A stretch of DNA of 64,000 nt, taken from assembly GCA_017347445.1 (NCBI GenBank), contig AP021856.1, forward strand, positions 434,001 through 498,000, written 5' to 3'. A program made the position numbers and the translations under genes. A model generated the notes under the pieces. The model worked only from the letters and a program-made list of their open reading frames with translations. It had not been told where the DNA came from and searched no databases. Within the stretch, counting starts at the first letter, position 1. Each line of letters starts with the position of its first letter. This document shows, piece after piece, positions 1 through 64,000 of the stretch. The stretch is from Candidatus Brocadia pituitae (lineage in GTDB: Bacteria > Planctomycetota > Brocadiia > Brocadiales > Brocadiaceae).

Positions 1-136
1 TGCGGAGATTCGGTTCTTTTAAACCGGCAAACACCGCTTCGTTATTGTCAATCACCAGCGTCTCTTCACCAGACCGGCTTAAGGTCCTGGCCAAAGCGCT
101 GCCGATTTCGTCACACCCCAGGATAATATACATCAT
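1..136 (-). CDS. TrkA-N (RCK-type NAD-binding) protein, 5' part only
   Basis: The first 45 codons of a minus-strand gene enter the window from the left edge. The translation begins MMYIILGCDEIGSALARTL and continues through GEETLVIDNNEAVFAGL. This is a Rossmann beta-alpha-beta start: the glycine pattern GCDEIGSALA is a variant of GxGxxG, and the acidic VID ends strand 2. That layout is typical of the TrkA-N domain of potassium-channel or transporter regulators and of other NAD-binding sensors. A purine-rich AAAGGACG lies just upstream of the double ATG. The rest of the gene is outside the window, so the effector part cannot be named. Confidence 0.6.
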   Translation of the reverse strand, partial: MMYIILGCDEIGSALARTLSRSGEETLVIDNNEAVFAGLKEPNLR

Positions 137-371
137 TACGTCCTTTTCTTCAGAGAATTCTTTTTTTAGGAAATATCGAAAGGCGACACATTATACGATC
201 ATGTCTTCTTGAAGTCAATATGAAATAATTCTGGTCTTTTCTTTGTTACTCTTAAGAAAAATACCAATTCCCTTCTTATTTATTTCGAAACCTTTTTCTG
301 CTATTTTTTGTTTAACCTGTACTGTAAAGAAAAACAATTTTCTCATCACCTTTTTATGGTTAAGGGTCTCT

Positions 372-1511
372 ATGAATAAAAAATTTATCTATTTGGGTGT
401 TTGGGCTGCTTTATTCATAAGTGCATGTTCATCAGATAAGAAAAATAGCGTTCACCTGGAAAAATACCCTGTTACAAATCCTATCGTAATGGATACAGAA
501 CACGCGCATGATTACGTAGCAAATATCCATTCGTTGCAACATGTCGAGCTGAGGGCCAGGGTGAAAGGATACATCGAAAAAATTCATGTTGACGAAGGTG
601 AAATCGTAAAGGCCGGGCAAGTGCTTTTTAGCATAAGCCGTCAGGAATATGAAGTGGCTGTATTAAAAGCGAAGGCGATGCTGAAGAGTGCTATTGCAGA
701 AACAAAGACCGCTGAACTGGATTTGCAGAATGTAAAAATACTGGTGGAAAAAAATATCGTGTCAAAAACGGAGCTTTATATGGCCCGGTCTAAACTGGAT
801 GCGCTTCGTGCAAAAGTGAATGAAACGAAATCGTATGTGGCAAGCGCCGAACTAAATCTGTCTTATACCGTTATTAAGGCGCCATTTGATGGAATCGTCG
901 ACAGGTTTCCCAATAAGGCCGGAAGTTTTGTTGATGAGGGAACCCTGCTGACTACCCTTTCAGACAACAAAAAGGTATTTGCTTATTTTAATGTACCCGA
1001 AAAAGAGTATTTGGATTTTGTTACACTTATGGACTCAGAAAAGAAGAATGATGTGTCGCTCGTTTTAGCGAATAATCAAATTCACAAGTATAAAGGATGT
1101 ATCGATGCTGTGGCAGGAAAAATTGACAAAAATACCGGAAATATAGCTATCAGGGCATGTTTCCCGAATCCCGATCTTCGTTTGAGACAGGGTTCCAGTG
1201 GTGAGGTCAGGATAATAAAAGAAGAAAAAAACGCCTTGATAATTCCGCAAAAAGCAACTTTTGAAATTCAGGACAAGACATATGTATATACGGTAGATTC
1301 CGATAACACGGTAAAAATGCGCGGCGTTGTTCCCAAGCTTCGCATTCCCCATTTCTATATAATTGAATCCGGGTTATCTTCCAAGGATACTATTATTTAT
1401 GAAGGTATCCAACTGGTGAAAGTGGGAGATAAAATAATTCCCGAAGTTATTTCTATGAAGGAAATCCTGGCAGAACAACCTAAAAGCTCAAAGCTTGTTT
1501 GTGGCTCATAA
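372..1511 (+). CDS. RND efflux periplasmic adaptor (membrane fusion) lipoprotein
   Basis: This is the periplasmic adaptor of a tripartite efflux pump, joining the inner-membrane RND pump to the outer-membrane channel. I place the start at the ATG at 372 because it gives a clean lipoprotein signal (MNKKFIYLGVWAALFISAC, lipid-anchored Cys19); the open frame runs further upstream to 243 without a signal. A biotinyl-lipoyl-like half motif (RARVKGYIEKIHVDEGEIVKAG) is followed by a helical hairpin around residues 90-150 and the second lipoyl half (IKAPFDGIVDRF), then beta-barrel and membrane-proximal domains. At 379 aa it has the usual AcrA/MexA length. It ends 19 nt before the pump gene, so one transcript is likely. 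The substrate is not predictable from sequence. Confidence 0.9.
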   Translation: MNKKFIYLGVWAALFISACSSDKKNSVHLEKYPVTNPIVMDTEHAHDYVANIHSLQHVELRARVKGYIEKIHVDEGEIVKAGQVLFSISRQEYEVAVLKAKAMLKSAIAETKTAELDLQNVKILVEKNIVSKTELYMARSKLDALRAKVNETKSYVASAELNLSYTVIKAPFDGIVDRFPNKAGSFVDEGTLLTTLSDNKKVFAYFNVPEKEYLDFVTLMDSEKKNDVSLVLANNQIHKYKGCIDAVAGKIDKNTGNIAIRACFPNPDLRLRQGSSGEVRIIKEEKNALIIPQKATFEIQDKTYVYTVDSDNTVKMRGVVPKLRIPHFYIIESGLSSKDTIIYEGIQLVKVGDKIIPEVISMKEILAEQPKSSKLVCGS

Positions 1512-1530
1512 TTGAGATAGAAAATAAACC

Positions 1531-4500
1531 ATGAGTTCGAAATTTATCCATAGGCCTATTTTATCCATTGTGTTGTCTTTAATCATCACCCTGTTAGGGG
1601 CATTGGCTTTGATCAAATTGCCCATGGAGCAATTTCCCAGCATAGCTCCACCCGTGGTAAATGTCACTATTGAGTTTACCGGCGCCAACGCAGAAACCGT
1701 TACAAAGGCCGTTATTGTGCCTTTGGAACGTGCTATCAATGGTGTTCCGAGAATGAAGTATATGTCATCTATCTCGGGAAATGATGGCATGGGTATCGTG
1801 CAAGTCATTTTTGAAGTAGGCACCGACCCTGACATTGCCGCGGTAAATGTACAAAACAGGGTGGGCACCGTAGTAGACGAACTTCCTGCAGAGGTAATAA
1901 AAAACGGAGTAAAAATTGCCAAGGAAGAGAGAGCCATGCTGATGTATTTAGACATTTTCAGCACAGACACCGCTTTAGAAGAAAAATTCCTGTACAATTT
2001 TGCGGATATTAATATACTGCCGGAATTAAAAAGAATTGATGGGGTTAGTTATGTAGATATATTGGGGGCTAAGGAATACGCAATGCGTATCTGGTTAAAA
2101 CCCGATAAGATGCTTGCCTATACTATTTCCACCGGTGATGTATTGAGTGCGTTACGGGAGCAAAATGTAGAAGCTGCGCCTGGTACCGTAGGGGAAAGCT
2201 CGGATAAATCAGCACAAGCACTGCAATACGTAATAAAATACACGGGGAGATATAACACCGAAGAGCAGTATGCAAATATTCCGGTAAAATCGAATGCTGA
2301 TGGCGGAATACTTCGTATAAAAGATATTGCTGATGTGGAGTTTGGTACCATTTATTTTGATGTGGAGTCAAGACTGAATGGCATGCCAGCTGCTTCCATA
2401 ATACTGAAACAACTGCCAGGCTCTAATGCCAGCGATGTAATCAGTAAGGTAAAAAAACGAATCGCTGAGATTAAAGAATCCTCCTTTGTTGAGGGTATGG
2501 ATTATGCGGTTAGTTATGATGTGTCGCGTTTTTTAGACGCCTCTGTTCAGAAGGTGTTAAAAACACTGATTGAGGCGTTTTTGCTGGTATCGTTGGTAGT
2601 GTTTATTTTCCTGCAAGATTGGCGTTCAACACTCATTCCTGCCTTAGCCGTGCCTGTTTCCCTGATTGGTACGCTCTTTTTCATGCAGCTATTAGGTTTC
2701 TCTTTAAACCTTATTACTCTTTTTGCATTAGTGCTTGCCATAGGGATTGTCGTGGATAATGCCATTGTAGTGGTGGAAGCGGTGCATGCAAAAATGGAAC
2801 ACGCTAATGTCGGAGCAAAGAAGGCTACCGAAAAAGCGATGCGGGAGATAAGCGGGGCTATTATTGCAATTACCCTGGTAATGTCTGCGGTTTTTATTCC
2901 AACCTCTTTTATGTCAGGTCCTATCGGTGTTTTTTATAAGCAGTTCTCTATCACCATAGCGATCGCTATTGTTCTTTCAGGTATTGTCGCATTAACGCTT
3001 ACTCCGGCGCTTTGCGCTTTGTTTTTAAAAAACACCCACGGTCAGCATAAAAAGAAAAACGTGTTTCATTATTTTTTCCATGGCTTTAATACCTGGTACG
3101 GAAATCTTTCGGCAAGGTACCAAAAGCTTCTGGGGCTTATTATCAACCGCAAGGTGATTACCTTCTCGATATTGATGTTATTTTGCGTGGGAACAGGTAT
3201 TTTTGGAAAGCTCCTGCCTTCAGGTTTTATTCCCAACGAAGACCAGGGGACATTTTATGCCAGCATCACTACTCCTCCCGGTTCAACCTTAGAAAGAACC
3301 AAAGAAGTGGTAAGTGAGGTACAAAAAGCATGCAAAGAGATTGACGCCATAGAGTCGGTTTCTTCTTTAGCAGGAGCAAATATCTTGTCTGATGGAACAG
3401 GCGCTACGTACGGTACCTGCCTCATCAACTTAAAAGATTGGAACGACCGGAAGGAATCTGTTAATGGTGTTATCAGGCTTGTTGCCGAAAAAACCAAACA
3501 CATCAAAGATGCGGAAATCGAGTTCTTCCCTCCGCCAGCCGTGCCAGGTTATGGAAATGCCAGTGGTTTTGAATTGAGGTTGCTGGATAAAACCCACAGC
3601 GGTGATGTTAAAAAAATGGAAACAGTCGTCAACCAGTTTATCAAAGACTTAAAAGATCGTCCTGAGATATCAAGGGCTTTTACCATTTTTGATGCAAGCT
3701 ACCCGCAATATATGGTCCATATTGATAATGATAAAGCTGCACAAAAAGGGGTAACGGTAAATGATGCAATGAGCACGTTGCAAACCTTATTAGGAAGTGA
3801 GTATGCTACTAATTTCATTCGCTTTGGCCAAATGTACAAGGTAATGGTACAGGCATTACCTGAATACCGGGCTAAACCTGATGATATCCTTAAATTGTAT
3901 GTAAAGAATAATGAAAACAAAATGGTGCCTCTGTCCGCCTTTATGACGATGGAGCGTATCTATGGCATGGACCAGATTACCCGTTATAATATGTATCAGT
4001 CTGCAGAGCTGAACGGAGAAGCTTCCATCGGTTACAGCAGTGGAAGCGCTATTGCAGCCATTCAGGAAGTAGCCAAAGAAAAATTACCGAAGGGTTACGG
4101 CATAGATTGGGCAGGCATTACCCGTGATGAAATCCTGGCAGGTAACGAGGCAATCTATATCTTTCTTATTTGTTTGGTATTTGTCTATTTATTATTGTCT
4201 GCACAGTATGAGAGTTTTCTCCTGCCCATGCCCGTTATTCTCTCTTTACCTACCGGAATATTCGGGGCATTTTTTCTCTTGATGCTTATGGGTTTAGAAA
4301 ACAATGTTTATGCGCAGGTGGCCATGATTATGCTTATCGGTCTGCTCGGTAAAAATGCCATCCTGATTGTTGAATTTGCCTCATTAAAACACCGGGAAGG
4401 ACGAACACCCATGCAGGCCGCCATTGAAGGAGCCACCGTGAGGTTGCGGCCAATCCTCATGACCTCGTTCGCCTTTATTGCTGGGTTGATTCCCTTGATG

Positions 4501-4686
4501 CTTGCAACTGGTGCAGGCGCTGTGGGCAACAGAACCATTGGTGCAGCAGCAGCAGGCGGTATGCTGTTCGGAACGATCTTTGGGGTAATCATTATTCCCG
4601 GGTTGTATGTAGTATTCGCAACCCTTGCGGAAAAATTTGTACGGAAGGGTGCCAAAGAAGAATTAGCATATACAGAAACCATGTAA
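1531..4686 (+). CDS. RND multidrug efflux pump, HAE1 (AcrB/MexB) family
   Basis: This is the proton-driven inner-membrane pump subunit, 1051 aa, full length for AcrB-type pumps. The N-terminal helix (FIHRPILSIVLSLIITLLGALALIKLP) is followed by the first large periplasmic loop, a bundle of membrane segments near residues 340-500, a second periplasmic loop and a final membrane bundle. The TM4 relay motif reads AIGIVVDNAIVVVE, so the first acidic residue is kept but the second (Asp408 in AcrB) is Asn. The TM10 lysine is present (LIGLLGKNAILIVEFA). It sits between the adaptor and the channel gene, 4 nt before the latter. Hydrophobic multidrug-type substrates are inferred from the family only. Confidence 0.93.
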   Translation: MSSKFIHRPILSIVLSLIITLLGALALIKLPMEQFPSIAPPVVNVTIEFTGANAETVTKAVIVPLERAINGVPRMKYMSSISGNDGMGIVQVIFEVGTDPDIAAVNVQNRVGTVVDELPAEVIKNGVKIAKEERAMLMYLDIFSTDTALEEKFLYNFADINILPELKRIDGVSYVDILGAKEYAMRIWLKPDKMLAYTISTGDVLSALREQNVEAAPGTVGESSDKSAQALQYVIKYTGRYNTEEQYANIPVKSNADGGILRIKDIADVEFGTIYFDVESRLNGMPAASIILKQLPGSNASDVISKVKKRIAEIKESSFVEGMDYAVSYDVSRFLDASVQKVLKTLIEAFLLVSLVVFIFLQDWRSTLIPALAVPVSLIGTLFFMQLLGFSLNLITLFALVLAIGIVVDNAIVVVEAVHAKMEHANVGAKKATEKAMREISGAIIAITLVMSAVFIPTSFMSGPIGVFYKQFSITIAIAIVLSGIVALTLTPALCALFLKNTHGQHKKKNVFHYFFHGFNTWYGNLSARYQKLLGLIINRKVITFSILMLFCVGTGIFGKLLPSGFIPNEDQGTFYASITTPPGSTLERTKEVVSEVQKACKEIDAIESVSSLAGANILSDGTGATYGTCLINLKDWNDRKESVNGVIRLVAEKTKHIKDAEIEFFPPPAVPGYGNASGFELRLLDKTHSGDVKKMETVVNQFIKDLKDRPEISRAFTIFDASYPQYMVHIDNDKAAQKGVTVNDAMSTLQTLLGSEYATNFIRFGQMYKVMVQALPEYRAKPDDILKLYVKNNENKMVPLSAFMTMERIYGMDQITRYNMYQSAELNGEASIGYSSGSAIAAIQEVAKEKLPKGYGIDWAGITRDEILAGNEAIYIFLICLVFVYLLLSAQYESFLLPMPVILSLPTGIFGAFFLLMLMGLENNVYAQVAMIMLIGLLGKNAILIVEFASLKHREGRTPMQAAIEGATVRLRPILMTSFAFIAGLIPLMLATGAGAVGNRTIGAAAAGGMLFGTIFGVIIIPGLYVVFATLAEKFVRKGAKEELAYTETM

Positions 4687-4690
4687 AACA

Positions 4691-6124
4691 ATGAAGGAAT
4701 CGATAAATAAATCAACGTGTGGGTTTGTGGCTGTTTGCTTATTTATGGCGGGTTGTCAGACGACAAAAAATATTGAAAGCAATGCTATGAAACCGGTGCC
4801 TGAATCATTTGCAAACACGAAAGATCCAACAAATTCAGCAATGATTGACTGGCGTCAGTTTTTCTCTGATTCGGCGTTAATTGATTTGATTGACACCGCT
4901 TTGAAGAATAATCTTGATGTATTGATGACCTTCCAAAAAATCGAAATTGCACGGGCAGAGCTGAAAATGCGTAAAGGGGCTTTATTGCCTGAAATTTCCG
5001 GTGGTGGCTCAGTTTCTCAAAGAAGATTTGGGCTCTATACCATGGATGGAGCGGGAAACAGGGCAACTGAGATTACCCCCGGGCGTATGGTCCCTGATGA
5101 TCTTCCCGATTATTATATTGGTTTGCAAACAACGTGGGAAATGGATATTTGGGGCAAACTCCGCAACAAGAAAAAAGCTGCATTTGCCCGTTATCTTGGG
5201 AGCATTGAAGGAAAAAATATCGTGCTCACCAATTTAATTTCAGAGATAGCAATTGCCTATTACGAATTATTAAGTTTAGATACAGAATTAGAAATTATCA
5301 GAGAAACCACCAAGCTCCAGGAAAACGCGCTTTCTATGGTTACCATTCAAAAACAAGTTGCCGCGGCGAATGAGTTGGCGGTACAGCAGTTTGATGCGCA
5401 ATTGCAGCATTCAAGGGCTTTAGGAGTCAAAACACTCCAGGGAATTACCGAGAGCGAAAACAGAATAAATTATTTACTGGGGAGATTTCCACAACCGATT
5501 ATCCGAAAAAAATCAATCCTCCCAAAGGAAATTCCTGCTCAGGTAAAGGTCGGTATTCCATCAGATTTGCTGGAAAACAGACCCGATATAAAACAAGCCG
5601 AGTTTGAATTAATGGCTACAAAAGCGGATGTCACATCGGCAAAGAAGGCATTTTATCCTTCCTTTAACATTACGGGGGCGATGGGGTTTCAGGCTTTTAA
5701 TACCTCGTATTTGTTTCGATCGCCCGAATCCATTGCATACACGGCAATTGGTAGTTTAGCCGTCCCGATAATCAACCGGAGTGCAATTCAGGCACAATTT
5801 AAAACTGCACAGGCAAAACAGTTAGAAGCATTATACAATTATCAAAAAACAATCATCAATGGTTACATAGAAGTATACAATGAAATGAATAATATTAAGA
5901 ACCTGGAACAGGCATACAACCTCACCACCAAAAAAGTGGCAGCGTTAACTCAGTCAATAGAAATATCATCGGAACTATTCAAAACTGGCAGGGCAAACTA
6001 CCTGGAGGTATTAATAACTCAACAAAATGCCCTCCAATCAAAACTAGAATTAGTAAACACCAAACAGCAGCAATTTAATGCCAGTGTAAATATTTACAAG
6101 GCGCTTGGTGGTGGTTGGAGATAG
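4691..6124 (+). CDS. RND efflux outer-membrane factor (TolC/NodT family lipoprotein)
   Basis: This is the outer-membrane channel completing the pump encoded upstream. The 477-aa protein starts with a lipoprotein signal (GFVAVCLFMAGC, Cys22) and has the two-repeat OEP architecture. The repeats carry the hallmark segments WRQFFSDSALIDLIDTALKNN and, in the second half, IPSDLLENRPDIKQAEFELMA and GRANYLEVLITQQNALQSKLE. These match NodT-type channels such as OprM. The start at 4691 overlaps nothing but is separated from the pump stop by only 4 nt, implying coupled translation. It is the last gene of the efflux operon; the next gene is convergent. Confidence 0.92.
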   Translation: MKESINKSTCGFVAVCLFMAGCQTTKNIESNAMKPVPESFANTKDPTNSAMIDWRQFFSDSALIDLIDTALKNNLDVLMTFQKIEIARAELKMRKGALLPEISGGGSVSQRRFGLYTMDGAGNRATEITPGRMVPDDLPDYYIGLQTTWEMDIWGKLRNKKKAAFARYLGSIEGKNIVLTNLISEIAIAYYELLSLDTELEIIRETTKLQENALSMVTIQKQVAAANELAVQQFDAQLQHSRALGVKTLQGITESENRINYLLGRFPQPIIRKKSILPKEIPAQVKVGIPSDLLENRPDIKQAEFELMATKADVTSAKKAFYPSFNITGAMGFQAFNTSYLFRSPESIAYTAIGSLAVPIINRSAIQAQFKTAQAKQLEALYNYQKTIINGYIEVYNEMNNIKNLEQAYNLTTKKVAALTQSIEISSELFKTGRANYLEVLITQQNALQSKLELVNTKQQQFNASVNIYKALGGGWR

Positions 6125-6189
6125 GTTTTAGCAATCGTAAGACTGCCCGAATGCTTTTCCGGAAAAGGGTGTTTTTGTTCAGACACAAC

Positions 6190-6549
6190 TTACTTCTCTG
6201 CCTCACCTTCTGGCACATAGATTACCTTTCCATCTTTTAGTCGATACGCTGTCCCCAGTCGAGTGCCTTCTCCCTGTAAATTCTTGTCGGTAACTTTTTC
6301 AATTCTTATCTGTTTGCCCTTTTTGGTAACAATCTCTACCTGACCAGTATCGTTTTTCCTGACCATGGTAATTTCTGTTTTTGGAGAAAGAAAATCAAGC
6401 AGGCTGTAAGCGCTGATTAATGCGCCGATGAGGCCTACAATAAATACTACCCCCACATCAAAAAGATTAGCCACACCTGACATGGGATCTTCCTGGTGGA
6501 GATCGACTTCCTTTCCGATAATCCGGCGTCTTTTTTTCAGGTATCTCAT
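6190..6549 (-). CDS. DUF2149 family membrane protein (HmuV-like)
   Basis: The protein has about 119 aa, starting at the ATG at 6549 (MRYLKKRRRIIG); the open frame extends a few codons further upstream. One membrane helix (FDVGVVFIVGLIGALISAYSLL) is preceded by a short basic cytoplasmic end and followed by a small extracytoplasmic domain rich in Lys and Glu. I recognise it as DUF2149, whose layout resembles ExbD. In Bacteroidetes hmu loci and in several anaerobes this family follows a MotA/TolQ protein and a CobN/HmuS homolog, exactly as here. It is the last gene of the receptor-DUF4430-chelatase operon. A role as ExbD-like partner of the preceding MotA/TolQ protein is an inference. Confidence 0.75.
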   Translation of the reverse strand: MRYLKKRRRIIGKEVDLHQEDPMSGVANLFDVGVVFIVGLIGALISAYSLLDFLSPKTEITMVRKNDTGQVEIVTKKGKQIRIEKVTDKNLQGEGTRLGTAYRLKDGKVIYVPEGEAEK

Positions 6550-6606
6550 TTTGTAACAACTCCAATTCACCACAAAGCCACAAAGGGCACAAAGAAAGCC
6601 ATTAAA

Positions 6607-7233
6607 CTATTGTTCATTTTTCATAACACATTCCGTAAAATACTCAAGATTCTTTATGTCGTCATTGATCCATCTATTTTTTGCCGTTGAAAGACAATAT
6701 GCGGCGATTCCGATCGCTAATCCTACGACAGTTGTTGTAAAGGCAATGATGATATTGCTCGACAACTTTTCAAGATCCCCCTGCGATAATGCTGACAATG
6801 CCGGACCCATGGGAATTATCGTCCCCATCAAACCGAGGGTGGGTCCTACACGTATCATGAGTCGGAGTTTATCCAGACTTTTGGTCATTTTCTGTTCTTT
6901 GCTTTGCAACAGGTATTCAATACGAATCTCTCTGCCCCGTTTATCCTTTTTCAATTCGTTCACAAGTTCTCTGAAATATTCTTGAAAACAAGATGGCATC
7001 CTCTGTATCTCCTGAGAGGTAAATCTGAGGAGATTCTCATTTGAAAAGGGTTTTATAAATTCATTTGGATTTTGTTTTTGAGCTTGTCTCTTTCTCTCGA
7101 AATACTCTGAGACAAATCCTCCCAGGGTTATAATCATCCATACGAATAGGATGACCAACAGGATCATAACAGGATAGAGCATCGCTGATGAAAGGACAGA
7201 AAGAATGTTTTGTAATAGATTGAGAAGGTTCAT
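6607..7233 (-). CDS. MotA/TolQ/ExbB proton channel family protein (HmuU-like)
   Basis: The 208-aa protein starts at ATG 7233 (MNLLNLLQNILS). It has three membrane segments: near residues 10-45, 115-140 (RVGPTLGLMGTIIPMGPAL) and 155-185 (NIIIAFTTTVVGLAIGIAAY). The last two carry the conserved pore motifs of MotA/TolQ/ExbB. It lies 16 nt after the CobN-like stop and just before the DUF2149 gene, giving the order chelatase-ExbB-like-ExbD-like. It probably forms a proton-driven motor with DUF2149, energising the outer-membrane receptor or the exported chelatase. It is distinct from the second, conventional exbB at 15875-16483. Confidence 0.85.
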   Translation of the reverse strand: MNLLNLLQNILSVLSSAMLYPVMILLVILFVWMIITLGGFVSEYFERKRQAQKQNPNEFIKPFSNENLLRFTSQEIQRMPSCFQEYFRELVNELKKDKRGREIRIEYLLQSKEQKMTKSLDKLRLMIRVGPTLGLMGTIIPMGPALSALSQGDLEKLSSNIIIAFTTTVVGLAIGIAAYCLSTAKNRWINDDIKNLEYFTECVMKNEQ

Positions 7234-7249
7234 ATTCGTTGTCCCTTTA

Positions 7250-10200
7250 TTAAAATCTTTTCCTTGTCCATCCATAAATGAAAAAGCCGATGCATCCCCA
7301 CATGACTGCAATAACGACCCAAAGCCTGTTCGATTGATTAAGAGTTATTTTGCCTTCGTTCGTTTTTACCTCTTCCATCTCCAATCCTTTGACTACTTCG
7401 GCCTTTTCAGCATCTTCGTCTTCTAATTTCCATTCATCGGCCTTTGCAATCCTCTCTTTATCCGGTGTTTGTCCGACATCTTCTCTCTGTTCAACACTTC
7501 CAGGGACAGGGTTTGATACAGGCGCCTGAGCTTGAACGATCCTGTCCATCTCTGCCTTTCGTTCGTCTAGTACCTTACCGGTAGCTGTTTTTAAGACCTC
7601 CGCATACTGAATCAAGGTGTCTGGTTTTACGAGGCCAGGGGTACTCAAAATATCCGTTGCATAGTGCTGGAAGGCCGGATTATTGCAGGTTTGCACACAG
7701 CAGGCTACACCGTGTTCTATTACCGTGGTCATGTATTCCTTCGCCAGGGTTTGTTTGACTTTTTCCGTCGGCTGCCAGTAATCTTTTCGTATCGTCTCCA
7801 GCATTCTGGCCGTAACGGCTTGATACGCATAAGGGTTTTTTTTACTGAAAAATTCCTTCAAATCCATTCCGTATTTATCCTCGATGTAAACTTCAAACGT
7901 CTCTTCCCAACGGGCAGTGTCCATTGTCTCTGGCACAGTCACCTGCCAGCCCCACATGTTTTCAACAAATTCCGCCATCTTATTTGCCCCCTCAAAACCT
8001 TCCTTCTTCATTCCTTCAATCCATTCCGGATTCCAATAGCGTGACCGCAACTCCATACCCATCATCCTGTCGATCGGGGTCATTTCCGGTTTTGCTGGAT
8101 TCATTATATTGGTAATGACCAATTCGGGTGACTTTCCATCCAGTTCCCTGATTGCAGCCGCAAGCCCTCCTGCGTACATGAAAAAGTCGTCATTATCAAC
8201 CGTCCCGTACAGATTGGTAGAACGGCTGTGAACAACCATCCTGGCTCCGCTTAGCGCCATTTTATAGACATCCTCCATGGGTTCTCCCCACAAACCGTTT
8301 CCGTACCCATAACTCATCCGTTTCAGATATTCATCTGCAACTACGGCATCATCTTCCCAGGTTCCACTTGCGCTCACGATGCGTGAAACATTCAGATCAT
8401 AACGCCCGGGTGCTTCATCAAAGATTCTAACCGCTGCATATTGTTCTGCCTTCTTTTGTGGCCAGCCTTTTTGAATCAGTTTTTCGGTTACTTCCTTGAT
8501 ATGTTGTTGAATCTGGTTGTCTTTTTCATCAAGTTCTTTTACCATTTGAACGGCCTGGTCGATGTATTGGGTCAACTGTCCAAACATCTCTTCAGCCGCC
8601 GAAGAAACGACGATATCAATTCTCGGACGGCCCAACTTCTCCCTCGGTATAACCTTAATCCCCGTCACCTTCCCCCATTCATTCCAGATAGGTTCAACCC
8701 CCAGCAAATAGAGAATTTGAGATTCCAGTATCCCCTCGTGACGGATTGTTTCAGTACCCCATATAACAAAAGACAATTTCTCAGGATATTTCCCGTTATT
8801 TTTCGCCCGATAATCATCGAGTAGTTCTTGAGTCAATTTGACGCCTACCTGCCAGGCCTCTTTTTTGGGTATCTTATCCGGATTAAAGGCATAAAAGTTT
8901 TTCCCCGTAGGTAGTGAATTTGGATTTCTTACGGGGTCATTTCCGGTTCCCGTTGGTATATAGTCTCCATTCATGGCCTTGACCAGATTAGACAATTCCC
9001 TCTTTGCCCCTTCCTGGATGTTTTTGTCCAATTCATGGGCAGGGATATCTTTGATAACCTCCTGTATCGCCTGAATGGTGGACGTACGAAGCAATTCATC
9101 GGGTGCATTACCAAAGGTATGCAATCCGTAAGGCATATTAAGCTGCTTCAAATCCTGAAGATACTCTCCTATTTTATGAATGACTTCATGACCAAACCTA
9201 TGCTGGTCATCGTTTGGCGGATCAATATTCAAATGGTCACGAATTTCTATGTCTTTCTCGAGTCCCAGCGCTTTTATCTTTTTTATGATATTTTCCATGT
9301 ATTGCCTTGCAAGTGCGGCATCCTGTTCCAATGCCCGGTCATGGTCACCGATCAGTTCTTCAAGCCCGGCATATTCGTGGTAAAGTCCGCCCTTTTTTAA
9401 AGGAGGAATCATGTGGTCTATGACGACGGCTGCTCCCCGCCGTTTTGCGACAAGCCCTTCACCAACATCGTCTACAATGTAAGGATACATGACCGGCAAA
9501 TCCTGAATCAACGCCTCCGGTGGATCATCACCAGAAAGACCGTTGCTTTTCCCTGGCAGCCATTCATGTGTGCCATGTGTGCCGAAATGAATTACGGCAT
9601 CTGCGCCAAAGCCATGCTTCAGCCATAAATATGCCCCAGCATATTGATGGTGGGGGGACAGGTCTTTACTATGGTACAAGGCTTCTTTATCCTGCAGCCA
9701 GCCCCTTACCGGCTGCGGGAGGATAACAACGTTTCCCCGCCTTATTGCGGGAATAACCATATATTTCTTCTTTTGCTTCGGGTCAGTCCACATCATCACA
9801 TTCGATTCTTCAACCGTTCCCCAATCCTTGGAAACGTCTTTCATAAAATTTGCCGGTAGACTCCGCGCCCACTTTTGATATTCCTCCAGAGGCAGCAATA
9901 CACATTTCCCGTTCCTTACCATCTCTTCAAGTTCGCCTGGCGCCCAATTCCCAACGTTTCTCCCGTATCTTAGGGAATTTTCAAGCAGTGTCTCTTTATC
10001 AATTGTTTCATTGCCAACGTCATATCCATTTTCCTTCATCATCTTCAACACATTCTCGATACTGGCAAAGACATTCAGGTAACTGGCGCCGATATGTTGC
10101 TTCCCCGGTGGATAATTCCAATACAACAGGGCTACCTTTTTATCCAGGTTGTTTTTTTGCTGCAAATTGATCCAGGCCTTTATACGGTCGACAGCCCGAT

Positions 10201-11329
10201 CAATACGCTCAGGTATAGGTTTTCGTTGTTCGACAAAAAAGCCTGTTTCATCATCCTTTTCACGAGTTCGATATGAAACAACCGTAGGTTGTATAAGACC
10301 GGCAATTTCGGGAATAGCCAACTGCCAGCTTACCTCCAAAGAACTCAAACCCTCGGGATCGTTCTCCCATGTCTTTCCATCCTTTCCGTAAACGGTAATC
10401 AAATTAACCACAGGCACCCCGCATTTTTCCAGGGAGTCTGTAGCTTTGAAATCCGAAAAACGAAAGAGAAAAGACAGTATGCCAGAAACTCGTGAACCCC
10501 CTTTGGAATCCACTAATAATTTCTCAACAACGACATCCTCAGGATAGCCAAATACTACAAAGGCATTGAACCCCTTTTCTTCAATGCTACGGATCAGTTC
10601 ATCTTCAACAGATGCTTGTCCCTGCTCATAAAATGAGGAGTATGTCAGGACTGCGACCCAATCTGCATTTTCTTTCATGTAGCCTGCTTCCCGATACCAA
10701 TTCTGATATTCCTCGAATGTCTCAAAGAGTCTTTCATCCCGTTGGTAATGATAATAGGCCATCTTTAGCCCTTCTTTTGGCGGATTGACAGTAAGTTCCG
10801 GGAAGGGTAAATATTTCTTTAATGAAAGCAGGATCAAATTCTTAAAATTCCCGGCGCTTGAATACTGTAAATATGAGCGGATTTCTTTATCGTATGTTAA
10901 TCCTATGGCTGCATATTGTGAATCCAATCCGGCCGTTTCACCAACGGCAAGAACTGTTGCGCCACGGTCAATTACCTCCTTTAATACTTCAAAATCAAAG
11001 CCTGATTGAGTAGGTGTAGAGATACGGATACCGTGCACATCAAATAAGATAAGATTTGAATTGAGAATCTCGTTCGGATTGAACCCCGATTCAAGATCGG
11101 TTTTGCTTATGATTTCAAATGTAACCCGGTCTTTAAGAAAGGGGTAATCTTGCCAGATTGCTTTCATTGCCTTGACAACACTTGAGGTCATATAGTCCCC
11201 TACAATACAGGTGTATTTCACTCTATCTTCATGATGATGCTCTTCATGAACATGTCCTTCGTGGGCAAAGGAAATGTGTTGAAAAGAAAAGAGCACGGCA
11301 AACAGGATTACCAACATATGTCTCTTCAT
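7250..11329 (-). CDS. Exported, membrane-anchored CobN/HmuS-like chelatase
   Basis: This 1359-aa protein belongs to the CobN/magnesium-chelatase H family. Unlike cytoplasmic CobN it begins with a signal peptide (MLVILFAVLFSFQHISFA), followed by a His-rich stretch (HEGHVHEEHHHED) likely to bind metal. It ends with an acidic linker and one C-terminal membrane helix (LWVVIAVMWGCIGFFIYGW) with a basic tail. The family core is clear (FGTHGTHEWLPGK near residue 580; YGYGNGLWGEPMEDVYKMALSGA near 1010). The ATG overlaps the DUF4430 stop by 4 nt. This topology and gene neighbourhood match HmuS of Bacteroidetes heme-uptake loci, but the operon here sits under two cobalamin riboswitches, so a corrinoid or cobalt substrate is more likely than heme. 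No ChlI/ChlD (CobS/CobT) partner is in the window. Confidence 0.85.
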   Translation of the reverse strand: MKRHMLVILFAVLFSFQHISFAHEGHVHEEHHHEDRVKYTCIVGDYMTSSVVKAMKAIWQDYPFLKDRVTFEIISKTDLESGFNPNEILNSNLILFDVHGIRISTPTQSGFDFEVLKEVIDRGATVLAVGETAGLDSQYAAIGLTYDKEIRSYLQYSSAGNFKNLILLSLKKYLPFPELTVNPPKEGLKMAYYHYQRDERLFETFEEYQNWYREAGYMKENADWVAVLTYSSFYEQGQASVEDELIRSIEEKGFNAFVVFGYPEDVVVEKLLVDSKGGSRVSGILSFLFRFSDFKATDSLEKCGVPVVNLITVYGKDGKTWENDPEGLSSLEVSWQLAIPEIAGLIQPTVVSYRTREKDDETGFFVEQRKPIPERIDRAVDRIKAWINLQQKNNLDKKVALLYWNYPPGKQHIGASYLNVFASIENVLKMMKENGYDVGNETIDKETLLENSLRYGRNVGNWAPGELEEMVRNGKCVLLPLEEYQKWARSLPANFMKDVSKDWGTVEESNVMMWTDPKQKKKYMVIPAIRRGNVVILPQPVRGWLQDKEALYHSKDLSPHHQYAGAYLWLKHGFGADAVIHFGTHGTHEWLPGKSNGLSGDDPPEALIQDLPVMYPYIVDDVGEGLVAKRRGAAVVIDHMIPPLKKGGLYHEYAGLEELIGDHDRALEQDAALARQYMENIIKKIKALGLEKDIEIRDHLNIDPPNDDQHRFGHEVIHKIGEYLQDLKQLNMPYGLHTFGNAPDELLRTSTIQAIQEVIKDIPAHELDKNIQEGAKRELSNLVKAMNGDYIPTGTGNDPVRNPNSLPTGKNFYAFNPDKIPKKEAWQVGVKLTQELLDDYRAKNNGKYPEKLSFVIWGTETIRHEGILESQILYLLGVEPIWNEWGKVTGIKVIPREKLGRPRIDIVVSSAAEEMFGQLTQYIDQAVQMVKELDEKDNQIQQHIKEVTEKLIQKGWPQKKAEQYAAVRIFDEAPGRYDLNVSRIVSASGTWEDDAVVADEYLKRMSYGYGNGLWGEPMEDVYKMALSGARMVVHSRSTNLYGTVDNDDFFMYAGGLAAAIRELDGKSPELVITNIMNPAKPEMTPIDRMMGMELRSRYWNPEWIEGMKKEGFEGANKMAEFVENMWGWQVTVPETMDTARWEETFEVYIEDKYGMDLKEFFSKKNPYAYQAVTARMLETIRKDYWQPTEKVKQTLAKEYMTTVIEHGVACCVQTCNNPAFQHYATDILSTPGLVKPDTLIQYAEVLKTATGKVLDERKAEMDRIVQAQAPVSNPVPGSVEQREDVGQTPDKERIAKADEWKLEDEDAEKAEVVKGLEMEEVKTNEGKITLNQSNRLWVVIAVMWGCIGFFIYGWTRKRF

Positions 11330-11715
11330 TTTTGTTCTCCCTTATTATGGGTACAAACATCCTTCGTGTATTCCCACCTCATAGAGTCACCATCACTGAG
11401 AATACATCGATTGACAAAGGATGTTGCACGTTTACCGTTGATGTTGTAATACCACGCCCTGTTCCCAATTTCCATAACTGTATTATCAATAGATATAACC
11501 AAAAAATGTTCCCCATGTTTTTGCGTTTTGATCTTTGCAACAGATTGAAGCGCCTCCAGGGCAGTAATACCCTGTTTCCATGGTATCTCTACTTTACGAC
11601 TCTGTTGCAGCCCTCCGTAGTCAATTTCTACGGTTACCTGCTGGCTGGCACCGTAGGTAGCTGGCAAAAGCACAAAAACAATAAACATTCCTAGTATTCT
11701 TTTTACATGGTTCAT
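11326..11715 (-). CDS. DUF4430 (transcobalamin C-terminal-like) secreted protein
   Basis: This is a 129-aa protein with a signal peptide (VKRILGMFIVFVLLPATYGAS). A single DUF4430 domain follows: VTVEIDYGG, ALEALQSVAKIKTQKHG, then NRAWYYNINGKRAT and a closing segment DGDSMRWEYTKD. DUF4430 corresponds to the small beta domain of animal transcobalamin/intrinsic factor, which covers bound cobalamin. The start at 11715 is supported by an AAGGAG ribosome site; the reading frame runs further upstream without a signal. Placed between the receptor and the CobN-like gene, it may be a periplasmic or surface corrinoid-binding protein, a functional analogue of HmuY. Binding is inferred, not shown. Confidence 0.75.
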   Translation of the reverse strand: MNHVKRILGMFIVFVLLPATYGASQQVTVEIDYGGLQQSRKVEIPWKQGITALEALQSVAKIKTQKHGEHFLVISIDNTVMEIGNRAWYYNINGKRATSFVNRCILSDGDSMRWEYTKDVCTHNKGEQK

Positions 11716-11820
11716 TTTTTTTCTCCTTATCAATTGCGAAATAACGTGACGGGTTACCATACTGTTACATAAAGTTATCTGTCTATTTTTTTACCACCTC
11801 CTTATTCTTCTGTTTTGCTT

Positions 11821-13938
11821 TTAAAACTTAAATTCCATTCCGCCGTACACTGTAAAACCAAGGGAACCAAAACCTGTTACCTCTTCGTAACCATAATCAA
11901 AAAGATTTTCAAACCTGACATATGCGGTCATTACCTTTGTGATGTCATATCGAGTTACCAGCTCAGTGGTCCAATAGTTGTCCATTTCCTTATCATCACT
12001 GTCTATCCTGTCTCTCACCATAATGCCGGTTACATTAATATTCAATTTATCAAGGGGTTGGGTATTCATCCCAAGGGTTGCTCTGTTTCTTGGTCTGCGG
12101 GGCAATTGTTGATCTTTCTCCCGATCCCTCGTTTCAGTATAAGTATAGGTTCCCGTTAAAGAAAGTTTGGTAAATGGTTTATAGGTTAAGGCCGTTTCAA
12201 GCCCCTCTGATTCTGCGCTGGCTACATTTTCTGCCAAAAAACTTCCGTCGGGTTGTATTGCAGCCGTAATTAAATCAGTAAAATCATTCTCAAAATACGT
12301 AACATCGATGGTAAGTTTCTCTTTGAGGATTTCTTTCTCCACCCCAAAGTCCCACCCCTTACTCTCTTCCGGATTAAGATTTGGATTACCAAAGAAGGGG
12401 AAAAAAAGTTCATTTAAACTCGGCGCACGAAGACCCTTTCCCCAGGATCCATGAAGCCGGGTACCAATCTTCTCCATGTTATATGATGCCGTTGTTCTAT
12501 ACGTAAGATTGTTTCCAAAGGTGCTGTAATCGTCGTAACGTAACCCTGCGGTCCAATGTAACGATTCAAACAGTTTGATTTGATTCTGGAAGAACACAGA
12601 GTTGTTCCTAAACTGCTTATCAAAGTTACCGGCATTTTCACCCTCCTGTACCTCATATTCATAGCCTATGGTTACCGTATCGACGTCAAACAGGGTAAAG
12701 TCGGATTGATGCTCCAGTCTCCAAACTCTCGTAAGGATGCGAAACTCGCCCGATTCGTCAGTAGGGTCAAAGCCTTCCAGTTCTGTATCGTTGACTGAGA
12801 CGAGAAATGAAGGTGTCCACAGGTCAAAAAACGTTTTCTTAACCTTCGTCGAAAAAAGAACCTCATCTGTTGTCTGGTGCCGGTCAGTGTCGTCTACGGG
12901 ACCAATCCCATATTCAAATGCATCGTATTCATAATCTGAGTGAGACCCCCGTATCGTTGTGTCAACCCTTCCGTTGTCCAGGAAATTCCATCCAAGCCGT
13001 GAAGAGCCGGTAAAATTGTCGTAACCATCATCTTCACTTCCACTGCTGGCAGCGGATATTCCATGGGTTTTCAGGTATGAGCCTCCCACCGAATAATCAT
13101 ACCTTTCCTTTCCACCGGAAACGTTGACTGTTTCTCTAAAAGTATCGCGCATTCCGTATTCTGTCCCTAAGGTAACTTTGGTATCGCCTGCACCTTTTTT
13201 TGTGATAATATTGATAACACCACCAATTGCCTCAGAGCCATATAATCCACTTTGTGGACCACGCAAGATTTCAATCCTCTCAATATTATCCGTTGTAAGA
13301 TTTGCAAAATCAAACGCCCCGGTTGTAGGGCTATTCATCTGAACACCATCGACAAAGACGAGTGTCTGGGCAGCGGATGCCCCCCGTATAAACAAACTGG
13401 TAGTTCCCCCTATTCCCTGTGTTCTTGTGACCTCGAGTCCGGGCAGTTGACGCAGGACATCGAGTAATAGAGGTGCTTTGCTATTCTCAATGTCTTTTTG
13501 TGTAACGACAGACAGAGAACTACCGACATTTTTTAATAACTGTTTCGCCCTTGTCGGTGTAATCACCGTCTCTTCTTTATCATTATTGTGTTCATCCTGT
13601 GATAGATCGCCCGTGGGTATTTCCGGTGAACGTGTTTGATGCTGAGGTAATGGCTCCTTTTCAGCAACCGGTGGCAATGGTTCTATTTTAGTCTCTTCCG
13701 AACTGCTTTTTTCTTCTTCTGGTGGTAGATGCATTGCCTCTCCTGGCTTTATCTCTTCTTCTGGTTTTATTTCCTCCACAAACGCGGGTATTTCTTCCTT
13801 GTCCGGCATACGTATAATAAACCTTTCTTCCAAAAGAGGTTTCATTGGAACAGGTTCTGATATTTCTCCAGCGAAAGCAGTTTTACAATAAAAGTTATGC
13901 GCTAAAATAATCATCAGTATGATAAATGTATATTTCAT
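11821..13938 (-). CDS. TonB-dependent receptor, BtuB-like
   Basis: This is a 705-aa outer-membrane receptor. A signal peptide (MKYTFIILMIILAHNFYC) is followed by an unusually long acidic, proline-rich spacer (residues about 25-120), then a TonB-box-like segment EETVITPTRA and the plug domain (SSLSVVTQKDIENSKAPLLLDVLRQLPGLEV; IERIEILRGPQSGLYGSEAIGGVINIITKKG). A 22-strand barrel follows, ending in an aromatic residue (GGMEFKF). Plug sequence and the riboswitch control point to cobalamin or another corrinoid as ligand. It heads the operon that continues with DUF4430, the CobN-like chelatase, MotA/TolQ and DUF2149. A GAGGGGAAAGAGAG ribosome site precedes the ATG, close to the end of the proximal riboswitch. 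Confidence 0.9.
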   Translation of the reverse strand: MKYTFIILMIILAHNFYCKTAFAGEISEPVPMKPLLEERFIIRMPDKEEIPAFVEEIKPEEEIKPGEAMHLPPEEEKSSSEETKIEPLPPVAEKEPLPQHQTRSPEIPTGDLSQDEHNNDKEETVITPTRAKQLLKNVGSSLSVVTQKDIENSKAPLLLDVLRQLPGLEVTRTQGIGGTTSLFIRGASAAQTLVFVDGVQMNSPTTGAFDFANLTTDNIERIEILRGPQSGLYGSEAIGGVINIITKKGAGDTKVTLGTEYGMRDTFRETVNVSGGKERYDYSVGGSYLKTHGISAASSGSEDDGYDNFTGSSRLGWNFLDNGRVDTTIRGSHSDYEYDAFEYGIGPVDDTDRHQTTDEVLFSTKVKKTFFDLWTPSFLVSVNDTELEGFDPTDESGEFRILTRVWRLEHQSDFTLFDVDTVTIGYEYEVQEGENAGNFDKQFRNNSVFFQNQIKLFESLHWTAGLRYDDYSTFGNNLTYRTTASYNMEKIGTRLHGSWGKGLRAPSLNELFFPFFGNPNLNPEESKGWDFGVEKEILKEKLTIDVTYFENDFTDLITAAIQPDGSFLAENVASAESEGLETALTYKPFTKLSLTGTYTYTETRDREKDQQLPRRPRNRATLGMNTQPLDKLNINVTGIMVRDRIDSDDKEMDNYWTTELVTRYDITKVMTAYVRFENLFDYGYEEVTGFGSLGFTVYGGMEFKF

Positions 13939-13982
13939 TTGTTTCTCTCTTTCCCCTCGGAAGTAAGAATTGATAAAGTCGT

Positions 13983-14160
13983 GTCCAAACAGGTCTCCTG
14001 GCTTCCGGGTCTTCCTACGTCCTGCGCCTTCCCAGAAAGCCGTTTCATCAGTTTAAACCGTTTAAACGGCTTTCCAGTGGCATTGTGCAGCGTTCGTCGC
14101 CGGTTACAGTTGCGGGGCAGCTCCCGTTTCTACGGGATTCCCTGAATATTTGAACTATGA
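13983..14160 (-). promoter_or_regulatory. Cobalamin riboswitch, proximal copy (btuB operon)
   Basis: Read on the minus strand it has the cobalamin riboswitch core in order: GGGAATCC, an apical stem, GGAGCTGCCCCGCAACTGTA, the B12-box GCCACTGG, GGGAAGGC and AGACCCGGAAGCCAGGAGACCTG. The order and spacing resemble the E. coli btuB leader. Its 3' end lies about 45 nt before the receptor ATG with no terminator in between. Control of ribosome access is therefore likely (inference). Outer pairing may extend to about 14205 (CGTGTC with GACACG, GTCTC with GAGAC). Confidence 0.9.
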
Positions 14161-14240
14161 TAAATCTTAGAACATGAGACGAGACACGGATAAACGCTGT
14201 TTATCCGTGCCACCCTTTTTACGAGTAAAATTCCTCTGTG

Positions 14241-14288
14241 ATTAAATAAAAAAGCCCGTTCCTTCGTATAAAGAAGAAACGGGCTTTT
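14241..14288 (-). terminator. Intrinsic terminator between tandem riboswitches
   Basis: On the minus strand AAAGCCCGTT pairs with AACGGGCTTT across a loop that itself pairs CTTC with GAAG, followed by a T-rich run at 14241-14250. It lies about 60 nt after the distal cobalamin riboswitch and before the proximal one. It is probably the expression platform of the distal element. Confidence 0.85.
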
Positions 14289-14347
14289 ACCGCATTGTTA
14301 TCAACGCTTCACCTCCTTTACTCCGAAGAAGTATTTCCAGCACACAT

Positions 14348-14595
14348 TACAGGCAGGTCTTCTGACTTGCGGGTCATCCTACTTGTTGCGCCTTCCCGAG
14401 GAGCCGTTTAAACCGTTCAAACCGTTTAAATGACTTTCCAGTGGTTTTCGCAACGTTCGTCACCGGATACAGCGGCGGTACCGTTCCCTTTCCTTCTCAT
14501 TTCTGACGGTAAGGAATAACGTATTGATTGCCATCAGAAATTCGTTGAAGTTGGGATTTCCTTTTTATCCCGATAGATATCTCGGAATACCTGTA
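14348..14595 (-). promoter_or_regulatory. Cobalamin riboswitch, distal copy (btuB operon)
   Basis: On the minus strand it starts TACAGGTATTCCG and ends ATGACCCGCAAGTCAGAAG then ACCTGCCTGTA, giving a clear P1 (TACAGGT with ACCTGCCTGTA). The conserved interior is present: GGGAACGGTACCGCCGCTGTA, CCGGTGACGAACG, the B12 box CCACTGG, and GGGAAGGCGC. It lies between the stop of tonB (14668) and the terminator at 14241-14288, so it likely acts by transcription termination. It is a near copy of the element at 19257-19509. Confidence 0.92.
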
Positions 14596-14667
14596 TGTGA
14601 AATCTCTTGTTTAATATTGAGCTACTCAGTTACATAGTATGTTCCCCCTATATTCAAGGATAGTCCG

Positions 14668-15459
14668 TCAGTGAGACCTTCTTTCTGGATCTTCCAGGCG
14701 AAATCTAACAGGGATTGCCACTACGGATTTAACAGGGGAGTCTCCTATCCGTCCAGGTTGAAATCTCCAGCGTTTGACTGCCTTTAAAGCCGCCTGATCA
14801 AGGAGTGGATAGCCACTACTCTGTGCAATTTCAACCTGAACCGGCATGCCTTTTTGATCCATCTCTACCCGGAGTATCACGAGTCCTTCCTGACGCATCT
14901 GTTTTGCAAGCCGAGGATATTCCGGTGGTTGATTCCGGGAATAACCGGGTGTATTTTTCGTTCCGGTCGTTCCTTGAGAAGGACGCTGCGCAGGCTTAAC
15001 AGTTTGTTGTTGTTGTTTTTTTTCTCTTGTTGGAGAAGTGGGTTTAGCTGTATCTACCTTTGGCTGCACGGGTGTTACCGGTTCTTCCTGTGGCACAGGC
15101 TTAACAGATTCCTGTTGTCTTTCAGTCACAGGTGTAATGGACTGATCTGTATTTATGCTTGGTTGGGGCAGGGCTGCCAGTTTTTCCAGCGAGGCAGGCT
15201 TAACTGGCTCCTGCTGTTCCTCCGGTGCAGAGGTAGGGTGTTGAACAGCCTCCGTGTCTGACTGTGGCACGGCAGCTACCAGATCTACGTCAACACTCCC
15301 GAAGTCTGATTGAACGCTCTGCTGAACAGGTCTAACAAAATACTTCCCACCAATAAAAAATAAGGTACCATGAATAAATAGTGCAAGGATAAATCCTTTA
15401 ACCATGCCAAACTTGTCTGATTTGATCTTATCGTAGTTGTAGAATCTATCAGTTATCAT
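14668..15459 (-). CDS. tonB: Energy transducer TonB
   Basis: This 263-aa protein has a cytoplasmic N-terminus and one membrane anchor (GFILALFIHGTLFFIGGKYFV, residues about 23-43). A long Pro/Gln/Lys-rich periplasmic spacer (about 45-170) contains imperfect QQEPVKP repeats. The C-terminal TonB domain follows (YSRNQPPEYPRLAKQMRQEG, then VEIAQSSGYPLLDQAALKAVKRWRFQPG). Its ATG overlaps the exbD stop by 4 nt. It transmits proton-motive force from ExbBD to the receptor encoded at the head of this operon and perhaps to the BtuB-like receptor downstream. Confidence 0.93.
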   Translation of the reverse strand: MITDRFYNYDKIKSDKFGMVKGFILALFIHGTLFFIGGKYFVRPVQQSVQSDFGSVDVDLVAAVPQSDTEAVQHPTSAPEEQQEPVKPASLEKLAALPQPSINTDQSITPVTERQQESVKPVPQEEPVTPVQPKVDTAKPTSPTREKKQQQQTVKPAQRPSQGTTGTKNTPGYSRNQPPEYPRLAKQMRQEGLVILRVEMDQKGMPVQVEIAQSSGYPLLDQAALKAVKRWRFQPGRIGDSPVKSVVAIPVRFRLEDPERRSH

Positions 15460-15878
15460 TTTTGCAAAGGGTCTCTCTGTTTTGTCTGAATGGCAACTTT
15501 CGTGATCCCCGAAGACCTTACCTCGTCAAGTATCTGAACTGCATTACCAAAATAGGCTTCCTTGTCCCCGTTAACAAAAACCTTCATGTCGGGATTTTCT
15601 ATCTTTAATTGTTTCAAGCGTTGGGGTAAAAGGTCTAGGGCCAATTTTTCCTGATTCAGATATATATCTCCAGACTTGGCAATGGTAATGGTTACAGCTA
15701 TTTCCCGCTCCTGGGGGGTGCCCGTAGCAGCGGACGGCAAATTCACACTGATGCCCTGATTCTTGACCATGGAAAGAGAGACCATGACAAAAGTCGCCAA
15801 AAGGAAAAATATAACATCAATAAGCGGAATGATCTCTATCCTTGCCTTCCGCCTGGTTGCTGGTAGCGGTATCTTCAT
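15456..15878 (-). CDS. exbD: Biopolymer transport protein ExbD
   Basis: The 140-aa protein has a basic start, one membrane helix with the essential aspartate (IEIIPLIDVIFFLLATFVMVSLS) and a periplasmic domain with the ExbD/TolR fold (VTITIAKSGDIYLNQEKLAL; VFVNGDKEAYFGNAVQILDEVRSSG). It overlaps both exbB and tonB by 4 nt, so the three are translationally coupled. It forms the proton channel with ExbB. Confidence 0.93.
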   Translation of the reverse strand: MKIPLPATRRKARIEIIPLIDVIFFLLATFVMVSLSMVKNQGISVNLPSAATGTPQEREIAVTITIAKSGDIYLNQEKLALDLLPQRLKQLKIENPDMKVFVNGDKEAYFGNAVQILDEVRSSGITKVAIQTKQRDPLQK

Positions 15879-16483
15879 GAGTTTTTATCCTGTTTTAAAA
15901 GCAAAAGTTCGAGATGCGTGGTGGCATCCTCAATTTCATGCCTGGCTTCTTCAAGACGCGCATTGAGATAATTAAAAGGAATAAGCGCGACAATGGCAGT
16001 GATTAGTCCGTATGCAGTGGCAATTAAGGCCTCGGCAATACCCCCGGTGATAACCGTAGGCGCATCAAGTTCCCTGCCTCCCAAAAGACCAAAAGCCTGT
16101 ATCATGCCGATCACCGTGCCAAAAAGTCCCAGGAGAGGGGCAAGGGTTATAATGGTGTCAAGCACCGGAAGTCCACGGTTAAAACGTTTAAGTTCCTTGT
16201 TTGCAGCCTGCAAAAGGGCGTTTGAGAAGGCTTTGTGACGGTGGCGAAGACCGTAGACAAGGGTAGCAGCAACAAAATCATGGCATCCTTCCCCTGCCTG
16301 AATCGCCGCTTCAATTTTTCCTTGCTCGACCTCGGAGAATATCTTTCCTACCGTTTCCGGGTACCGAGATCTTTTTTCACGGATAAGAAATGCAATCCGC
16401 TCAATAATTACGGTTAGAGCCGCCAAAGATGCAACGAGGATTGGCCACATAACAGGCCCTCCTCGTAAAAATAGATGAAACAC
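15875..16483 (-). CDS. exbB: MotA/TolQ/ExbB proton channel protein ExbB
   Basis: The 202-aa protein has three membrane helices: residues about 10-32 (GPVMWPILVASLAALTVIIE), 105-130 (LDTIITLAPLLGLFGTVIGM) and 150-175 (GGIAEALIATAYGLITAIVALIP). The second and third carry the conserved ExbB pore motifs. It begins 18 nt after the stop of the receptor at 16502-18841 and runs into exbD and tonB, giving a receptor-exbB-exbD-tonB operon under the upstream riboswitch pair. Confidence 0.93.
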   Translation of the reverse strand: MFHLFLRGGPVMWPILVASLAALTVIIERIAFLIREKRSRYPETVGKIFSEVEQGKIEAAIQAGEGCHDFVAATLVYGLRHRHKAFSNALLQAANKELKRFNRGLPVLDTIITLAPLLGLFGTVIGMIQAFGLLGGRELDAPTVITGGIAEALIATAYGLITAIVALIPFNYLNARLEEARHEIEDATTHLELLLLKQDKNS

Positions 16484-16501
16484 GTTTTCCTCCTTTTTAA
16501 C

Positions 16502-18841
16502 TTAAAACCGGAAAGTCAGCGCGGCACGTACCGCAATGGGTTCAACCGATTTAAAATGAATGTCATTCTGAGGAGCGTCCTCCTCTTTCAGGCGCGATGG
16601 ATAATAATAATCAATCTCGTGATCCCTGTTATCGAGGAGGTTGAAACCCTCGACACTAAGCGTCCAATTTTTGTTGAAGTTATAGCCTACCTTTGCGCTC
16701 AGCAGACTGGTAGACCCGGAACGGATGCTATTGTCTTCCGTGAGAGGGCGGGGGCCGAAATAACGCAAGCGCAGTTCACTGAAAAGGCCGCGCTCGCCTG
16801 GCTGATGGAATGCAATTCCCGCGGATATAACGCTATCAATTGCACCAGGAACGTGTCTGCCCTCCACTCCTTCACCCTCAACAGTTTCGCGAAATTCAGC
16901 ATGTGAGAACGCAAAATCGGCATCCAGGGAGAGCCATTCTATGGGGGCATAGTAATTTGTCCACTCGACACCATAACGCCTGGTCGGAGCGCTGGCTTCC
17001 GTGCTGCCAGCATCTCCGGAAAAAACCAGCTCAGAATCCATATCCAGCAACCACAACGCTACCGTGCTTTGCAATCCCTTAAAAATAGTCGTGCGTACAC
17101 CGATTTCCGCACCCTTTGTACGAACCAGTGGATCTGCTGGCTCCATAGAATCGCCTGTCTTTGGATCCACATGTTGTGTCACGCCGCGGCCATCATTACT
17201 GTGAAAACCCATGCCGGCGCTCAGGTAATACTCTGTTTTTGCCCATGGACCAAAGATAAGAGATCCTTTAGGGTTGAAGATCACATCATTGCGTGTGCCG
17301 GAGTTAGCAGACAAATCACTATCTACATCGAAGTAGTAATAATCCATTCGCAATCCGAAAACCGTGCGGAATTTGTCCGCCCATTGAACCTTATTCTCAA
17401 CATAGGGGGAGAGGCTCGCCTCCCAGATATCATCCTCACGTGTTGTACCGGCAATCGTTTTGCCGTTATAGTCAACCTTGTCCGTGCGATGACGATCGAC
17501 GGTTTGGAACAGGCCATTTTTAATGGAATCGCTGCGTATTTGCAGCCCTACCGTGTTTTCCATATCACGGCAGAAGATATCGCTGTACCAGGTATGGCTT
17601 GCCTTTAATCCCCCGACTCCCCGCTTGTCTTCCTGTTCGAACTGATCGCCCTGGGGGCTGTCGAGAAAATACGTGAAATTAGAAAATAAATTCAGGTCAT
17701 AGTAGAATCCATAGAGCAATACCTTCGTTGCGGAATCTGTATCAGCACGATGCCACTCAGCAGAAAGGCTATGACGTTGTGAATCACCACCATCACTTGT
17801 ATCCAGAGAATCAAAACGGTCAAAGCCAGGGATTACATCCAGTGCACGCTCGGCAATTTGATCGGTTGCGTTCCAGTCTCCCACATACGACATTGATGTT
17901 ATGCTATAGCCCCACTCTGGTGTGCCCTGATGGTAACTCAGTGCGCCATTTATTTTTTTGTAATCATCCGGTTTGGTCCAAGGCCCGTCATTATGGAATA
18001 ATTCAACTGCGTACAGGAGGTTTCCGTTTCCGATATGATGTGATGAGGCATACAGGCTGCGCGCATACCCGAAACTGCCGACTTCCATCTGCGCTATACT
18101 ATGTGGAAGAAAACTGACATATTGAATGTTGGCTGCGCCTGCAGAGGAAAAATCACCGTTGTCTGCATAATAAGGTCCTTTTCTGAAATCTACGTGCTCA
18201 ATCAGTTCAGGGATCATGAAATTTAAGTCAGTATAGCCCTGGCCATGTCCATGAGTGGGCAGATTTACCGGGACGCCGTTCACCGATGTGGCAAAGTCCG
18301 TTCCGTGGTCAAGGTTAAAGCCGCGCAGAAAAAACTGATTTGCTTTGCCGGCGCCACTGTGCTGGGCAACGATAACGCCGGGAACCGTCTCCAGCACCTC
18401 ACCGGGGCGTGATAAAGTGCGCCATTCCAGCTCGTCCGTTCCTATGGTACCCTGAGATGCCGTGCTTGCAATGCCAAGCAAACTATCCGTGTTTCCATAG
18501 ACCAATACTTCCGGTAAAAGAAGTATCTCAGTTGCAGAAGACGTTGCACTCGAGGAGTCTTGAACGGCCTCTGGTGAAGTACCGGCCTTATTGCCATTTT
18601 CCTCCGATTGACGGGAGAAATCTACCCCTGCCGAATCTGGCGTTGAAGAACCAGCTTCAGCGTGTTTTCCAGTTACGCCCTGCCCTGTTGATTGTTTTAG
18701 CATTTTCCTGCTGTCCTCTGCTTCCTTTTCTTCCAAAAGAGGCTTTATTGGAACAGATTCTGATATTTCTTCAGTCGATGCAGTTTTACAATAAAAGTTA
18801 GGTGCTAATGCAATTACCAATAAAACAAAGATATACCTCAT
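16502..18841 (-). CDS. TonB-dependent receptor (cobalamin-riboswitch controlled)
   Basis: This is a 779-aa outer-membrane receptor. Its signal peptide and first 40 residues (MRYIFVLLVIALAPNFYC, then EISESVPIKPLLEE) closely match those of the BtuB-like receptor at 11821-13938, but the rest does not. A Ser/Glu-rich spacer is followed by LLPEVLVYGN, where a TonB box would lie, then the plug (WRTLSRPGEVLETVPGVIVAQHSG; QFFLRGFNLDHGTDFATSVNGVPVN; HGHGQGY) and a barrel ending AALTFRF. The plug is of the general ferric-siderophore/metallophore or CarA type rather than BtuB. Control by two cobalamin riboswitches suggests cobalt, a cobalt complex or a corrinoid as ligand, which is inference. Confidence 0.88.
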   Translation of the reverse strand: MRYIFVLLVIALAPNFYCKTASTEEISESVPIKPLLEEKEAEDSRKMLKQSTGQGVTGKHAEAGSSTPDSAGVDFSRQSEENGNKAGTSPEAVQDSSSATSSATEILLLPEVLVYGNTDSLLGIASTASQGTIGTDELEWRTLSRPGEVLETVPGVIVAQHSGAGKANQFFLRGFNLDHGTDFATSVNGVPVNLPTHGHGQGYTDLNFMIPELIEHVDFRKGPYYADNGDFSSAGAANIQYVSFLPHSIAQMEVGSFGYARSLYASSHHIGNGNLLYAVELFHNDGPWTKPDDYKKINGALSYHQGTPEWGYSITSMSYVGDWNATDQIAERALDVIPGFDRFDSLDTSDGGDSQRHSLSAEWHRADTDSATKVLLYGFYYDLNLFSNFTYFLDSPQGDQFEQEDKRGVGGLKASHTWYSDIFCRDMENTVGLQIRSDSIKNGLFQTVDRHRTDKVDYNGKTIAGTTREDDIWEASLSPYVENKVQWADKFRTVFGLRMDYYYFDVDSDLSANSGTRNDVIFNPKGSLIFGPWAKTEYYLSAGMGFHSNDGRGVTQHVDPKTGDSMEPADPLVRTKGAEIGVRTTIFKGLQSTVALWLLDMDSELVFSGDAGSTEASAPTRRYGVEWTNYYAPIEWLSLDADFAFSHAEFRETVEGEGVEGRHVPGAIDSVISAGIAFHQPGERGLFSELRLRYFGPRPLTEDNSIRSGSTSLLSAKVGYNFNKNWTLSVEGFNLLDNRDHEIDYYYPSRLKEEDAPQNDIHFKSVEPIAVRAALTFRF

Positions 18842-18883
18842 CCGTATCTATTCTCCCTCGAAACATGACATGACAAAACGATG

Positions 18884-19068
18884 TCCAACCAGGTCTCCTG
18901 GCCTCCGGGTCTTCCTACGTCCTGTGCCTTCCCGGAAGGCCGTTTCATCAGTTTAAACCGTTTAAACTGATGAAACGGCTTTCCCTTGGCATTGTGCAGC
19001 GTTCGTCACTGGTTACAGTTGCGGGGCAGCTCCCGTTTCTACGGGATTCCCTGGATATTTGAATTATG
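18884..19068 (-). promoter_or_regulatory. Cobalamin riboswitch, proximal copy (receptor-exbBD-tonB operon)
   Basis: On the minus strand it shows GGGAATCC, GGAGCTGCCCCGCAACTGTA, a B12 box slightly altered to GCCAAGGG, GGGAAGGCAC, and AGACCCGGAGGCCAGGAGACC. It is a close copy of 13983-14160. The variable stem holds a perfect 19-bp hairpin (18939-18957 with 18961-18979) built around GTTTAAAC. The 3' end lies about 43 nt before the receptor ATG without a terminator. The altered B12 box may weaken binding. Confidence 0.85.
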
Positions 19069-19150
19069 ATAAATCTTAGAATATTAAGCCAGACACGGAT
19101 AAACGAAGTTTATCCGTGCCACCCTTTTTACGAGTAAAATTTCTCTGTGG

Positions 19151-19197
19151 TTTAATAAAAAAGCCCGTTCCTTCGTATAAAGAAGAAACGGGCTTTT
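19151..19197 (-). terminator. Intrinsic terminator between tandem riboswitches (second locus)
   Basis: The hairpin AAGCCCGTT/AACGGGCTT has an inner CTTC/GAAG pairing and is followed on the minus strand by a T-rich run. It is the same as the terminator at 14241-14288, and lies between the distal and proximal riboswitches. Confidence 0.85.
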
Positions 19198-19256
19198 ACA
19201 GCATTGTTATTAACGCTTCACCTCCTTTACTCCGAAGAAGTTTTTCAAGCACACAT

Positions 19257-19509
19257 TACAGGCAGGTCTTCTGACTCGCGGGTCATCCTACTTGTTGCGC
19301 CTTCCCGGAAGGCCGTTTCCGCAGTTTAGACTGTTGAAACGGCTTTTCAGTGGCTCTTGCAACGTTCGTCACCGGATACAGCGGCGGTACCGTTCCCTTT
19401 CCTTCTTATTTCTGACGTAAGGAATAATGTATTCATTACCATTGGAAATAAGAGATGGGATTCCCTTTCATTCACCATCAATCCATGAGGATTGCCTGGG
19501 ACACCTGTA
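19257..19509 (-). promoter_or_regulatory. Cobalamin riboswitch, distal copy (receptor-exbBD-tonB operon)
   Basis: On the minus strand it begins TACAGGTGTCCCAGG and ends ACCTGCCTGTAATG. It contains GGGAACGGTACCGCCGCTGTA, CCGGTGACGAACG, the B12 box CCACTG and GGGAAGGCGC. It is a close copy of 14348-14595. The region between it and the res stop codon (19560) is short, so the promoter must be within about 50 nt or lie upstream; I could not identify it. Confidence 0.92.
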
Positions 19510-19559
19510 TGTGGAATTATTTTTTTGTTTTGTGTATTACATACACTTATCCCTTCAGT

Positions 19560-22481
19560 TTAAAAAAGTGTGCCTTCAACGCGTTGTTTTGTAAGTTTCG
19601 AATATTCTAGTATCTCCTCTATAGAAGCCCCTTTTGCCTTCATACTGTAAAAAGTATTTTCACCCAAAAGTACATAAGACCAGCCACAATTACCCCGATC
19701 ATCTGGTTTTAACTCATTTATCTTCTTTGTCCAATCCAGAGCAGCCAGCTTCTTAAATAATACGTTATCATCTTTAACATCTTTCTGGGCCTTCGTTTCT
19801 ACTAAATAGATACGATCCCTTGTTTTCAGAATAAAATCAGGGTAATACGACGATAAAATACCTTCGCTTCTGATATAATTTAAGTGGGCAAAATCATGAT
19901 AAATTTCACTAATCTTAAGAAATGTTTTAATCGCACTGTCGTTGTCACATGCGATCATGAAATTCTTTTCTAATTCACCTTTATTGGATGGATATGGCAG
20001 CTTCTCATATATAGTTTTTACAATATCGAGGGAAAAATTCTCCCGCATTCTTAGTTGTTGCACTTGTGAAAAATATTGCTTTATCACCATTGCGTCCTGT
20101 ACGTCGACTGAACTCTGCATCTCATATAATGCCTTGCTGAGTTCTTTTATGATGTGCTCGGTAATGCCAGTTTGTGACAGCAAAAGCACACGCCAATTAT
20201 TATCGTCCAGAGGATTAAATTCCTGATTAAAAAGCTTATGCCTTATAAAGTCATCAATGAGTTGTACCAGGTTGGCTTGATTAATCTGCATAATGGGATA
20301 ATCTTTTGTGCTGCGCTGTGTGACCCTGACAATGGTACTGGTAATTATCTTTACCATCTTCGATAAAAACTCATTGTAGCTTTTCGCCGTAAAAAGCTCG
20401 GCCGTAACCTTGTAGTCGCCGAATCTTGTTTTTACGGTCATTTCCTCTGAGAAGAATGTTTCTCCTGCTTCACACACCATCTGTTTAAGCTGGTTAAGAT
20501 TGTACCACTGCATATTTTTTAAATTGTCCAGAGAAGGCATTACATCTTTTAAAAACTCCTCTCTTTCCTGTATTATTACAGGCCAGTACAGGTCGTACTC
20601 TTTATAATTCTGTTTGAGTCCGACTTTGATAATATCCCCTAAAATACCTTCTCTATCCCCCGGTAATTCTCTTGTTTCCCCAATGAGCCCTTCTCTTATG
20701 AGTTCGTCATAAAATTCAATAAATGCAGGGTGTTCCACTATGCTTAATAAATCTAAATAATTTATAGGCGCTTCCTTCTTTTGGAGAAGTCTTATCCTGT
20801 TTTCTTCTTTTGCGTCTTGAAATTCAGGCTCTCTCCACATCAACCGCAATCCTCTTCCAAGTATCTGCTCCAGGAGTATAGGTGCCTGTGTCGAACGTAG
20901 CGGCACAATAACACAGATATTATTCACATCAAACCCTTCTCTCAGCATTAATACCGAAACGATAACCTTTGGCTTATCATGTTTGTCGATAGTAAACAGC
21001 CTTTGTTTGATCGTGTCCCATTCCTTTGCCGGGATACTCCCTTTCTTATCAGAGTCTATCTGGACAACATCATCTTCGCCAAGACCTTCGGAATACACCA
21101 AAAATTCAGTAACATACGGGGAAACCGCTGTATCCTCGCATATTACAAGCATCTTGGGGTGTTTATCGGTAATGCCATTTTTGTCTTGTGTAAAATCGGT
21201 AAATTCTTTTTCGAGGATTTTCAGTTTTGCCAGACCTGCACGGAGCATCAATTTCTGTCCCTCTGACAGTCCTATTACTTTATTGCCATCCCTCATTGCC
21301 CTGAAATCAAGTTCCATTGTAGCAATCTCCTTGCGTCTGTCCAGGGTGATTGTCTTTACAAGCCCTCCGTGAATAGCGCTTCTCAAATCGAAATCGACAA
21401 CAATATGCGGAAAATAATGTTTTGTCCTGTGCTGACCGCCGCCCGTCACATCATAGGGTGTTGCAGAAAAATCAATTTGAATAAACTTCTTTCCCTTGTT
21501 TTCCGATATTTTATTCAACGACTTCTGCCACTCAACCTCTGAGATAATTCCTCCCTTTTTTGTCTCGTGTATATGATGTGCCTCATCATTAAAAACAACG
21601 ATACTTTCTAAATTTGCGAGATACTCAATTTCTCCACCGCTTAAATACTTGTTATCCAGGGTATTTAAATCATGTCCAGCCGAAGTGCCTGGCGTTACCG
21701 GGAATATTTCTTTTACCGCTACCGAAGGGTCTTCAAGAGGTGAAATATTGTTGTCAACATCTTCTTCCTCCTCGGCAAGCAAATGCCAGTTGGTTATGGC
21801 AATTAATCCTGTACCCGTTATCTTACGCCCAATTTCTTCCTTTCTGACAACACAGGTCTGGATGAATCCATAGATTTCATCCCTGTATGCAGGTGGGATA
21901 AACAGCTTCTCATATTTCTTAAAGTCTGAATTCTCAAAATCACGGGACCCATCTTCTTTTTGTTTTCCAAGATATGCATCCAACAATCTTTCATATACAA
22001 TCAAACCGGGGGCAACAAGCAGGAAATTCGTGGAATAGCATCCACCTGTTTTTTCTTCATGCCTTGCAGTCAAGTACTGCCAAAGAAGTAGGGCGTTCAT
22101 TACCCACGTCTTGCCAGTTCCAGTTGCCATCTTCATGCAGTACTTCGGATGGCTGAATTTATCCTTTCTCAGGTAACTTAAATCCATCTCCGCCAGGATT
22201 TCATTGCTTATCATTGAGTACAAATCAAATACGGATTCTGGCTTTAGTATTTCATGCGCATATATGGCATTTAAAATCGCCTGTCGTTGCCCTACATGAA
22301 AGTTAATGTGTCGGGTTTCCACGAAGGCATCAGAGAACCAGAATCTCAGTAAATCCTGGGTTACAGGGGTTGCTCTCGCAAGAAATTCACCGTTATCCCA
22401 CGCGATATTGACAATCTTTGTTATTTCCCGGGCAAATTTTAAGGGAATTTCTCTGGTTCCTGTGTTTAAGGATATGGACAT
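19560..22481 (-). CDS. Type III restriction enzyme Res subunit (DEAD/DEAH helicase-nuclease)
   Basis: The protein has about 973 aa, taking the ATG at 22481, which follows GGAAGGGA at normal spacing; an in-frame ATG at 22499 lacks one. Superfamily-2 helicase motifs are visible: Walker A MATGTGKTWVM, DEAH-type NDEAHHIHE, SATPYD and QILGRGLRL. The C-terminus has a PD-(D/E)XK nuclease signature (SSYYPDFIL, then YLVETKAQ). In type III systems Res translocates on DNA and cuts when two unmethylated sites are met, needing Mod for recognition. Its Mod partner upstream (24437-26645) is frameshifted, so activity of the system is doubtful. Confidence 0.9.
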   Translation of the reverse strand: MSISLNTGTREIPLKFAREITKIVNIAWDNGEFLARATPVTQDLLRFWFSDAFVETRHINFHVGQRQAILNAIYAHEILKPESVFDLYSMISNEILAEMDLSYLRKDKFSHPKYCMKMATGTGKTWVMNALLLWQYLTARHEEKTGGCYSTNFLLVAPGLIVYERLLDAYLGKQKEDGSRDFENSDFKKYEKLFIPPAYRDEIYGFIQTCVVRKEEIGRKITGTGLIAITNWHLLAEEEEDVDNNISPLEDPSVAVKEIFPVTPGTSAGHDLNTLDNKYLSGGEIEYLANLESIVVFNDEAHHIHETKKGGIISEVEWQKSLNKISENKGKKFIQIDFSATPYDVTGGGQHRTKHYFPHIVVDFDLRSAIHGGLVKTITLDRRKEIATMELDFRAMRDGNKVIGLSEGQKLMLRAGLAKLKILEKEFTDFTQDKNGITDKHPKMLVICEDTAVSPYVTEFLVYSEGLGEDDVVQIDSDKKGSIPAKEWDTIKQRLFTIDKHDKPKVIVSVLMLREGFDVNNICVIVPLRSTQAPILLEQILGRGLRLMWREPEFQDAKEENRIRLLQKKEAPINYLDLLSIVEHPAFIEFYDELIREGLIGETRELPGDREGILGDIIKVGLKQNYKEYDLYWPVIIQEREEFLKDVMPSLDNLKNMQWYNLNQLKQMVCEAGETFFSEEMTVKTRFGDYKVTAELFTAKSYNEFLSKMVKIITSTIVRVTQRSTKDYPIMQINQANLVQLIDDFIRHKLFNQEFNPLDDNNWRVLLLSQTGITEHIIKELSKALYEMQSSVDVQDAMVIKQYFSQVQQLRMRENFSLDIVKTIYEKLPYPSNKGELEKNFMIACDNDSAIKTFLKISEIYHDFAHLNYIRSEGILSSYYPDFILKTRDRIYLVETKAQKDVKDDNVLFKKLAALDWTKKINELKPDDRGNCGWSYVLLGENTFYSMKAKGASIEEILEYSKLTKQRVEGTLF

Positions 22482-22636
22482 TATGCAATTCCCTTCCATC
22501 TAGACACGGTTTTAATCACCTTGTATTCACCCTCTTTTATGTCAAACTCTGATTAAAATTCATCCAAATGCTTCTAGCTTTTATCTAAACAACTTTTTAC
22601 TAACTATTGATTTGTCAAATATTTAGAAAATTGCAT

Positions 22637-22680
22637 CTTCTAATTTACTTCTAATTTACTTCTAATTTACTTCTAAAATT
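22637..22680. repeat. 11-bp direct tandem repeat, four units
   Basis: The unit CTTCTAATTTA occurs three times without gaps (22637-22669), followed by a variant CTTCTAAAATT. The array ends at the stop codon of the AlbA_2 gene, in the 197-bp gap before res. It could change length by slippage and affect transcript end or coupling to res. No other feature is seen in this gap. Confidence 0.85.
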
Positions 22681-24343
22681 AGGTTAAAATCCAATTAGGT
22701 TTTTTGTCTGATCCAGTGTTTCTAATAGTTTTATCTTTCTTAGCCATTTCAGAAAGTAAGTTTGTAATTTTATTTCGCCTTTGTTTTTCGTCTAACGCAT
22801 CCGACAGTTTGTCGATTATTAAATTATTAATATCCTGCCGACTTGCGGCTCTATATTCTTTTATAAACGCAATTATCATTTTTTTGTAATGCTCTTTATC
22901 AAAGGCGCGGTTTTTGATATAACTTGCCCTGTCTCCTGTAACAGCAGCAATCTTCGCTGCAACAAAGAGATTAGGATACCTTCCTTCAACAAGTTTTTGA
23001 GCTTTTAATATTTTGAATTCATCCTTAGTAAGTTTCTTTTTTTTCTGTACCTTATCTAAATAAATAACCGTTTTAAGGTCTAAAGTTGTGTTAGTGATGA
23101 GCATTTTTGTATAGTTTTCATCCAGTACTTTTCCAAGAATTGTAACTTTGACTTTGTCAGGCTCACTTAAATCATAGTCAGGCATTGGAAAATGGCGATT
23201 CCGTTGTAAGGTAAACATCTTTTTGATACCGCTTCCGATGGTATCTATCATATTCAAGTTTACCATAGCGTTTACTAAAAATTGGTTCCGGTAATATTCC
23301 TGAGGGGAATCCTGTTCAATTACCTTTTCTATAGAACCGGGAATAAAACTCCCGAGATTCGTAAAAATCAACTCATCGGGTTTTTCCACAACATGGATTC
23401 TCCCTTTTAACTCATAGTCTTGGTGAGCGATACAATTATGCAATACTTCACGAATTACGTAAGGTTCATATTGTGTAATTTCAGTGGGAAATAAGGTATT
23501 ATTAAGCAGATAACGATATTTCAGGTTGCGAATTTTATTGTAAACTGCATCTGAATTTAGCAGAAAGGGGGGGCCAAAATGCTCATAATCCTTTTCCACA
23601 TCACCTTCATTTTTCAAAATCCAGGTAATTTTGGTGACGGAAGGGCTGAGAAAATGTTCTGATTCTTCTTTACCCAAAAGAATAATTGCTGTTCTTGTTA
23701 TTTTATCCTGGATTGTTATTTTTGCTTTATTAAGAAAAACAATATCGTCCCATCCATCTACTTCTTGTCTTTTTTGCGGGGATTTTTCTTTATATTTTTC
23801 GCGGGCTTTGATAATTGCGTCCTTGTTCAAATCATGAATGGTTGCCCCGTCGCAAACTTGAGCAGACCAGTCGTAGGTCTTAACCTGATTGCGGATTTGT
23901 TCTATTTCTTGTAAGTTCAAAGCGCCGATTGTTTGACTGTCTCTACCGTAATAATGACCTTCCCATGCTATTGGAATTCCTTTTGGAGCTGCCGGTATTT
24001 GAAACATAATCACACGTCCTTCAGGCAAATGAAGTTCGTGGATTTCTATAAATGTAATGCGGTTGGTGGTTTTATTGGCTATTTCCTGCTTTAGGTTGTC
24101 GAGGGTATTTCTGGCAAGGCGATATTGGGTGCCAACAATTTTCCTCGTTTTATCTTCTATGCCAAAAATCAACCATCCAGATGGTTTGCTTTTAAGATTT
24201 GCTTCATTGCTTAAGGCAGAGAAGTATTTGCCCAGCTTACCAAAATCGTAATCATCTTTTGCCTCTTTAAACTCCAACCACTCGGTTTCTGAAGGTAAAG
24301 CCACAAATTCATCCAGTAATTTCTTAAGCTTATCATTCGTCAT
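22679..24343 (-). CDS. AlbA_2 (Schlafen-like) domain protein, putative regulator
   Basis: This 554-aa protein begins with the AlbA_2 nucleic-acid-binding domain: SETEWLEFKEA, LGKYFSALSNEAN, GWLIFGIEDKTRKIVG and HYYGRDSQTIGALN. It then has the RecG-like/HATPase-related C-terminal module commonly annotated with it (REVLHNCIAHQDYELKGRI; FINLG-like segment IFTNLGSFIPGSIE; IDTIGSGIKKMFTLQR) and ends with winged-helix-like sequence. Such proteins are frequent passengers of restriction-modification loci. Here it lies between mod and res on the same strand. Its function (regulator, defence factor or both) is unknown. Confidence 0.8.
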   Translation of the reverse strand: MTNDKLKKLLDEFVALPSETEWLEFKEAKDDYDFGKLGKYFSALSNEANLKSKPSGWLIFGIEDKTRKIVGTQYRLARNTLDNLKQEIANKTTNRITFIEIHELHLPEGRVIMFQIPAAPKGIPIAWEGHYYGRDSQTIGALNLQEIEQIRNQVKTYDWSAQVCDGATIHDLNKDAIIKAREKYKEKSPQKRQEVDGWDDIVFLNKAKITIQDKITRTAIILLGKEESEHFLSPSVTKITWILKNEGDVEKDYEHFGPPFLLNSDAVYNKIRNLKYRYLLNNTLFPTEITQYEPYVIREVLHNCIAHQDYELKGRIHVVEKPDELIFTNLGSFIPGSIEKVIEQDSPQEYYRNQFLVNAMVNLNMIDTIGSGIKKMFTLQRNRHFPMPDYDLSEPDKVKVTILGKVLDENYTKMLITNTTLDLKTVIYLDKVQKKKKLTKDEFKILKAQKLVEGRYPNLFVAAKIAAVTGDRASYIKNRAFDKEHYKKMIIAFIKEYRAASRQDINNLIIDKLSDALDEKQRRNKITNLLSEMAKKDKTIRNTGSDKKPNWILT

Positions 24344-24436
24344 AACAGTATCTCTTCAAAATACAGCGGCAGAATTACTCTATTTCTTTGCTCTCAGCTT
24401 TTTTAAATATAAAAGTTCATTATTCTTTAATGAACT

Positions 24437-26014
24437 TTACGTTATATTCTCTATCTCCTTCACTACCACACTCTCAAACCCGAACACATCAACTGCCTTT
24501 ACGCATATTTTCCTCTTATGGCTAACTTTAGGTACTTTCAGTTTGGCTTCAAAGACTACATGGTGCGGGTCTGAGTCGTTCGATGTATTATCCCGGTAAT
24601 CTTGCCATTTGCTCCTGAATGTCTCGCCGTCATAGTCGGGGTCAATAGACCAGTATTCAATTAATGCCAGGGGGTCTTTTCCGATTACTTCCTGTAATTT
24701 CTCCTTGTTTGTATCATCGAGCGGCAGTGCATCTGGTGAAAGCAGGACGTAATTATCCAGGGTAATAGTTAATTCGTCCATATCGGCATCAAGGCTTTTG
24801 ACTTTTGGCTGTTTGATTGACAGATATTGCAGGGACGAAAATCTCACTTGCCTTGTCTTTAAAAGCTTTTCATAGCCCGCCTTTGTCTTGAGTTTGTCGA
24901 GGAGATCGGGTGGTATCACCAGGACTTCCAGTTTATCATCATTTAATGCCTGTATCTGCGCAGCAATATCAAAGACGAAATTCCAGCCCAGGATAACCAC
25001 CTTCTTCCACCCGCCCATAAAGGATTCCCTAAGTTCCTGTGCCTTTTTCAATGTGGCAAAACCTGTCAGCTTGGATGGAGAGTCAACCATTACAATCGTT
25101 TTGGATTCTTTTATATAACCGATATTACGATTTGGATTGTTTTCTTCCGGAAATGGAATAGCGCCATAAAGATTGAGCACTACATGGGCAAGATCGCCCA
25201 CACGGCGGAATAGCCTGCTTGAGGCAAAGGCTTCTTTCTGGTAGTCACCAATGGATTGATAAAGAAACGGCCTTGCCTCCTGGTCAATAAGACGTTTGCG
25301 TGTAATCATGATGGCTGGTTTGCCGATATCGGACATGATCCATCTGCGGCCAGGTGTTCTTTCTGCTACAACTGCGGTTGTTCCGGAACCACCAAAAAAA
25401 TCTGCAACCAAACTATCTTCATGACTAGAAATTTTTATAATGCGTTCAAGCAGTTTCTCAGGTTTCTGGGTGGAATAATCTATCCATTCGCTATTGGCAT
25501 TATGTCTTGTCATTCCCCGTACCATTTGGATGTCTGTCCAAATGCTTTGAGGCGGAATACCTTCTGATTCATCCAGATATCTTTTTTCATAAGGACGCCC
25601 AGATCTAGAAAAAACAATTCTATTCTCAGCTTCTAGCTTTTGTCGGATTTCGAGTTTGTACGCCCACATTCTTCCCGCCGGGGGCTTAACTTCATGCCAT
25701 TCATCTTGATTTGCACTTGATCCATGCGCCGGTGCAGAAATATCAGCTTTGTTGAAGTAACGCACACTCCCTTTGGAAATGCGTTTTCCCAAACGGTTTA
25801 TAATGTCCTTTTCTGCAATTTCTTGGTTGTTATACCAGTTCAAGCGTGTCGATTTGGGCAGTTCAGAATTATCCACCCCCTCATTCCAGATATATTCTTC
25901 TGCCTTCGAATAAAATAATAGAGTATCGTGAATAGCACCGTTTCGGATCGTTGTGTGCATCGGTACGTTTCCAAATAACTTCATTTCTAAAATTCTCCTT
26001 GCCAAAAATCTCAT
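24437..26014 (-). CDS. Type III DNA methyltransferase Mod, C-terminal part (frameshifted)
   Basis: This open frame encodes the C-terminal part of a beta-class DNA methyltransferase. Homologous sequence starts at about 25955 ([21 protein letters not shown]); the upstream ATG at 26014 reads out of frame through the N-terminal part. The AdoMet-binding motif is [14 protein letters not shown], preceded by [14 protein letters not shown]. The remaining roughly 300 residues are a specificity/dimer region. The N-terminal part with the DPPF catalytic motif is in another frame (25881-26645). Together they make a normal-size Mod (about 730 aa) interrupted by one frameshift. Expression as a separate protein is unlikely. 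Confidence 0.8.
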
Positions 26015-26645
26015 CCAACAACACCTTCACATAATGTCCCACATGCCAGTCAATATGCACATAAATAGAACCCTGTTTGCTCAATAATTCCCTCATGAGC
26101 GCCAGTCGTGGATACATCATCTTTAAATAGCTTACCGTTCCGTCTTTCCATGTGTCCGAATACGCCGCCTGCTCAATAACGGTGGGTCTTTGTTCTAATG
26201 TTGTACCCGGCAAAATAACCTTAGTGCGATAATCTGCCTTGCTGTCAAAGGGCGGGTCGTTGTATATCAAATCAATCTTTCCACGCATAGATGGCAAACC
26301 CGTTGATGGGTCGCCTGCCAGCAATGCCTGCATGACGAGGAGATTATCGCCGTAGCACAAACGATTTACCCATTCACCGCCGATCTCCGAATGCAGTTTT
26401 TGCTGGCCACTATCAGATATCCCCACAAACCCAAGTTGTTGTTCACCCAGATATTTCTTAGCCTTTGGCTTGAAATTGGGGATCTGTCCTCTGAAAAGCC
26501 CACAGGTGTCTTTGCATGGCAGCACAAATTCGTTGGTCTGTAACGTCAACTTATGAGGGGACGAAATCCTCTCTAGTATCCGCTCAACCTCTTTTTTCCC
26601 CTCAGCAACAATTTTAGATAACTGTTCGATCAACGATTCAGCCAT
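25881..26645 (-). CDS. Type III DNA methyltransferase Mod, N-terminal part (frameshifted)
   Basis: This is the N-terminal part of the Mod subunit: Met-Ala-Glu start at 26645, [14 protein letters not shown], catalytic motif [15 protein letters not shown], and [21 protein letters not shown]. The sequence is good until [17 protein letters not shown] near 25960, after which the frame is lost and the ORF ends at 25881. The missing continuation is in the next frame. A small indel of one or five bases near 25955-25962 explains it. No homopolymer or simple repeat is present there, so ordinary phase variation is not evident. Confidence 0.8.
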
Positions 26646-26792
26646 ATCTTTAACTCTCTATTTATTCTTCTCACACAGATAAGAAACCAAAGCAGCAGAT
26701 AAATGAACTGTAATTTCTGTTTCCGCAATATCAGATGCAACTTGCCTATGCGTATTCCTGCAATCATGCAAAGAATTATCTGTAACAGAGAC

Positions 26793-28367
26793 TCACTGAA
26801 GATTCATAATTTTATAAACCATATTTATGTCTATATTTTTTTTCACAATATTTGCCAATTCATTATATTTATCCTCTTTCATACTTTTGAAATTTACGTT
26901 GCATCCTGCTGATGGTTTTAGTCCCTTTTTCAATTTCAGATGGTTTATGAGTCCAGTTCTAAAAGCATCATTGTCAAAGATACCGTGTAAATACGTACCG
27001 ACGACGTTACTATTGGCAGAAACACAGCCGTCCAGGATGTTCACTCTTTTTCCTGCCCGTTCGGTAATCCTTGCGAAGGGCTTGACAGAATTATGGCCGT
27101 TATACGTTGTTTCTCCCACATGAATCTCATATCCCGTTATCTCATCATCTACACGAAACAAATGTTCATGTTCAAGCATGCATGCCTTCACCTGAAAGGT
27201 CTGCTTATCCCTGGCAAAGGTAGTGACGGTATCCAATAAACCTAAACCCTGAATACCATTGTTTGATGATTCTACATGATAAGGGTCGTTAATGTATCTT
27301 CCTAATATCTGGTATCCACCACAAATACCCATAATCATCGTCCCGTGCATTGACAGATCTTTAATCGCTTCAGCAATAGCTCTTTCTTCCAAAAACAGGA
27401 AATCCCCTATGGTATTTTTTGTACCCGGAATAATAAGTAAGTCTGGTTTACCAATGTCTTTTGCCGTGTCAACAAATCTTACCCTCACGTCTTTTTCATG
27501 AGTAAATATATTGAAATCGGTAAAATTTGATATACGGGGGAGTTTGATTACAACGATGTCTATAAAAGGGGTCGGGGACATAATTTCTGCATGCTGACCC
27601 CTGACCCCTAACCCCTGATCCCTTTTGTTGCCGCCCGAATACTCAAGAGATACAGAATCTTCATCATCGATACTGAGGTTGTGGATATAGGGAATTACCC
27701 CCACAACCGGCTTGTTGACACGGCATTCCAGCATGTCTAACCCGGGCTTTAAAATGCCTTTATCTCCCCGGAATTTGTTAAACACAACGCCCTTTACCCG
27801 ATCTCTCTCATCCGATGTTAACAATGCCAATGTCCCAACGACCCATGCAAAGGCGCCACCGCGGTCTATATCTGTGACCAATAAGACGGGAGCTGACGCC
27901 ATTTCTGCCATACCCATATTGACAATATCACCGTCCTTCAGATTTATCTCCGCAGGGCTGCCTGCCCCCTCGATTACAATAATATCGAATTGTGTCCTTA
28001 ATGTATGGTAAGCTTCTTTTATGATTGAAACGAATTCTCCCTTCTTCTGATAATATTCTTTGGCCGTCATATTCCCGATCGGTTTACCCATGATAACGAC
28101 CTGTGAACCAGTGTCACCGGTGGGTTTCAGAAGTATGGGATTCATCTCTACCATGGGTTCGATTCCTGCCGCCTCAGCCTGAGCTACCTGTGCCCGTCCC
28201 ATTTCCTTCCCGTCTTTTGTCACAAAGGAATTCAAAGCCATATTCTGGGCTTTAAACGGGGCGACCCGGTATCCGTCCTGTTTCAGAATACGGCAGAGGG
28301 CGCAGACCAGAATGCTCTTGCCCACATGTGAACCCGTACCCTGTATCATAATCGATCCGTTTTTCAT
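26793..28367 (-). CDS. cobQ: Cobyric acid synthase CobQ/CbiP
   Basis: This is the glutamine-dependent amidotransferase that converts adenosylcobyrinic acid a,c-diamide to cobyric acid, 524 aa. The N-terminal dethiobiotin-synthetase-like ATPase has the P-loop GTGSHVGKS and the family motif FKAQNMALNSFVTKDGKEMGRAQVAQAEAAG (positions near residues 39-69). The C-terminal glutaminase has nucleophile Cys in MGICGGYQILG and the catalytic His in GTYLHGIFDND. Between the domains lies an extra 21-residue stretch encoded by a palindromic insert (27564-27626). It is the last gene of the cobalt/B12 operon, separated from cobD by a MITE. Confidence 0.95.
   Translation of the reverse strand: MKNGSIMIQGTGSHVGKSILVCALCRILKQDGYRVAPFKAQNMALNSFVTKDGKEMGRAQVAQAEAAGIEPMVEMNPILLKPTGDTGSQVVIMGKPIGNMTAKEYYQKKGEFVSIIKEAYHTLRTQFDIIVIEGAGSPAEINLKDGDIVNMGMAEMASAPVLLVTDIDRGGAFAWVVGTLALLTSDERDRVKGVVFNKFRGDKGILKPGLDMLECRVNKPVVGVIPYIHNLSIDDEDSVSLEYSGGNKRDQGLGVRGQHAEIMSPTPFIDIVVIKLPRISNFTDFNIFTHEKDVRVRFVDTAKDIGKPDLLIIPGTKNTIGDFLFLEERAIAEAIKDLSMHGTMIMGICGGYQILGRYINDPYHVESSNNGIQGLGLLDTVTTFARDKQTFQVKACMLEHEHLFRVDDEITGYEIHVGETTYNGHNSVKPFARITERAGKRVNILDGCVSANSNVVGTYLHGIFDNDAFRTGLINHLKLKKGLKPSAGCNVNFKSMKEDKYNELANIVKKNIDINMVYKIMNLQ
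27564..27626. repeat. 63-bp in-frame palindromic insert within cobQ
   Basis: The outer arms AAAAGGG and CCCTTTT enclose GGGGTC and GACCCC arms plus a run of near-heptamer repeats (CCCTGAC, CCCTAAC, CCCTGAT). It is exactly 21 codons long and adds KRDQGLGVRGQHAEIMSPTP plus one residue between the CobQ domains, where homologs usually have a short linker. It looks like a palindromic repeat that landed in-frame in a tolerant loop. Confidence 0.6.
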
Positions 28368-28469
28368 GAATTAACAGCAACCACCGTTTTCACAGATTAC
28401 ACTGATAAATAAAAAATATTTCCAACTATTAGAAAACCCTATTTAGTGTACAGGAATTTCAAACCAACG

Positions 28470-28497
28470 GTAGTGGCAAGACGCGCCTTGCCACTAC
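28470..28497. repeat. Short perfect inverted repeat (GTAGTGGCAAG arms)
   Basis: GTAGTGGCAAG and CTTGCCACTAC are separated by 6 nt in the 326-bp gap between cobD and cobQ. There is no T-run on the minus strand right after it. It resembles the palindrome at 32837-32865 (GTAGGGGCAGG arms), suggesting a family of short hairpin repeats. Confidence 0.6.
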
Positions 28498-28535
28498 TCT
28501 ATTATAAAAGTCGCCTGATGCCCAATTGATTTTCT

Positions 28536-28685
28536 GTAACAATTTAGTCTTTTGAAAATTTCCAATAATTGCGATATTTGTTGTGCAGGGTAGGGGCGAA
28601 GCATTTGCCCGTTTTGGTATGAAAGCGTTCATGACAATTATAGCAAATGCTTCGCCCCTACTTTTTCAAAAAGCTAAATTGTTAC
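28536..28685. mobile_element. 150-bp MITE with IS66-like ends, copy 1
   Basis: The terminal inverted repeats start GTAACAATTTAG and end CTAAATTGTTAC (about 22 of 24 matching). An inner perfect 19-bp inverted repeat GTAGGGGCGAAGCATTTGC occurs at 28590-28608 and 28643-28661. The element is flanked by a perfect 8-bp direct repeat GATTTTCT (28528-28535 and 28686-28693). GTAA ends with 8-bp target duplications are characteristic of the IS66 family. It has no coding capacity. It sits directly after the cobD stop codon. A second copy of identical length lies at 51632-51781. Confidence 0.85.
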
Positions 28686-28693
28686 GATTTTCT

Positions 28694-29788
28694 TTACCGT
28701 TTGTTATCCACCGTGTGCAAACAGTCCGTTACTACGCTTTTCAATGCAGCAATAAGTCTCATGTTTTCGTCCCGAGTTCTTATCGCTACACGAAAATACG
28801 TATCGTTAAGACCGGCAAAGTTGGAACAATCACGAATGGCGATGCCGAGGCCCAGCAGCTCTTTGCGTAACCAGGCGGAAGTTATGCCACCACCCATGAT
28901 TTTGATAAAAAGATAATTCACCGTTGGTTTGTAAGGCACAAGACCGTTGATTCCGGATAATTCGTTGAATAAATATGATTGTTCACGGAAGACCAATTCC
29001 CTGCTTTTCAAAACAAATTCTCTGTCTTCCAGTGCAACCATGGCGGCATGTTGAGCAAAGGTATTTACCGACCATGGCTCCTTATATTCCATCAATTTTT
29101 TTACTACATCTGGCGGGGCCACAAGGTATCCTATTCTTAAACCAGGGAAGCCGTAAAATTTTGTAAGCGACCTGACCACAATCAAATTGTGCATGGTGCC
29201 TGTTTCACCGATAACACTGTATTTCTCCGGCTCATCAACAAAATCGATAAATGCCTCATCCACGACGAACATGATATGGGGATGTTGTTGTGCCATGTGG
29301 AGGACAACGGACTTTTCAACCAGTTGCCCCGTCGGGTTATTCGGATTGCAGAAGAAGACCATATCTGCTTTTTTGTCGTGAAAATCGCTTGTTGAATAGG
29401 TGAAGCAAAAATTGTTTTCCTCTTTCAGGATAGTGTTACGCACCTCCGCGTGACTGGATTTCAACGCTTCAGCAAATTCACTGAAGGTGGGCTGAAAAAC
29501 AATTCCTTTCTTCGGTCTCAGTGCACGAGGGATTAAGTAAAACAACTCTGTGGAGCCGTTTCCCGCAATGATTTCATCTTCAGCATGTCCAATCTTCTGT
29601 GAAATAGCTTTTCTCAGACCGCTGCAATCAATATCGGGATAGTGCAGAATGTCATCAAAATTATCCTGTATAACTTTCCTGACTTTTTCCGGGTATCCCA
29701 GGGGATTAATGCTTGCGCTAAAGTCGAGGATGCCGTTATTTCTCTGATTAAGAATATGTTTTATATTTCCGCCATGACCTTTAAACAT
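28694..29788 (-). CDS. cobD: Threonine-phosphate decarboxylase CobD (PLP-dependent)
   Basis: This 364-aa fold-type I PLP enzyme decarboxylates L-threonine phosphate to (R)-1-amino-2-propanol phosphate, the aminopropanol linker of cobalamin. The N-terminal HGGNIKHI and LDFSASINPLG are characteristic of CobD as opposed to HisC. Other motifs are FFCNPNNPTGQL, VVDEAFIDFVDEPE and the PLP-lysine region VVRSLTKFYGFPGLRIGYL. The start is 6 nt after the cbiO stop, so they are co-transcribed. The stop codon abuts the target duplication of the MITE at 28536-28685. Confidence 0.9.
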   Translation of the reverse strand: MFKGHGGNIKHILNQRNNGILDFSASINPLGYPEKVRKVIQDNFDDILHYPDIDCSGLRKAISQKIGHAEDEIIAGNGSTELFYLIPRALRPKKGIVFQPTFSEFAEALKSSHAEVRNTILKEENNFCFTYSTSDFHDKKADMVFFCNPNNPTGQLVEKSVVLHMAQQHPHIMFVVDEAFIDFVDEPEKYSVIGETGTMHNLIVVRSLTKFYGFPGLRIGYLVAPPDVVKKLMEYKEPWSVNTFAQHAAMVALEDREFVLKSRELVFREQSYLFNELSGINGLVPYKPTVNYLFIKIMGGGITSAWLRKELLGLGIAIRDCSNFAGLNDTYFRVAIRTRDENMRLIAALKSVVTDCLHTVDNKR

Positions 29789-29794
29789 GATCTT

Positions 29795-30649
29795 TTAGTA
29801 AATATTTTCCTTTGTAAACACTCCATTGAGCCTGTGCATCAAAAATCTTCTCGCTTCTCCCACCGTAAGGGGTAATCTATCCATAGGAAGATTATCTTCA
29901 TCCCGTAAGATTTGCATTAACTGGGCAATCTGAGGAAGTTCCAGACAGGCATGCCGTATTTCTTCGATATTTGAAAAGACCTCTTCCGGGGTACCTGTCT
30001 TCAGGATGTTGCCGTGATACATAATTGCCAAACGATCCATATACACGGGAACTAAATCTACGGTGTTGGTTGCCATAATGACGGTAATACGGTGCCTGCC
30101 GTTCAACTCTTTCAGCAGATTCATGATGGCGGTAACACCTGCCGGATCAAGACCGCAGGTAGGTTCATCCAGCACAAGTATTTCGGGTTTCATTGCAAGG
30201 ACACCTGCAATGCAAACTCGCTTCCTTTGCCCAAAACTCAAGGCATCTATGGTCTTATTGGCATAAAGTCCCATATCGACCAGAGACAACGCTTCATCCA
30301 CCCTGGAAGCAAGCTCATTCCTTAATAAACCAAGATTCATAGGGCCGAAGGCTACATCTTCCCAAACTGTCGGGGCAAACAACTGGTCATTTGGGTCCTG
30401 GAATACGAATCCCACCTTTTGAAATATTGTCTTCGGTGGATAGTGGGCAAAAGGTCTTTGCTCCAGCGTGATTTCTCCGTCTGCCGGTTTTAATAAACCA
30501 TTGAGGTGTTTCAACAGGGTTGTTTTTCCTGACCCATTAGGGCCAAGGAGGGCTAAAAATTCGCCTCTCTTGATATTGAGAGAAACGCCCCTTAATGCAT
30601 ACGTTCCGTCATGATACCGGTATTGGATATTTCTGATCTGCAGGATCAC
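29795..30649 (-). CDS. cbiO: Cobalt ECF/ABC transporter ATP-binding protein CbiO
   Basis: The 284-aa ATPase starts at GTG 30649, which overlaps the cbiQ stop (GTGA); the longer frame to 30733 runs inside cbiQ and lacks family sequence. Walker A is LLGPNGSGKTTLLKH, the signature LSFGQRKRV and Walker B ILVLDEPTCGLDPAG, with the Q-loop VFQDPNDQLF typical of ECF ATPases. It powers the CbiMQO cobalt importer. AGGAGG lies about 12 nt upstream of the GTG. Confidence 0.93.
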   Translation of the reverse strand: MILQIRNIQYRYHDGTYALRGVSLNIKRGEFLALLGPNGSGKTTLLKHLNGLLKPADGEITLEQRPFAHYPPKTIFQKVGFVFQDPNDQLFAPTVWEDVAFGPMNLGLLRNELASRVDEALSLVDMGLYANKTIDALSFGQRKRVCIAGVLAMKPEILVLDEPTCGLDPAGVTAIMNLLKELNGRHRITVIMATNTVDLVPVYMDRLAIMYHGNILKTGTPEEVFSNIEEIRHACLELPQIAQLMQILRDEDNLPMDRLPLTVGEARRFLMHRLNGVFTKENIY

Positions 30650-31434
30650 CAGAGACCTAGACCTCCTGCGTAAATAAGGATGGGTGTGACAAGAACCATT
30701 CCCAGGAAAAAGATATATTCCTTTCTCCTCCATGGTGACAAGGCAACCGTTAATATGCTGCCGCCTTCATAACCTCTGACATACATTGCTTCATAAGTCC
30801 GCTCTGCCCTGTCAAACGCACGTATAATAAGAACTCCGCACAACGTGCCTAACGATGTTGTCATTTTTCTCCATGAGATATGCCCCAGTCGCGATTTCTG
30901 GGCAATCCACATGGTGGCTACCTCATCTACGAACAGGAAAATATACCGGTACATAAATGCCATCAGTTCGACAATAGTGTCTGGTACGCGAAACCAGGTA
31001 AGACCGGCACACAGCCGGCTTATGGTAGTTGTAAAGGAAAAGGTAATTACCAATGAAATACCCCCCAGTACCTTGCTGCCGGTATGAAGTCCGCCGAAGA
31101 ACCCTTCTTCTCTGAAGACGAATTTGTATCCCAGAATTGAAGCTGAAAACCACACCCGTTCACCCTCGTGCATACTCTTCATGAGTAAGATGAGAATTGC
31201 AAATACCAGGGGCAGAAACATGCTTCGAAGGATTGCCATGAAAGGGATTTTTATGGTAACGAGGAAGATAAAAGATACAGAAAAAAAGAACAATGGAACG
31301 AATACGTTCTTCGCCCATAGATTTATGAAAAGTAGTGAAATGACGTAAAGCATCTTTAATCGTACGTCAATCCTTGTGAGCCAATTATTTTGGCGGGCAT
31401 ATACATCTGAAAATGTGTGGTGTAAGAAATCCAT
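30646..31434 (-). CDS. cbiQ: Cobalt transporter transmembrane protein CbiQ
   Basis: This 262-aa membrane protein is the EcfT-type coupling subunit. It has several hydrophobic helices and the cytoplasmic coupling motif ALIIRAFDRAERTYEAMYVRGY-like region near residues 205-225 (RAFDRAERTYEAM, YVRGY), which contacts CbiO. A C-terminal membrane helix follows. It is read together with cbiO by a 4-nt overlap. Confidence 0.93.
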   Translation of the reverse strand: MDFLHHTFSDVYARQNNWLTRIDVRLKMLYVISLLFINLWAKNVFVPLFFFSVSFIFLVTIKIPFMAILRSMFLPLVFAILILLMKSMHEGERVWFSASILGYKFVFREEGFFGGLHTGSKVLGGISLVITFSFTTTISRLCAGLTWFRVPDTIVELMAFMYRYIFLFVDEVATMWIAQKSRLGHISWRKMTTSLGTLCGVLIIRAFDRAERTYEAMYVRGYEGGSILTVALSPWRRKEYIFFLGMVLVTPILIYAGGLGLW

Positions 31435-31498
31435 AGCTCTTTTTAATCTTGAATTTACTTTCGTGCCGATTAACTTTTCACAAATGAATCCTGATTAT

Positions 31499-31831
31499 CT
31501 ATTTCTCATAGAAAAGTCTTCGTACATTAAATCCAATGACAAATCCCCCAATAACCCCGGCAAGAGTAAATACAAAAAGAAGCAGATCTCCCTGATCAGT
31601 ATTAATATAAGGATCTCGCGGCGGACGGCCGTATTTCGATGCATATTTACCTACAATGCTTACATCAATACCCGTCCATGCCCCTTCTTCATCTGTTTGT
31701 ATTGCTGATGCATCAGTTTTGTGCGTAGTATCTTCTGCAAATGACAATAACGATGCGGAAAGAAATACCAATATGACAAGGATAATAAAAGGGATGATAG
31801 CTACCTTACGTCCCGATGGATTTTGTGTCAT
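31499..31831 (-). CDS. CbiN-like cobalt transport accessory membrane protein
   Basis: The 110-aa protein has two membrane helices (IIPFIILVILVFLSASLLSF near residues 12-31 and LLLFVFTLAGVIGGFVIGF near 83-101) separated by a hydrophilic loop exposed outside. Topology, size and position between cbiM and cbiQ match CbiN, the small component that assists substrate loading. The sequence is only loosely like classical CbiN, so the name rests mainly on context. It overlaps the cbiM stop by about 26 nt. Confidence 0.75.
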   Translation of the reverse strand: MTQNPSGRKVAIIPFIILVILVFLSASLLSFAEDTTHKTDASAIQTDEEGAWTGIDVSIVGKYASKYGRPPRDPYINTDQGDLLLFVFTLAGVIGGFVIGFNVRRLFYEK

Positions 31832-32585
31832 CTCTGATTACTCCAAGGTTGAACAAAATGCCTGGACGTCGTTTGTAAATAAAGACCATCACGAATCCCA
31901 CTACCGCACCTTCAACAATGCAGAGGACGCCCTGCGAGGTCATCATAAAAACCCCAAAGATTTCCGCAGTAGCTTGCAAGAAAGACCCACCTTTGTTGAT
32001 TACGAGAAGTCCCAGCTCAATGGACGTGCCTAAATAGGTAAATAAATCAGAAATCGTACCGGCAAGGAATCCGCACCAAAACAGTGGCAATTTACATCGC
32101 TGCGCTATTTTAAAGGCAAAATAACCTGAAAATGACCCCAGGATGCCCATGGAGAATATATTTCCACCGAGCGTAGTCAATCCACCATGGGCAAGGAATA
32201 ATGCCTGGATGAGTAAGGCAATGCCAGCCACCAGCACACTGACAAAAGGTCCCAGCAACACAGCGCTCATGCCCGTGCCGCATGGATGAGAAGTTGCCAT
32301 TCCATTCAGGGCAATAACCGGAATGGGAAAACAGGAAAATACAAATACCGCAGCTCCCAACATGCCTACCAAAGGCAGATAACTTGGCACAGCTCTCTTC
32401 TTTCGCTTTATATGATATATGCCAATTCCCACAAAGGGGGCAGATACGGCAAACCACACAGCAACCCACTTGAGGGGCAAAATCCCCTCGGTGATATGCA
32501 TTGCATAAACCACATTTTCTGATGCAAAAAATAACAATAAAAAAACTATGCTAAATAAAATTATTACCCTTCTCAGATATCGCAT
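31806..32585 (-). CDS. cbiM: Cobalt ECF transporter substrate-binding protein CbiM
   Basis: This is a 259-aa membrane protein. After a cleavable leader (VIILFSIVFLLLFFASENVVYA) the mature chain begins MHITEGILP, the hallmark in which the new N-terminus and His2 bind Co(II). Further conserved segments are GMATSHPCGTGMSAVLLGP and FLAHGGLTTLGGNIFSMGI. A CbiM with CbiN-like, CbiQ and CbiO specifies cobalt uptake. The gene follows a cobalamin riboswitch and terminator, so expression should fall when B12 is plentiful. Confidence 0.95.
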   Translation of the reverse strand: MRYLRRVIILFSIVFLLLFFASENVVYAMHITEGILPLKWVAVWFAVSAPFVGIGIYHIKRKKRAVPSYLPLVGMLGAAVFVFSCFPIPVIALNGMATSHPCGTGMSAVLLGPFVSVLVAGIALLIQALFLAHGGLTTLGGNIFSMGILGSFSGYFAFKIAQRCKLPLFWCGFLAGTISDLFTYLGTSIELGLLVINKGGSFLQATAEIFGVFMMTSQGVLCIVEGAVVGFVMVFIYKRRPGILFNLGVIRDDTKSIGT

Positions 32586-32781
32586 TCCTAATATAAAAGT
32601 CCTTTGAGAGCCATGGGAAAAGTAGCCGCAACCTTATATATTACACCATTCCCCATTTCCATGAGGATTCAATTAAGCATGAACAAACAAGTTTGTCCAT
32701 GCAACCGTCAACATTGAAGTTCCTGTACACGAATTCACGCAGGCTAAAGCTTGCAACTACCCAAAAAATGTTGGAAGAACC

Positions 32782-32824
32782 AAACAAAAAAACCCATATC
32801 TTCGATTCGGAAGATATGGGTTTT
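32782..32824 (-). terminator. Riboswitch-linked intrinsic terminator before cbiM
   Basis: A 14-bp perfect stem (AAACCCATATCTTC with GAAGATATGGGTTT, loop GATTCG) is followed on the minus strand by a T-rich run. It lies about 95 nt after the cobalamin riboswitch and 200 nt before cbiM. It is the likely expression platform. Confidence 0.88.
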
Positions 32825-32836
32825 ATATACTTATCG

Positions 32837-32865
32837 GTAGGGGCAGGTTTGAAACCTGCCCCTAC
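32837..32865. repeat. Perfect 29-bp palindrome (GTAGGGGCAGGTTT arms)
   Basis: GTAGGGGCAGGTTT and AAACCTGCCCCTAC are separated by one base. It lies between the riboswitch and the terminator in the cbiM leader. It resembles the palindrome at 28470-28497 and the inner repeat of the MITEs (GTAGGGGC start). It is probably a dispersed repeat rather than part of the switch. Confidence 0.65.
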
Positions 32866-32918
32866 AAAATTATAAGAAACCTTCACCTTCTTTACCATCG
32901 AAGACAACGTGAAGCAAC

Positions 32919-33103
32919 TACAGGCAGGTCTTCTGGCTTCCGGATCATTCTACTGGTCACCCCTTCCCGCCTTATTTTAGTATAAGGCAGTGGCATTGTG
33001 ATGTTCGTTCCCGGTTACAGCGGCGGGTCCGCTCCTTGTCTCACGTGTTTACGAAACATGGATTCCCTTTATCTCCCGCATTTTTGCGGGAGAATTACCT
33101 GTA
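32919..33103 (-). promoter_or_regulatory. Cobalamin riboswitch upstream of cbiM
   Basis: On the minus strand it begins TACAGGTAATTC and ends GGAAGCCAGAAG then ACCTGCCTGTAG. The interior has GGGAATCC, GAGCGGACCCGCCGCTGTAA, CCGGGAACGAACATC, the B12 box GCCACTGCC and GGGAAGGGGTG. A hairpin CTCCCGCA/TGCGGGAG sits near the 5' end. It controls the cobalt uptake/B12 operon (cbiM, cbiN-like, cbiQ, cbiO, cobD and possibly cobQ). Confidence 0.95.
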
Positions 33104-33147
33104 ATCGATTGTTATTAAAAAAGAGCAGTTTTTTAAGAAACGATACG

Positions 33148-33177
33148 ATTCTACTTTAAATACGCTCTCATTGTCAA
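33148..33177 (-). promoter_or_regulatory. Sigma-70-type promoter for the cbiM operon
   Basis: On the minus strand there is a perfect -35 TTGACA (33172-33177), an 18-nt spacer and a -10 TAGAAT (33148-33153). Transcription would start near 33141, about 40 nt before the 5' end of the cobalamin riboswitch. Confidence 0.7.
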
Positions 33178-33328
33178 ACGAATTGTTTTTCTTGCAGGAC
33201 AACATGCATCCAGCACTTCCCCATTTTTCCTTTGATTCTTCATTGCAAGAAATATACAATAACGCCCTATGTCCATTTGGGATTTGAGCTTTTGAGCAAT
33301 TTTCTTGCTAAAGGGGGGTATGATTTAC

Positions 33329-34483
33329 ATGAGATTAAAAAGAGGCGTCCATCCGGTTTTTCTTCTTGCGGCAATTCTTATCGCTCTTATGGGGCCGGGC
33401 TGTGCCATGTTTAAGAAAAAACCTTTGCTGGTCCCAAGAGAAGCAGGTGATACCCTTGTGGAGATTACCGACACCACACAACTCCCTCAGTTTAAAGATG
33501 ATTACAGCCGGGATTCCCTCTTACAATCGGTTGATTATAGCCTTGACTATTTTAAGAGAGTAAAGGCAAATCCGTATGGTTTTCACATGACGGGTTTTTC
33601 ACATGAAAATCTGGAGAATTCTCTGAAATTTTTCCGGGAGGGGTTTCTTCGTTGCAGAGATACTGAGGAGATTAATGATTTCATCATAAAAAACTTCAGG
33701 GTCTTTCAGGCGATAGGAAAGGCTTACGAAGGGCAGGTGCATTTCACCGGCTATGGAACGCCCATCTACGATGGAAGTCTTACTCCAACCGGAGAATTCC
33801 GTTATCCTCTCTATAAAATACCGCCAGACTTCAGGAAGCCCTATTATACCCGGAGTGAGATTGAAGACCGTAATCTCTTGAAAGGACTTGAAATTGCCTA
33901 TCTTAAATCCAAGCTGGACGCCTATCTCATCCATGTTCAGGGGTCAGGGCAAATAAGGCTACCGTCGGGCGAAAAGGTCTATGTGGGGTATGGCGCTGAT
34001 TCAGGCCACACCTATAGCAGTATTGGACGTATGCTCGTTATGGATGGGAAGATCCCGGAAGAGGAATTGACCCTTTCAACACTCATTGCGTATTTTGAAC
34101 AGCATCCAGGCGAATTGGATTCTTATCTCAGGAAAAACGACCGCTATATCTTTTTCAAGCGGGTCAACTATGCGACCCCGCACGGTTCTATCGGGGTGCC
34201 GGTAACTCCTATGAGAAGCATTGCTACCGATAAAAAGGTCTTCCCGGCAGGCGGGCTTGCCTTCGCCGTTATCGAACCAAAGAAGGCAAAGAAGACCTGG
34301 AAGTTTTGGGAAAAAGGGAAGCGTGGGACAGAAAAATCGTTCTTTGTGCTGGACCAAGACACGGGAAGCGCCATCCAAACTCCGGCCAGAGCGGATGTCT
34401 ATTTTGGAATCGGGGATCAGGCAATGTATGAGGCCGGAAACTTAAATACTTACGGACGACTCTATTATTTCTTAAAACGGTAG
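33329..34483 (+). CDS. mltA: Membrane-bound lytic murein transglycosylase A (MltA)
   Basis: The 384-aa lipoprotein cleaves the peptidoglycan glycan strand, forming 1,6-anhydro ends. I choose ATG 33329 because the GGGGGG ribosome site is 10 nt upstream; the ATG at 33320 is too close. Lipobox MGPGC gives a lipidated Cys25. The MltA domain is present (FTGYGTPIYDGSLTPTGEFRYPLY; YLIHVQGSGQIRLPSGEKVYVGY; AYFEQHP). The C-terminal 3D domain has LDQDTGSAIQTPARADVYFGIGD, carrying the catalytic Asp region. It stands alone between the cbiM promoter and the DUF11 genes. Confidence 0.9.
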   Translation: MRLKRGVHPVFLLAAILIALMGPGCAMFKKKPLLVPREAGDTLVEITDTTQLPQFKDDYSRDSLLQSVDYSLDYFKRVKANPYGFHMTGFSHENLENSLKFFREGFLRCRDTEEINDFIIKNFRVFQAIGKAYEGQVHFTGYGTPIYDGSLTPTGEFRYPLYKIPPDFRKPYYTRSEIEDRNLLKGLEIAYLKSKLDAYLIHVQGSGQIRLPSGEKVYVGYGADSGHTYSSIGRMLVMDGKIPEEELTLSTLIAYFEQHPGELDSYLRKNDRYIFFKRVNYATPHGSIGVPVTPMRSIATDKKVFPAGGLAFAVIEPKKAKKTWKFWEKGKRGTEKSFFVLDQDTGSAIQTPARADVYFGIGDQAMYEAGNLNTYGRLYYFLKR

Positions 34484-34549
34484 CACGGTATTACTCATTT
34501 TAACCGATTTCAGAAAGGTACAGGAGTGCGAAATCTTACAATATTTTCC

Positions 34550-34578
34550 TTGACATCAGCCCGTACAAGATATATCTT
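34550..34578 (+). promoter_or_regulatory. Sigma-70-type promoter ahead of GEMM-like leader
   Basis: A -35 TTGACA (34550-34555), a 17-nt spacer and a -10-like TATCTT (34573-34578) predict a start near 34586. This is about 10 nt before the GEMM-like element. Confidence 0.5.
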
Positions 34579-34596
34579 TATACTTCCTAAAATTCC

Positions 34597-34694
34597 GACA
34601 AAGGTAAACGCTGAGTGATCAGGCGCAGAAAGGAAAGGATCTTTGTCTATAATTTAGGGTAAAGATGTCGCGTGTCTCTAATGGAATAAAAATA
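34597..34694 (+). promoter_or_regulatory. GEMM / c-di-GMP-I riboswitch-like element
   Basis: GACAAAG (34597-34603) pairs perfectly with CTTTGTC (34641-34647) and encloses GGTAAACG, a small hairpin CTGAGTGATCAG and GCGCAGAAAGG. This follows the c-di-GMP-I pattern GGCAAACC-hairpin-GACGCAAAGCC, somewhat degenerate. The same layout, closer to consensus, is found at 59748-59851, and both run into a GCCTTRCTGCCGAAGA terminator hairpin. It precedes a surface lipoprotein gene, a plausible c-di-GMP target. Confidence 0.5.
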
Positions 34695-34742
34695 GCCTTG
34701 CTGCCGAAGAATTGCTGGCATTAGCAGCAAGGTTATCTTTTT
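34695..34742 (+). terminator. Intrinsic terminator after GEMM-like element
   Basis: GCCTTGCTGC (34695-34704) pairs with GCAGCAAGGT (34724-34733), followed by TATCTTTTT. It lies 160 nt before the DUF11 lipoprotein ATG and is the likely on/off platform. The remaining leader to 34901 also contains GACCGTCTTGCTTT followed by AAAGCAAGAGGTC, a further hairpin. Confidence 0.75.
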
Positions 34743-34901
34743 GATAAGGTCACCAGAGAAACCTTTGTGCTTTATCATGATTTTTATTAGATACTCATAA
34801 AAGGGTATATAAGCTGTCTAAGCAGCAAAGGACCGTCTTGCTTTCAGAAAAGCAAGAGGTCTTCTTGAAAGATCATGTGTCTTTTTTGAAAGGAGGAGTA
34901 A

Positions 34902-36518
34902 ATGAGGTTGAGGAATAGTATGTGCAAATTATTGTGTATTTCAGGTTTGATGTCGTTTGCACTTTATGGGTGCGGGATGTTCAAGTATGAAAGCGGTATA
35001 AAACATGAACATGAAAAACCACCATACTACCATGGACATGTTGAAGCAGAACCACCGGCAAGGCATCAGCGCGCCCATGTAGAACCTGAACCGCCAAAAT
35101 CTGACATGTGTACTGCAGATTTAGCGGATCCAACAAATGCAAAGGATTGCTGCAGCGTTATTTATCTGCAAAAAATGGGGCCATGCAGCGGGAGTGTGGG
35201 TGAGGAGTATTGCTATGTAATAAAAGTTACGAACCTTACCAATAAAAAAGTGGAGGATGTTGAAGTTACGGAAACACTGCCGGGTAATTTTTCAGTAAAA
35301 AGTTCAACACCTGAAATGGGAACAGGAAGCACCGCTAGTGTGGCAAAATGGTTCCTGGGTGAAATGGCGCCTCAAGAAACGAGAGAAATTAAAGTATGCG
35401 GTATTCCAACGCAAAGTGGTCATATGCCATTCTGCGCCAAAGTTGCGTATAACTTACCAGGGGCTTGCATTGATCCAATCATCACAGAGCCAAAGTTAAC
35501 TATCGCAAAGAGCGCACCGTCTGAGGTTTCTCTCTGTGACATGATCCCCATAACCTTTACGGTTACGAATACCGGTTCAGGCATGGCAAACAATGTTAAA
35601 GTTAAGGAGACCTTACCGGACGGATTGCAAACACAGGACGGTCAAACCGACGTGACTTTAGATGTTGGTTCATTAAATCCCGGAGAGACGAGAGAAGTTA
35701 CCCTGACGGCAAAAGCAGTAAAAACCGGTGAGTTTAATAATACTGCTATGGCAGTAGCTGATGGTAATTTGAGCGCAGAATCCAACACAACCACAACGGC
35801 AGTAAGGCAACCAGTGCTTGCCATCACAAAAGTAAGCAACGTGGAGAAGGTATATGTCGGACGCAGTATTTCATATGAAATTGTGGTAACCAATAATGGT
35901 AACGGCCCAGCGACATCGACCGTTGTTGAAGATGCCGTACCTGATAATGCCTCCGTGGTAAACGCCAGTCAAGGTGCTACCTTATTGGGTAACACGGTTA
36001 CGTGGAATGCAGGAACCATACAGCCTCAAGATTCGCAAAAATTTACTTTAACTTTGAATCCGAAAAGCATTGGTACGGTGAAAAACTCGGTAGTAGCAAG
36101 GGCTACCTGCGCCGAAGCTGTTTCGGCAACGACTTCAACGGAAGTGTTAGGTATTCCTGCAATCCTGCTTGAGGTAATCGATGAGAATGATCCGATCGAG
36201 GTCGGTGGCAACGAAGATTATAAGATCATTGTAACCAATCAGGGTTCTGACACAGGCACCAATATCAAAGTAACCTGCGTACTCGAGGATGAAATGCAGT
36301 ATGTATCGTCTTCAGGTCCGACAACGGGAAGTGTTTCCGCCGATGGCAAGACGATTACCTTTGAACCATTACCAACGCTTGCTTCAAAGGCTAATGAGGT
36401 TTGGAGGGTTGTCGTAAAGGCATTGAAGGAGGGAGATGTGCGCTTCAAGGTTATTATGACAGAGGATTGCCTGAAGAGACCTGTTGAAGAGACTGAGGCT
36501 ACAAACTTCTACGAGTAA
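34902..36518 (+). CDS. DUF11-repeat surface lipoprotein, paralog 1
   Basis: This is a 538-aa protein with lipoprotein signal MSFALYGC (Cys24). A His/Pro-rich segment (residues about 30-65) and a Cys-containing region follow, then four DUF11/CARDB-like beta-sandwich repeats. Typical repeat openings are KVTNLTNKKVEDVEVTETLP, TVTNTGSGMANNVKVKETLP, VVTNNGNGPATSTVVEDAVP and IVTNQGSDTGTNIKVTCVLE. The architecture is like the Cys-rich outer-membrane protein OmcB of Chlamydiae and is common in planctomycetes as cell-surface scaffold. An AAAGGAGGAG ribosome site precedes it. A paralog follows at 36733-38325. Its specific role is unknown. Confidence 0.8.
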   Translation: MRLRNSMCKLLCISGLMSFALYGCGMFKYESGIKHEHEKPPYYHGHVEAEPPARHQRAHVEPEPPKSDMCTADLADPTNAKDCCSVIYLQKMGPCSGSVGEEYCYVIKVTNLTNKKVEDVEVTETLPGNFSVKSSTPEMGTGSTASVAKWFLGEMAPQETREIKVCGIPTQSGHMPFCAKVAYNLPGACIDPIITEPKLTIAKSAPSEVSLCDMIPITFTVTNTGSGMANNVKVKETLPDGLQTQDGQTDVTLDVGSLNPGETREVTLTAKAVKTGEFNNTAMAVADGNLSAESNTTTTAVRQPVLAITKVSNVEKVYVGRSISYEIVVTNNGNGPATSTVVEDAVPDNASVVNASQGATLLGNTVTWNAGTIQPQDSQKFTLTLNPKSIGTVKNSVVARATCAEAVSATTSTEVLGIPAILLEVIDENDPIEVGGNEDYKIIVTNQGSDTGTNIKVTCVLEDEMQYVSSSGPTTGSVSADGKTITFEPLPTLASKANEVWRVVVKALKEGDVRFKVIMTEDCLKRPVEETEATNFYE

Positions 36519-36630
36519 TGTTCTCATTCATGAACTGATGATATAAGTAGTTAGTAGTGTAATGAAACACGGATGAGAAATAAGAAGTTTTAGTTTCTTC
36601 ATGGTAGATGTTGGTTTTATTAAATAAAGA

Positions 36631-36668
36631 GAAGGCCGGGGCGCTCACTGACGCACCGGCCTTCTTTG
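36631..36668 (+). terminator. Intrinsic terminator between DUF11 paralogs
   Basis: GAAGGCCGGGGCG pairs with CGCACCGGCCTTC (one mismatch) and is followed by TTTGTTTTC. It separates the two paralogous lipoprotein genes, so the second probably has its own promoter in the 60 nt before it. Confidence 0.85.
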
Positions 36669-36732
36669 TTTTCTGGGTATTTGCAGGGTAGGTTTTCAAT
36701 ATCTCCAATGTTTTTTTGAAAGGGGCTGTTGC

Positions 36733-38325
36733 ATGAATTGGCAGAAGAGACTATATCCTTTGATGCTTTTATCTGTAGTTATAATGTCTGGGATGTATGG
36801 CTGTAGTTATCAGCAAAACGATTTTCTGAACGAAGGACCTCCATATGCGCACGGACATATTGAGGAAGATCCAGGCATAAGGCATGAACGTTTGCATAAG
36901 GGTGAAGCAAAAATCGCATACGATAAACGTGAAAACAGTAGAACCTTTTCTGCAATTAACAAGAAACATGGTGTTGTCTTTATAGAAAAAAATGCACCGC
37001 AGGAAATTCAGGTCGGCAAGCCTTTTGATTATAGTATCAAAATTACCAACATTAGCGATGAAAAGATTCAGGATGTTGAGATTACTGAAACGTTTTCGCA
37101 TAAATATAAGCTTAGGAACTCCCTGCCCAAGTTCCAGAAAGGTCCCGGTGAGAGTACGGCAAAATGGTTTATTGGAGACCTGGTTCCGCATGAGATGAAG
37201 GAGATCCGGGTGAATGGCATATCGTTGGAAACGGGCGACATGCCGTTTTGTACCGACGTCACCTACAATTTACCTCCGCTCTGTCTTATAACAAACGTTG
37301 TGGAACCGAAGCTGACTATTACCAAGCATGCGCCCACCGAGGTGTTATTCTGTGATACGATACCGATAACCCTTGTGATAAGCAATACTGGCACCGGCAT
37401 TGCCCGTAATATACGAGTAAAAGACTCCCTGCCTCAGGGATTGAAAACGCCGGATGGCAAGAGCGACATCGTTCAGGGAATTGGCATGTTAATGGCGGGA
37501 GAATCACGCGAGATTACTTTTACCGCAAAGGCAGACAAAACCGGCAAATTTAATAATTCTGCAACTGTGGAAGCGGAAGGCGGTCTGCATGCTGAATCTA
37601 ACATGACCACAACCGTTGTAAAGCAACCCGTGCTGACCATTACCAAAAAAGGTCCGGAAAGGATTTATACCGGACGTGACATTACGTACACCATTGGGGT
37701 AAGCAATAAGGGCGACGGTCCGGCAGCATCGACGGTTATTGAGGATACAATACCCGGGAATGCTACTTTTGTGAAGGCAAGCCAGGGAGGTACGTTGTCA
37801 GGGAGCACGGTTACCTGGAATGTTGGGTCACTGCTGCCCCGTGATTCAAGAAAGGTGAGTGTGACTTTAAAGGACCGTGGTCTCGGTGAAGTCACAAACA
37901 CTGCGACTGCTACGGCGGTATGCGCTGATCCGGTATCTGCTACCGTAACTACGCATGTGGTTGGTGTTGCGGCGATTTTACTGGAAGTAATTGACATAAC
38001 GGACCCCATAGAGGTCGGTGGAAATGAGACCTACGAAATAACCGTTACCAACCAGGGCTCTGATTACAGTACCAACATTAAGATCTACGGTACCCTTGAA
38101 GATACGATGCAATATATATCATCCTCCGGCCCTACAAAGGGGACATTCGTTGGCAATACCGTTACCTTTGATCCATTGCCAAGTCTTGCACCAAAGGCAA
38201 AAACAACCTGGCAGGTCGTTGTGAAGGCATTACGTCCCGGCGATGTTCGTTTCAAGGTAGAAATGCTTGAGGATTGTCTCAAGAGACCGGTTGAAGAGAC
38301 TGAGGCAACCAACTTTTATCAGTAA
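36733..38325 (+). CDS. DUF11-repeat surface lipoprotein, paralog 2
   Basis: This 530-aa paralog of the preceding gene has lipobox IMSGMYGC (Cys24), a His-containing stretch YAHGHIEEDPGIRHERLHKGE and four DUF11-type repeats. Both end in almost the same sequence (LKRPVEETEATNFY plus one residue). The N-terminal Cys-rich segment of paralog 1 (DMCTADL, KDCCSV) is missing here, so disulfide cross-linking may differ. A tandem duplication with divergence is evident. The start at 36733 follows GAAAGGGG at suitable spacing. Confidence 0.8.
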   Translation: MNWQKRLYPLMLLSVVIMSGMYGCSYQQNDFLNEGPPYAHGHIEEDPGIRHERLHKGEAKIAYDKRENSRTFSAINKKHGVVFIEKNAPQEIQVGKPFDYSIKITNISDEKIQDVEITETFSHKYKLRNSLPKFQKGPGESTAKWFIGDLVPHEMKEIRVNGISLETGDMPFCTDVTYNLPPLCLITNVVEPKLTITKHAPTEVLFCDTIPITLVISNTGTGIARNIRVKDSLPQGLKTPDGKSDIVQGIGMLMAGESREITFTAKADKTGKFNNSATVEAEGGLHAESNMTTTVVKQPVLTITKKGPERIYTGRDITYTIGVSNKGDGPAASTVIEDTIPGNATFVKASQGGTLSGSTVTWNVGSLLPRDSRKVSVTLKDRGLGEVTNTATATAVCADPVSATVTTHVVGVAAILLEVIDITDPIEVGGNETYEITVTNQGSDYSTNIKIYGTLEDTMQYISSSGPTKGTFVGNTVTFDPLPSLAPKAKTTWQVVVKALRPGDVRFKVEMLEDCLKRPVEETEATNFYQ

Positions 38326-38401
38326 TTTTCGTGCCTTGAAGCGGGATAAAACTCATAGATGTATCCCAGACATCAGAGGAGAAAAAGACAAAGATTATAC
38401 C

Positions 38402-38431
38402 TTGACATAAAATAGTCTTCTTCGTTATAAT
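38402..38431 (+). promoter_or_regulatory. Sigma-70-type promoter with long leader before hemerythrin gene
   Basis: A -35 TTGACA (38402-38407), an 18-nt spacer and a -10 TATAAT (38426-38431) are consensus. The predicted 5' leader is about 280 nt and contains a hairpin (GTTGGGTTTT with AAAACCCAAC, 38629-38656) that is not followed by a T-run. No known riboswitch was recognised in it. Confidence 0.65.
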
Positions 38432-38716
38432 TCATTTTGAGGAATTTCAATCGCACTCCCATAACATCCCCGTAAATGAGGGAGGAAACAGAGGAGAAGT
38501 TGCTGAAGACCCAATTAACGTCAAAAAATTTCAATGCTAAATGGTAGCGCCGGGGTTTATCCCCAGTAATTGGCCAACCACAAGGGATCAGTGCTGTGTC
38601 TCAAAAGATGCATTCAGAGAAAAGAGCCGTTGGGTTTTTGTCCTTTAAAACCCAACCTAATTCAAGAATGATTTTTATAGTGAATACCGTAAAACTATTG
38701 CAAAAGGAGGGTGTTA

Positions 38717-39514
38717 TTGGAGAATGTATTAAACAAAGAAATAAAAAAGATCATTGACGACTGTCCTGAAGTCGGCCGCATTCTTGACGAATATGGTATT
38801 GGCTGTGTTCCGTGTTCGGTCGGCACCTGTCTTTTAAAGGATGTTGTAGGGATACATAATCTCGATCCTGAGCGGGAAGCGACCTTGATGTACCGGATAG
38901 AAAAGGCTATTTATCCCGATAGGCAGGTTGCAAAACCGGTGATAGATACAACGAAAAAATCAGCGCCAAAAAAAATCACCTATTCACCACCCGTTAAAAA
39001 GCTTGTGGATGAGCATGTTTTGATCAAACGGCTTTTAGCCTTAGTGCCAACTATTGTTGATTATATCGAGAGTAGTATGAAGGTGGATAAGGATCTGGTT
39101 TTACGGTGCGTTGATTTTATCCGGACATATGCAGACAAATACCACCACATGAAAGAAGAAGATATTTTGTTTAAATATGTTGACGAGAAGGCAGAGATTA
39201 TCCAGGTCATGTATAAAGACCATGACACAGGGAGAGGTTACATCAGGGAGGTTGTTGAGGGGGCTGAAAAGGGGAACAAAGCACAAATTAAGCAAAACAT
39301 GCTTGCCTACCAGGAATTGCTCACCCAGCATATCAAAAAAGAAGATGAAATTCTCTACCCGTGGATTGACCGCCAGCTGTCAACAACCCAGGTCGGAGAA
39401 ATGTTTCGCAGGTGTAATGAAGCTGATGCTTCAGTAGGAGAAGAATTGCCAAAAAAGTACGAAAAATTAATTACTGATTTAGAAGAAAAATTTTTACAGG
39501 AGGTTGTAAAATGA
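38717..39514 (+). CDS. Hemerythrin HHE domain protein with DUF1858/ScdA-like N-terminus
   Basis: The protein has about 265 aa. AAAGGAGG (38703-38710) fits the TTG at 38717 (6-nt spacing) better than the GTG at 38711, which directly abuts it. The N-terminal module DCPEVGRILDEYGIGC is followed by C-x2-C-x4-C (GCVPCSVGTC), as in ScdA/RIC iron-sulfur repair proteins. The hemerythrin-like domain (about 95-260) has the di-iron ligands spread over VDEHVLIKR, YHHMKEEDILF, YKDHDTGRGY and TQHIKKEDEILYPW. It may sense or buffer O2/NO, or repair Fe-S clusters. It overlaps the next gene by 4 nt. Confidence 0.85.
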   Translation: MENVLNKEIKKIIDDCPEVGRILDEYGIGCVPCSVGTCLLKDVVGIHNLDPEREATLMYRIEKAIYPDRQVAKPVIDTTKKSAPKKITYSPPVKKLVDEHVLIKRLLALVPTIVDYIESSMKVDKDLVLRCVDFIRTYADKYHHMKEEDILFKYVDEKAEIIQVMYKDHDTGRGYIREVVEGAEKGNKAQIKQNMLAYQELLTQHIKKEDEILYPWIDRQLSTTQVGEMFRRCNEADASVGEELPKKYEKLITDLEEKFLQEVVK

Positions 39515-39972
39515 GTGGTTGTCCAGGATCAAGAACAATAGATTTTAGCGAAAAAACAGACCAGGAGGGCAGTGAAACGGGAAAACGCCCTTCTCAATTA
39601 CGTCAGTGGCCGATACAGATGCATCTGGTTTCCCCACAAGCGCCTTATTTTCAGGGCAAGGATATCCTGTTGGCGGCAGACTGTACGGCTTTTTCACTTG
39701 GTGATTTTCATAAAGACTATCTGAAAGGAAAGAGCATTGCGATTGCCTGTCCAAAGCTGGATTCTGATCAGGAAGTTTATACTGAAAAGATTAAGGCCTT
39801 GATTGATGACGCGAAGATTAACACCTTAACCGTTATGATCATGCAGGTTCCCTGCTGTTTTGGATTGGCACAAATTGCAAAAGAAGGCGCAGAAAAAGCC
39901 TCCCGCAAGATCCCGGTTAAACAGGTTGTAGTAGGGCTGGAAGGGAATATTTTATCCGAAGAATGGATTTAA
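39511..39972 (+). CDS. Small Cys-containing protein related to Fe-S cluster proteins
   Basis: The 153-aa protein begins MSGCPGSRTIDF, the opening shared by a family of anaerobe ferredoxin-like proteins. Those usually follow with a 4Fe-4S domain; here that domain is absent. The core reads DILLAADCTAFSLGDFHKDYLKGKSIAIACPKLD and VMIMQVPCCFGLAQIAKEG, with conserved cysteines that could still hold a metal. It is coupled to the hemerythrin gene by ATGA overlap, suggesting a shared redox or repair function (inference). The gene ends before a clear terminator. Confidence 0.7.
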   Translation: MSGCPGSRTIDFSEKTDQEGSETGKRPSQLRQWPIQMHLVSPQAPYFQGKDILLAADCTAFSLGDFHKDYLKGKSIAIACPKLDSDQEVYTEKIKALIDDAKINTLTVMIMQVPCCFGLAQIAKEGAEKASRKIPVKQVVVGLEGNILSEEWI

Positions 39973-40004
39973 TACGTGGTACCTGCTTGTAAGAGACAAA
40001 AATC

Positions 40005-40037
40005 CTTGGGGACTTCAAACTCCCCAAGGATTTTTTT
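40005..40037. terminator. Intrinsic terminator between convergent genes
   Basis: AATCCTTGGGGA pairs with TCCCCAAGGATT (loop of about 7 nt), followed by TTTTT on the plus strand. It ends the hemerythrin operon. Upstream A residues could let it act on the minus-strand operon as well. Confidence 0.85.
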
Positions 40038-40062
40038 ACCTGCATGTTTTGTTAACCATGAA

Positions 40063-40620
40063 TTAGATCTTACGGAATATATATCGTTGTGCCCGCGGGC
40101 TCTCTCCGCGTTGTAAGTCTAAAATCATTTCTGTGCCCTTGTCCCGGAATTGATACACTAACCTCCCGCCGCTTTCTTCTGAATGACTGGCGAATAAAAC
40201 CCTGCCGGAAACAGAATGACCATTGAGGCTGGCTGCAACGATTTTTAAGGGCAAACAACAAGCTGCCTGAAAGACTAAGGTATTGTCAAATATCAAAAGA
40301 TGTGAGTAGTGCGGTTTTCTTGCCCCTTTCTGTCTCATGCTGGTATCAGTATTTTGTGATGTAAGGATGCTGGTATTCACCGGATGCAGTTCAACCATAT
40401 ATTTTTCATGGGCGCCGATGATATTCTCCAAAGAAAGGTTAATCCATAATCCGGTAAGTCTCAGGGTTGTTTTCGCATCCTCAAAGTCCTGCATAGCATT
40501 ATCTGGTGATGCATCCGCCCTCGTCCTGTTTCTGGAACTGAAAGCCTTTGGCGCATGAAGGTCAACAAACGGCAGTATTTCATACTCTTTGGGTGTTGTT
40601 CTGATGGGGGTTTGATTCAT
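40063..40620 (-). CDS. Hypothetical protein, third gene of an unknown operon
   Basis: I do not recognise this 185-aa protein. No signal peptide or membrane helix is seen. The C-terminal half alternates hydrophobic and polar residues (HYSHLLIFDNTLVFQAACCLPLKIVAASLNG; GGRLVYQFRDKGTEMILDLQRG), suggesting a beta-rich fold. Its ATG overlaps the stop of the coiled-coil gene upstream by 4 nt, so the two products are probably made together. Confidence 0.55.
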   Translation of the reverse strand: MNQTPIRTTPKEYEILPFVDLHAPKAFSSRNRTRADASPDNAMQDFEDAKTTLRLTGLWINLSLENIIGAHEKYMVELHPVNTSILTSQNTDTSMRQKGARKPHYSHLLIFDNTLVFQAACCLPLKIVAASLNGHSVSGRVLFASHSEESGGRLVYQFRDKGTEMILDLQRGESPRAQRYIFRKI

Positions 40621-43139
40621 GGGTATTTATCATTATTGTATTCTCTGACGATCGCTCTTTTATCAATTTCCCGCATGAGATCATCGATTTCTTCTTTTTG
40701 CGGCTCTTTAAAACCTTCTCCCACCTGGTAATGAAATATCGTGCTGACACTCTCCTTAAACATATCTTCCATGGATTGCGTCATGTCAATCAATCGTACA
40801 TCGATGTTGCTTAACAAATACGTTATTTGATCAAAAAGGACGCTGGTTGCCACACCTGAATGGACAAACGAATGACGATGTAAATTACTTTCTATATCAT
40901 GCATAAATCCATCAATCTGGGCAACCTGATTCTGCAAAAGTAAGATCGCCTTTTCCAGATTCCTTTTCAACAAATGGGAGCTTTTTAAATAGTTAATGTT
41001 GACATCAGGCTCTTTGGATATTTTTTTATCCTTATTTCTGATACATGAAGAAATTCGATAGTCAATATCTTTTACTGCGGTGATTAACTGGTTTAGCCGG
41101 TTCTCCATTGCTTCAAATTCAGATACATTTTGATAATAACATGTGTCTTTTAATTCTTCATGGAATCTTTCGATCTCTGCCAAAAAATTGCTCAGTTCTT
41201 TTGCGCTGTATGAAAAAAACTCAAAGTCGTTTTTAAAGGTATCAATCTTGCGAGTCAGCGTTTCAGTATCTCTAATATTTCTCAGGCCTGTCTTAATATC
41301 AACAAATTTTTTAAAAATGGGATGTTGATGCAGTTGTTGTATAACGACACTGGAGTTTTTTGTCTTTGCAGAAGTGCATTTACTGGAAATAAAATCTTCA
41401 AGGGACTGAACCGTATCGAAAATCTTTCTGTAGGCATCTTCCTTTAATGGCTTCTCAAAGAGCAATCTTTGCAACTCCGTTAATATCCTGCGGGCAGTTT
41501 CCTGATCCTGAATATTTTCCAATATTCCCAAGGCGCCTAAATCGCTGTGCAGCATTTCAAATTTGTTGGATTTAGCAAAGATGGGCTTCAGAGGATCCTG
41601 GATATCTTCCTGTCTCTCGATATTCTTTATTAATGCTTTTAACTGGTCAAGAATATGGGACAAACTGGTGAATTGTGGAACGGACATTCTCGCTTCTAAA
41701 AAAGCATCTTTCCCGGATGCTGTTTTTAATTTCGATAGTTTTTCCAAATTCACACTGAACTTTCCAATAAGTTGTTGAATATCTTCTTGCTCTGGTGTTG
41801 AGACCTGCTCCTGGCGTAAAACAGGCTTTGTAGAAATGTTGATCGTTATGGAGAAGACCGACTCAATACATTTTTTCAGCATGGCGCCAAATTTCTTTGA
41901 GGATTTTTGAGCAAGCTCAATCGCCTCCTGTGCTCCCGACGCACCCGTGCTGGTATCCTTTATCATTAAAAAATCGAGGTATGCAAGAAGTTTACCAAAA
42001 GAATTCAGCAGTTCCTGGTAATCATTTTGGAGCACGGGGTGCTTTGTAAAGGTTTGCAATTTTTTCAATTCATTATAGTTTGCCGTTAAATTTTCCAGCT
42101 CGCTGCGAATGTCAGGTCTGTTTTTCGTGAATTTTTTTGTTAAACGTGCAATAAACTTTTCAATACAATTCGCATAGGTTAAAAAGAGGCTGCATTCTTC
42201 CAGAAGTTTAAACTGGCCATTCAGTCTGCTGGATGCAGAATAGATATAGCCTGCGTATGCTGGAATCGCCTTCCAGTTGTTATTTTCAATAATGTGTTCA
42301 AGCCGCATTAAATCTAAAAATAGATCTTTATTAAATAACAGGGGATTGTCCGCTGCGGTGATATGATTAAAAATATCGGCGAAAAAACCGAGGTCGTCAA
42401 TATTATCCTCAACAATTTTCATCTCATTCTCCTGAAGATGAAAAATCCTTAGCTTTAGGTAGTGTTGCTCTAAATCTAACTTGAGGAGCAAAGAGATAAA
42501 GTGGAGGTTAACGTAGATTTCCTTTAATCCCGTTGCTGTAAAAACTTTATTTTTCGTTTCAATTTTGTTGAACCGAAGCTCCCTGCCTATTTTTTCAGAA
42601 GTTAATGGCAACCCGTTGAGAATTAAATAGTCACCTAACCGTCCTGTGTATTTTTCACTTGATTGAGCGCGGGTAATATGGTTGCTGTGGATGTAATCCG
42701 GCGCACATGTCTCTGCCATGGCCTGTTCCGTTTCGTCAATGATCAGGAGATTACTCGCGCCTTTTTCAATTCCCTTCTTGTAATGCAACACGACATGGGG
42801 TTTCATCAGACATAGAACAAGGGACTCGATCTCTGATGGTGTAGCAGTTATCGTTGCTTCCACAAGATCTTTTTCTTTCACCGTGATGATAGTATCGATT
42901 TCACCGTTATAAAACAAACGCTTGGAAATGATTTTCAGGGTCTTTTCAAAGGAAGTATCAATAACCTGTCCGTGAAACGTAACATAGAATGCTTTCAGCG
43001 GCTCTGTGGCCACCTTTCCTTTAATCCTCTCTTTTGCTTCGTCTATCTGTGCCCGTACGATTTCAGAGGTATGGTACTTCTTTTTTAAGAGTTCGTATAA
43101 ATAATTATTCGCGGGAGAGATTTGAGTTTTCATATGCAC
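40617..43139 (-). CDS. Large hypothetical helical/coiled-coil protein
   Basis: This 840-aa protein is of unknown family, with no signal peptide or membrane segment. The first 270 residues are mixed alpha/beta and include GRLGDYLILNGLPLTSEKIGRELRF, reminiscent of a helix-turn module. The remainder is almost wholly helical, with long Leu/Lys/Glu-rich stretches and coiled-coil character (residues about 300-840). The start could be ATG 43139 or 43133; no clear ribosome site distinguishes them. It lies between a putative exported protein gene and a small gene it overlaps by 4 nt. A cytoplasmic structural or scaffold role is possible but unsupported. Confidence 0.6.
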   Translation of the reverse strand: MHMKTQISPANNYLYELLKKKYHTSEIVRAQIDEAKERIKGKVATEPLKAFYVTFHGQVIDTSFEKTLKIISKRLFYNGEIDTIITVKEKDLVEATITATPSEIESLVLCLMKPHVVLHYKKGIEKGASNLLIIDETEQAMAETCAPDYIHSNHITRAQSSEKYTGRLGDYLILNGLPLTSEKIGRELRFNKIETKNKVFTATGLKEIYVNLHFISLLLKLDLEQHYLKLRIFHLQENEMKIVEDNIDDLGFFADIFNHITAADNPLLFNKDLFLDLMRLEHIIENNNWKAIPAYAGYIYSASSRLNGQFKLLEECSLFLTYANCIEKFIARLTKKFTKNRPDIRSELENLTANYNELKKLQTFTKHPVLQNDYQELLNSFGKLLAYLDFLMIKDTSTGASGAQEAIELAQKSSKKFGAMLKKCIESVFSITINISTKPVLRQEQVSTPEQEDIQQLIGKFSVNLEKLSKLKTASGKDAFLEARMSVPQFTSLSHILDQLKALIKNIERQEDIQDPLKPIFAKSNKFEMLHSDLGALGILENIQDQETARRILTELQRLLFEKPLKEDAYRKIFDTVQSLEDFISSKCTSAKTKNSSVVIQQLHQHPIFKKFVDIKTGLRNIRDTETLTRKIDTFKNDFEFFSYSAKELSNFLAEIERFHEELKDTCYYQNVSEFEAMENRLNQLITAVKDIDYRISSCIRNKDKKISKEPDVNINYLKSSHLLKRNLEKAILLLQNQVAQIDGFMHDIESNLHRHSFVHSGVATSVLFDQITYLLSNIDVRLIDMTQSMEDMFKESVSTIFHYQVGEGFKEPQKEEIDDLMREIDKRAIVREYNNDKYP

Positions 43140-43195
43140 AATGTAATAAATCTTTCTTAGACTGTCAAAATAATTCTTATGATTCTCAAAGATTA

Positions 43196-43846
43196 TCAGT
43201 TTTCTATTTGCTTACCGGATGCAAGCAACTTTTGCGCTAGGTTCGAGACGACCTTTTCGATTGAGTCTTCTACTGCAGGTCCGTACTTTGGTCCTGCCGT
43301 TTTCCACCACCCTCCCTCTGTCTCAAAATCAACAATATCCAAATGTTTCCCCTCCACGGTCAGATTCTCATCAAATAGTGTATTGAATTGCTTGTCTGAA
43401 AAAGTTGCCCGGATTGACAGATGGTGTTTCCCAATAGCCTGGCAAACAGAATCTTCAACGATCAACTCTAATGTTGATTCCACTAACTGTACCGTTAGCA
43501 CGGCATCGTATGCATTTGCTTCAACCTTTTCAAGACCCGGCAATTCATTCAAGACGGTAACCTCATTAAATACCTTCTGTGTCGTCTCTTCAATATTTTT
43601 GGCCAGGGATGTTCCTATGGGAAACATGTAGTGGTGGACCCCTGCAATCATGCTTGTTTGCCTTTCCTCTTGCGTCCATTGACGAAGCGAAGGGTCAATA
43701 AAAAGAGCTATATGCATGGGAATAGGCTCTATTTCTCTTAATCCCTTGTCCAAAACAGGCCTGATAGGAACCTTTATCCCGCATTCACTGGCACATTTCG
43801 TAACAAAGAGCAGTACCAAAAGAATCAATGGCGTTTTGCAGCTCAT
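43196..43846 (-). CDS. Putative exported protein (lipoprotein-like), unknown function
   Basis: The 216-aa protein has an N-terminal hydrophobic signal (TPLILLVLLFVTKCASEC). Two cysteines lie at the end; neither fits a perfect lipobox, so lipidation is uncertain. The body has an alternating pattern (PIPMHIALFIDPSLR; YDAVLTVQLVESTLELIVED; FETEGGWWKTAGPKYGPAV) consistent with a small alpha/beta periplasmic domain of the YajG-like sort. It is the first gene of the three-gene minus-strand operon; the next gene starts 56 nt after it. Confidence 0.6.
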   Translation of the reverse strand: MSCKTPLILLVLLFVTKCASECGIKVPIRPVLDKGLREIEPIPMHIALFIDPSLRQWTQEERQTSMIAGVHHYMFPIGTSLAKNIEETTQKVFNEVTVLNELPGLEKVEANAYDAVLTVQLVESTLELIVEDSVCQAIGKHHLSIRATFSDKQFNTLFDENLTVEGKHLDIVDFETEGGWWKTAGPKYGPAVEDSIEKVVSNLAQKLLASGKQIEN

Positions 43847-44252
43847 ACGATTATCACCGCATTTTCATTAAATAGAGAAGAAAATGATTTAAAGGGAATT
43901 ATACCATTCAAGGGTAAATTGGAAAAATATGTTTTTGTTCAACGGCACGATTCGAAATTCCACCCCTTTTTTCTTTAAATATTATAATTTTTTGTTTGAA
44001 CAATGTTTATGATATTATTATAGTATTGTTGAAATTTTAATCGTTTGAAATGCTTGAGTAGAAAAAACTCAAGCAAGGTCAGGTTTTCTGTATTCCGTAA
44101 AGGCAAAGTATTCGCTAAATATTCAGATAAAAGGTATAACCTTAATACCACGCGTATATTACTTGCCTTTGCCTTGAATTGCATCTTTGAAACAACCATT
44201 TACGCTTATCTGCGAAATTCTCGTACAAAATTTTTAACATGTAAAATCAAAC
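43847..44252. other. AT-rich divergent intergenic region
   Basis: This 406-bp gap lies between a minus-strand and a plus-strand operon. It is strongly AT-rich near 43970-44045 and contains one perfect hairpin, GCTTGAGT/ACTCAAGC at 44052-44073. It must hold promoters for both directions, but I see no convincing -35/-10 pair and no known RNA motif. Confidence 0.5.
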
Positions 44253-46328
44253 ATGTTAAGCATTTTCAATAAAAAGAATTCCTTTTTCTTTTCTGAAGTA
44301 AATGGGAAATTTAAGACATTTTTTGTTGTTCTTTCCTTTCTTTTCTGCTTCTTTCCTTCCCTGTGTCTGGCAGAATTTGGACAATTCTCAGAGTCAGCGT
44401 CAGCATCAATAAGCGAAGAATCGATTCTTTTCCAGGAAATCCCCTCTGTTTACAGTGCCTCAAAATATGAGCAAAAAGTAACCGAAGCGCCTTCTTCAGT
44501 AAGTATTATAACGTGGGATGAGATAAAAAAATATGGCTACCGAAATTTTTCAGAAATTTTACGAAGTGTGCGGGGGTTCCATATTACCTATGACAGAAAC
44601 TATAATTATGTGGGGGTAAGAGGTTTTGGGCTGCCCGGAGATTACAATACCCGCATTCTCCTCCTCATCGATGGGCACAGAATAAATGATGCTATTTATA
44701 ACCAGGCACCGATAGGCACCGATTTTCCTATCGATATTGATCTTATTGATCGCATTGAGATTATCCGGGGTCCTGGCTCTTCCCTGTATGGCAGCAATGC
44801 GTTTTTTGCAGTTGTCAACGTGATCACCAGGAAGGGGAGAAGTTTTAAGGGAACCGAAGTTTCGGGAGAAGCGGGCAGCTTCGAGACTTACAAGACCCGT
44901 ATGAGTTACGGTGAAAAATTTCAGAATGGCCTTGAAATGATACTATCTGGTTCTTTCTTTGAAAGTGGCGGACGCGACCGGCTTTTTTTCCAGGAATTCG
45001 ACCAGGCAGAAAATAACTATGGCATTGCGGAAAATATTGACAACGATCAGTTTAAAAATATTTTTGCAGGATTTTTATATCGGGATTTTAGTTTGCAGTT
45101 AAATTACCACCTGAGGGAAAAAGATGTCCCAACCGCCCCTTATGAATCAATCTTCAATGAACGTTTTTTTAGCGCTGATGAGCGCGGTTGGGCTGATTTG
45201 AAATACGAACGGACATTGGATGAAGACTTTCATTTGCTTTCCAGGGTCAGCTACAATTTTTACGACTATAATGATGATTATTATACCGAACAATCAGCGG
45301 AAAAATTAAAAACATCTGATGATGTTGACAGCCAATGGTTACAAGGAGAGGTTCAGTTAACCAAAATGTTTCTGGAAAAGCACAAAGGCACCATCGGTGT
45401 TGATTATCGGTTAAATTTTCAGCAGGATCAGCGTACGTACTATCATATAGCAGAGAACACGAACACTAAGATCAAAAGGGAACTTCTCGATGACAAACAT
45501 GACTCGGAGTATTGGGCAGTTTATGTTCAAGATGAATTTTCCATTACTGACGTTCTGACCTTGCATGCCGGCGTTCGTTTCGATTACTTTGAAACCTTTG
45601 GGGGATCAGCCAGCCCTCGTGCCGCTCTGATTTACACCCCGTTTGAGAAAACGACCTTTAAGTTTTTGTATGGCCGGGCATTTCGCGAACCAAATGCCTT
45701 TGAACTTTATTACGATGATGGTATTTCGCAAATCGCCAACCCCAATCTTAACCCAGAGACCATCGATACCTATGAGATTATCTATGAGCAGTATTTAGGA
45801 AAATATCTGCGGGGAACCGTGGTTGGTTTTTATAACTCAATTAAAGATTTTATCGCCTTAAGAGAAGAAGTTGATGACAGGTGGAAGTTTGACAATGTGG
45901 ATGGGGTGCATGCAAAAGGGGTTGAGTTTGAACTGGAAGGAAAACATGAATGTGGACTTGAGGGACGGGTCAGTTACACTATCCAGGAGGCTAAAGGCGG
46001 CGATACCGGGGACATTTTAGCAAATTCTCCCAAACACCTCGCTAGTCTCAACATAATTGTTCCGCTCATCAAGAGAAAGCTTTTTCTCAGCGGAGAAGAA
46101 ATGTATACCAGCAAGAGGAAAACTCTTGAGGACAACGTTGTGGAAGATTTTTTTGTTACGAATATAACACTTTATAGCCGCAATATTTTTAAAACCATGG
46201 AAGTTTCAGGAGGTGTTTTTAACGTCTTTGACATGAAATACGACGATCCGGGCGGCGAAGAACACGAGCAGGATACCATTGCACAGGATGGGAGGACATT
46301 TCGAATCAAGATTACGTATGCATTTTAA
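44253..46328 (+). CDS. TonB-dependent receptor linked to signalling operon
   Basis: This 691-aa outer-membrane receptor has signal FFVVLSFLFCFFPSLCLA, then a plug domain (YEQKVTEAPSSVSIITWDEIKKYGYRNFSEILRSVRGFHI; YVGVRGFGLPGDYNTRILLLIDGHRIND; RIEIIRGPGSSLYGSNAFFAVVNVITRKG) and a barrel ending in an aromatic residue (RTFRIKITYAF). The plug is of the colicin I/FyuA-like group. No riboswitch precedes it. The next gene, a periplasmic binding protein, starts 20 nt later, followed by kinase, regulator and GGDEF-EAL genes. The ligand is unknown. Confidence 0.88.
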   Translation: MLSIFNKKNSFFFSEVNGKFKTFFVVLSFLFCFFPSLCLAEFGQFSESASASISEESILFQEIPSVYSASKYEQKVTEAPSSVSIITWDEIKKYGYRNFSEILRSVRGFHITYDRNYNYVGVRGFGLPGDYNTRILLLIDGHRINDAIYNQAPIGTDFPIDIDLIDRIEIIRGPGSSLYGSNAFFAVVNVITRKGRSFKGTEVSGEAGSFETYKTRMSYGEKFQNGLEMILSGSFFESGGRDRLFFQEFDQAENNYGIAENIDNDQFKNIFAGFLYRDFSLQLNYHLREKDVPTAPYESIFNERFFSADERGWADLKYERTLDEDFHLLSRVSYNFYDYNDDYYTEQSAEKLKTSDDVDSQWLQGEVQLTKMFLEKHKGTIGVDYRLNFQQDQRTYYHIAENTNTKIKRELLDDKHDSEYWAVYVQDEFSITDVLTLHAGVRFDYFETFGGSASPRAALIYTPFEKTTFKFLYGRAFREPNAFELYYDDGISQIANPNLNPETIDTYEIIYEQYLGKYLRGTVVGFYNSIKDFIALREEVDDRWKFDNVDGVHAKGVEFELEGKHECGLEGRVSYTIQEAKGGDTGDILANSPKHLASLNIIVPLIKRKLFLSGEEMYTSKRKTLEDNVVEDFFVTNITLYSRNIFKTMEVSGGVFNVFDMKYDDPGGEEHEQDTIAQDGRTFRIKITYAF

Positions 46329-46348
46329 TTTGATAAGCGATACGAATC

Positions 46349-47299
46349 ATGCACAGGACAAAAATGTCTATAAAGCACATCTTTTTTATTATAACACTCA
46401 TTATAGCATGTACCAGAATTTCCGAAATTTTAGCTGATGATTGTCGAATCGTTGTGCTTATGAGCCACAGCGAATCCCCTTATCGGGAGGTACTTGCGGG
46501 TTTTCAGAAAACGATTACGGAACAAAGAAAAGATGCGAAATGCAATGTCTTTGTCATGGAAAGCGATAAAGCACAAATATCACAAAAATTGCATGATATC
46601 AAAAAAATCAAACCCGATATTATATTTACCGTGGGGACTACTCCAACAGCAGAAATACTCAGGATATTTACTGATATACCAATTATTGCAACCCTTATTC
46701 TTGATGATGCAATGATCCGGCAGGCACGTAACGCCACTGGCGTAATACTCACTTTTCCAATAGAAACACAGTTCTATTTGCTTAAAAAATTCCTCCCGGA
46801 GGCCAGAACCATTGGTGTTATGTATAACCCGTCAGAAAATCAGGAAAATATCCGCTCTGCAAGAACCATAGCAGGAAAAATGGGGCTCGACCTTTATCCG
46901 GTGGAAGTAGATTCTCCGAAAGACATTCCCGGTGCGCTCAAAGTTTTAGCAAATGGCGCTGATGTCTTATGGGGAATAAATGACGCACTGGTATTTAATT
47001 CGCTAACAGCAAAACAGATATTGTTGTTTTCCTTTAGAAATCATATACCTTTCGTCGGCCTCTCTTCCGCGTGGGTAAAGGCAGGGGCTCTTTATGCCCT
47101 GGAATATGATTTTTATGATATCGGCGTGCAATGTGCGGAGAAGGCCATTAAGATGCTGCAGGGGGCCAAAGTGAGTACTCTTCCCGTATGTTTACCCCGA
47201 AAGTTGCTTTACACCCTGAATCTGAGAACGGCAAGATATATGAAGATAAAATTTCTGGAAGAGTATATTCATGAGGCATATCAGATTTTTGACGAATGA
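46349..47299 (+). CDS. ABC-type periplasmic substrate-binding protein (PF04392-type)
   Basis: This 316-aa protein has a signal peptide (IKHIFFIITLIIACTRISEILA) and the two-lobed fold of the ABC_sub_bind family (TrpX-like): CRIVVLMSHSESPYREVLAGFQ, PDIIFTVGTTPTAEILR, ARTIGVMYNPSENQENI, DVLWGINDALVFNS and FVGLSSAWVKAGALYALEYDF. No permease or ATPase gene is near; instead its stop overlaps the start of a sensor kinase (ATGA). A sensing role, presenting a ligand to the kinase, is therefore likely. It is the second gene of the operon beginning with the TonB receptor. Confidence 0.85.
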   Translation: MHRTKMSIKHIFFIITLIIACTRISEILADDCRIVVLMSHSESPYREVLAGFQKTITEQRKDAKCNVFVMESDKAQISQKLHDIKKIKPDIIFTVGTTPTAEILRIFTDIPIIATLILDDAMIRQARNATGVILTFPIETQFYLLKKFLPEARTIGVMYNPSENQENIRSARTIAGKMGLDLYPVEVDSPKDIPGALKVLANGADVLWGINDALVFNSLTAKQILLFSFRNHIPFVGLSSAWVKAGALYALEYDFYDIGVQCAEKAIKMLQGAKVSTLPVCLPRKLLYTLNLRTARYMKIKFLEEYIHEAYQIFDE

Positions 47300-49005
47300 T
47301 TATGATGACGACAAAGGGAGCAAAGGTAAAGAGACGGGTAAGCATTGTTGCGAAATTTAATCTTTTAACCATTTTTATTATTTTGGTAACTGCAGCAGGA
47401 ATTAGTTATTTCCTTATACAAAATGCTACTTCTCACATATATCGTAACCTGGTAAATCATGGCTTAATTATTGCTGGTATGGCATCACAAACCGGCGAAT
47501 ATAGTATCTATACCGGGGATAAAGAATCTATGAAGCAGATTATTAAGAGTCTGGAAGTGGATGAGGATATTGCTTTTGTATGCCTTCTTGATAAAGAAAA
47601 AAGACAACTTATGTGTAAAAGCTTTAAACCTGGATTGATTATTCCTCCGGTTCCTGTAATGAGCATGACGGATTCTGGTTTCCCTCTCAAAATAATCCAA
47701 GAAGAATTTAAGAATACGCAAGATGGGAATCGATACCTTAGCTTTTTGTCCCCGGTAATCGGTTTTATCGATAATAAATCAGCCGATGCGCTGTTATCCC
47801 ATAAAGGAAGTAAAAACCAGGAGGTTATTGGGTATGTCCACCTTGGATTATCTCTTCAAAATCTTTACAAGAGGATAAAGCAATTCCAGATATCTACTCT
47901 GGCCTTTACCTTTCTCTTTATATTTATTGGTGTTGTCTTAACCCTGTTTCTTACAAAGAGAATTACCGCTCCTATCAAGAGATTGAGTTTAGTAACAAAA
48001 AAAGTATCTGATGGCGTATTCGAGCATAGTGTTCATGTTCACACAAATGATGAGATTTCGGATCTTGCAGCTACTTTTAACCACATGATAGACCGCTTAC
48101 GAGCGTATCGCGAGATGATCGAATCGCACAATAAAGAACTCTTGAATGCCAACGAACACCTATTACAGGAAATTACTACCCGCAAACAGATAGAGAAGGT
48201 GCTCGAAGAAAAGACCCGGGAAATTATCCGTTCGAATAAGGATTTGGAGCAGTTCGCCTATATCGTTTCTCACGACCTGCAGGAGCCATTGAGAAAGGTA
48301 ATGGTATTTGGTGATCGATTGATTATGAAACAGGGAAAAGCCTTAAGCCATGAAGGACTTGATTATATTGAACGAATGAAAAATGCGTCAAGGCGCATGC
48401 AAACACTCATAACCGATCTTCTCGCTTACTCAAGGGTTACCACACATACCCGACCATTTATCCGGGTTGATCTCACCAAACTTATTCAGGAAGTAATCAG
48501 TGATCTGGAGATTCAATTAGAAAGAAGTGGTGGACGGGTAATCCTTGGGAATTTGCCGGTTATTTATGCCGACTCTGTTCAAATGCGCCAGTTATTTCAA
48601 AATCTCATCGGGAATGCCCTGAAATATCATCGTCATGAGGTGCCGCCACTTATAGAGATTCAGGCAAACTGCATCGAGTGCATGGATGAAGACCATGCTC
48701 AGGCCTCTCGCTGTAATGGATTTTGTGAAATTACGGTAACCGATAACGGAATTGGGTTTGACGAGAAGTATGCCGAATACATCTTCGGGATTTTTCAAAG
48801 GTTGCACCGGCGTGATGAATATGAAGGGACGGGCGTAGGACTATCGATTTGTCGAAAAATTGTGGAGCGTCACGGTGGGAGTATTACCGCGACGGGCACT
48901 CCCGGAAAGGGCGCAAAATTTACTATTATATTACCGCCAGAGCAGGTAGGAAAGAGAAAAGAAAATGGAAAAAGCACGGAAGCTGTTTCCTATCTTAATA
49001 GCTGA
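47296..49005 (+). CDS. Sensor histidine kinase (HAMP-HisKA-HATPase)
   Basis: This 569-aa membrane kinase has TM1 near residues 17-38 (LLTIFIILVTAAGISYFLI), an extracytoplasmic sensor domain of about 155 residues, TM2 near 198-220 (LAFTFLFIFIGVVLTLFL) and a HAMP region. A short coiled coil leads to HisKA with phospho-acceptor His326 in VSHDLQEPLRK. ATP-binding boxes are N (LFQNLIGNALKYH), G1 (VTDNGIGFDEKY) and G2 (GTGVGLSICRKIVERHGG). The DLQEPLRK type pairs with Rcp1-like regulators, as encoded next, whose gene overlaps this one by 41 nt. Confidence 0.9.
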   Translation: MIMMTTKGAKVKRRVSIVAKFNLLTIFIILVTAAGISYFLIQNATSHIYRNLVNHGLIIAGMASQTGEYSIYTGDKESMKQIIKSLEVDEDIAFVCLLDKEKRQLMCKSFKPGLIIPPVPVMSMTDSGFPLKIIQEEFKNTQDGNRYLSFLSPVIGFIDNKSADALLSHKGSKNQEVIGYVHLGLSLQNLYKRIKQFQISTLAFTFLFIFIGVVLTLFLTKRITAPIKRLSLVTKKVSDGVFEHSVHVHTNDEISDLAATFNHMIDRLRAYREMIESHNKELLNANEHLLQEITTRKQIEKVLEEKTREIIRSNKDLEQFAYIVSHDLQEPLRKVMVFGDRLIMKQGKALSHEGLDYIERMKNASRRMQTLITDLLAYSRVTTHTRPFIRVDLTKLIQEVISDLEIQLERSGGRVILGNLPVIYADSVQMRQLFQNLIGNALKYHRHEVPPLIEIQANCIECMDEDHAQASRCNGFCEITVTDNGIGFDEKYAEYIFGIFQRLHRRDEYEGTGVGLSICRKIVERHGGSITATGTPGKGAKFTIILPPEQVGKRKENGKSTEAVSYLNS

Positions 49006-49411
49006 AGACGACCCGGATGACCGTCTCATCATAAAGGACGCATTTGAAGAAGCCGGTGTGCGCCAGGTAATTCATTATGTTGAAGATGGTCAGGAGTTGA
49101 TGGATTATCTTTGCCTGCGGGGAAAATACTCCTGGCCAAACCATGCTTCACGCCCGGGAATTATTCTCCTTGATCTGAATATGCCTAAAAAAAACGGACA
49201 AGAAGCATTAAGAGAAATCAAATCAGACCCAAACCTGAAACGGATCCCTGTTGTGGTTATGACAACATCAAAAAGAGTCGAAGATATTGGACTCCTGTAT
49301 GATTTGGGTGCAAATTCATACATACAGAAACCAACGGATTTTGCATCATTCGTGATGATCGTAAAGACAGTATCAAGATACTGGTTCGAAATTGTTGAAC
49401 TCCCATCATAA
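48965..49411 (+). CDS. Rcp1-type single-domain response regulator
   Basis: The 148-aa receiver domain only: acidic pocket AEDDPDDR (residues 13-20), phospho-acceptor Asp70 in IILLDLNMPKKNG, and conserved Lys122 in YIQKPTDF. The region around LRGKYSWPNHASRPGI is the insertion typical of Rcp1-like regulators that pair with phytochrome-type kinases. It overlaps the kinase gene and precedes the REC-GGDEF-EAL gene by 14 nt, so it may relay phosphate onward. Confidence 0.9.
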   Translation: MEKARKLFPILIAEDDPDDRLIIKDAFEEAGVRQVIHYVEDGQELMDYLCLRGKYSWPNHASRPGIILLDLNMPKKNGQEALREIKSDPNLKRIPVVVMTTSKRVEDIGLLYDLGANSYIQKPTDFASFVMIVKTVSRYWFEIVELPS

Positions 49412-49425
49412 GGAGCAGAAATACG

Positions 49426-51567
49426 ATGGACAATAACCGGATAAAAATACTTCTCGTAGATGACGACGAGGATGATTATATAATAGCTCGTGAATTATTT
49501 TCTGAAATTTCCACCTGGAAATCCGAGCTGGATTGGGTGAAAACATACGATGAGGCTTTGGAAACGATCCAGACCAGACAGCATGATGTATATCTGTTTG
49601 ATTATCGGCTCGGTTCTGGTGAATATACCGGATTGCAACTTCTGCATGAAACGATAAGCCGTGGCTGCAAGTCACCCATTATCATCCTTACTGGCCAGGG
49701 GGATTACCGTGTGGATATGGAGGCGATAAGAAAAGGGGCATCGGATTACCTGATTAAAGGGCAGTTAAACTCTTCGTTGTTGGAAAAATCGATTCGTCAT
49801 GCCATTGAGCGCAAGCGTGCAGAGGAAGCATTCAGATCAGCAAAAAATTATGCAGAATACCTTGTTAAATGTTCGCTCGATATGATTGTCGCAGCCAATT
49901 TTGACTTAGAGATTACCGAATTTAACCCGTCTGCTGAAAAAATGTTTGGATATTGCAAGTCTGAGATACTCGGCAAATCTATTTGCCTGCTGTTTGCCGA
50001 CGCTCATGAGTCCAAACAGGTCATTGAAAAAATATTAAAGGAAAAGATATTTGCGGGAGAAATCAATAAAAGGAAAAAAAATGGAGAGATATTTCCCTCG
50101 TTTTTGTCCGCATCTATCCTGAAGGATATAAACGACAAAGAAATAGGGATTGTAGGTATCCTGCGTGATATAACCGAGCGCAATCGTCTTGTCGATCAAC
50201 TACGGTACAATGCATTTCATGATCCGTTAACAAACTTGCCCAATAGGAATCTGTTCATGGAGCGACTGGAGCGTTTACTTGAATACTCAAAAAGAGACAG
50301 AAACAGTGCGTTCTCCGTGTTGTTTCTTGATCTTGACCGTTTTAAGGTGGTAAACGACAGCCTCGGACACCTGTCGGGAGATAAATTGCTGATCTTAATT
50401 GCGCAAAAATTGAGAGAATGCTTACGAAAATCAGATACCGTTGCCCGTTTTGGAGGAGATGAGTTTGCCATCCTTCTCGATACTGTCGATGACCATTTCA
50501 ACGCAAAATTTGTGGCTGAAAGAATTCTGGAAGCCATGAAGGCCCCGTTCATCCTCGATGGACGCAAAATCGTTGTCTCTGCCAGTATTGGAATTGTCAT
50601 AAAAGGGGAATTGTATCATCGTCCGGAGGACATTCTGAGAGACGCCGATACCGTAATGTATCGTGCAAAGATGCTTGGCAAGGCACGATATGCAATATTT
50701 AATATCGAAATGCACGCCCATGCGATGAACTTTTTACAGTTAGAGACCGATCTCCGGCATGCTATTGAACGCTCGGAATTAGTAATTTTTTATCAGCCCA
50801 TTGTATCTTTGGCAACCACGGAGATTATCGCCCTGGAATCACTTGTTCGCTGGCAACATCCACAACGCGGTTTAATTTTACCAGATGAGTTTATTCCGCT
50901 GGCAGAGGAAACCCGGGAGATCGACAATGTCGGTTATTGGGTGATACAAGAGGCATGCGCTCAAAACAAGATATGGCACGATATGGGATTTTCAAATATC
51001 ACCGTCACCGTGAATATATCATTGTTACAATTCCGGCATAAAGAATTGCCAGAACAGATCGGATCAATCATTAAAAATACAGGATTGCCTGCCGATGCTT
51101 TTGAATTGGAGATCACGGAAAGTACGGTAATGGAGAGCAAAGGGCTTGTCCTCGAAATATTTAGAGAACTGAATAAAATGAAAATACATCTCATGATGGA
51201 TGATTTTGGTATAGGTTTTTCTTCCATCAATAGCCTGAAGCATCTTCCCTTCAGTACGTTAAAAATTGACCGGTCCCTAATTTCGGACATCGATACCAAT
51301 CCGGATGCCGCGGCAATTGTCAAATCTATTATAGACATGGCACACACGCTAAAAATAAAAGTCATTGCAGAAGGAGTGGAAACACAAGGACAATTGGAAT
51401 TGTTGCGTTCGTATAACTGTGATTATGCGCAGGGATACCTGCTCTACAATCCCATGAGGGCTGAAGAGATTACCAGCTTGTTAAGACAAAAAAAAAGGCA
51501 TATCTCGGATACGAAAAGCAACATTACGCAGGAGTATATTCCCTCTGCGGGACAAAAAATTAACTAA
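49426..51567 (+). CDS. REC-PAS-GGDEF-EAL cyclic-di-GMP regulator
   Basis: This is a 713-aa cytoplasmic protein. The receiver domain at 1-125 carries Asp59 in VYLFDYRLG, and a PAS domain follows at about 145-260 (FDLEITEFNPSAEKMFGYCKSEILG). The GGDEF domain at about 265-430 has an intact active site FGGDEFAILLD. The EAL domain at about 440-700 keeps the metal and catalytic residues in NISLLQFR, ELEITESTVM, MDDFGIGFSS and VIAEGVETQGQ, but the signature itself reads ESL (ALESLVRW). It could be bifunctional, or the EAL part may be weakened. It is the output end of the receptor-PBP-kinase operon. Confidence 0.9.
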   Translation: MDNNRIKILLVDDDEDDYIIARELFSEISTWKSELDWVKTYDEALETIQTRQHDVYLFDYRLGSGEYTGLQLLHETISRGCKSPIIILTGQGDYRVDMEAIRKGASDYLIKGQLNSSLLEKSIRHAIERKRAEEAFRSAKNYAEYLVKCSLDMIVAANFDLEITEFNPSAEKMFGYCKSEILGKSICLLFADAHESKQVIEKILKEKIFAGEINKRKKNGEIFPSFLSASILKDINDKEIGIVGILRDITERNRLVDQLRYNAFHDPLTNLPNRNLFMERLERLLEYSKRDRNSAFSVLFLDLDRFKVVNDSLGHLSGDKLLILIAQKLRECLRKSDTVARFGGDEFAILLDTVDDHFNAKFVAERILEAMKAPFILDGRKIVVSASIGIVIKGELYHRPEDILRDADTVMYRAKMLGKARYAIFNIEMHAHAMNFLQLETDLRHAIERSELVIFYQPIVSLATTEIIALESLVRWQHPQRGLILPDEFIPLAEETREIDNVGYWVIQEACAQNKIWHDMGFSNITVTVNISLLQFRHKELPEQIGSIIKNTGLPADAFELEITESTVMESKGLVLEIFRELNKMKIHLMMDDFGIGFSSINSLKHLPFSTLKIDRSLISDIDTNPDAAAIVKSIIDMAHTLKIKVIAEGVETQGQLELLRSYNCDYAQGYLLYNPMRAEEITSLLRQKKRHISDTKSNITQEYIPSAGQKIN

Positions 51568-51631
51568 AAATCGATACCGAACAAAGCGAAATCCAATTGA
51601 TCTTTCCTGATAATTCAGAGCTAAAAATTTC

Positions 51632-51781
51632 GTAACAATTTAGTTTTTTGAAAATTTTCAATAATTGCAATATTTGTCGTACAGGGTAGGGGCGAAGCAT
51701 TTGCCCGTTTTGACATAAATGCGTTCATGACAATTATGGCAAATGCTTCGCCTCTACTTTTTCAAAAAACTAAATTGTTAC
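51632..51781. mobile_element. 150-bp MITE with IS66-like ends, copy 2
   Basis: It has the same length and structure as 28536-28685: ends GTAACAATTTAG and CTAAATTGTTAC, and inner arms GTAGGGGCGAAGCATTTGC versus GCAAATGCTTCGCCTCTAC (one mismatch). Flanks are AAAATTTC and AAAATTTT, an 8-bp duplication with one change. It is inserted between the GGDEF-EAL gene and the C39-like gene. It has no coding capacity. Confidence 0.85.
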
Positions 51782-51828
51782 AAAATTTTTGATCTCCTCA
51801 TAACAATATTTGAATGGAGGTGAATGAT

Positions 51829-52923
51829 ATGAGAAACAAAAATATGTTTGTTCTATCCCTGTTTGTTTTCATGCTCTTTGGTTCCAATAATCAGGCGAAT
51901 AGTGCAGATAAAACAACAGGTTTGCCGATGGCATATCTCATCTCCGATGTACCATATCACAAGCAAATTACCGCCCTTTCCTGCGGGCCAGCAGCCCTTG
52001 AAATCCTATACGATTTTTGGGGTGAGGATATTGATCAGAAGGCCATTGCGGATGTTGCCCGTTCCTCTACGGTCGGTACTTATACATGGGATATGGTGCG
52101 TGCTGGTTATTTTAGTCATCTGAGTTCAGCCCAGGGAAGGTTTTTTCCTAAAAATGTTCCTCGTACCGGCTATCCGGAAAGGCCATTGGGCTATGTCTCT
52201 TTCAGCCATTCTTCAGAGGCCTTTTGGTGGCCGATCCTTAAAGGACTTATTGCTCAGGATATTCCCGTTCTTTTGCTCATGAGGTATGCACCAGATGATG
52301 ACACCGGGCATTATCGGGTGATTGTGGGGTATGATGAAGAGAGGGGATTTGTTTACTTTGTAGATCCATGGGGCCGTGACTTAACAAGAGCAACAAACCC
52401 TGATGGCACGGTTACCTGGAGCATGGCTGACTTTAAAAACGCATGGAACTATACCGGATACGGAACTGATCACCCCTATTGGGGGGCAATAATGTTACCA
52501 TGGATAGTTACCACTCACATCAATGGAGAAACAACTGCAGGGTCCATACTCGAGGTGACTGCGGAAATTATCTATCCTTGCCCCCAACCGTTCGATTGCT
52601 CGTCCTATTTTGCCCTTAATACCAGCGCAGAGATTATCCTGCCTCCAGGGACAGATCTCTTAGGGGCACCTCTTAAAATCAATATTGGATATCTTCAGGC
52701 TGGTGGCACTGCTTCTGTTACATGGTATATAAAGCTCAATTCAGATGTGTCTGGTTCTTCAATTTCCGTAAAAACTACCGGCCACATATCTGGCATAGTA
52801 CCAGAAGTCGTGAGGAAGAATGAAAAAGATTCGAATGACAATAAGAATAAGAAAGAGAGGGATTTTTATCCCGCTTATAAGTATACTGATGAAGTCGGCG
52901 TGGAAAAGAGGATAGAACTGTAA
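51829..52923 (+). CDS. Secreted C39-like cysteine peptidase family protein
   Basis: The 364-aa protein starts at ATG 51829, five nt after GGAGGTGA. It has a signal peptide (MFVLSLFVFMLFGSNNQANS) and a peptidase C39-like domain (residues about 30-215) with Cys in ALSCGPAALEILYDFWG, His in DTGHYRVIVGYDEERG and Asp in VYFVDPWGRDL, a plausible catalytic triad. A beta-rich C-terminal domain (about 220-330) and a charged tail (KNEKDSNDNKNKKERD) follow. There is no transporter domain, so this is not a bacteriocin exporter. Its substrate is unknown. Confidence 0.8.
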   Translation: MRNKNMFVLSLFVFMLFGSNNQANSADKTTGLPMAYLISDVPYHKQITALSCGPAALEILYDFWGEDIDQKAIADVARSSTVGTYTWDMVRAGYFSHLSSAQGRFFPKNVPRTGYPERPLGYVSFSHSSEAFWWPILKGLIAQDIPVLLLMRYAPDDDTGHYRVIVGYDEERGFVYFVDPWGRDLTRATNPDGTVTWSMADFKNAWNYTGYGTDHPYWGAIMLPWIVTTHINGETTAGSILEVTAEIIYPCPQPFDCSSYFALNTSAEIILPPGTDLLGAPLKINIGYLQAGGTASVTWYIKLNSDVSGSSISVKTTGHISGIVPEVVRKNEKDSNDNKNKKERDFYPAYKYTDEVGVEKRIEL

Positions 52924-53322
52924 TTTGCCTGCATTGGTTCGGTTAACAAAAAGGGGACATTTTATTAAGCTTTTAGAAATGATAGCCACCTCCATAATCC
53001 ACCGGATAGAGACTATGCCATTCACGATAACGTATTATTAAGGATTGTTGATGGCAAGAGCAAAATGTCTGCCATATTGACACACAAATAGGAATTGTCT
53101 AAACGTGATTGCTGTCATAATGGCATGCCTCGTAGAATGAAGATCGGTTCACTATTTTTCATATTCGATACTAATGTGTCTATTTTGTTTAATTACAATA
53201 TGTTGCGTATCGTTCAGCGGTATATATTATTATAATGAAGGGATAGGCATTCGTTTTGCTAATGTTGACTCAAATATATTTTGCTTTAATTGATGATAAA
53301 AAATTTTGGAGGAGACATCGAT
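52924..53322. other. Intergenic region upstream of groEL
   Basis: This 399-bp gap holds no gene. No CIRCE (TTAGCACTC/GAGTGCTAA) heat-shock operator was found, and no groES lies upstream. TATAAT occurs at 53231-53236 without a well-spaced -35. A TTGACT at 53265-53270 has only a weak -10 after it. The heat-shock control element is therefore not identified. Confidence 0.5.
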
Positions 53323-54960
53323 ATGTCGGCAAAAAAGATTATATTTGATCATGATGCACTTGATACCGTTAAGCTTGGTGTTAAGCAACTGGCTGATGCC
53401 GTAAAGATTACCTTGGGGCCTCGGGGACGCAACGTTGTTATACAAAAAAGTTTTGGTTCACCTACCATAACAAAGGACGGAGTTACGGTTGCAAAGGAAA
53501 TTGAACTTTCAGACCATATGCAAAATATCGGTGCGCAAATGGTAAAATCTGTTGCTTCAAAAACCAGCGATGTGGCTGGTGATGGCACTACAACTGCGAC
53601 GGTGCTTGCAGAAGCCATATTTGTTGAAGGATTGAAAAATGTAACGGCCGGTGCAAATGCGATGGCGCTGAAACGTGGCGTCGATAAGGCTGTTGGTGCA
53701 ATAGTAAAGAAGCTGAAGGAGATGAGTATTCCGACAAAAGGACGAAAAGAGATTGAGCAGGTTGCTACCGTTGCCTCGAATTACGATACCGAAATTGGGA
53801 AAATTATTGCTGATGCTATGGAAAAGGTTGGAAAAGATGGTGTTATAACGGTGGAAGAGGGCAAAAGCTTGCAAACTGAAGCGAAATGGATTGAAGGTCT
53901 TCAATTTGACAAGGGGTATCTGTCGCCATATTTTGTTACGAACCCCAATACGATGCAATGCGTATTGGAAGACCCCTATATTTTAATCCACGAGAAGAAA
54001 ATTACGACGGCGAAGGTGTTGGTGCCGATATTAGAAAAGATTTCTCAAACAGGAAAACCTCTTTTGATTATCGCAGAAGAGATAGAAGGGGAGGCATTGA
54101 CTCTCCTGGTGGTAAATAAACTGCGTGGTGCTCTGAGATGCACGGCCGTAAAGGCGCCAGGATTTGGAGATAAGCGCAAGGCTATGCTGGAAGACATTGC
54201 AATACTTACCGGTGGCCAGGCAGTTTTTGAAGACCTTGGCATCAATATGGAATCCATCCAGCTGAAAGATCTTGGCCGGGCAAAGAAAGTTGAAATCGAT
54301 AAGGAAAATACGATTATCATTGAAGGGGCGGGAGAAGGCAAAAAGATAAAGGCGCGTATTGAACAGATCAAAAAGGAGATTTCGATAACGACCTCAGATT
54401 ATGACCGCGAAAAACTCCAGGAAAGGTTGGCAAAGATGGCTGGAGGTGTCGTGCAGATTAATGTGGGCGCAGCGACCGAAAGTGAGATGAAGGAAAAAAA
54501 GGCGCGCGTGGAAGATGCGCTTCACGCCACCCGCGCAGCTGTTGAAGAGGGCATTCTCCCAGGCGGAGGGGTAGCGCTTTTGCGGTGTCTTCCGGCTTTG
54601 GATGCCCTGAAACTATCCGGTGATGAGGCCGTTGGCGCTGATATCATCCGCAGGGCTTTGCGGGCGCCATTACGTCAAATCGCTTCCAACGCAGGGGTAA
54701 ATGCCGCGATTGTTGTGCATAAAGTTGAAACCGCCAAGGGCAATGAAGGATATGACGCCAGCGCTGACCGGTATTGTGATATGGTCAGTGAAGGAATTAT
54801 CGACCCGACAAAAGTGGTCAGAACGGCGCTGCAAAATGCCGCCAGTATCTCTACTTTGCTTCTGACAACGGATGCCATTGTGGGCAAAATACCGGAAAAG
54901 AAAAAGATGCCTCCCATGCCGCCAGGCGGTGGATACGGTGGATACGGAGACATGTATTAA
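53323..54960 (+). CDS. groEL: 60-kDa chaperonin GroEL
   Basis: This 545-aa chaperonin has the standard length. The start is the ATG at 53323 after TTGGAGGAG; the frame runs upstream to 53290 without support. Motifs are [18 protein letters not shown], the ATP/Mg site [17 protein letters not shown], and the late conserved [14 protein letters not shown]. The C-terminal tail is [17 protein letters not shown] rather than the usual GGM repeats. No groES is adjacent, which suggests an additional chaperonin copy or a distant groES. It is followed by a terminator, then hsp20 and lon, forming a protein-quality cluster. Confidence 0.97.
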
Positions 54961-55021
54961 TAATAAGCAAACTGCATCACGAAGCACTTTTGTAAATTTT
55001 AGCAATTTCTGATATAGAAAA

Positions 55022-55049
55022 AAACCCCGCCATGCCGCGGGGTTTTTTG
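55022..55049 (+). terminator. Intrinsic terminator after groEL
   Basis: AACCCCGC and GCGGGGTT, separated by a short loop (CATGCC), are followed by TTTTTTG. It ends the groEL transcript and separates it from hsp20. Confidence 0.9.
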
Positions 55050-55173
55050 TTGGTGAATTTTCATTAACAGAAATTTACGGAAAACCGGTTGCCGTTAAAC
55101 ATCTTGCACTTGAAATTAAAAATTGATATATTGATTCGGTTTTTCAGGAAACGATGGAGGCAGGCAGATTTAG

Positions 55174-55626
55174 ATGTCAATACCTTCTAACAATAATTAC
55201 CAGACTCATGCTCGTGAGAGTAATCTGGAAAAGATTTTTTCAGAATTTTTTACCTTGAATAAAAATATCCCCATGCAGTCATCGACCCCATGGCAGCCTC
55301 CTACGGACGTCTATGAAACACCGGATGATATTGTCGTAAAGATGTCCATACCGGGTATGAAATCAGATGATATCCACGTCTCCTTTTTAGAAGACGTTCT
55401 TACAGTTCACGGATTGGTAAGTGATGCCACACCACACGAGAGGATCTGCTTTTATCAGGTTGAGATCCGTTACGGCTATTTTGAGCGGAAGATCATTATT
55501 CCCAAACCCGTTGATACGGAAAAAATGCAAGCTACCTATAAGGACGGGTTTCTCCAGGTTGTTTTGCCGAAGGCAAGGCATCTGTCATCCCAAAAGATTT
55601 CAGTAAAAATTAAATTTCACCAATAA
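55174..55626 (+). CDS. Small heat shock protein, Hsp20/alpha-crystallin family
   Basis: This 150-aa holdase has a variable N-terminal arm (to about residue 45) and an alpha-crystallin domain (PPTDVYETPDDIVVKMSIPGMKSDDIHVSF, then YGYFERKIIIPKPVDTEKMQATYKDGFLQVVLPKA). The usual C-terminal I-x-I anchor is replaced by KISVKIKF. The ribosome site GATGGAGG is upstream. It binds unfolding proteins without ATP, acting alongside GroEL and Lon encoded on either side. Confidence 0.93.
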   Translation: MSIPSNNNYQTHARESNLEKIFSEFFTLNKNIPMQSSTPWQPPTDVYETPDDIVVKMSIPGMKSDDIHVSFLEDVLTVHGLVSDATPHERICFYQVEIRYGYFERKIIIPKPVDTEKMQATYKDGFLQVVLPKARHLSSQKISVKIKFHQ

Positions 55627-55651
55627 ATGTTCTGAAAGGGTGTGAGATCCA

Positions 55652-58093
55652 ATGACAAATAACGAAGATAAAGACCCATCAGAAGCGAAAACTGTGTTGC
55701 CTCAAAAATCTGATACAGGAGAAGGCGGACGGTTCGACAAGCCCGGGGTACCAAAGGAGATGCCGCTCCTTCCCGTTAAAGATACCGTGGTTTTTCCCAA
55801 TATGGTGGCGGCCTTAAGCGTAGTTACAGAGAGGGACATTAAGCTTTTAAATCACGTTCTGGCAGAAAACCGTTTTCTGGCGCTGGTGGCGCAAAAGGAT
55901 AAAGATCTCAAGGTGGTACAGCAATCGGATTTGTATGATTATGCTACAGCAGCGGTTGTGCTTCAGATGCTGCGGATGCCGGATAATTCTGCCAAGATGT
56001 TGGTGCAAGGGATAAGCAGGATCAAGATTAATGAATATATCCAGACAGAACCCTATTTTAAGGTTAAGGTTACTGTCCTTGAAGATATCATTGAGAGTGA
56101 TATGGAAACTGAGGCCCTTGCCAGGAATGCGGCAGACCAGTTTGTTCGTATGATATCTATGGCCCCGTCCTTGCCTGAAGAACTGAAAATAGCAATTGTC
56201 AACATCGACAATCCAAGCCGTTTGGCTGATATGGTTGCATCTCACCTGAACATTAGTGTCGCAGAAAAGCAAAAAGTGCTTGAGGCGGTTAATGTGAAAA
56301 CCCGATTACAGAAGATAACGGCCTTTATTACCAGCGAAATGGAAGTTCTGGAAATGGCTACCAAGATTCAATCACAGGTAAAAAACGAGATGGAAAAGGG
56401 GCAGAAAGAATATTACCTGCGGCAGCAGCTGAAGGCCATTCAGGAAGAATTGGGTGAGGGAGATGAGCGTGCCGTTGAAATCAAAGAACTGACCAAAAAA
56501 ATTGAAGATGCGAAGATGCCGCCCGAAGCGAAAAAAGAGGCTGAGCGGGAATTAAACCGGCTTGCCAAGATGCCCTCCGCCTCTGCAGAATATACGGTTT
56601 CCAGAACGTATATTGACCTGCTGGTTGCCCTCCCATGGTCGGTTACCACAACGGATAATCTGGACATTCAGACCGTCAGGAAGGTATTGGACGAAGACCA
56701 TTATGACCTGGAAAAGGTCAAAGAGAGGATTTTGGAATATCTGGCGGTTCGAAAATTAAAACAGGACATGAAGGGACCCATTCTGTGTTTTGTGGGTCCA
56801 CCCGGTACGGGAAAGACTTCGTTGGGGATGTCGATTGCGCGCGCTATTGGAAGGAAGTTTGTCCGTTTATCACTTGGCGGAGTGCGTGATGAGGCTGAGA
56901 TCCGTGGTCATCGGCGCACTTACATCGGTGCATTGCCAGGTCGTATTATTCAGGGATTGCGAAAGGCAGGGTCCAATAATCCGGTGTTCATGCTTGATGA
57001 AATTGATAAACTTGGTGCTGATTTCCGGGGCGATCCTTCGGCGGCGCTCCTGGAGGTTTTGGACCCGGAACAGCACAATGCATTTTCAGACAATTATCTG
57101 GACGTTCCTTTTGACCTTTCAAAGGTAATGTTTATTACAACGGCAAATATTCTGGATCCTATCCCGCCTGCTCTCAAAGACCGGATGGAGGTACTGGAAC
57201 TTCCCGGGTACACGGCAGAGGAAAAGGTTTTCATTGCGAAACAGTTTACGATACCAAAACAATTAAAAGAGCATGGACTCACGAAGGAGCAGATTACCAT
57301 TGATGATGGTGCTATAAGGGCAATCATCAGTGATTATACGCGCGAGGCAGGCATTCGTAATCTCGAACGCGAGATCGCCCATATTTGCCGAAAGGCGGCC
57401 AAAGACATTGCCTCAGGCGAAAAAAAATCTGTGATGGTAACAGCCGATCAACTGCACAATTTGTTAGGGCCAATTAAATTTTTCTCGGAAGCCGCGGAAC
57501 GAACCTCTGAAGCCGGCGTGGCCACGGGTCTTGCCTGGACGCAGGCGGGCGGAGATATCCTCTTTATTGAGGCCACCTCCATGCCGGGTACAGGAAAACT
57601 CCTGTTGACGGGGCAGCTGGGTGATGTCATGAAGGAATCGGCCCAGGCAGCGATGAGTTATATTCGGGCCAAACTAACAAAACTGGGAATTACTTTCAAG
57701 GATTTTAATAAATATGATTTCCATATTCACATTCCTGCGGGCGCGATTCCCAAGGACGGGCCTTCTGCGGGCGTAACGATGGCAATGGCGTTGATATCAC
57801 TCTTGAAGGAAACACCGATTATTCCTAACGTAGCCATGACGGGGGAGATTACCTTGCGTGGCCGTATCCTGCCGGTAGGTGGCATCAAGGAGAAGGTGCT
57901 TGCGGCCAAACGGGCAGGGGTCACTACGGTTATCCTGCCAAAACGGAATGAAAAAGACCTGGTAGAAGTGCCTGAAAATGCCAAGAAAGAAATGAACTTC
58001 GTATTTGTAGAGAAGGTAGATGAGATGTTGCCCATTGTCTTTGGAATAAAAGAGCCGGCAGTGAAAAAGAAAAGGATTTTTAGTAAGGTTTAG
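55652..58093 (+). CDS. lon: ATP-dependent protease Lon
   Basis: This is an 813-aa LonA protease. The N-terminal substrate-binding domain (about 40-240; MPLLPVKDTVVFPNMVAALSV) is followed by a coiled region and the AAA+ module with Walker A FVGPPGTGKTSLG, Walker B PVFMLDEIDKLG and sensor FITTANILDPIP. The protease domain has the Ser-Lys dyad in PKDGPSAGVTMAMA and VGGIKEKVLAAKRAG. It starts 25 nt after hsp20, so they are probably co-transcribed. It degrades damaged and regulatory proteins in the cytoplasm. Confidence 0.97.
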   Translation: MTNNEDKDPSEAKTVLPQKSDTGEGGRFDKPGVPKEMPLLPVKDTVVFPNMVAALSVVTERDIKLLNHVLAENRFLALVAQKDKDLKVVQQSDLYDYATAAVVLQMLRMPDNSAKMLVQGISRIKINEYIQTEPYFKVKVTVLEDIIESDMETEALARNAADQFVRMISMAPSLPEELKIAIVNIDNPSRLADMVASHLNISVAEKQKVLEAVNVKTRLQKITAFITSEMEVLEMATKIQSQVKNEMEKGQKEYYLRQQLKAIQEELGEGDERAVEIKELTKKIEDAKMPPEAKKEAERELNRLAKMPSASAEYTVSRTYIDLLVALPWSVTTTDNLDIQTVRKVLDEDHYDLEKVKERILEYLAVRKLKQDMKGPILCFVGPPGTGKTSLGMSIARAIGRKFVRLSLGGVRDEAEIRGHRRTYIGALPGRIIQGLRKAGSNNPVFMLDEIDKLGADFRGDPSAALLEVLDPEQHNAFSDNYLDVPFDLSKVMFITTANILDPIPPALKDRMEVLELPGYTAEEKVFIAKQFTIPKQLKEHGLTKEQITIDDGAIRAIISDYTREAGIRNLEREIAHICRKAAKDIASGEKKSVMVTADQLHNLLGPIKFFSEAAERTSEAGVATGLAWTQAGGDILFIEATSMPGTGKLLLTGQLGDVMKESAQAAMSYIRAKLTKLGITFKDFNKYDFHIHIPAGAIPKDGPSAGVTMAMALISLLKETPIIPNVAMTGEITLRGRILPVGGIKEKVLAAKRAGVTTVILPKRNEKDLVEVPENAKKEMNFVFVEKVDEMLPIVFGIKEPAVKKKRIFSKV

Positions 58094-58154
58094 CTTAATA
58101 ATTCAGGCGACCAAGGCACAAAGCCACAAAGGAAAAACAATTGAGGTAGTTCAT

Positions 58155-58382
58155 ATGGAGATAACAATTAAAAAACAGGCAAAGGAAGCGATTGAAACTC
58201 TTTCTGATAAAAAGGCCCGTGTTGCCCTGGATTTCATCAATTATCTCAGGGAAAGGGAGGAATGGGAGGCGACAACCGAACTTCTTTCTGACGGAAAACT
58301 TTTGATGGATTACAAAGCGGCGCGGGAAGAAATTAAAAAAGGTACTACGGTAAAATGGAAAAATATCAAGAGAAATGTTTGA
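58155..58382 (+). CDS. Putative antitoxin of a RelE-type module
   Basis: This is a 75-aa helical protein (ARVALDFINYLREREEWEATTEL). Its C-terminal tail (LMDYKAAREEIKKGTTVKWKNIK) is typical of antitoxins that wrap around RelE/ParE toxins. Its stop overlaps the start of a short RelE-like frame (58375-58512), the normal antitoxin-toxin arrangement. Confidence 0.65.
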   Translation: MEITIKKQAKEAIETLSDKKARVALDFINYLREREEWEATTELLSDGKLLMDYKAAREEIKKGTTVKWKNIKRNV

Positions 58383-58512
58383 GATAGAATTTTCCAGAAA
58401 GGCTGAGAAATATTACTGTTCAGCAGATGACAAGACTGTGAGAATTCTCAACAGATGTCTTGAAATTATCGCAAAAGAACCTTTCGTTTCTTTTTGTGTG
58501 TCTCGTGGGTAA
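58375..58512 (+). pseudogene. Truncated RelE/ParE-type toxin
   Basis: This 45-codon frame starts MFEIEFSRKAEKYYCSADDK and continues ILNRCLEIIAKEPF. That matches the first half of RelE-type mRNA interferases (about 85 aa). It ends early at 58510-58512, lacking the C-terminal strand bearing catalytic residues. The module is probably a remnant, leaving an orphan antitoxin. Confidence 0.6.
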
Positions 58513-58569
58513 AGCGCTGTTGCAAAGGGCGGCTTATTTAATTTGGAATCAGATGTGGGAGATATAACC

Positions 58570-59619
58570 GTGTTAAAGGTCGGAATTATTGGTGCCACCG
58601 CTTATACTAGTCTCGAGCTCATAAAAATTCTCTTGCGTCACCCGGCGGTAAAGATCACTTATCTCGGTGTTCGCCGAACCGACCGTCCCAGGATATCAGA
58701 GATATTTCCCACCTTAAAAAATCTGCTCGATTTGAAATGTGAGACCATTGAGCAGAAAGAGGTTCCCGAAAATATCGACCTTGCATTTATTACCTTACCA
58801 CCAACCATTTCCATGCAATACGTCCCTCTTATTACCCAGAAGGGGGTCAAGGTGATCGATTTTAGCGCCGATTACCGTTTCCGTGACAAATCACTGTACG
58901 AAAGGTGGTATAAGACGCAGCATTCGGACAGTAAGGGAATAGAAACAGCCGTGTATGGCCTTCCGGAGCTTTTCAGGGAGGAAATCAAAAAGACCAATTT
59001 GGTAGGTAATCCGGGTTGTTATACCACGGCAACGATATTAGCCCTGGCCCCATTGCTTATGAAAGGGCTTGTCTTTTCTGACGATATTATTGTAGATGCA
59101 AAGTCAGGGGTATCGGGGCGCGGGCGTGAGCCCAGGGAAGATACCCACTATTGCGAATGTAATGAGAACATCGAGGCGTATAGCGTAGGAGGACATCGCC
59201 ATAGCCCGGAGATTGAACATATCCTGTCCATCAGGACAAGCCAAAAGGTATCCATCCAATTTGTCCCCCACCTCATCCCTATGAATCGTGGCATCCTGTG
59301 TACTATCTATGCCAAACCGAAATATGGAAAGAACACGGGTGCGAATGGCCATTTGCCCTTCAGTGACAATGAGGTACAAAAACTCTATAAAGATTTTTAC
59401 GGTACAGAACCTTTTGTTCGTTTAAAAGAAGGCCATGAGACGCTCAAGACAAAGGACGTAATCTACACAAACTTCTGTGATATCGCCACGAAAGTCACCG
59501 AAAACCGCATCGTCATCCTCTCTGCCATCGATAACCTCATCAAAGGAGCCTCTGGCCAGGCCGTACAGAATATGAATGTCATGTGTGGATTTGATGAGAA
59601 GATGGGATTGTTCTTCTAG
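58570..59619 (+). CDS. argC: N-acetyl-gamma-glutamyl-phosphate reductase ArgC
   Basis: The 349-aa enzyme reduces N-acetylglutamyl phosphate to the semialdehyde with NADPH in arginine synthesis. I choose GTG 58570, 8 nt after GGGAG; the frame runs upstream to a TTG at 58543 without support. The Rossmann start is LKVGIIGATAYTSLELIKILLRHP, the nucleophile Cys is in NLVGNPGCYTTATILALAPL, and the C-terminal His region is SVGGHRHSPEIEHIL. No other arg gene is adjacent. Its end is followed by the GEMM-like leader of the next locus. Confidence 0.95.
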   Translation: MLKVGIIGATAYTSLELIKILLRHPAVKITYLGVRRTDRPRISEIFPTLKNLLDLKCETIEQKEVPENIDLAFITLPPTISMQYVPLITQKGVKVIDFSADYRFRDKSLYERWYKTQHSDSKGIETAVYGLPELFREEIKKTNLVGNPGCYTTATILALAPLLMKGLVFSDDIIVDAKSGVSGRGREPREDTHYCECNENIEAYSVGGHRHSPEIEHILSIRTSQKVSIQFVPHLIPMNRGILCTIYAKPKYGKNTGANGHLPFSDNEVQKLYKDFYGTEPFVRLKEGHETLKTKDVIYTNFCDIATKVTENRIVILSAIDNLIKGASGQAVQNMNVMCGFDEKMGLFF

Positions 59620-59683
59620 AACTGTTGCAACAATGGATCGCATTGAGGACATCGAGAAACAAAGATTTTTAATTTGTTTTCGC

Positions 59684-59712
59684 TTGAGATACATTGTTAT
59701 ATATGTTAAAAT
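59684..59712 (+). promoter_or_regulatory. Sigma-70-type promoter ahead of second GEMM-like leader
   Basis: TTGAGA (59684-59689), a 17-nt spacer and TAAAAT (59707-59712) predict a start near 59719. This is about 30 nt before the GEMM-like element. Confidence 0.55.
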
Positions 59713-59747
59713 ATTTACGTTTTTGTTTTAAATATAGAAGAACATTA

Positions 59748-59851
59748 CGACAAAGGCAAACCCTGGGCGATCAGGGGACGCAAAGGAAAGGGTCTTTTAG
59801 CGGATGCGAGAATAAGACGCATGGGAATGCGTCTCTCTTCCTAAAAAAGAT
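59748..59851 (+). promoter_or_regulatory. GEMM / c-di-GMP-I riboswitch-like element
   Basis: GACAAAGGCAAACC, a small hairpin (CCTGGGCGATCAGG), GGACGCAAAGG and GGGTCTTTT follow the c-di-GMP-I order closely. A second stem (GAATAAGACGCAT with ATGCGTCTCTCTTC) matches the variable P2 arm. It then runs into GATAGCCTTACTGCCGAAG, comparable with the 3' part of the consensus. It is closer to consensus than the copy at 34597-34694. Confidence 0.6.
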
Positions 59852-59907
59852 AGCCTTACTGCCGAAGATGTTGTTACAAAATATCTTTGCAGTAAGGCTT
59901 TTTTTTC
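59852..59907 (+). terminator. Intrinsic terminator after second GEMM-like element
   Basis: GCCTTACTGC (59852-59861) pairs with GCAGTAAGGC (59889-59898), followed by eight T. Sequence and position mirror the terminator at 34695-34742. It lies about 90 nt before the NmrA-like remnant. Confidence 0.85.
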
Positions 59908-59994
59908 ATAGCCTGACATGCCAACAGCGTCTTGGCTTATGATCAACGAAAGGCAATAAAAGGGAGATACCAAAAAAAGGAAGGAGATGATGTT

Positions 59995-60487
59995 ATGGTA
60001 GATAAAAAAGGGAAAACAACCTTAGTTACTGGTGCACCAGACACTCGGGAAGGTACGGCAGTGCTAAATCTCTTGCGTAATGTATGGGCTATGCGAACCT
60101 TTGGCCGCACCCCATCTAAAGCTAAGGCACAGTTAATGACTGAGAAAAGGGGGCATGGAGTAAGGCAAGGTTGCCATAATTGTGCATCTGAAAATAAGGC
60201 ACTTCAGGAAATTGCACGGGCCATTCAAGTCAGAACTTTCAAGAATCACGGCCTTGCAAGGGAGACACGACATGGTAAAATTCTGGTAAATGCTGCAAAA
60301 ACAGCGCGGATTAAGCATTTTATCCGGAGATCTTTTGATGATGTTCAAGGTAACACTGCTATTCAGCACGTCAACCGCACGTGGGATACGGAACAATATA
60401 TGCGTTCATGGCTTGCCTGTAACCATTTGCCAGCAGTTCTTTTTCAATAACATTAACCCTGTCAGGGTTGACTCGCATTCGGCCTAA
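59995..60487 (+). pseudogene. NmrA-type NAD(P)-binding protein, decayed
   Basis: The ATG at 59995 follows GGAAGGAG. The reading frame to 60450 resembles the first half of NmrA-like Rossmann proteins: TTLVTGAPDTREGTAVLNLL, AMRTFGRTPSKAKAQL, GKILVNAAKTARIKHFIRRS and HVNRTWDTEQYMRSWLACNHLPA. Many conserved positions are eroded. The family continuation (QQFFFNNINP, compare RPVFFMEN) is in the next frame, up to 60487, and the last 130 or so residues are absent. It is therefore a frameshifted, truncated gene. The 200 bp after it hold only remnants. Confidence 0.6.
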
Positions 60488-60684
60488 GTATTTTCAGCGT
60501 AATAAAAAATCTATCAGAAGAAAATTCCAGCATTACAGGTTTTGTACCCAAAGTTAAGGAATCGAGCGCCTGACTGCCTAATGCCGGTTACGATAGAGCA
60601 TAATGAAATTTATAATAACAAGAGACATGAAGATGGCTGCGATATTGATCTTGTAGGATAATCAAAAGGAGGGAGGAAGACTCA

Positions 60685-61296
60685 ATGCAAGTGCTCATTG
60701 TTTACTACAGTACGTATGGCAACGTATACAAAATGGCAAAACTCGTGGCAGAGGGCGTTAAAGAGATCAAAGGGGCAGAACCATTAATTCGCAGGGTACC
60801 GGAATTGATTCCTTCGTCTGTTATTGATTCCCGCGAAGATATGAAGGCGGGCAGAGAGATGCAGAAAGACGTACCCCTGGTTACGAAGGAGGACTTCAAA
60901 GCGGCAGGAGCAATAGCTTTTGGCACGCCAACCAGGTTTGGAAATGTATCTGCTCAGCTGAAAAATCAGATTGACCAACTCACATCATTGTGGCTTGCAG
61001 GCGAACTTGAAGGCAAACCTGCCGGTGTCTTTGTGTCGACGGCAAGTCTTCACGGAGGGCAGGAGACGACGATACTTACCTTGATGGCCCCACTCTTGCA
61101 TCTTGGTATGATACTCGTAGGTGTACCTTACTCAGTTAAAGAGCTTTTCATAACCCAGGCAGGTGGATCACCTTATGGACCTGGCCATGTTGCAGGACAA
61201 GACAGCCAGCGGGAAATTGATCAACAAGAAGCGTCAATTTGCCGCGCCCTGGGACGTCGGCTTGCTGAGGTTGGACTCAGACTCCAAAAGAAGTAA
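60685..61296 (+). CDS. wrbA: NAD(P)H:quinone oxidoreductase WrbA (flavodoxin-like)
   Basis: This 203-aa flavodoxin-fold enzyme carries out two-electron reduction of quinones with FMN. The FMN phosphate loop is YYSTYGNVYKMAKLVAEGV. Other family motifs are AIAFGTPTRFGNVSAQLKNQIDQLTSLW, GVFVSTASLHGGQETT and the C-terminal helix. AAAGGAGGGAGG precedes the ATG. The next gene (CuA-type lipoprotein) begins within 30 nt, so both are probably in one transcript. Confidence 0.92.
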   Translation: MQVLIVYYSTYGNVYKMAKLVAEGVKEIKGAEPLIRRVPELIPSSVIDSREDMKAGREMQKDVPLVTKEDFKAAGAIAFGTPTRFGNVSAQLKNQIDQLTSLWLAGELEGKPAGVFVSTASLHGGQETTILTLMAPLLHLGMILVGVPYSVKELFITQAGGSPYGPGHVAGQDSQREIDQQEASICRALGRRLAEVGLRLQKK

Positions 61297-61325
61297 TGCA
61301 TTCAAAAGGGGTGAAATTACCGGTC

Positions 61326-61697
61326 ATGAAAATTATACTTTTCTTGATTATCGTAATTGCCCTTGCAGGATGCGCTGCTGTGGAAAAAGATAAGGCATTA
61401 GAATTCATGCCTCCTGATGCCCCGATCCAGAAGATATCAATAACTGCAAAGCGATTTGAGTTTACACCCGAAATGCTGCAGATAAAGCAAGGCGTACACG
61501 TTATTCTTGAAATAGAAAGCCTGGATGTGACACATGGTTTTAAGATTGAACATTATGGAATCAATATAACGATCCCTGAAAAAAGAAGAGTTGCCGTTGA
61601 ATTTTATGCCAGGAAACCAGGAACGTATCCGTTCCAGTGTTCTCACTTTTGCGGTGCAGGACACTTTGGAATGAAAGGAAAGATCATTGTAGAGTAG
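61326..61697 (+). CDS. CuA-type cupredoxin lipoprotein
   Basis: The protein has about 123 aa, taking ATG 61326, which gives lipoprotein signal IILFLIIVIALAGC. The mature chain is a single cupredoxin domain of the cytochrome-oxidase subunit II/N2O-reductase type. Likely CuA ligands are His in DVTHGFKIEHYG and the loop CSHFCGAGHFGM (Cys-x3-Cys-x3-His-x2-Met). No subunit I or membrane hairpin is present, so this is a free-standing electron carrier or copper-sensing protein attached to a membrane. Context with WrbA and a radical SAM gene does not fix its partner. Confidence 0.82.
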   Translation: MKIILFLIIVIALAGCAAVEKDKALEFMPPDAPIQKISITAKRFEFTPEMLQIKQGVHVILEIESLDVTHGFKIEHYGINITIPEKRRVAVEFYARKPGTYPFQCSHFCGAGHFGMKGKIIVE

Positions 61698-61713
61698 CCG
61701 GGGATATACCTGT

Positions 61714-63141
61714 GTGAAGATCCTCATTGTCGTTACCAATCGATACTGCGGGCCTATGCCAGTTGTGCCGATCGGTGCATGCCTTGTGGCTGAAGCCGCC
61801 GAACGGGACGGTCACGCGGTCAGGGTATTGGATTTGATGTTTGCAATAAACCCGGTACATGCCCTGGAGTCTGAACTTGGCAATTTCAAGCCCGATATCG
61901 TAGGTCTTTCTATACGAAATATCGACAATAATGACATGCAAAATCCTGTGGCTTTCTTTCAGGATTTGAAACCACTGGTAAAAACCATACGCAATAACGT
62001 GCGATCAACTCTTGTTCTTGGTGGCGCTGCAGTTGCTGTCATGCCTGAAGAATTGCTTCGTTATACGGGGGCAGACTGGGCAATCCTGGGTGACGGAGAA
62101 GTCGTCTTTCCTGAATTAGCAGCTTCGCTTTCTAAAGGCGAGTTCCCGAATCGAATCCCGGGCATTGCATGGTGTGAGAACGGTATCTTCAGGAAGAATG
62201 CCGGTTATGTAAGCCGTTTTTCCGATGGCTGCCTGGTTCCCGATTTCTACCGATGGATTGATATGCATGCCTACCTGTCCAGGTTATCAACGGTTCCCAT
62301 TCAAACAAAACTCGGATGCCACTTCAAATGTGTATACTGTACCTACCGGAAAATTGAAGGATACGATTACCGTTTCTGTGATCCCGCAATGGTGGTCGAT
62401 ACGATTGAGCACCTTGCTGACATGGGATTCAGAGACATTGAATTTGTTGACAATGTATTTAATTCCCCCTATGAACATGCATTTGCTATCTGTGAAGGTG
62501 TTGCCAGAGCCCAGCCCGATGTTCGTCTCCAGAGCCTGGAATTAAACCCGCTTTTCATAGACGACGAACTTCTTACCGTGATGGAGAAGTCCGGTTTTGT
62601 TGGTATGGGCATTACGGCTGAAAGTGCGTCCGGCATTGTCCTGGAGGGTCTCCAGAAAGGGTTTACCAGTGAACATGTCCGGATCGCAGCCCGGGTTGTT
62701 CAACGTCACAAGATACCTTGCCTGTGGATCTTCATGCTGGGAGGGCCATGCGAAACAAAAGATACCGTTCAGGAAACGTTGCATTTTGCAGAACAATTCA
62801 TACGTCCAAAAGACGTGGCGTTTTTCAATATAGGAATACGCATCTATCCTGGCACTGAACTTGAACAGAGGGCTCGCGAGGAAGGAGTTCTGGCGTCGCC
62901 TCCTCAGGAAATGCTGGAACCCGTGTTTTACCTTTCTCCCAACCTTGATCTGGATTGGTTGCTCAGTGCCATACGAAATGTCCTGAAGGCACATCTAAAC
63001 TATATTGACTCAAATACCATTGGTCTTTCATTTCTCCCGGCCTTGAATCGTCTGGGATACAGGGCTGGAGTCAGATCTCCCCTTTGGAGATATACTCGTT
63101 TTATCCGGCGCGGACTCAGGCTTTTTGGAATGGATGTATGA
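61714..63141 (+). CDS. B12-binding-domain radical SAM protein
   Basis: This 475-aa protein starts at GTG. The N-terminal cobalamin-binding-like Rossmann domain covers about 1-150 (MKILIVVTNRYCGPMPVVPIGACLVAEAAERDGHAVRVLDL; STLVLGGAAVAVMPEELL; ADWAILGDGEVVFPEL). The radical SAM domain has the 4Fe-4S motif CHFKCVYC (C-x3-C-x2-C) in TKLGCHFKCVYCTYRKIEGYDYR, followed by the barrel motif MLGGPCETKDT. Such class B or oxidative-type enzymes act on lipids, peptides or natural products. It precedes a type III polyketide synthase gene, suggesting a joint lipid or polyketide pathway (inference). Confidence 0.85.
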   Translation: MKILIVVTNRYCGPMPVVPIGACLVAEAAERDGHAVRVLDLMFAINPVHALESELGNFKPDIVGLSIRNIDNNDMQNPVAFFQDLKPLVKTIRNNVRSTLVLGGAAVAVMPEELLRYTGADWAILGDGEVVFPELAASLSKGEFPNRIPGIAWCENGIFRKNAGYVSRFSDGCLVPDFYRWIDMHAYLSRLSTVPIQTKLGCHFKCVYCTYRKIEGYDYRFCDPAMVVDTIEHLADMGFRDIEFVDNVFNSPYEHAFAICEGVARAQPDVRLQSLELNPLFIDDELLTVMEKSGFVGMGITAESASGIVLEGLQKGFTSEHVRIAARVVQRHKIPCLWIFMLGGPCETKDTVQETLHFAEQFIRPKDVAFFNIGIRIYPGTELEQRAREEGVLASPPQEMLEPVFYLSPNLDLDWLLSAIRNVLKAHLNYIDSNTIGLSFLPALNRLGYRAGVRSPLWRYTRFIRRGLRLFGMDV

Positions 63142-63158
63142 GACACAAAGGACGGTAT

Positions 63159-63291
63159 AACCACAAAGGCACAAGGGACACAAAGGAGAAGATGAGAGGA
63201 TATAAAGGTGGGGAGGTGAGATCTTCATTTTTCTCAGCTTCAAAGTTTTATGATTTTTTCTTTGTGCACCTTAAGTCTTTGTGGTTTTAAA
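63159..63291. repeat. Imperfect inverted repeat with CACAAAGG ends
   Basis: ACCACAAAGGCACAA at 63160 is mirrored by TTGTGCACCTTAAG then CTTTGTGGT near 63264-63286. Related CACAAAGG strings occur at 6569-6595 and 58117-58132, each in a gap between genes. It is probably a dispersed repeat family. It fills most of the 189-bp gap before the PKS gene. Confidence 0.5.
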
Positions 63292-63330
63292 AACGTATAA
63301 ATAAACAAGTATTCAGAGAATGATATTTTG

Positions 63331-64000
63331 ATGGCGAGTCATGGTAAAAACCTATCCTCGGATTCTAAAAATGGGAATGTCCGTATAGCGTCGATCGCAG
63401 TTGCCACACCACCTTATACGGTAAACCAGTCCCAGGCTGAGGAGTTTCTGGTAAGGGCATATTCTGACAAACTGAGCAAAAAGAATTTGGCAATACTGCG
63501 AAAGATTTTTGCCCATCCGAGCATATTGCACCGACATGTTGCACTGGACGACCTCAATGGTCTTATCAACGAGCACCCGGATAAACGTATCGCACGCTTT
63601 ACACGCTGGGCGGTGGACCTTTCGTCTCAAGCAATCCTTAAGGCACTCACCCCCGTTGGATTGACCCCGGACAAGGTATCTGGGTTGGTGGTTAATACCT
63701 GTACTGGATATATTTGTCCCGGCATATCCACCTATCTCATAGAAAAACTCAGCATGTCAAACAAGACACGCGCCCACGACCTGGTTGGAAGCGGTTGTGG
63801 GGGAGGAATTCCCAACCTGCAAGTTTGCGAGGATATGGCAAAGGGTACGGACGATGGGGTAATCGTATGCGTTTCTGTAGAGATCTGCAGTGCTACATTT
63901 CAGATGGCGGATGATTTGAGCTTAGTTATCTCAAATGCACTCTTTGCCGACGGCGCCTCTGCATCTGTCCTTTGGCGTCGTTCTGAAGGGCTGGAGCTGA
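63331..64000 (+). CDS. Type III polyketide synthase (chalcone/stilbene synthase family), 5' part
   Basis: The first 223 codons of a thiolase-fold condensing enzyme. The reading frame begins MASHGKNLSSDSKNGNVRIA. The conserved start ASIAVATPPYTVNQSQAEEF is followed by RFTRWAVDLSSQAILKAL. The active-site Cys lies in VVNTCTGYICPGISTYLIEKL, and further family motifs are DLVGSGCGGGIPNLQVCED and NALFADGASASVLW. Type III PKSs condense malonyl-CoA units onto acyl-CoA starters to form pyrones, phenols or alkylresorcinols. The gene runs past the window edge. It follows the B12-radical SAM gene by 189 bp. Confidence 0.88.
   Translation, partial: MASHGKNLSSDSKNGNVRIASIAVATPPYTVNQSQAEEFLVRAYSDKLSKKNLAILRKIFAHPSILHRHVALDDLNGLINEHPDKRIARFTRWAVDLSSQAILKALTPVGLTPDKVSGLVVNTCTGYICPGISTYLIEKLSMSNKTRAHDLVGSGCGGGIPNLQVCEDMAKGTDDGVIVCVSVEICSATFQMADDLSLVISNALFADGASASVLWRRSEGLEL

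What the first reader, a model, noticed from the sequence alone, without database searches (positions are those of the whole stretch)
6190..13938. HmuS-like exported chelatase module placed under B12 control
Receptor, DUF4430, signal-peptide CobN/HmuS homolog with C-terminal anchor, MotA/TolQ and DUF2149 are in the order of the Bacteroidetes hmu heme locus. Two cobalamin riboswitches head the operon, which argues for corrinoids or cobalt as substrate. An extracytoplasmic CobN-like enzyme could insert or remove cobalt from imported tetrapyrroles in the periplasm. The DUF4430 protein, whose fold is the cobalamin-capping domain of animal B12 carriers, would be the corrinoid binder. I consider this the most promising candidate for an undescribed system in the window.
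Basis: partly seen in the sequence, partly recalled or inferred. Interest (0 to 1): 0.8.

Follow-up and report, generated by a model that had tools for sequence, protein, structure and literature searches.

The report
B12-controlled exported cobalt chelatase machine
Anammox bacteria carry, behind two vitamin-B12 RNA switches, an outer-membrane B12-type receptor plus an exported relative of the enzyme that handles cobalt in B12, paired with a proton-channel motor; it looks like a cobalt- or corrinoid-scavenging counterpart of the gut bacteria's heme-iron extractor, and I found no characterised member of its branch.

Summary
In detail: in a closed Brocadiales (anammox) genome, two RF00174 riboswitches head BtuB-type receptor, DUF4430, exported CobN homologue, ExbB-like protein and DUF2149. 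"HmuS-like" needs correcting: the protein lies in the sister clade of HmuS, lacks HmuS's second catalytic His, heme-site His and Met-rich insertion, and has the CobN-type motif (VDNDDFF, like LDSDDYY). The riboswitch link recurs in nearly all Brocadiales loci and on a Trichlorobacter plasmid, but not at HmuS-clade loci. DUF4430 is predicted to fold like transcobalamin's cobalamin-capping domain. Best reading: a periplasmic, probably proton-motive-force-driven class I chelatase for imported corrinoid or cobalt complexes, more likely releasing cobalt for CbiMQO than inserting it. Prior art: BtuS (2003), G. lovleyi cobN cluster (2012), HmuS (2025). Substrate and direction are inferred.

The parts
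14335..14608 (-). first cobalamin riboswitch (RF00174) of the module
   Evidence: cmscan 73.0 bits, full model
14250..14288 (-). intrinsic-terminator-like hairpin with T run between the two aptamers
   Evidence: scan, -23.4 kcal/mol; same layout in all 12 tandem pairs tested
13971..14168 (-). second cobalamin riboswitch, ending 33 nt before the receptor ATG
   Evidence: cmscan 87.2 bits; sequence
11821..13938 (-). BtuB-type TonB-dependent receptor (TBDT1)
   Evidence: best PDB match E. coli BtuB, E 2e-45, residues 122-696; TIGR01779 313.6 bits, below its cut-off 599.7
11326..11715 (-). secreted DUF4430 protein, transcobalamin beta-domain fold
   Evidence: PF14478 E 1.2e-8; predicted model, Z 11.3-12.4 to transcobalamin, haptocorrin and intrinsic factor
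7250..11329 (-). exported, C-terminally anchored class I chelatase (CobN superfamily, BtuS type); His585 in HFGTHG, Asp1047/Asp1048 in VDNDDFF
   Evidence: PF02514 1049.8 bits; motif and tree
6607..7233 (-). MotA/TolQ/ExbB-like proton-channel subunit (HmuU type)
   Evidence: PF01618 E 3.3e-15; pore residues kept
6190..6549 (-). DUF2149 (HmuV type), one TM helix with invariant Asp34
   Evidence: PF09919 101.8 bits; Asp invariant in 32 of 32
19244..19523 (-). first riboswitch of the companion operon
   Evidence: RF00174 74.3 bits
19160..19196 (-). terminator-like hairpin of the companion leader
   Evidence: -22.5 kcal/mol
18871..19107 (-). second riboswitch of the companion operon
   Evidence: RF00174 62.5 bits
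16502..18841 (-). second TonB-dependent receptor (TBDT2)
   Evidence: PF00593/PF07715; weak plug match to BtuB
15875..16483 (-). ExbB
   Evidence: PF01618
15456..15878 (-). ExbD
   Evidence: PF02472
14668..15459 (-). TonB
   Evidence: PF03544
32906..33117 (-). fifth cobalamin riboswitch, heading cbiM-cbiQ-cbiO-cobD-cobQ
   Evidence: RF00174 94.1 bits; ORFs
31806..32585 (-). CbiM, cobalt importer component of the CbiMQO set (30 to 32.6 kb)
   Evidence: PF01891 164 bits; CbiQ PF02361 137 bits

Best explanation
A B12-repressed cobalt/corrinoid scavenging system that works in the periplasm. Shown by sequence: riboswitches, BtuB-type receptor, exported chelatase, ExbB-like/DUF2149 pair, companion ExbB-ExbD-TonB, riboswitched CbiMQO. 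Inferred: when B12 is low the switches open; the receptor, energised by the neighbouring ExbB-ExbD-TonB, brings a corrinoid or other cobalt chelate into the periplasm; the DUF4430 protein binds it; the membrane-anchored class I chelatase takes it into its CobN-type site (His585, Asp1047/Asp1048); the ExbB-like/DUF2149 pair uses the proton-motive force to do the conformational work that the AAA+ partners (ChlID, CobST) do for cytosolic homologues; cobalt is released and taken up by CbiMQO for de novo cobamide synthesis. Separate confidences: B12/cobalt theme 0.85; the pair powers the chelatase rather than the receptor 0.55; net direction is metal release rather than insertion 0.45.
For: B12 control conserved in Brocadiales and in T. 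lovleyi and L035. Receptor closest to BtuB. DUF4430 predicted with the cobalamin-capping fold. Motif VDNDDFF as in CobN LDSDDYY, not HmuS LSLDHVYEF. Exported CobN with ExbB-like/DUF2149 at 53 distinct loci, AAA+ at none; cytosolic CobN/ChlH loci 0 of 7 with the pair, 5 of 7 with AAA+. DUF2149 within about 5 kb of CobN in 27 of 29 Planctomycetota genomes that have it. Pair present with CobN in Methanosarcina acetivorans, which has no outer membrane. True ExbB-ExbD-TonB present as well. Host has no BtuC/FecCD but has riboswitched CbiMQO, CbiX, CbiB and CobQ. T. lovleyi has the same set 9 kb from riboswitched CbiMNQO. A DD-type relative with a weakly NicO-like membrane protein lies inside a hyp (nickel hydrogenase) operon in Runella.
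Against: No biochemistry exists for this branch. Cobalt corrins resist removal of cobalt without loss of the corrin (PMC6771967). Many loci of the same clade lack RF00174. DUF2149-ExbD homology is not significant by profile or fold. Linkage of the families in Methanosarcina was not checked. The purified soluble part of HmuS converts heme without HmuUV (PMC12583661), so a stator is not needed for that reaction. Absence of an unknown inner-membrane corrinoid importer cannot be shown.
Confidence: 0.42

Rival explanations
1. Periplasmic cobaltochelatase: the same machine inserts cobalt into metal-free or incomplete corrinoids captured from outside; the finished corrinoid then enters the cell by an unidentified route.
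For: CobN-type motif at the site where HmuS has His1209; CobN inserts cobalt; some purple sulfur bacteria make cobalt-free corrinoids (PMC6771967), so a substrate exists; insertion is chemically easier than removal; a His-rich stretch (HEGHVHEEHHHED) follows the signal peptide and could collect metal (sequence).
Against: The host has no BtuC-type permease to use the product and already inserts cobalt in the cytosol (CbiX); does not explain the hydrogenase-linked relative.
Confidence: 0.25
2. Carrier, not catalyst: the chelatase fold has become a periplasmic corrinoid-binding scaffold, and the ExbB-like/DUF2149 pair is a second energiser of the outer-membrane receptor, as proposed for HmuUV.
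For: HmuU/HmuV have been read as the TonB energiser of HmuR (PMC10100974 and PMC12583661); DUF4430 and BtuB-type receptor are binding and transport proteins.
Against: Superfamily His585 and the CobN-type Asp pair are kept; complete ExbB-ExbD-TonB is present next door or in the same operon; the pair occurs with CobN in an archaeon without outer membrane; the pair tracks exported CobN, not receptors.
Confidence: 0.18
3. Heme de-chelatase: an HmuS that happens to be under B12 control.
For: Best PDB match by sequence is HmuS 9D26, E 4e-146; same exported topology and hmuUV-type neighbours.
Against: HmuS His1209 is Asp, His254 is Phe, no Met-rich insertion; separate, well-supported clade; BtuB-type receptor; no HmuY; five of five riboswitches around it are cobalamin ones.
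Confidence: 0.05

Closest known systems
Bacteroidota hmuYRSTUV with the HmuS heme de-chelatase (PMC12583661, PMC13227078)
   Same: Receptor, exported N- and C-terminally anchored class I chelatase, ExbB-like and DUF2149 genes in one operon; superfamily HFGTHG motif
   Different: Sister clade; His1209 to Asp, His254 to Phe, no Met-rich insertion, no HmuY, no HmuT; DUF4430 and BtuB-type receptor; cobalamin riboswitches instead of iron control
Cobalamin-associated cobN-exbB-exbD-tonB cluster of Geobacter (Trichlorobacter) lovleyi plasmid pSZ77 (PMC3403914; L089)
   Same: Tandem RF00174 with terminator between, receptor, ExbB-like, DUF2149, exported DD-type CobN, ExbB-ExbD-TonB, second receptor, riboswitched CbiMNQO nearby
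   Different: Has DUF2162, no DUF4430 annotated; gene order differs; 40.5% identity of the chelatase. Role stated as unknown in 2012
[quoted passage not shown] 2003, as cited in PMC6460266)
   Same: CobN-like, periplasmic and membrane-anchored, distinct from CobN and ChlH
   Different: BtuS was proposed for metalloporphyrin salvage and tested only for heme iron; the 2003 paper could not be read here
Cytosolic cobaltochelatase CobNST and Mg-chelatase ChlHID
   Same: PF02514 fold family; CobN shares the DD motif
   Different: Those are cytosolic and use AAA+ ATPases; this one is exported and comes with a proton-channel pair
Transcobalamin, haptocorrin and intrinsic factor beta domain
   Same: Predicted fold of the DUF4430 protein, Z 11.3-12.4, rmsd mostly 2-3 A over 91-99 residues, next unrelated fold Z 7.0
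   Different: Stand-alone secreted domain without the alpha barrel; 9-16% identity; ligand contacts not tested
ExbB/ExbD, TolQ/TolR, MotA/MotB stators
   Same: ExbB-like subunit in PF01618 with pore residues kept; DUF2149 has one TM helix with an invariant Asp, topology as in ExbD
   Different: DUF2149 has a short C-terminal domain of its own; tied to CobN rather than to TonB or flagella

Membership tests
HmuS heme de-chelatase | HFG(T/A)HG motif with catalytic His538 (shared by the superfamily) | tested here: met
   HFGTHG at 581-586
HmuS heme de-chelatase | LSLDHxxEFMGG with His1209 and Glu1212 | tested here: not met
   TVDNDDFFMYAGG; His1209 aligns with Asp1048, Glu1212 with Met
HmuS heme de-chelatase | His254 of the Met79/His254 heme site | tested here: not met
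   Phe at the aligned position; Met79 lies outside the aligned stretch
HmuS heme de-chelatase | Met-rich insertion in domain IV | tested here: not met
   HmuS residues 646-892 face only query 696-739
HmuS heme de-chelatase | groups with HmuS in a tree | tested here: not met
   sister half of the exported clade
HmuS heme de-chelatase | removes iron from heme | not testable with these tools
   needs enzyme assay
CobN of CobNST cobaltochelatase | CobN-type motif (DxDD) opposite the superfamily His | tested here: met
   VDNDDFF against LDSDDYY of 9UK9
CobN of CobNST cobaltochelatase | cytosolic, no membrane segments | tested here: not met
   signal segment and C-terminal TM helix in window and relatives (sequence)
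CobN of CobNST cobaltochelatase | AAA+ partner (CobST or ChlID) | tested here: not met
   no AAA+ at the locus; no ChlD over cut-off in the genome; CobT not searched
BtuS-type exported CobN | exported CobN homologue separate from CobN and ChlH | tested here: met
   all exported homologues form one clade, SH-aLRT 100; original definition not readable
Cobalamin riboswitch RF00174 | score over gathering threshold | tested here: met
   73.0 and 87.2 bits against 31.5
BtuB | NCBIfam TIGR01779 cut-off | tested here: not met
   313.6 bits against 599.7, although the best solved relative is BtuB over the full length; so BtuB-type, not filed as BtuB
Transcobalamin-type capping domain | fold | tested here: met
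   Z 11.3-12.4
Transcobalamin-type capping domain | cobalamin-contact residues and binding | not tested
   contacts not compared; binding needs experiment
ExbB/ExbD-type proton stator | ExbB-type pore subunit | tested here: met
   PF01618 E 3.3e-15; pore Pro, Gly and Thr kept
ExbB/ExbD-type proton stator | DUF2149 homologous to ExbD/TolR | tested here: inconclusive
   TM Asp invariant in 32 of 32 and aligned to the ExbD Asp, but hhalign probability 1.2; low-confidence model without a significant fold match

The most novel reading that the evidence does not exclude
A proton-motive-force-driven decobaltase: an exported CobN relative that takes cobalt out of imported corrinoids, powered by an ExbB-like/DUF2149 stator in place of the AAA+ ATPase, so that the cell mines foreign B12 for its metal.
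Probability: 0.22. Interest if true: 0.9.

Novelty: new variant of a known kind. Interest (0 to 1): 0.64.

Why it matters
Most CobN-annotated proteins outside three characterised families have no known function (PMC12583661). The data here split the exported ones by an active-site motif that follows genetic context (heme, B12, nickel), tie them to a dedicated proton-channel pair, and show that this pair and the AAA+ ATPase exclude each other according to compartment. That makes two questions directly testable: can class I chelatases run on proton-motive force, and can an enzyme move cobalt into or out of a corrin outside the cytoplasm? It also contradicts the reading that HmuV (DUF2149) is diagnostic of heme transport (PMC10100974).

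Tried and rejected
Heme de-chelatase identity: rejected on motif, tree and receptor. Weak RF00174 in L021, L028 and L030 (E up to 1): none found. DUF2149 structure: model of low confidence and no significant fold match. Profile match DUF2149 to ExbD: not significant. DUF4430 by sequence against the PDB: no match; only the fold comparison worked. The weak FecCD hit of the host is an ABC-3 (ZnuB-like) permease next to its own ATPase. Two further CbiQ-like genes in the genome sit with a NikR/CbiM-type metal importer (L087) and beside cbiA and cbiB (L088); no vitamin-type ECF set was seen, but BtuM and BacA-type importers were not searched. The set in Methanosarcina could be checked only for presence of the families, not linkage. 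Literature searches found no paper on CobN in anammox bacteria and no cobalt de-chelatase in the open-access library.
Full report
What is there. The window lies in a closed 4.08-Mb genome whose closest named relatives are Candidatus Brocadiaceae. On the minus strand two RF00174 aptamers (14335-14608, 13971-14168) are followed by a BtuB-type receptor, a DUF4430 protein, an exported CobN homologue, a MotA/ExbB-like protein and DUF2149. Just upstream a second tandem riboswitch pair heads receptor 2, ExbB, ExbD and TonB. The fifth and last RF00174 of the genome, at 32906-33117, heads cbiM, CbiQ- and CbiO-like genes, a CobD-like aminotransferase and CobQ. So all cobalamin riboswitches of the genome sit in one 20-kb stretch that joins cobamide synthesis, cobalt uptake, two receptors and this module. 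The genome has a single CobN/ChlH-family gene.

The control region looks like a two-stage gate. Between the two aptamers lies a strong terminator-like hairpin with a T run (14250-14288), and the second aptamer ends 33 nt before the receptor start codon. The arrangement aptamer-terminator-aptamer is found in all 12 tandem pairs examined: both window pairs, eight other Brocadiales loci, L035 (Myxococcota) and T. lovleyi. In most of them the second aptamer ends close to a start codon; L004 and L013 carry another terminator-like hairpin after it. A transcriptional gate followed by a translational one is inferred from this layout, not shown.

Conservation. The CobN homologue has 36 relatives with named records in genome contigs. 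In Brocadiales the order receptor-(DUF4430)-CobN-ExbB-like-DUF2149 with upstream RF00174 holds in nearly every locus with enough upstream sequence; L014, with pilus-type genes upstream, is the exception. In several loci ExbB-ExbD-TonB genes are interposed or DUF4430 is missing (L008, L013, L015). One closed genome of the family (G248) has lost the unit, leaving receptor 2-ExbB-ExbD-TonB intact and a 47-residue remnant of DUF2149, so the unit is dispensable. Outside Brocadiales the riboswitch link recurs in L035 (tandem), in T. lovleyi (tandem) and, at a divergent receptor gene beside the set, in L023, L026 and L029. It is absent at many other loci of the same clade (L016-L022, L025, L027, L028, L030, L034, L037, L073, L075, L090).

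Which chelatase is it? Alignment with HmuS, CobN and ChlH and a maximum-likelihood tree (quick method, SH-aLRT support) put all exported homologues in one clade (support 100) next to cytosolic CobN and ChlH. Inside it, HmuS and its Planctomycetota and Bacteroidota relatives (L062, L067, L091, L095, L096; motif LSLDHVYEF) group with two further types (LSNHHAYEY and LSNKYDWY); the window falls in the other half, most of whose members have LDNDDFF or a close variant. The three HmuY-linked plasmid loci are all LSLDH; the B12-riboswitch loci of the window's branch are all of the DD type. Azospirillum (LSTDHPF, with RF00174 heading the next operon, L092) and L068 do not fit neatly. The window protein keeps the superfamily His (His585 in HFGTHG) but has Asp1048 for HmuS His1209, Phe for His254, and no Met-rich insertion. 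At that motif it resembles CobN (VDNDDFF against LDSDDYY). It belongs to the same superfamily and may work in a comparable way, but it is neither HmuS nor CobN in the CobNST sense.

What powers it? Class I chelatases of the cytosol use AAA+ partners. A count over the loci gives a clean exclusion: the ExbB-like plus DUF2149 pair at 53 distinct exported-CobN loci (54 counted, two from one genome) and at 0 of 7 cytosolic loci; a ChlI-type AAA+ ATPase at 5 of 7 cytosolic loci and at no exported one. Exported loci without the full pair are cut by contig ends. In a Kuenenia-family relative (G195) both forms coexist: L052 has cytosolic CobN, a ChlI/VWA ATPase, FecCD, a binding protein, a receptor and ExbB-ExbD-TonB, while the exported copy on contig C85 has the pair. 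DUF2149 is found in 29 of 294 Planctomycetota genomes and in 27 of them within about 5 kb of a CobN homologue; the other two are a case of short contigs (G049) and the G248 remnant. All 32 DUF2149 proteins aligned keep one Asp in the single TM helix, as ExbD does, though homology to ExbD is not significant by profile comparison. The ExbB-like proteins keep the ExbB pore residues. The pair has been read as the TonB energiser of the heme receptor. Two facts speak against that: true ExbB-ExbD-TonB are present beside or inside the same operons, and Methanosarcina acetivorans, which has no outer membrane (established knowledge), rings for CobN, DUF2149, MotA/ExbB and DUF2162. The inference is that the pair is a proton-motive-force motor for the exported chelatase.

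What does it act on, and in which direction? B12 control, a receptor closest to BtuB and a DUF4430 protein with the transcobalamin capping fold point to corrinoids or cobalt. The closed host genome has no FecCD/BtuC permease (the weak hit is an ABC-3 permease), so an imported corrinoid has no known way into the cytoplasm, while a riboswitched cobalt importer and de novo synthesis genes (CbiX, CbiB, CobQ) are present. This parallels heme: HmuS frees iron in the periplasm and FeoB imports it (PMC12583661). The Runella plasmid adds a nickel case: receptor, a weakly NicO-like membrane protein, ExbB-like, DUF2149 and DD-type CobN lie between hypB-hypF and hypC-hypD-hypE. For hydrogenase maturation only release of nickel would make sense. 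Against release stands chemistry: cobalt corrins resist loss of cobalt (PMC6771967). I therefore put metal release at about 0.45, insertion at 0.25, carrier role at 0.18 and heme at 0.05, and note that the substrate could be a cobalt complex more labile than a corrin. In L015 the stretch between receptor and CobN also holds a Fer4 polyferredoxin and an HGD-D-type protein, which would suit a reductive step.

Novelty. The class was foreseen (BtuS, 2003, as cited), the heme member is solved (2025), and the T. lovleyi cluster was noted in 2012 with unknown role. New here, as far as the held literature goes, are the motif-and-context split, the stator/AAA+ exclusion, the link to a host without BtuC, the two-stage riboswitch leader and the nickel-linked relative. 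I rate it a new variant of a known kind.

Noticed in passing
window 13971-14608 and 18871-19523; L003, L004, L008-L010, L012, L013, L024, L035, L089: Tandem cobalamin riboswitches always have a strong terminator-like hairpin between them, and usually the second aptamer ends near the start codon: apparently a transcriptional gate followed by a translational one.
   Followed up: partly
L090 (Runella slithyformis plasmid pRUNSL01) 3001-11035: Receptor, weakly NicO-like protein, ExbB-like, DUF2149 and DD-type exported CobN lie inside a hyp hydrogenase-maturation operon, which suggests a nickel version of the system.
   Followed up: partly
L052 1928-12530 (Kuenenia-family relative G195:C49): Cytosolic CobN with ChlI/VWA ATPase, FecCD permease, binding protein, receptor and ExbB-ExbD-TonB: the cytosolic counterpart in a genome that also has the exported module.
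   Followed up: yes
L065, L066, L069-L071 and L060, L074: Two further exported CobN types with motifs LSNHHAYEY and LSNKYDWY, with the ExbB-like/DUF2149 pair, of unknown substrate.
   Followed up: no
L077 99-4557, L099 2118-6820, L101, L102: In other Brocadiales the tandem cobalamin riboswitches head or include an OprB-like porin and a YNCE/YVTN beta-propeller protein; the propeller could be a corrinoid binder like BtuG (from memory, untested).
   Followed up: no
L015 5529-8862: Between receptor and CobN: a DUF4198-like protein, a membrane Fer4 polyferredoxin and an HGD-D-type protein, possibly an electron supply for a reductive step.
   Followed up: no
L088 2772-3578 (G000:C1 near 2264047): A lone EcfT-like membrane protein between cbiA- and cbiB-like genes, with no ATPase or S component seen beside it.
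   Followed up: no
L097 (G248) 2851-2991: A deletion of the whole module leaves a 47-residue DUF2149 remnant next to the intact TonB gene.
   Followed up: yes
window 19560-26645: Type III restriction-modification-like genes (res-like 19560-22499; mod-like in two overlapping frames 24437-26014 and 25881-26645) with an AlbA/ATP-binding-like gene separate the B12 receptor operon from the cob operon (reading of the ORFs).
   Followed up: no
window 59745-59866: c-di-GMP-I riboswitch, 56.2 bits, upstream of the ORF at 59932-60450.
   Followed up: no
window 7250-11329, N-terminus; L003, L008, L009, L013, L014, L015: A His-rich stretch (HEGHxHEEHHH) follows the signal peptide in many Brocadiales copies but not all, possibly a metal-collecting segment.
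   Followed up: no
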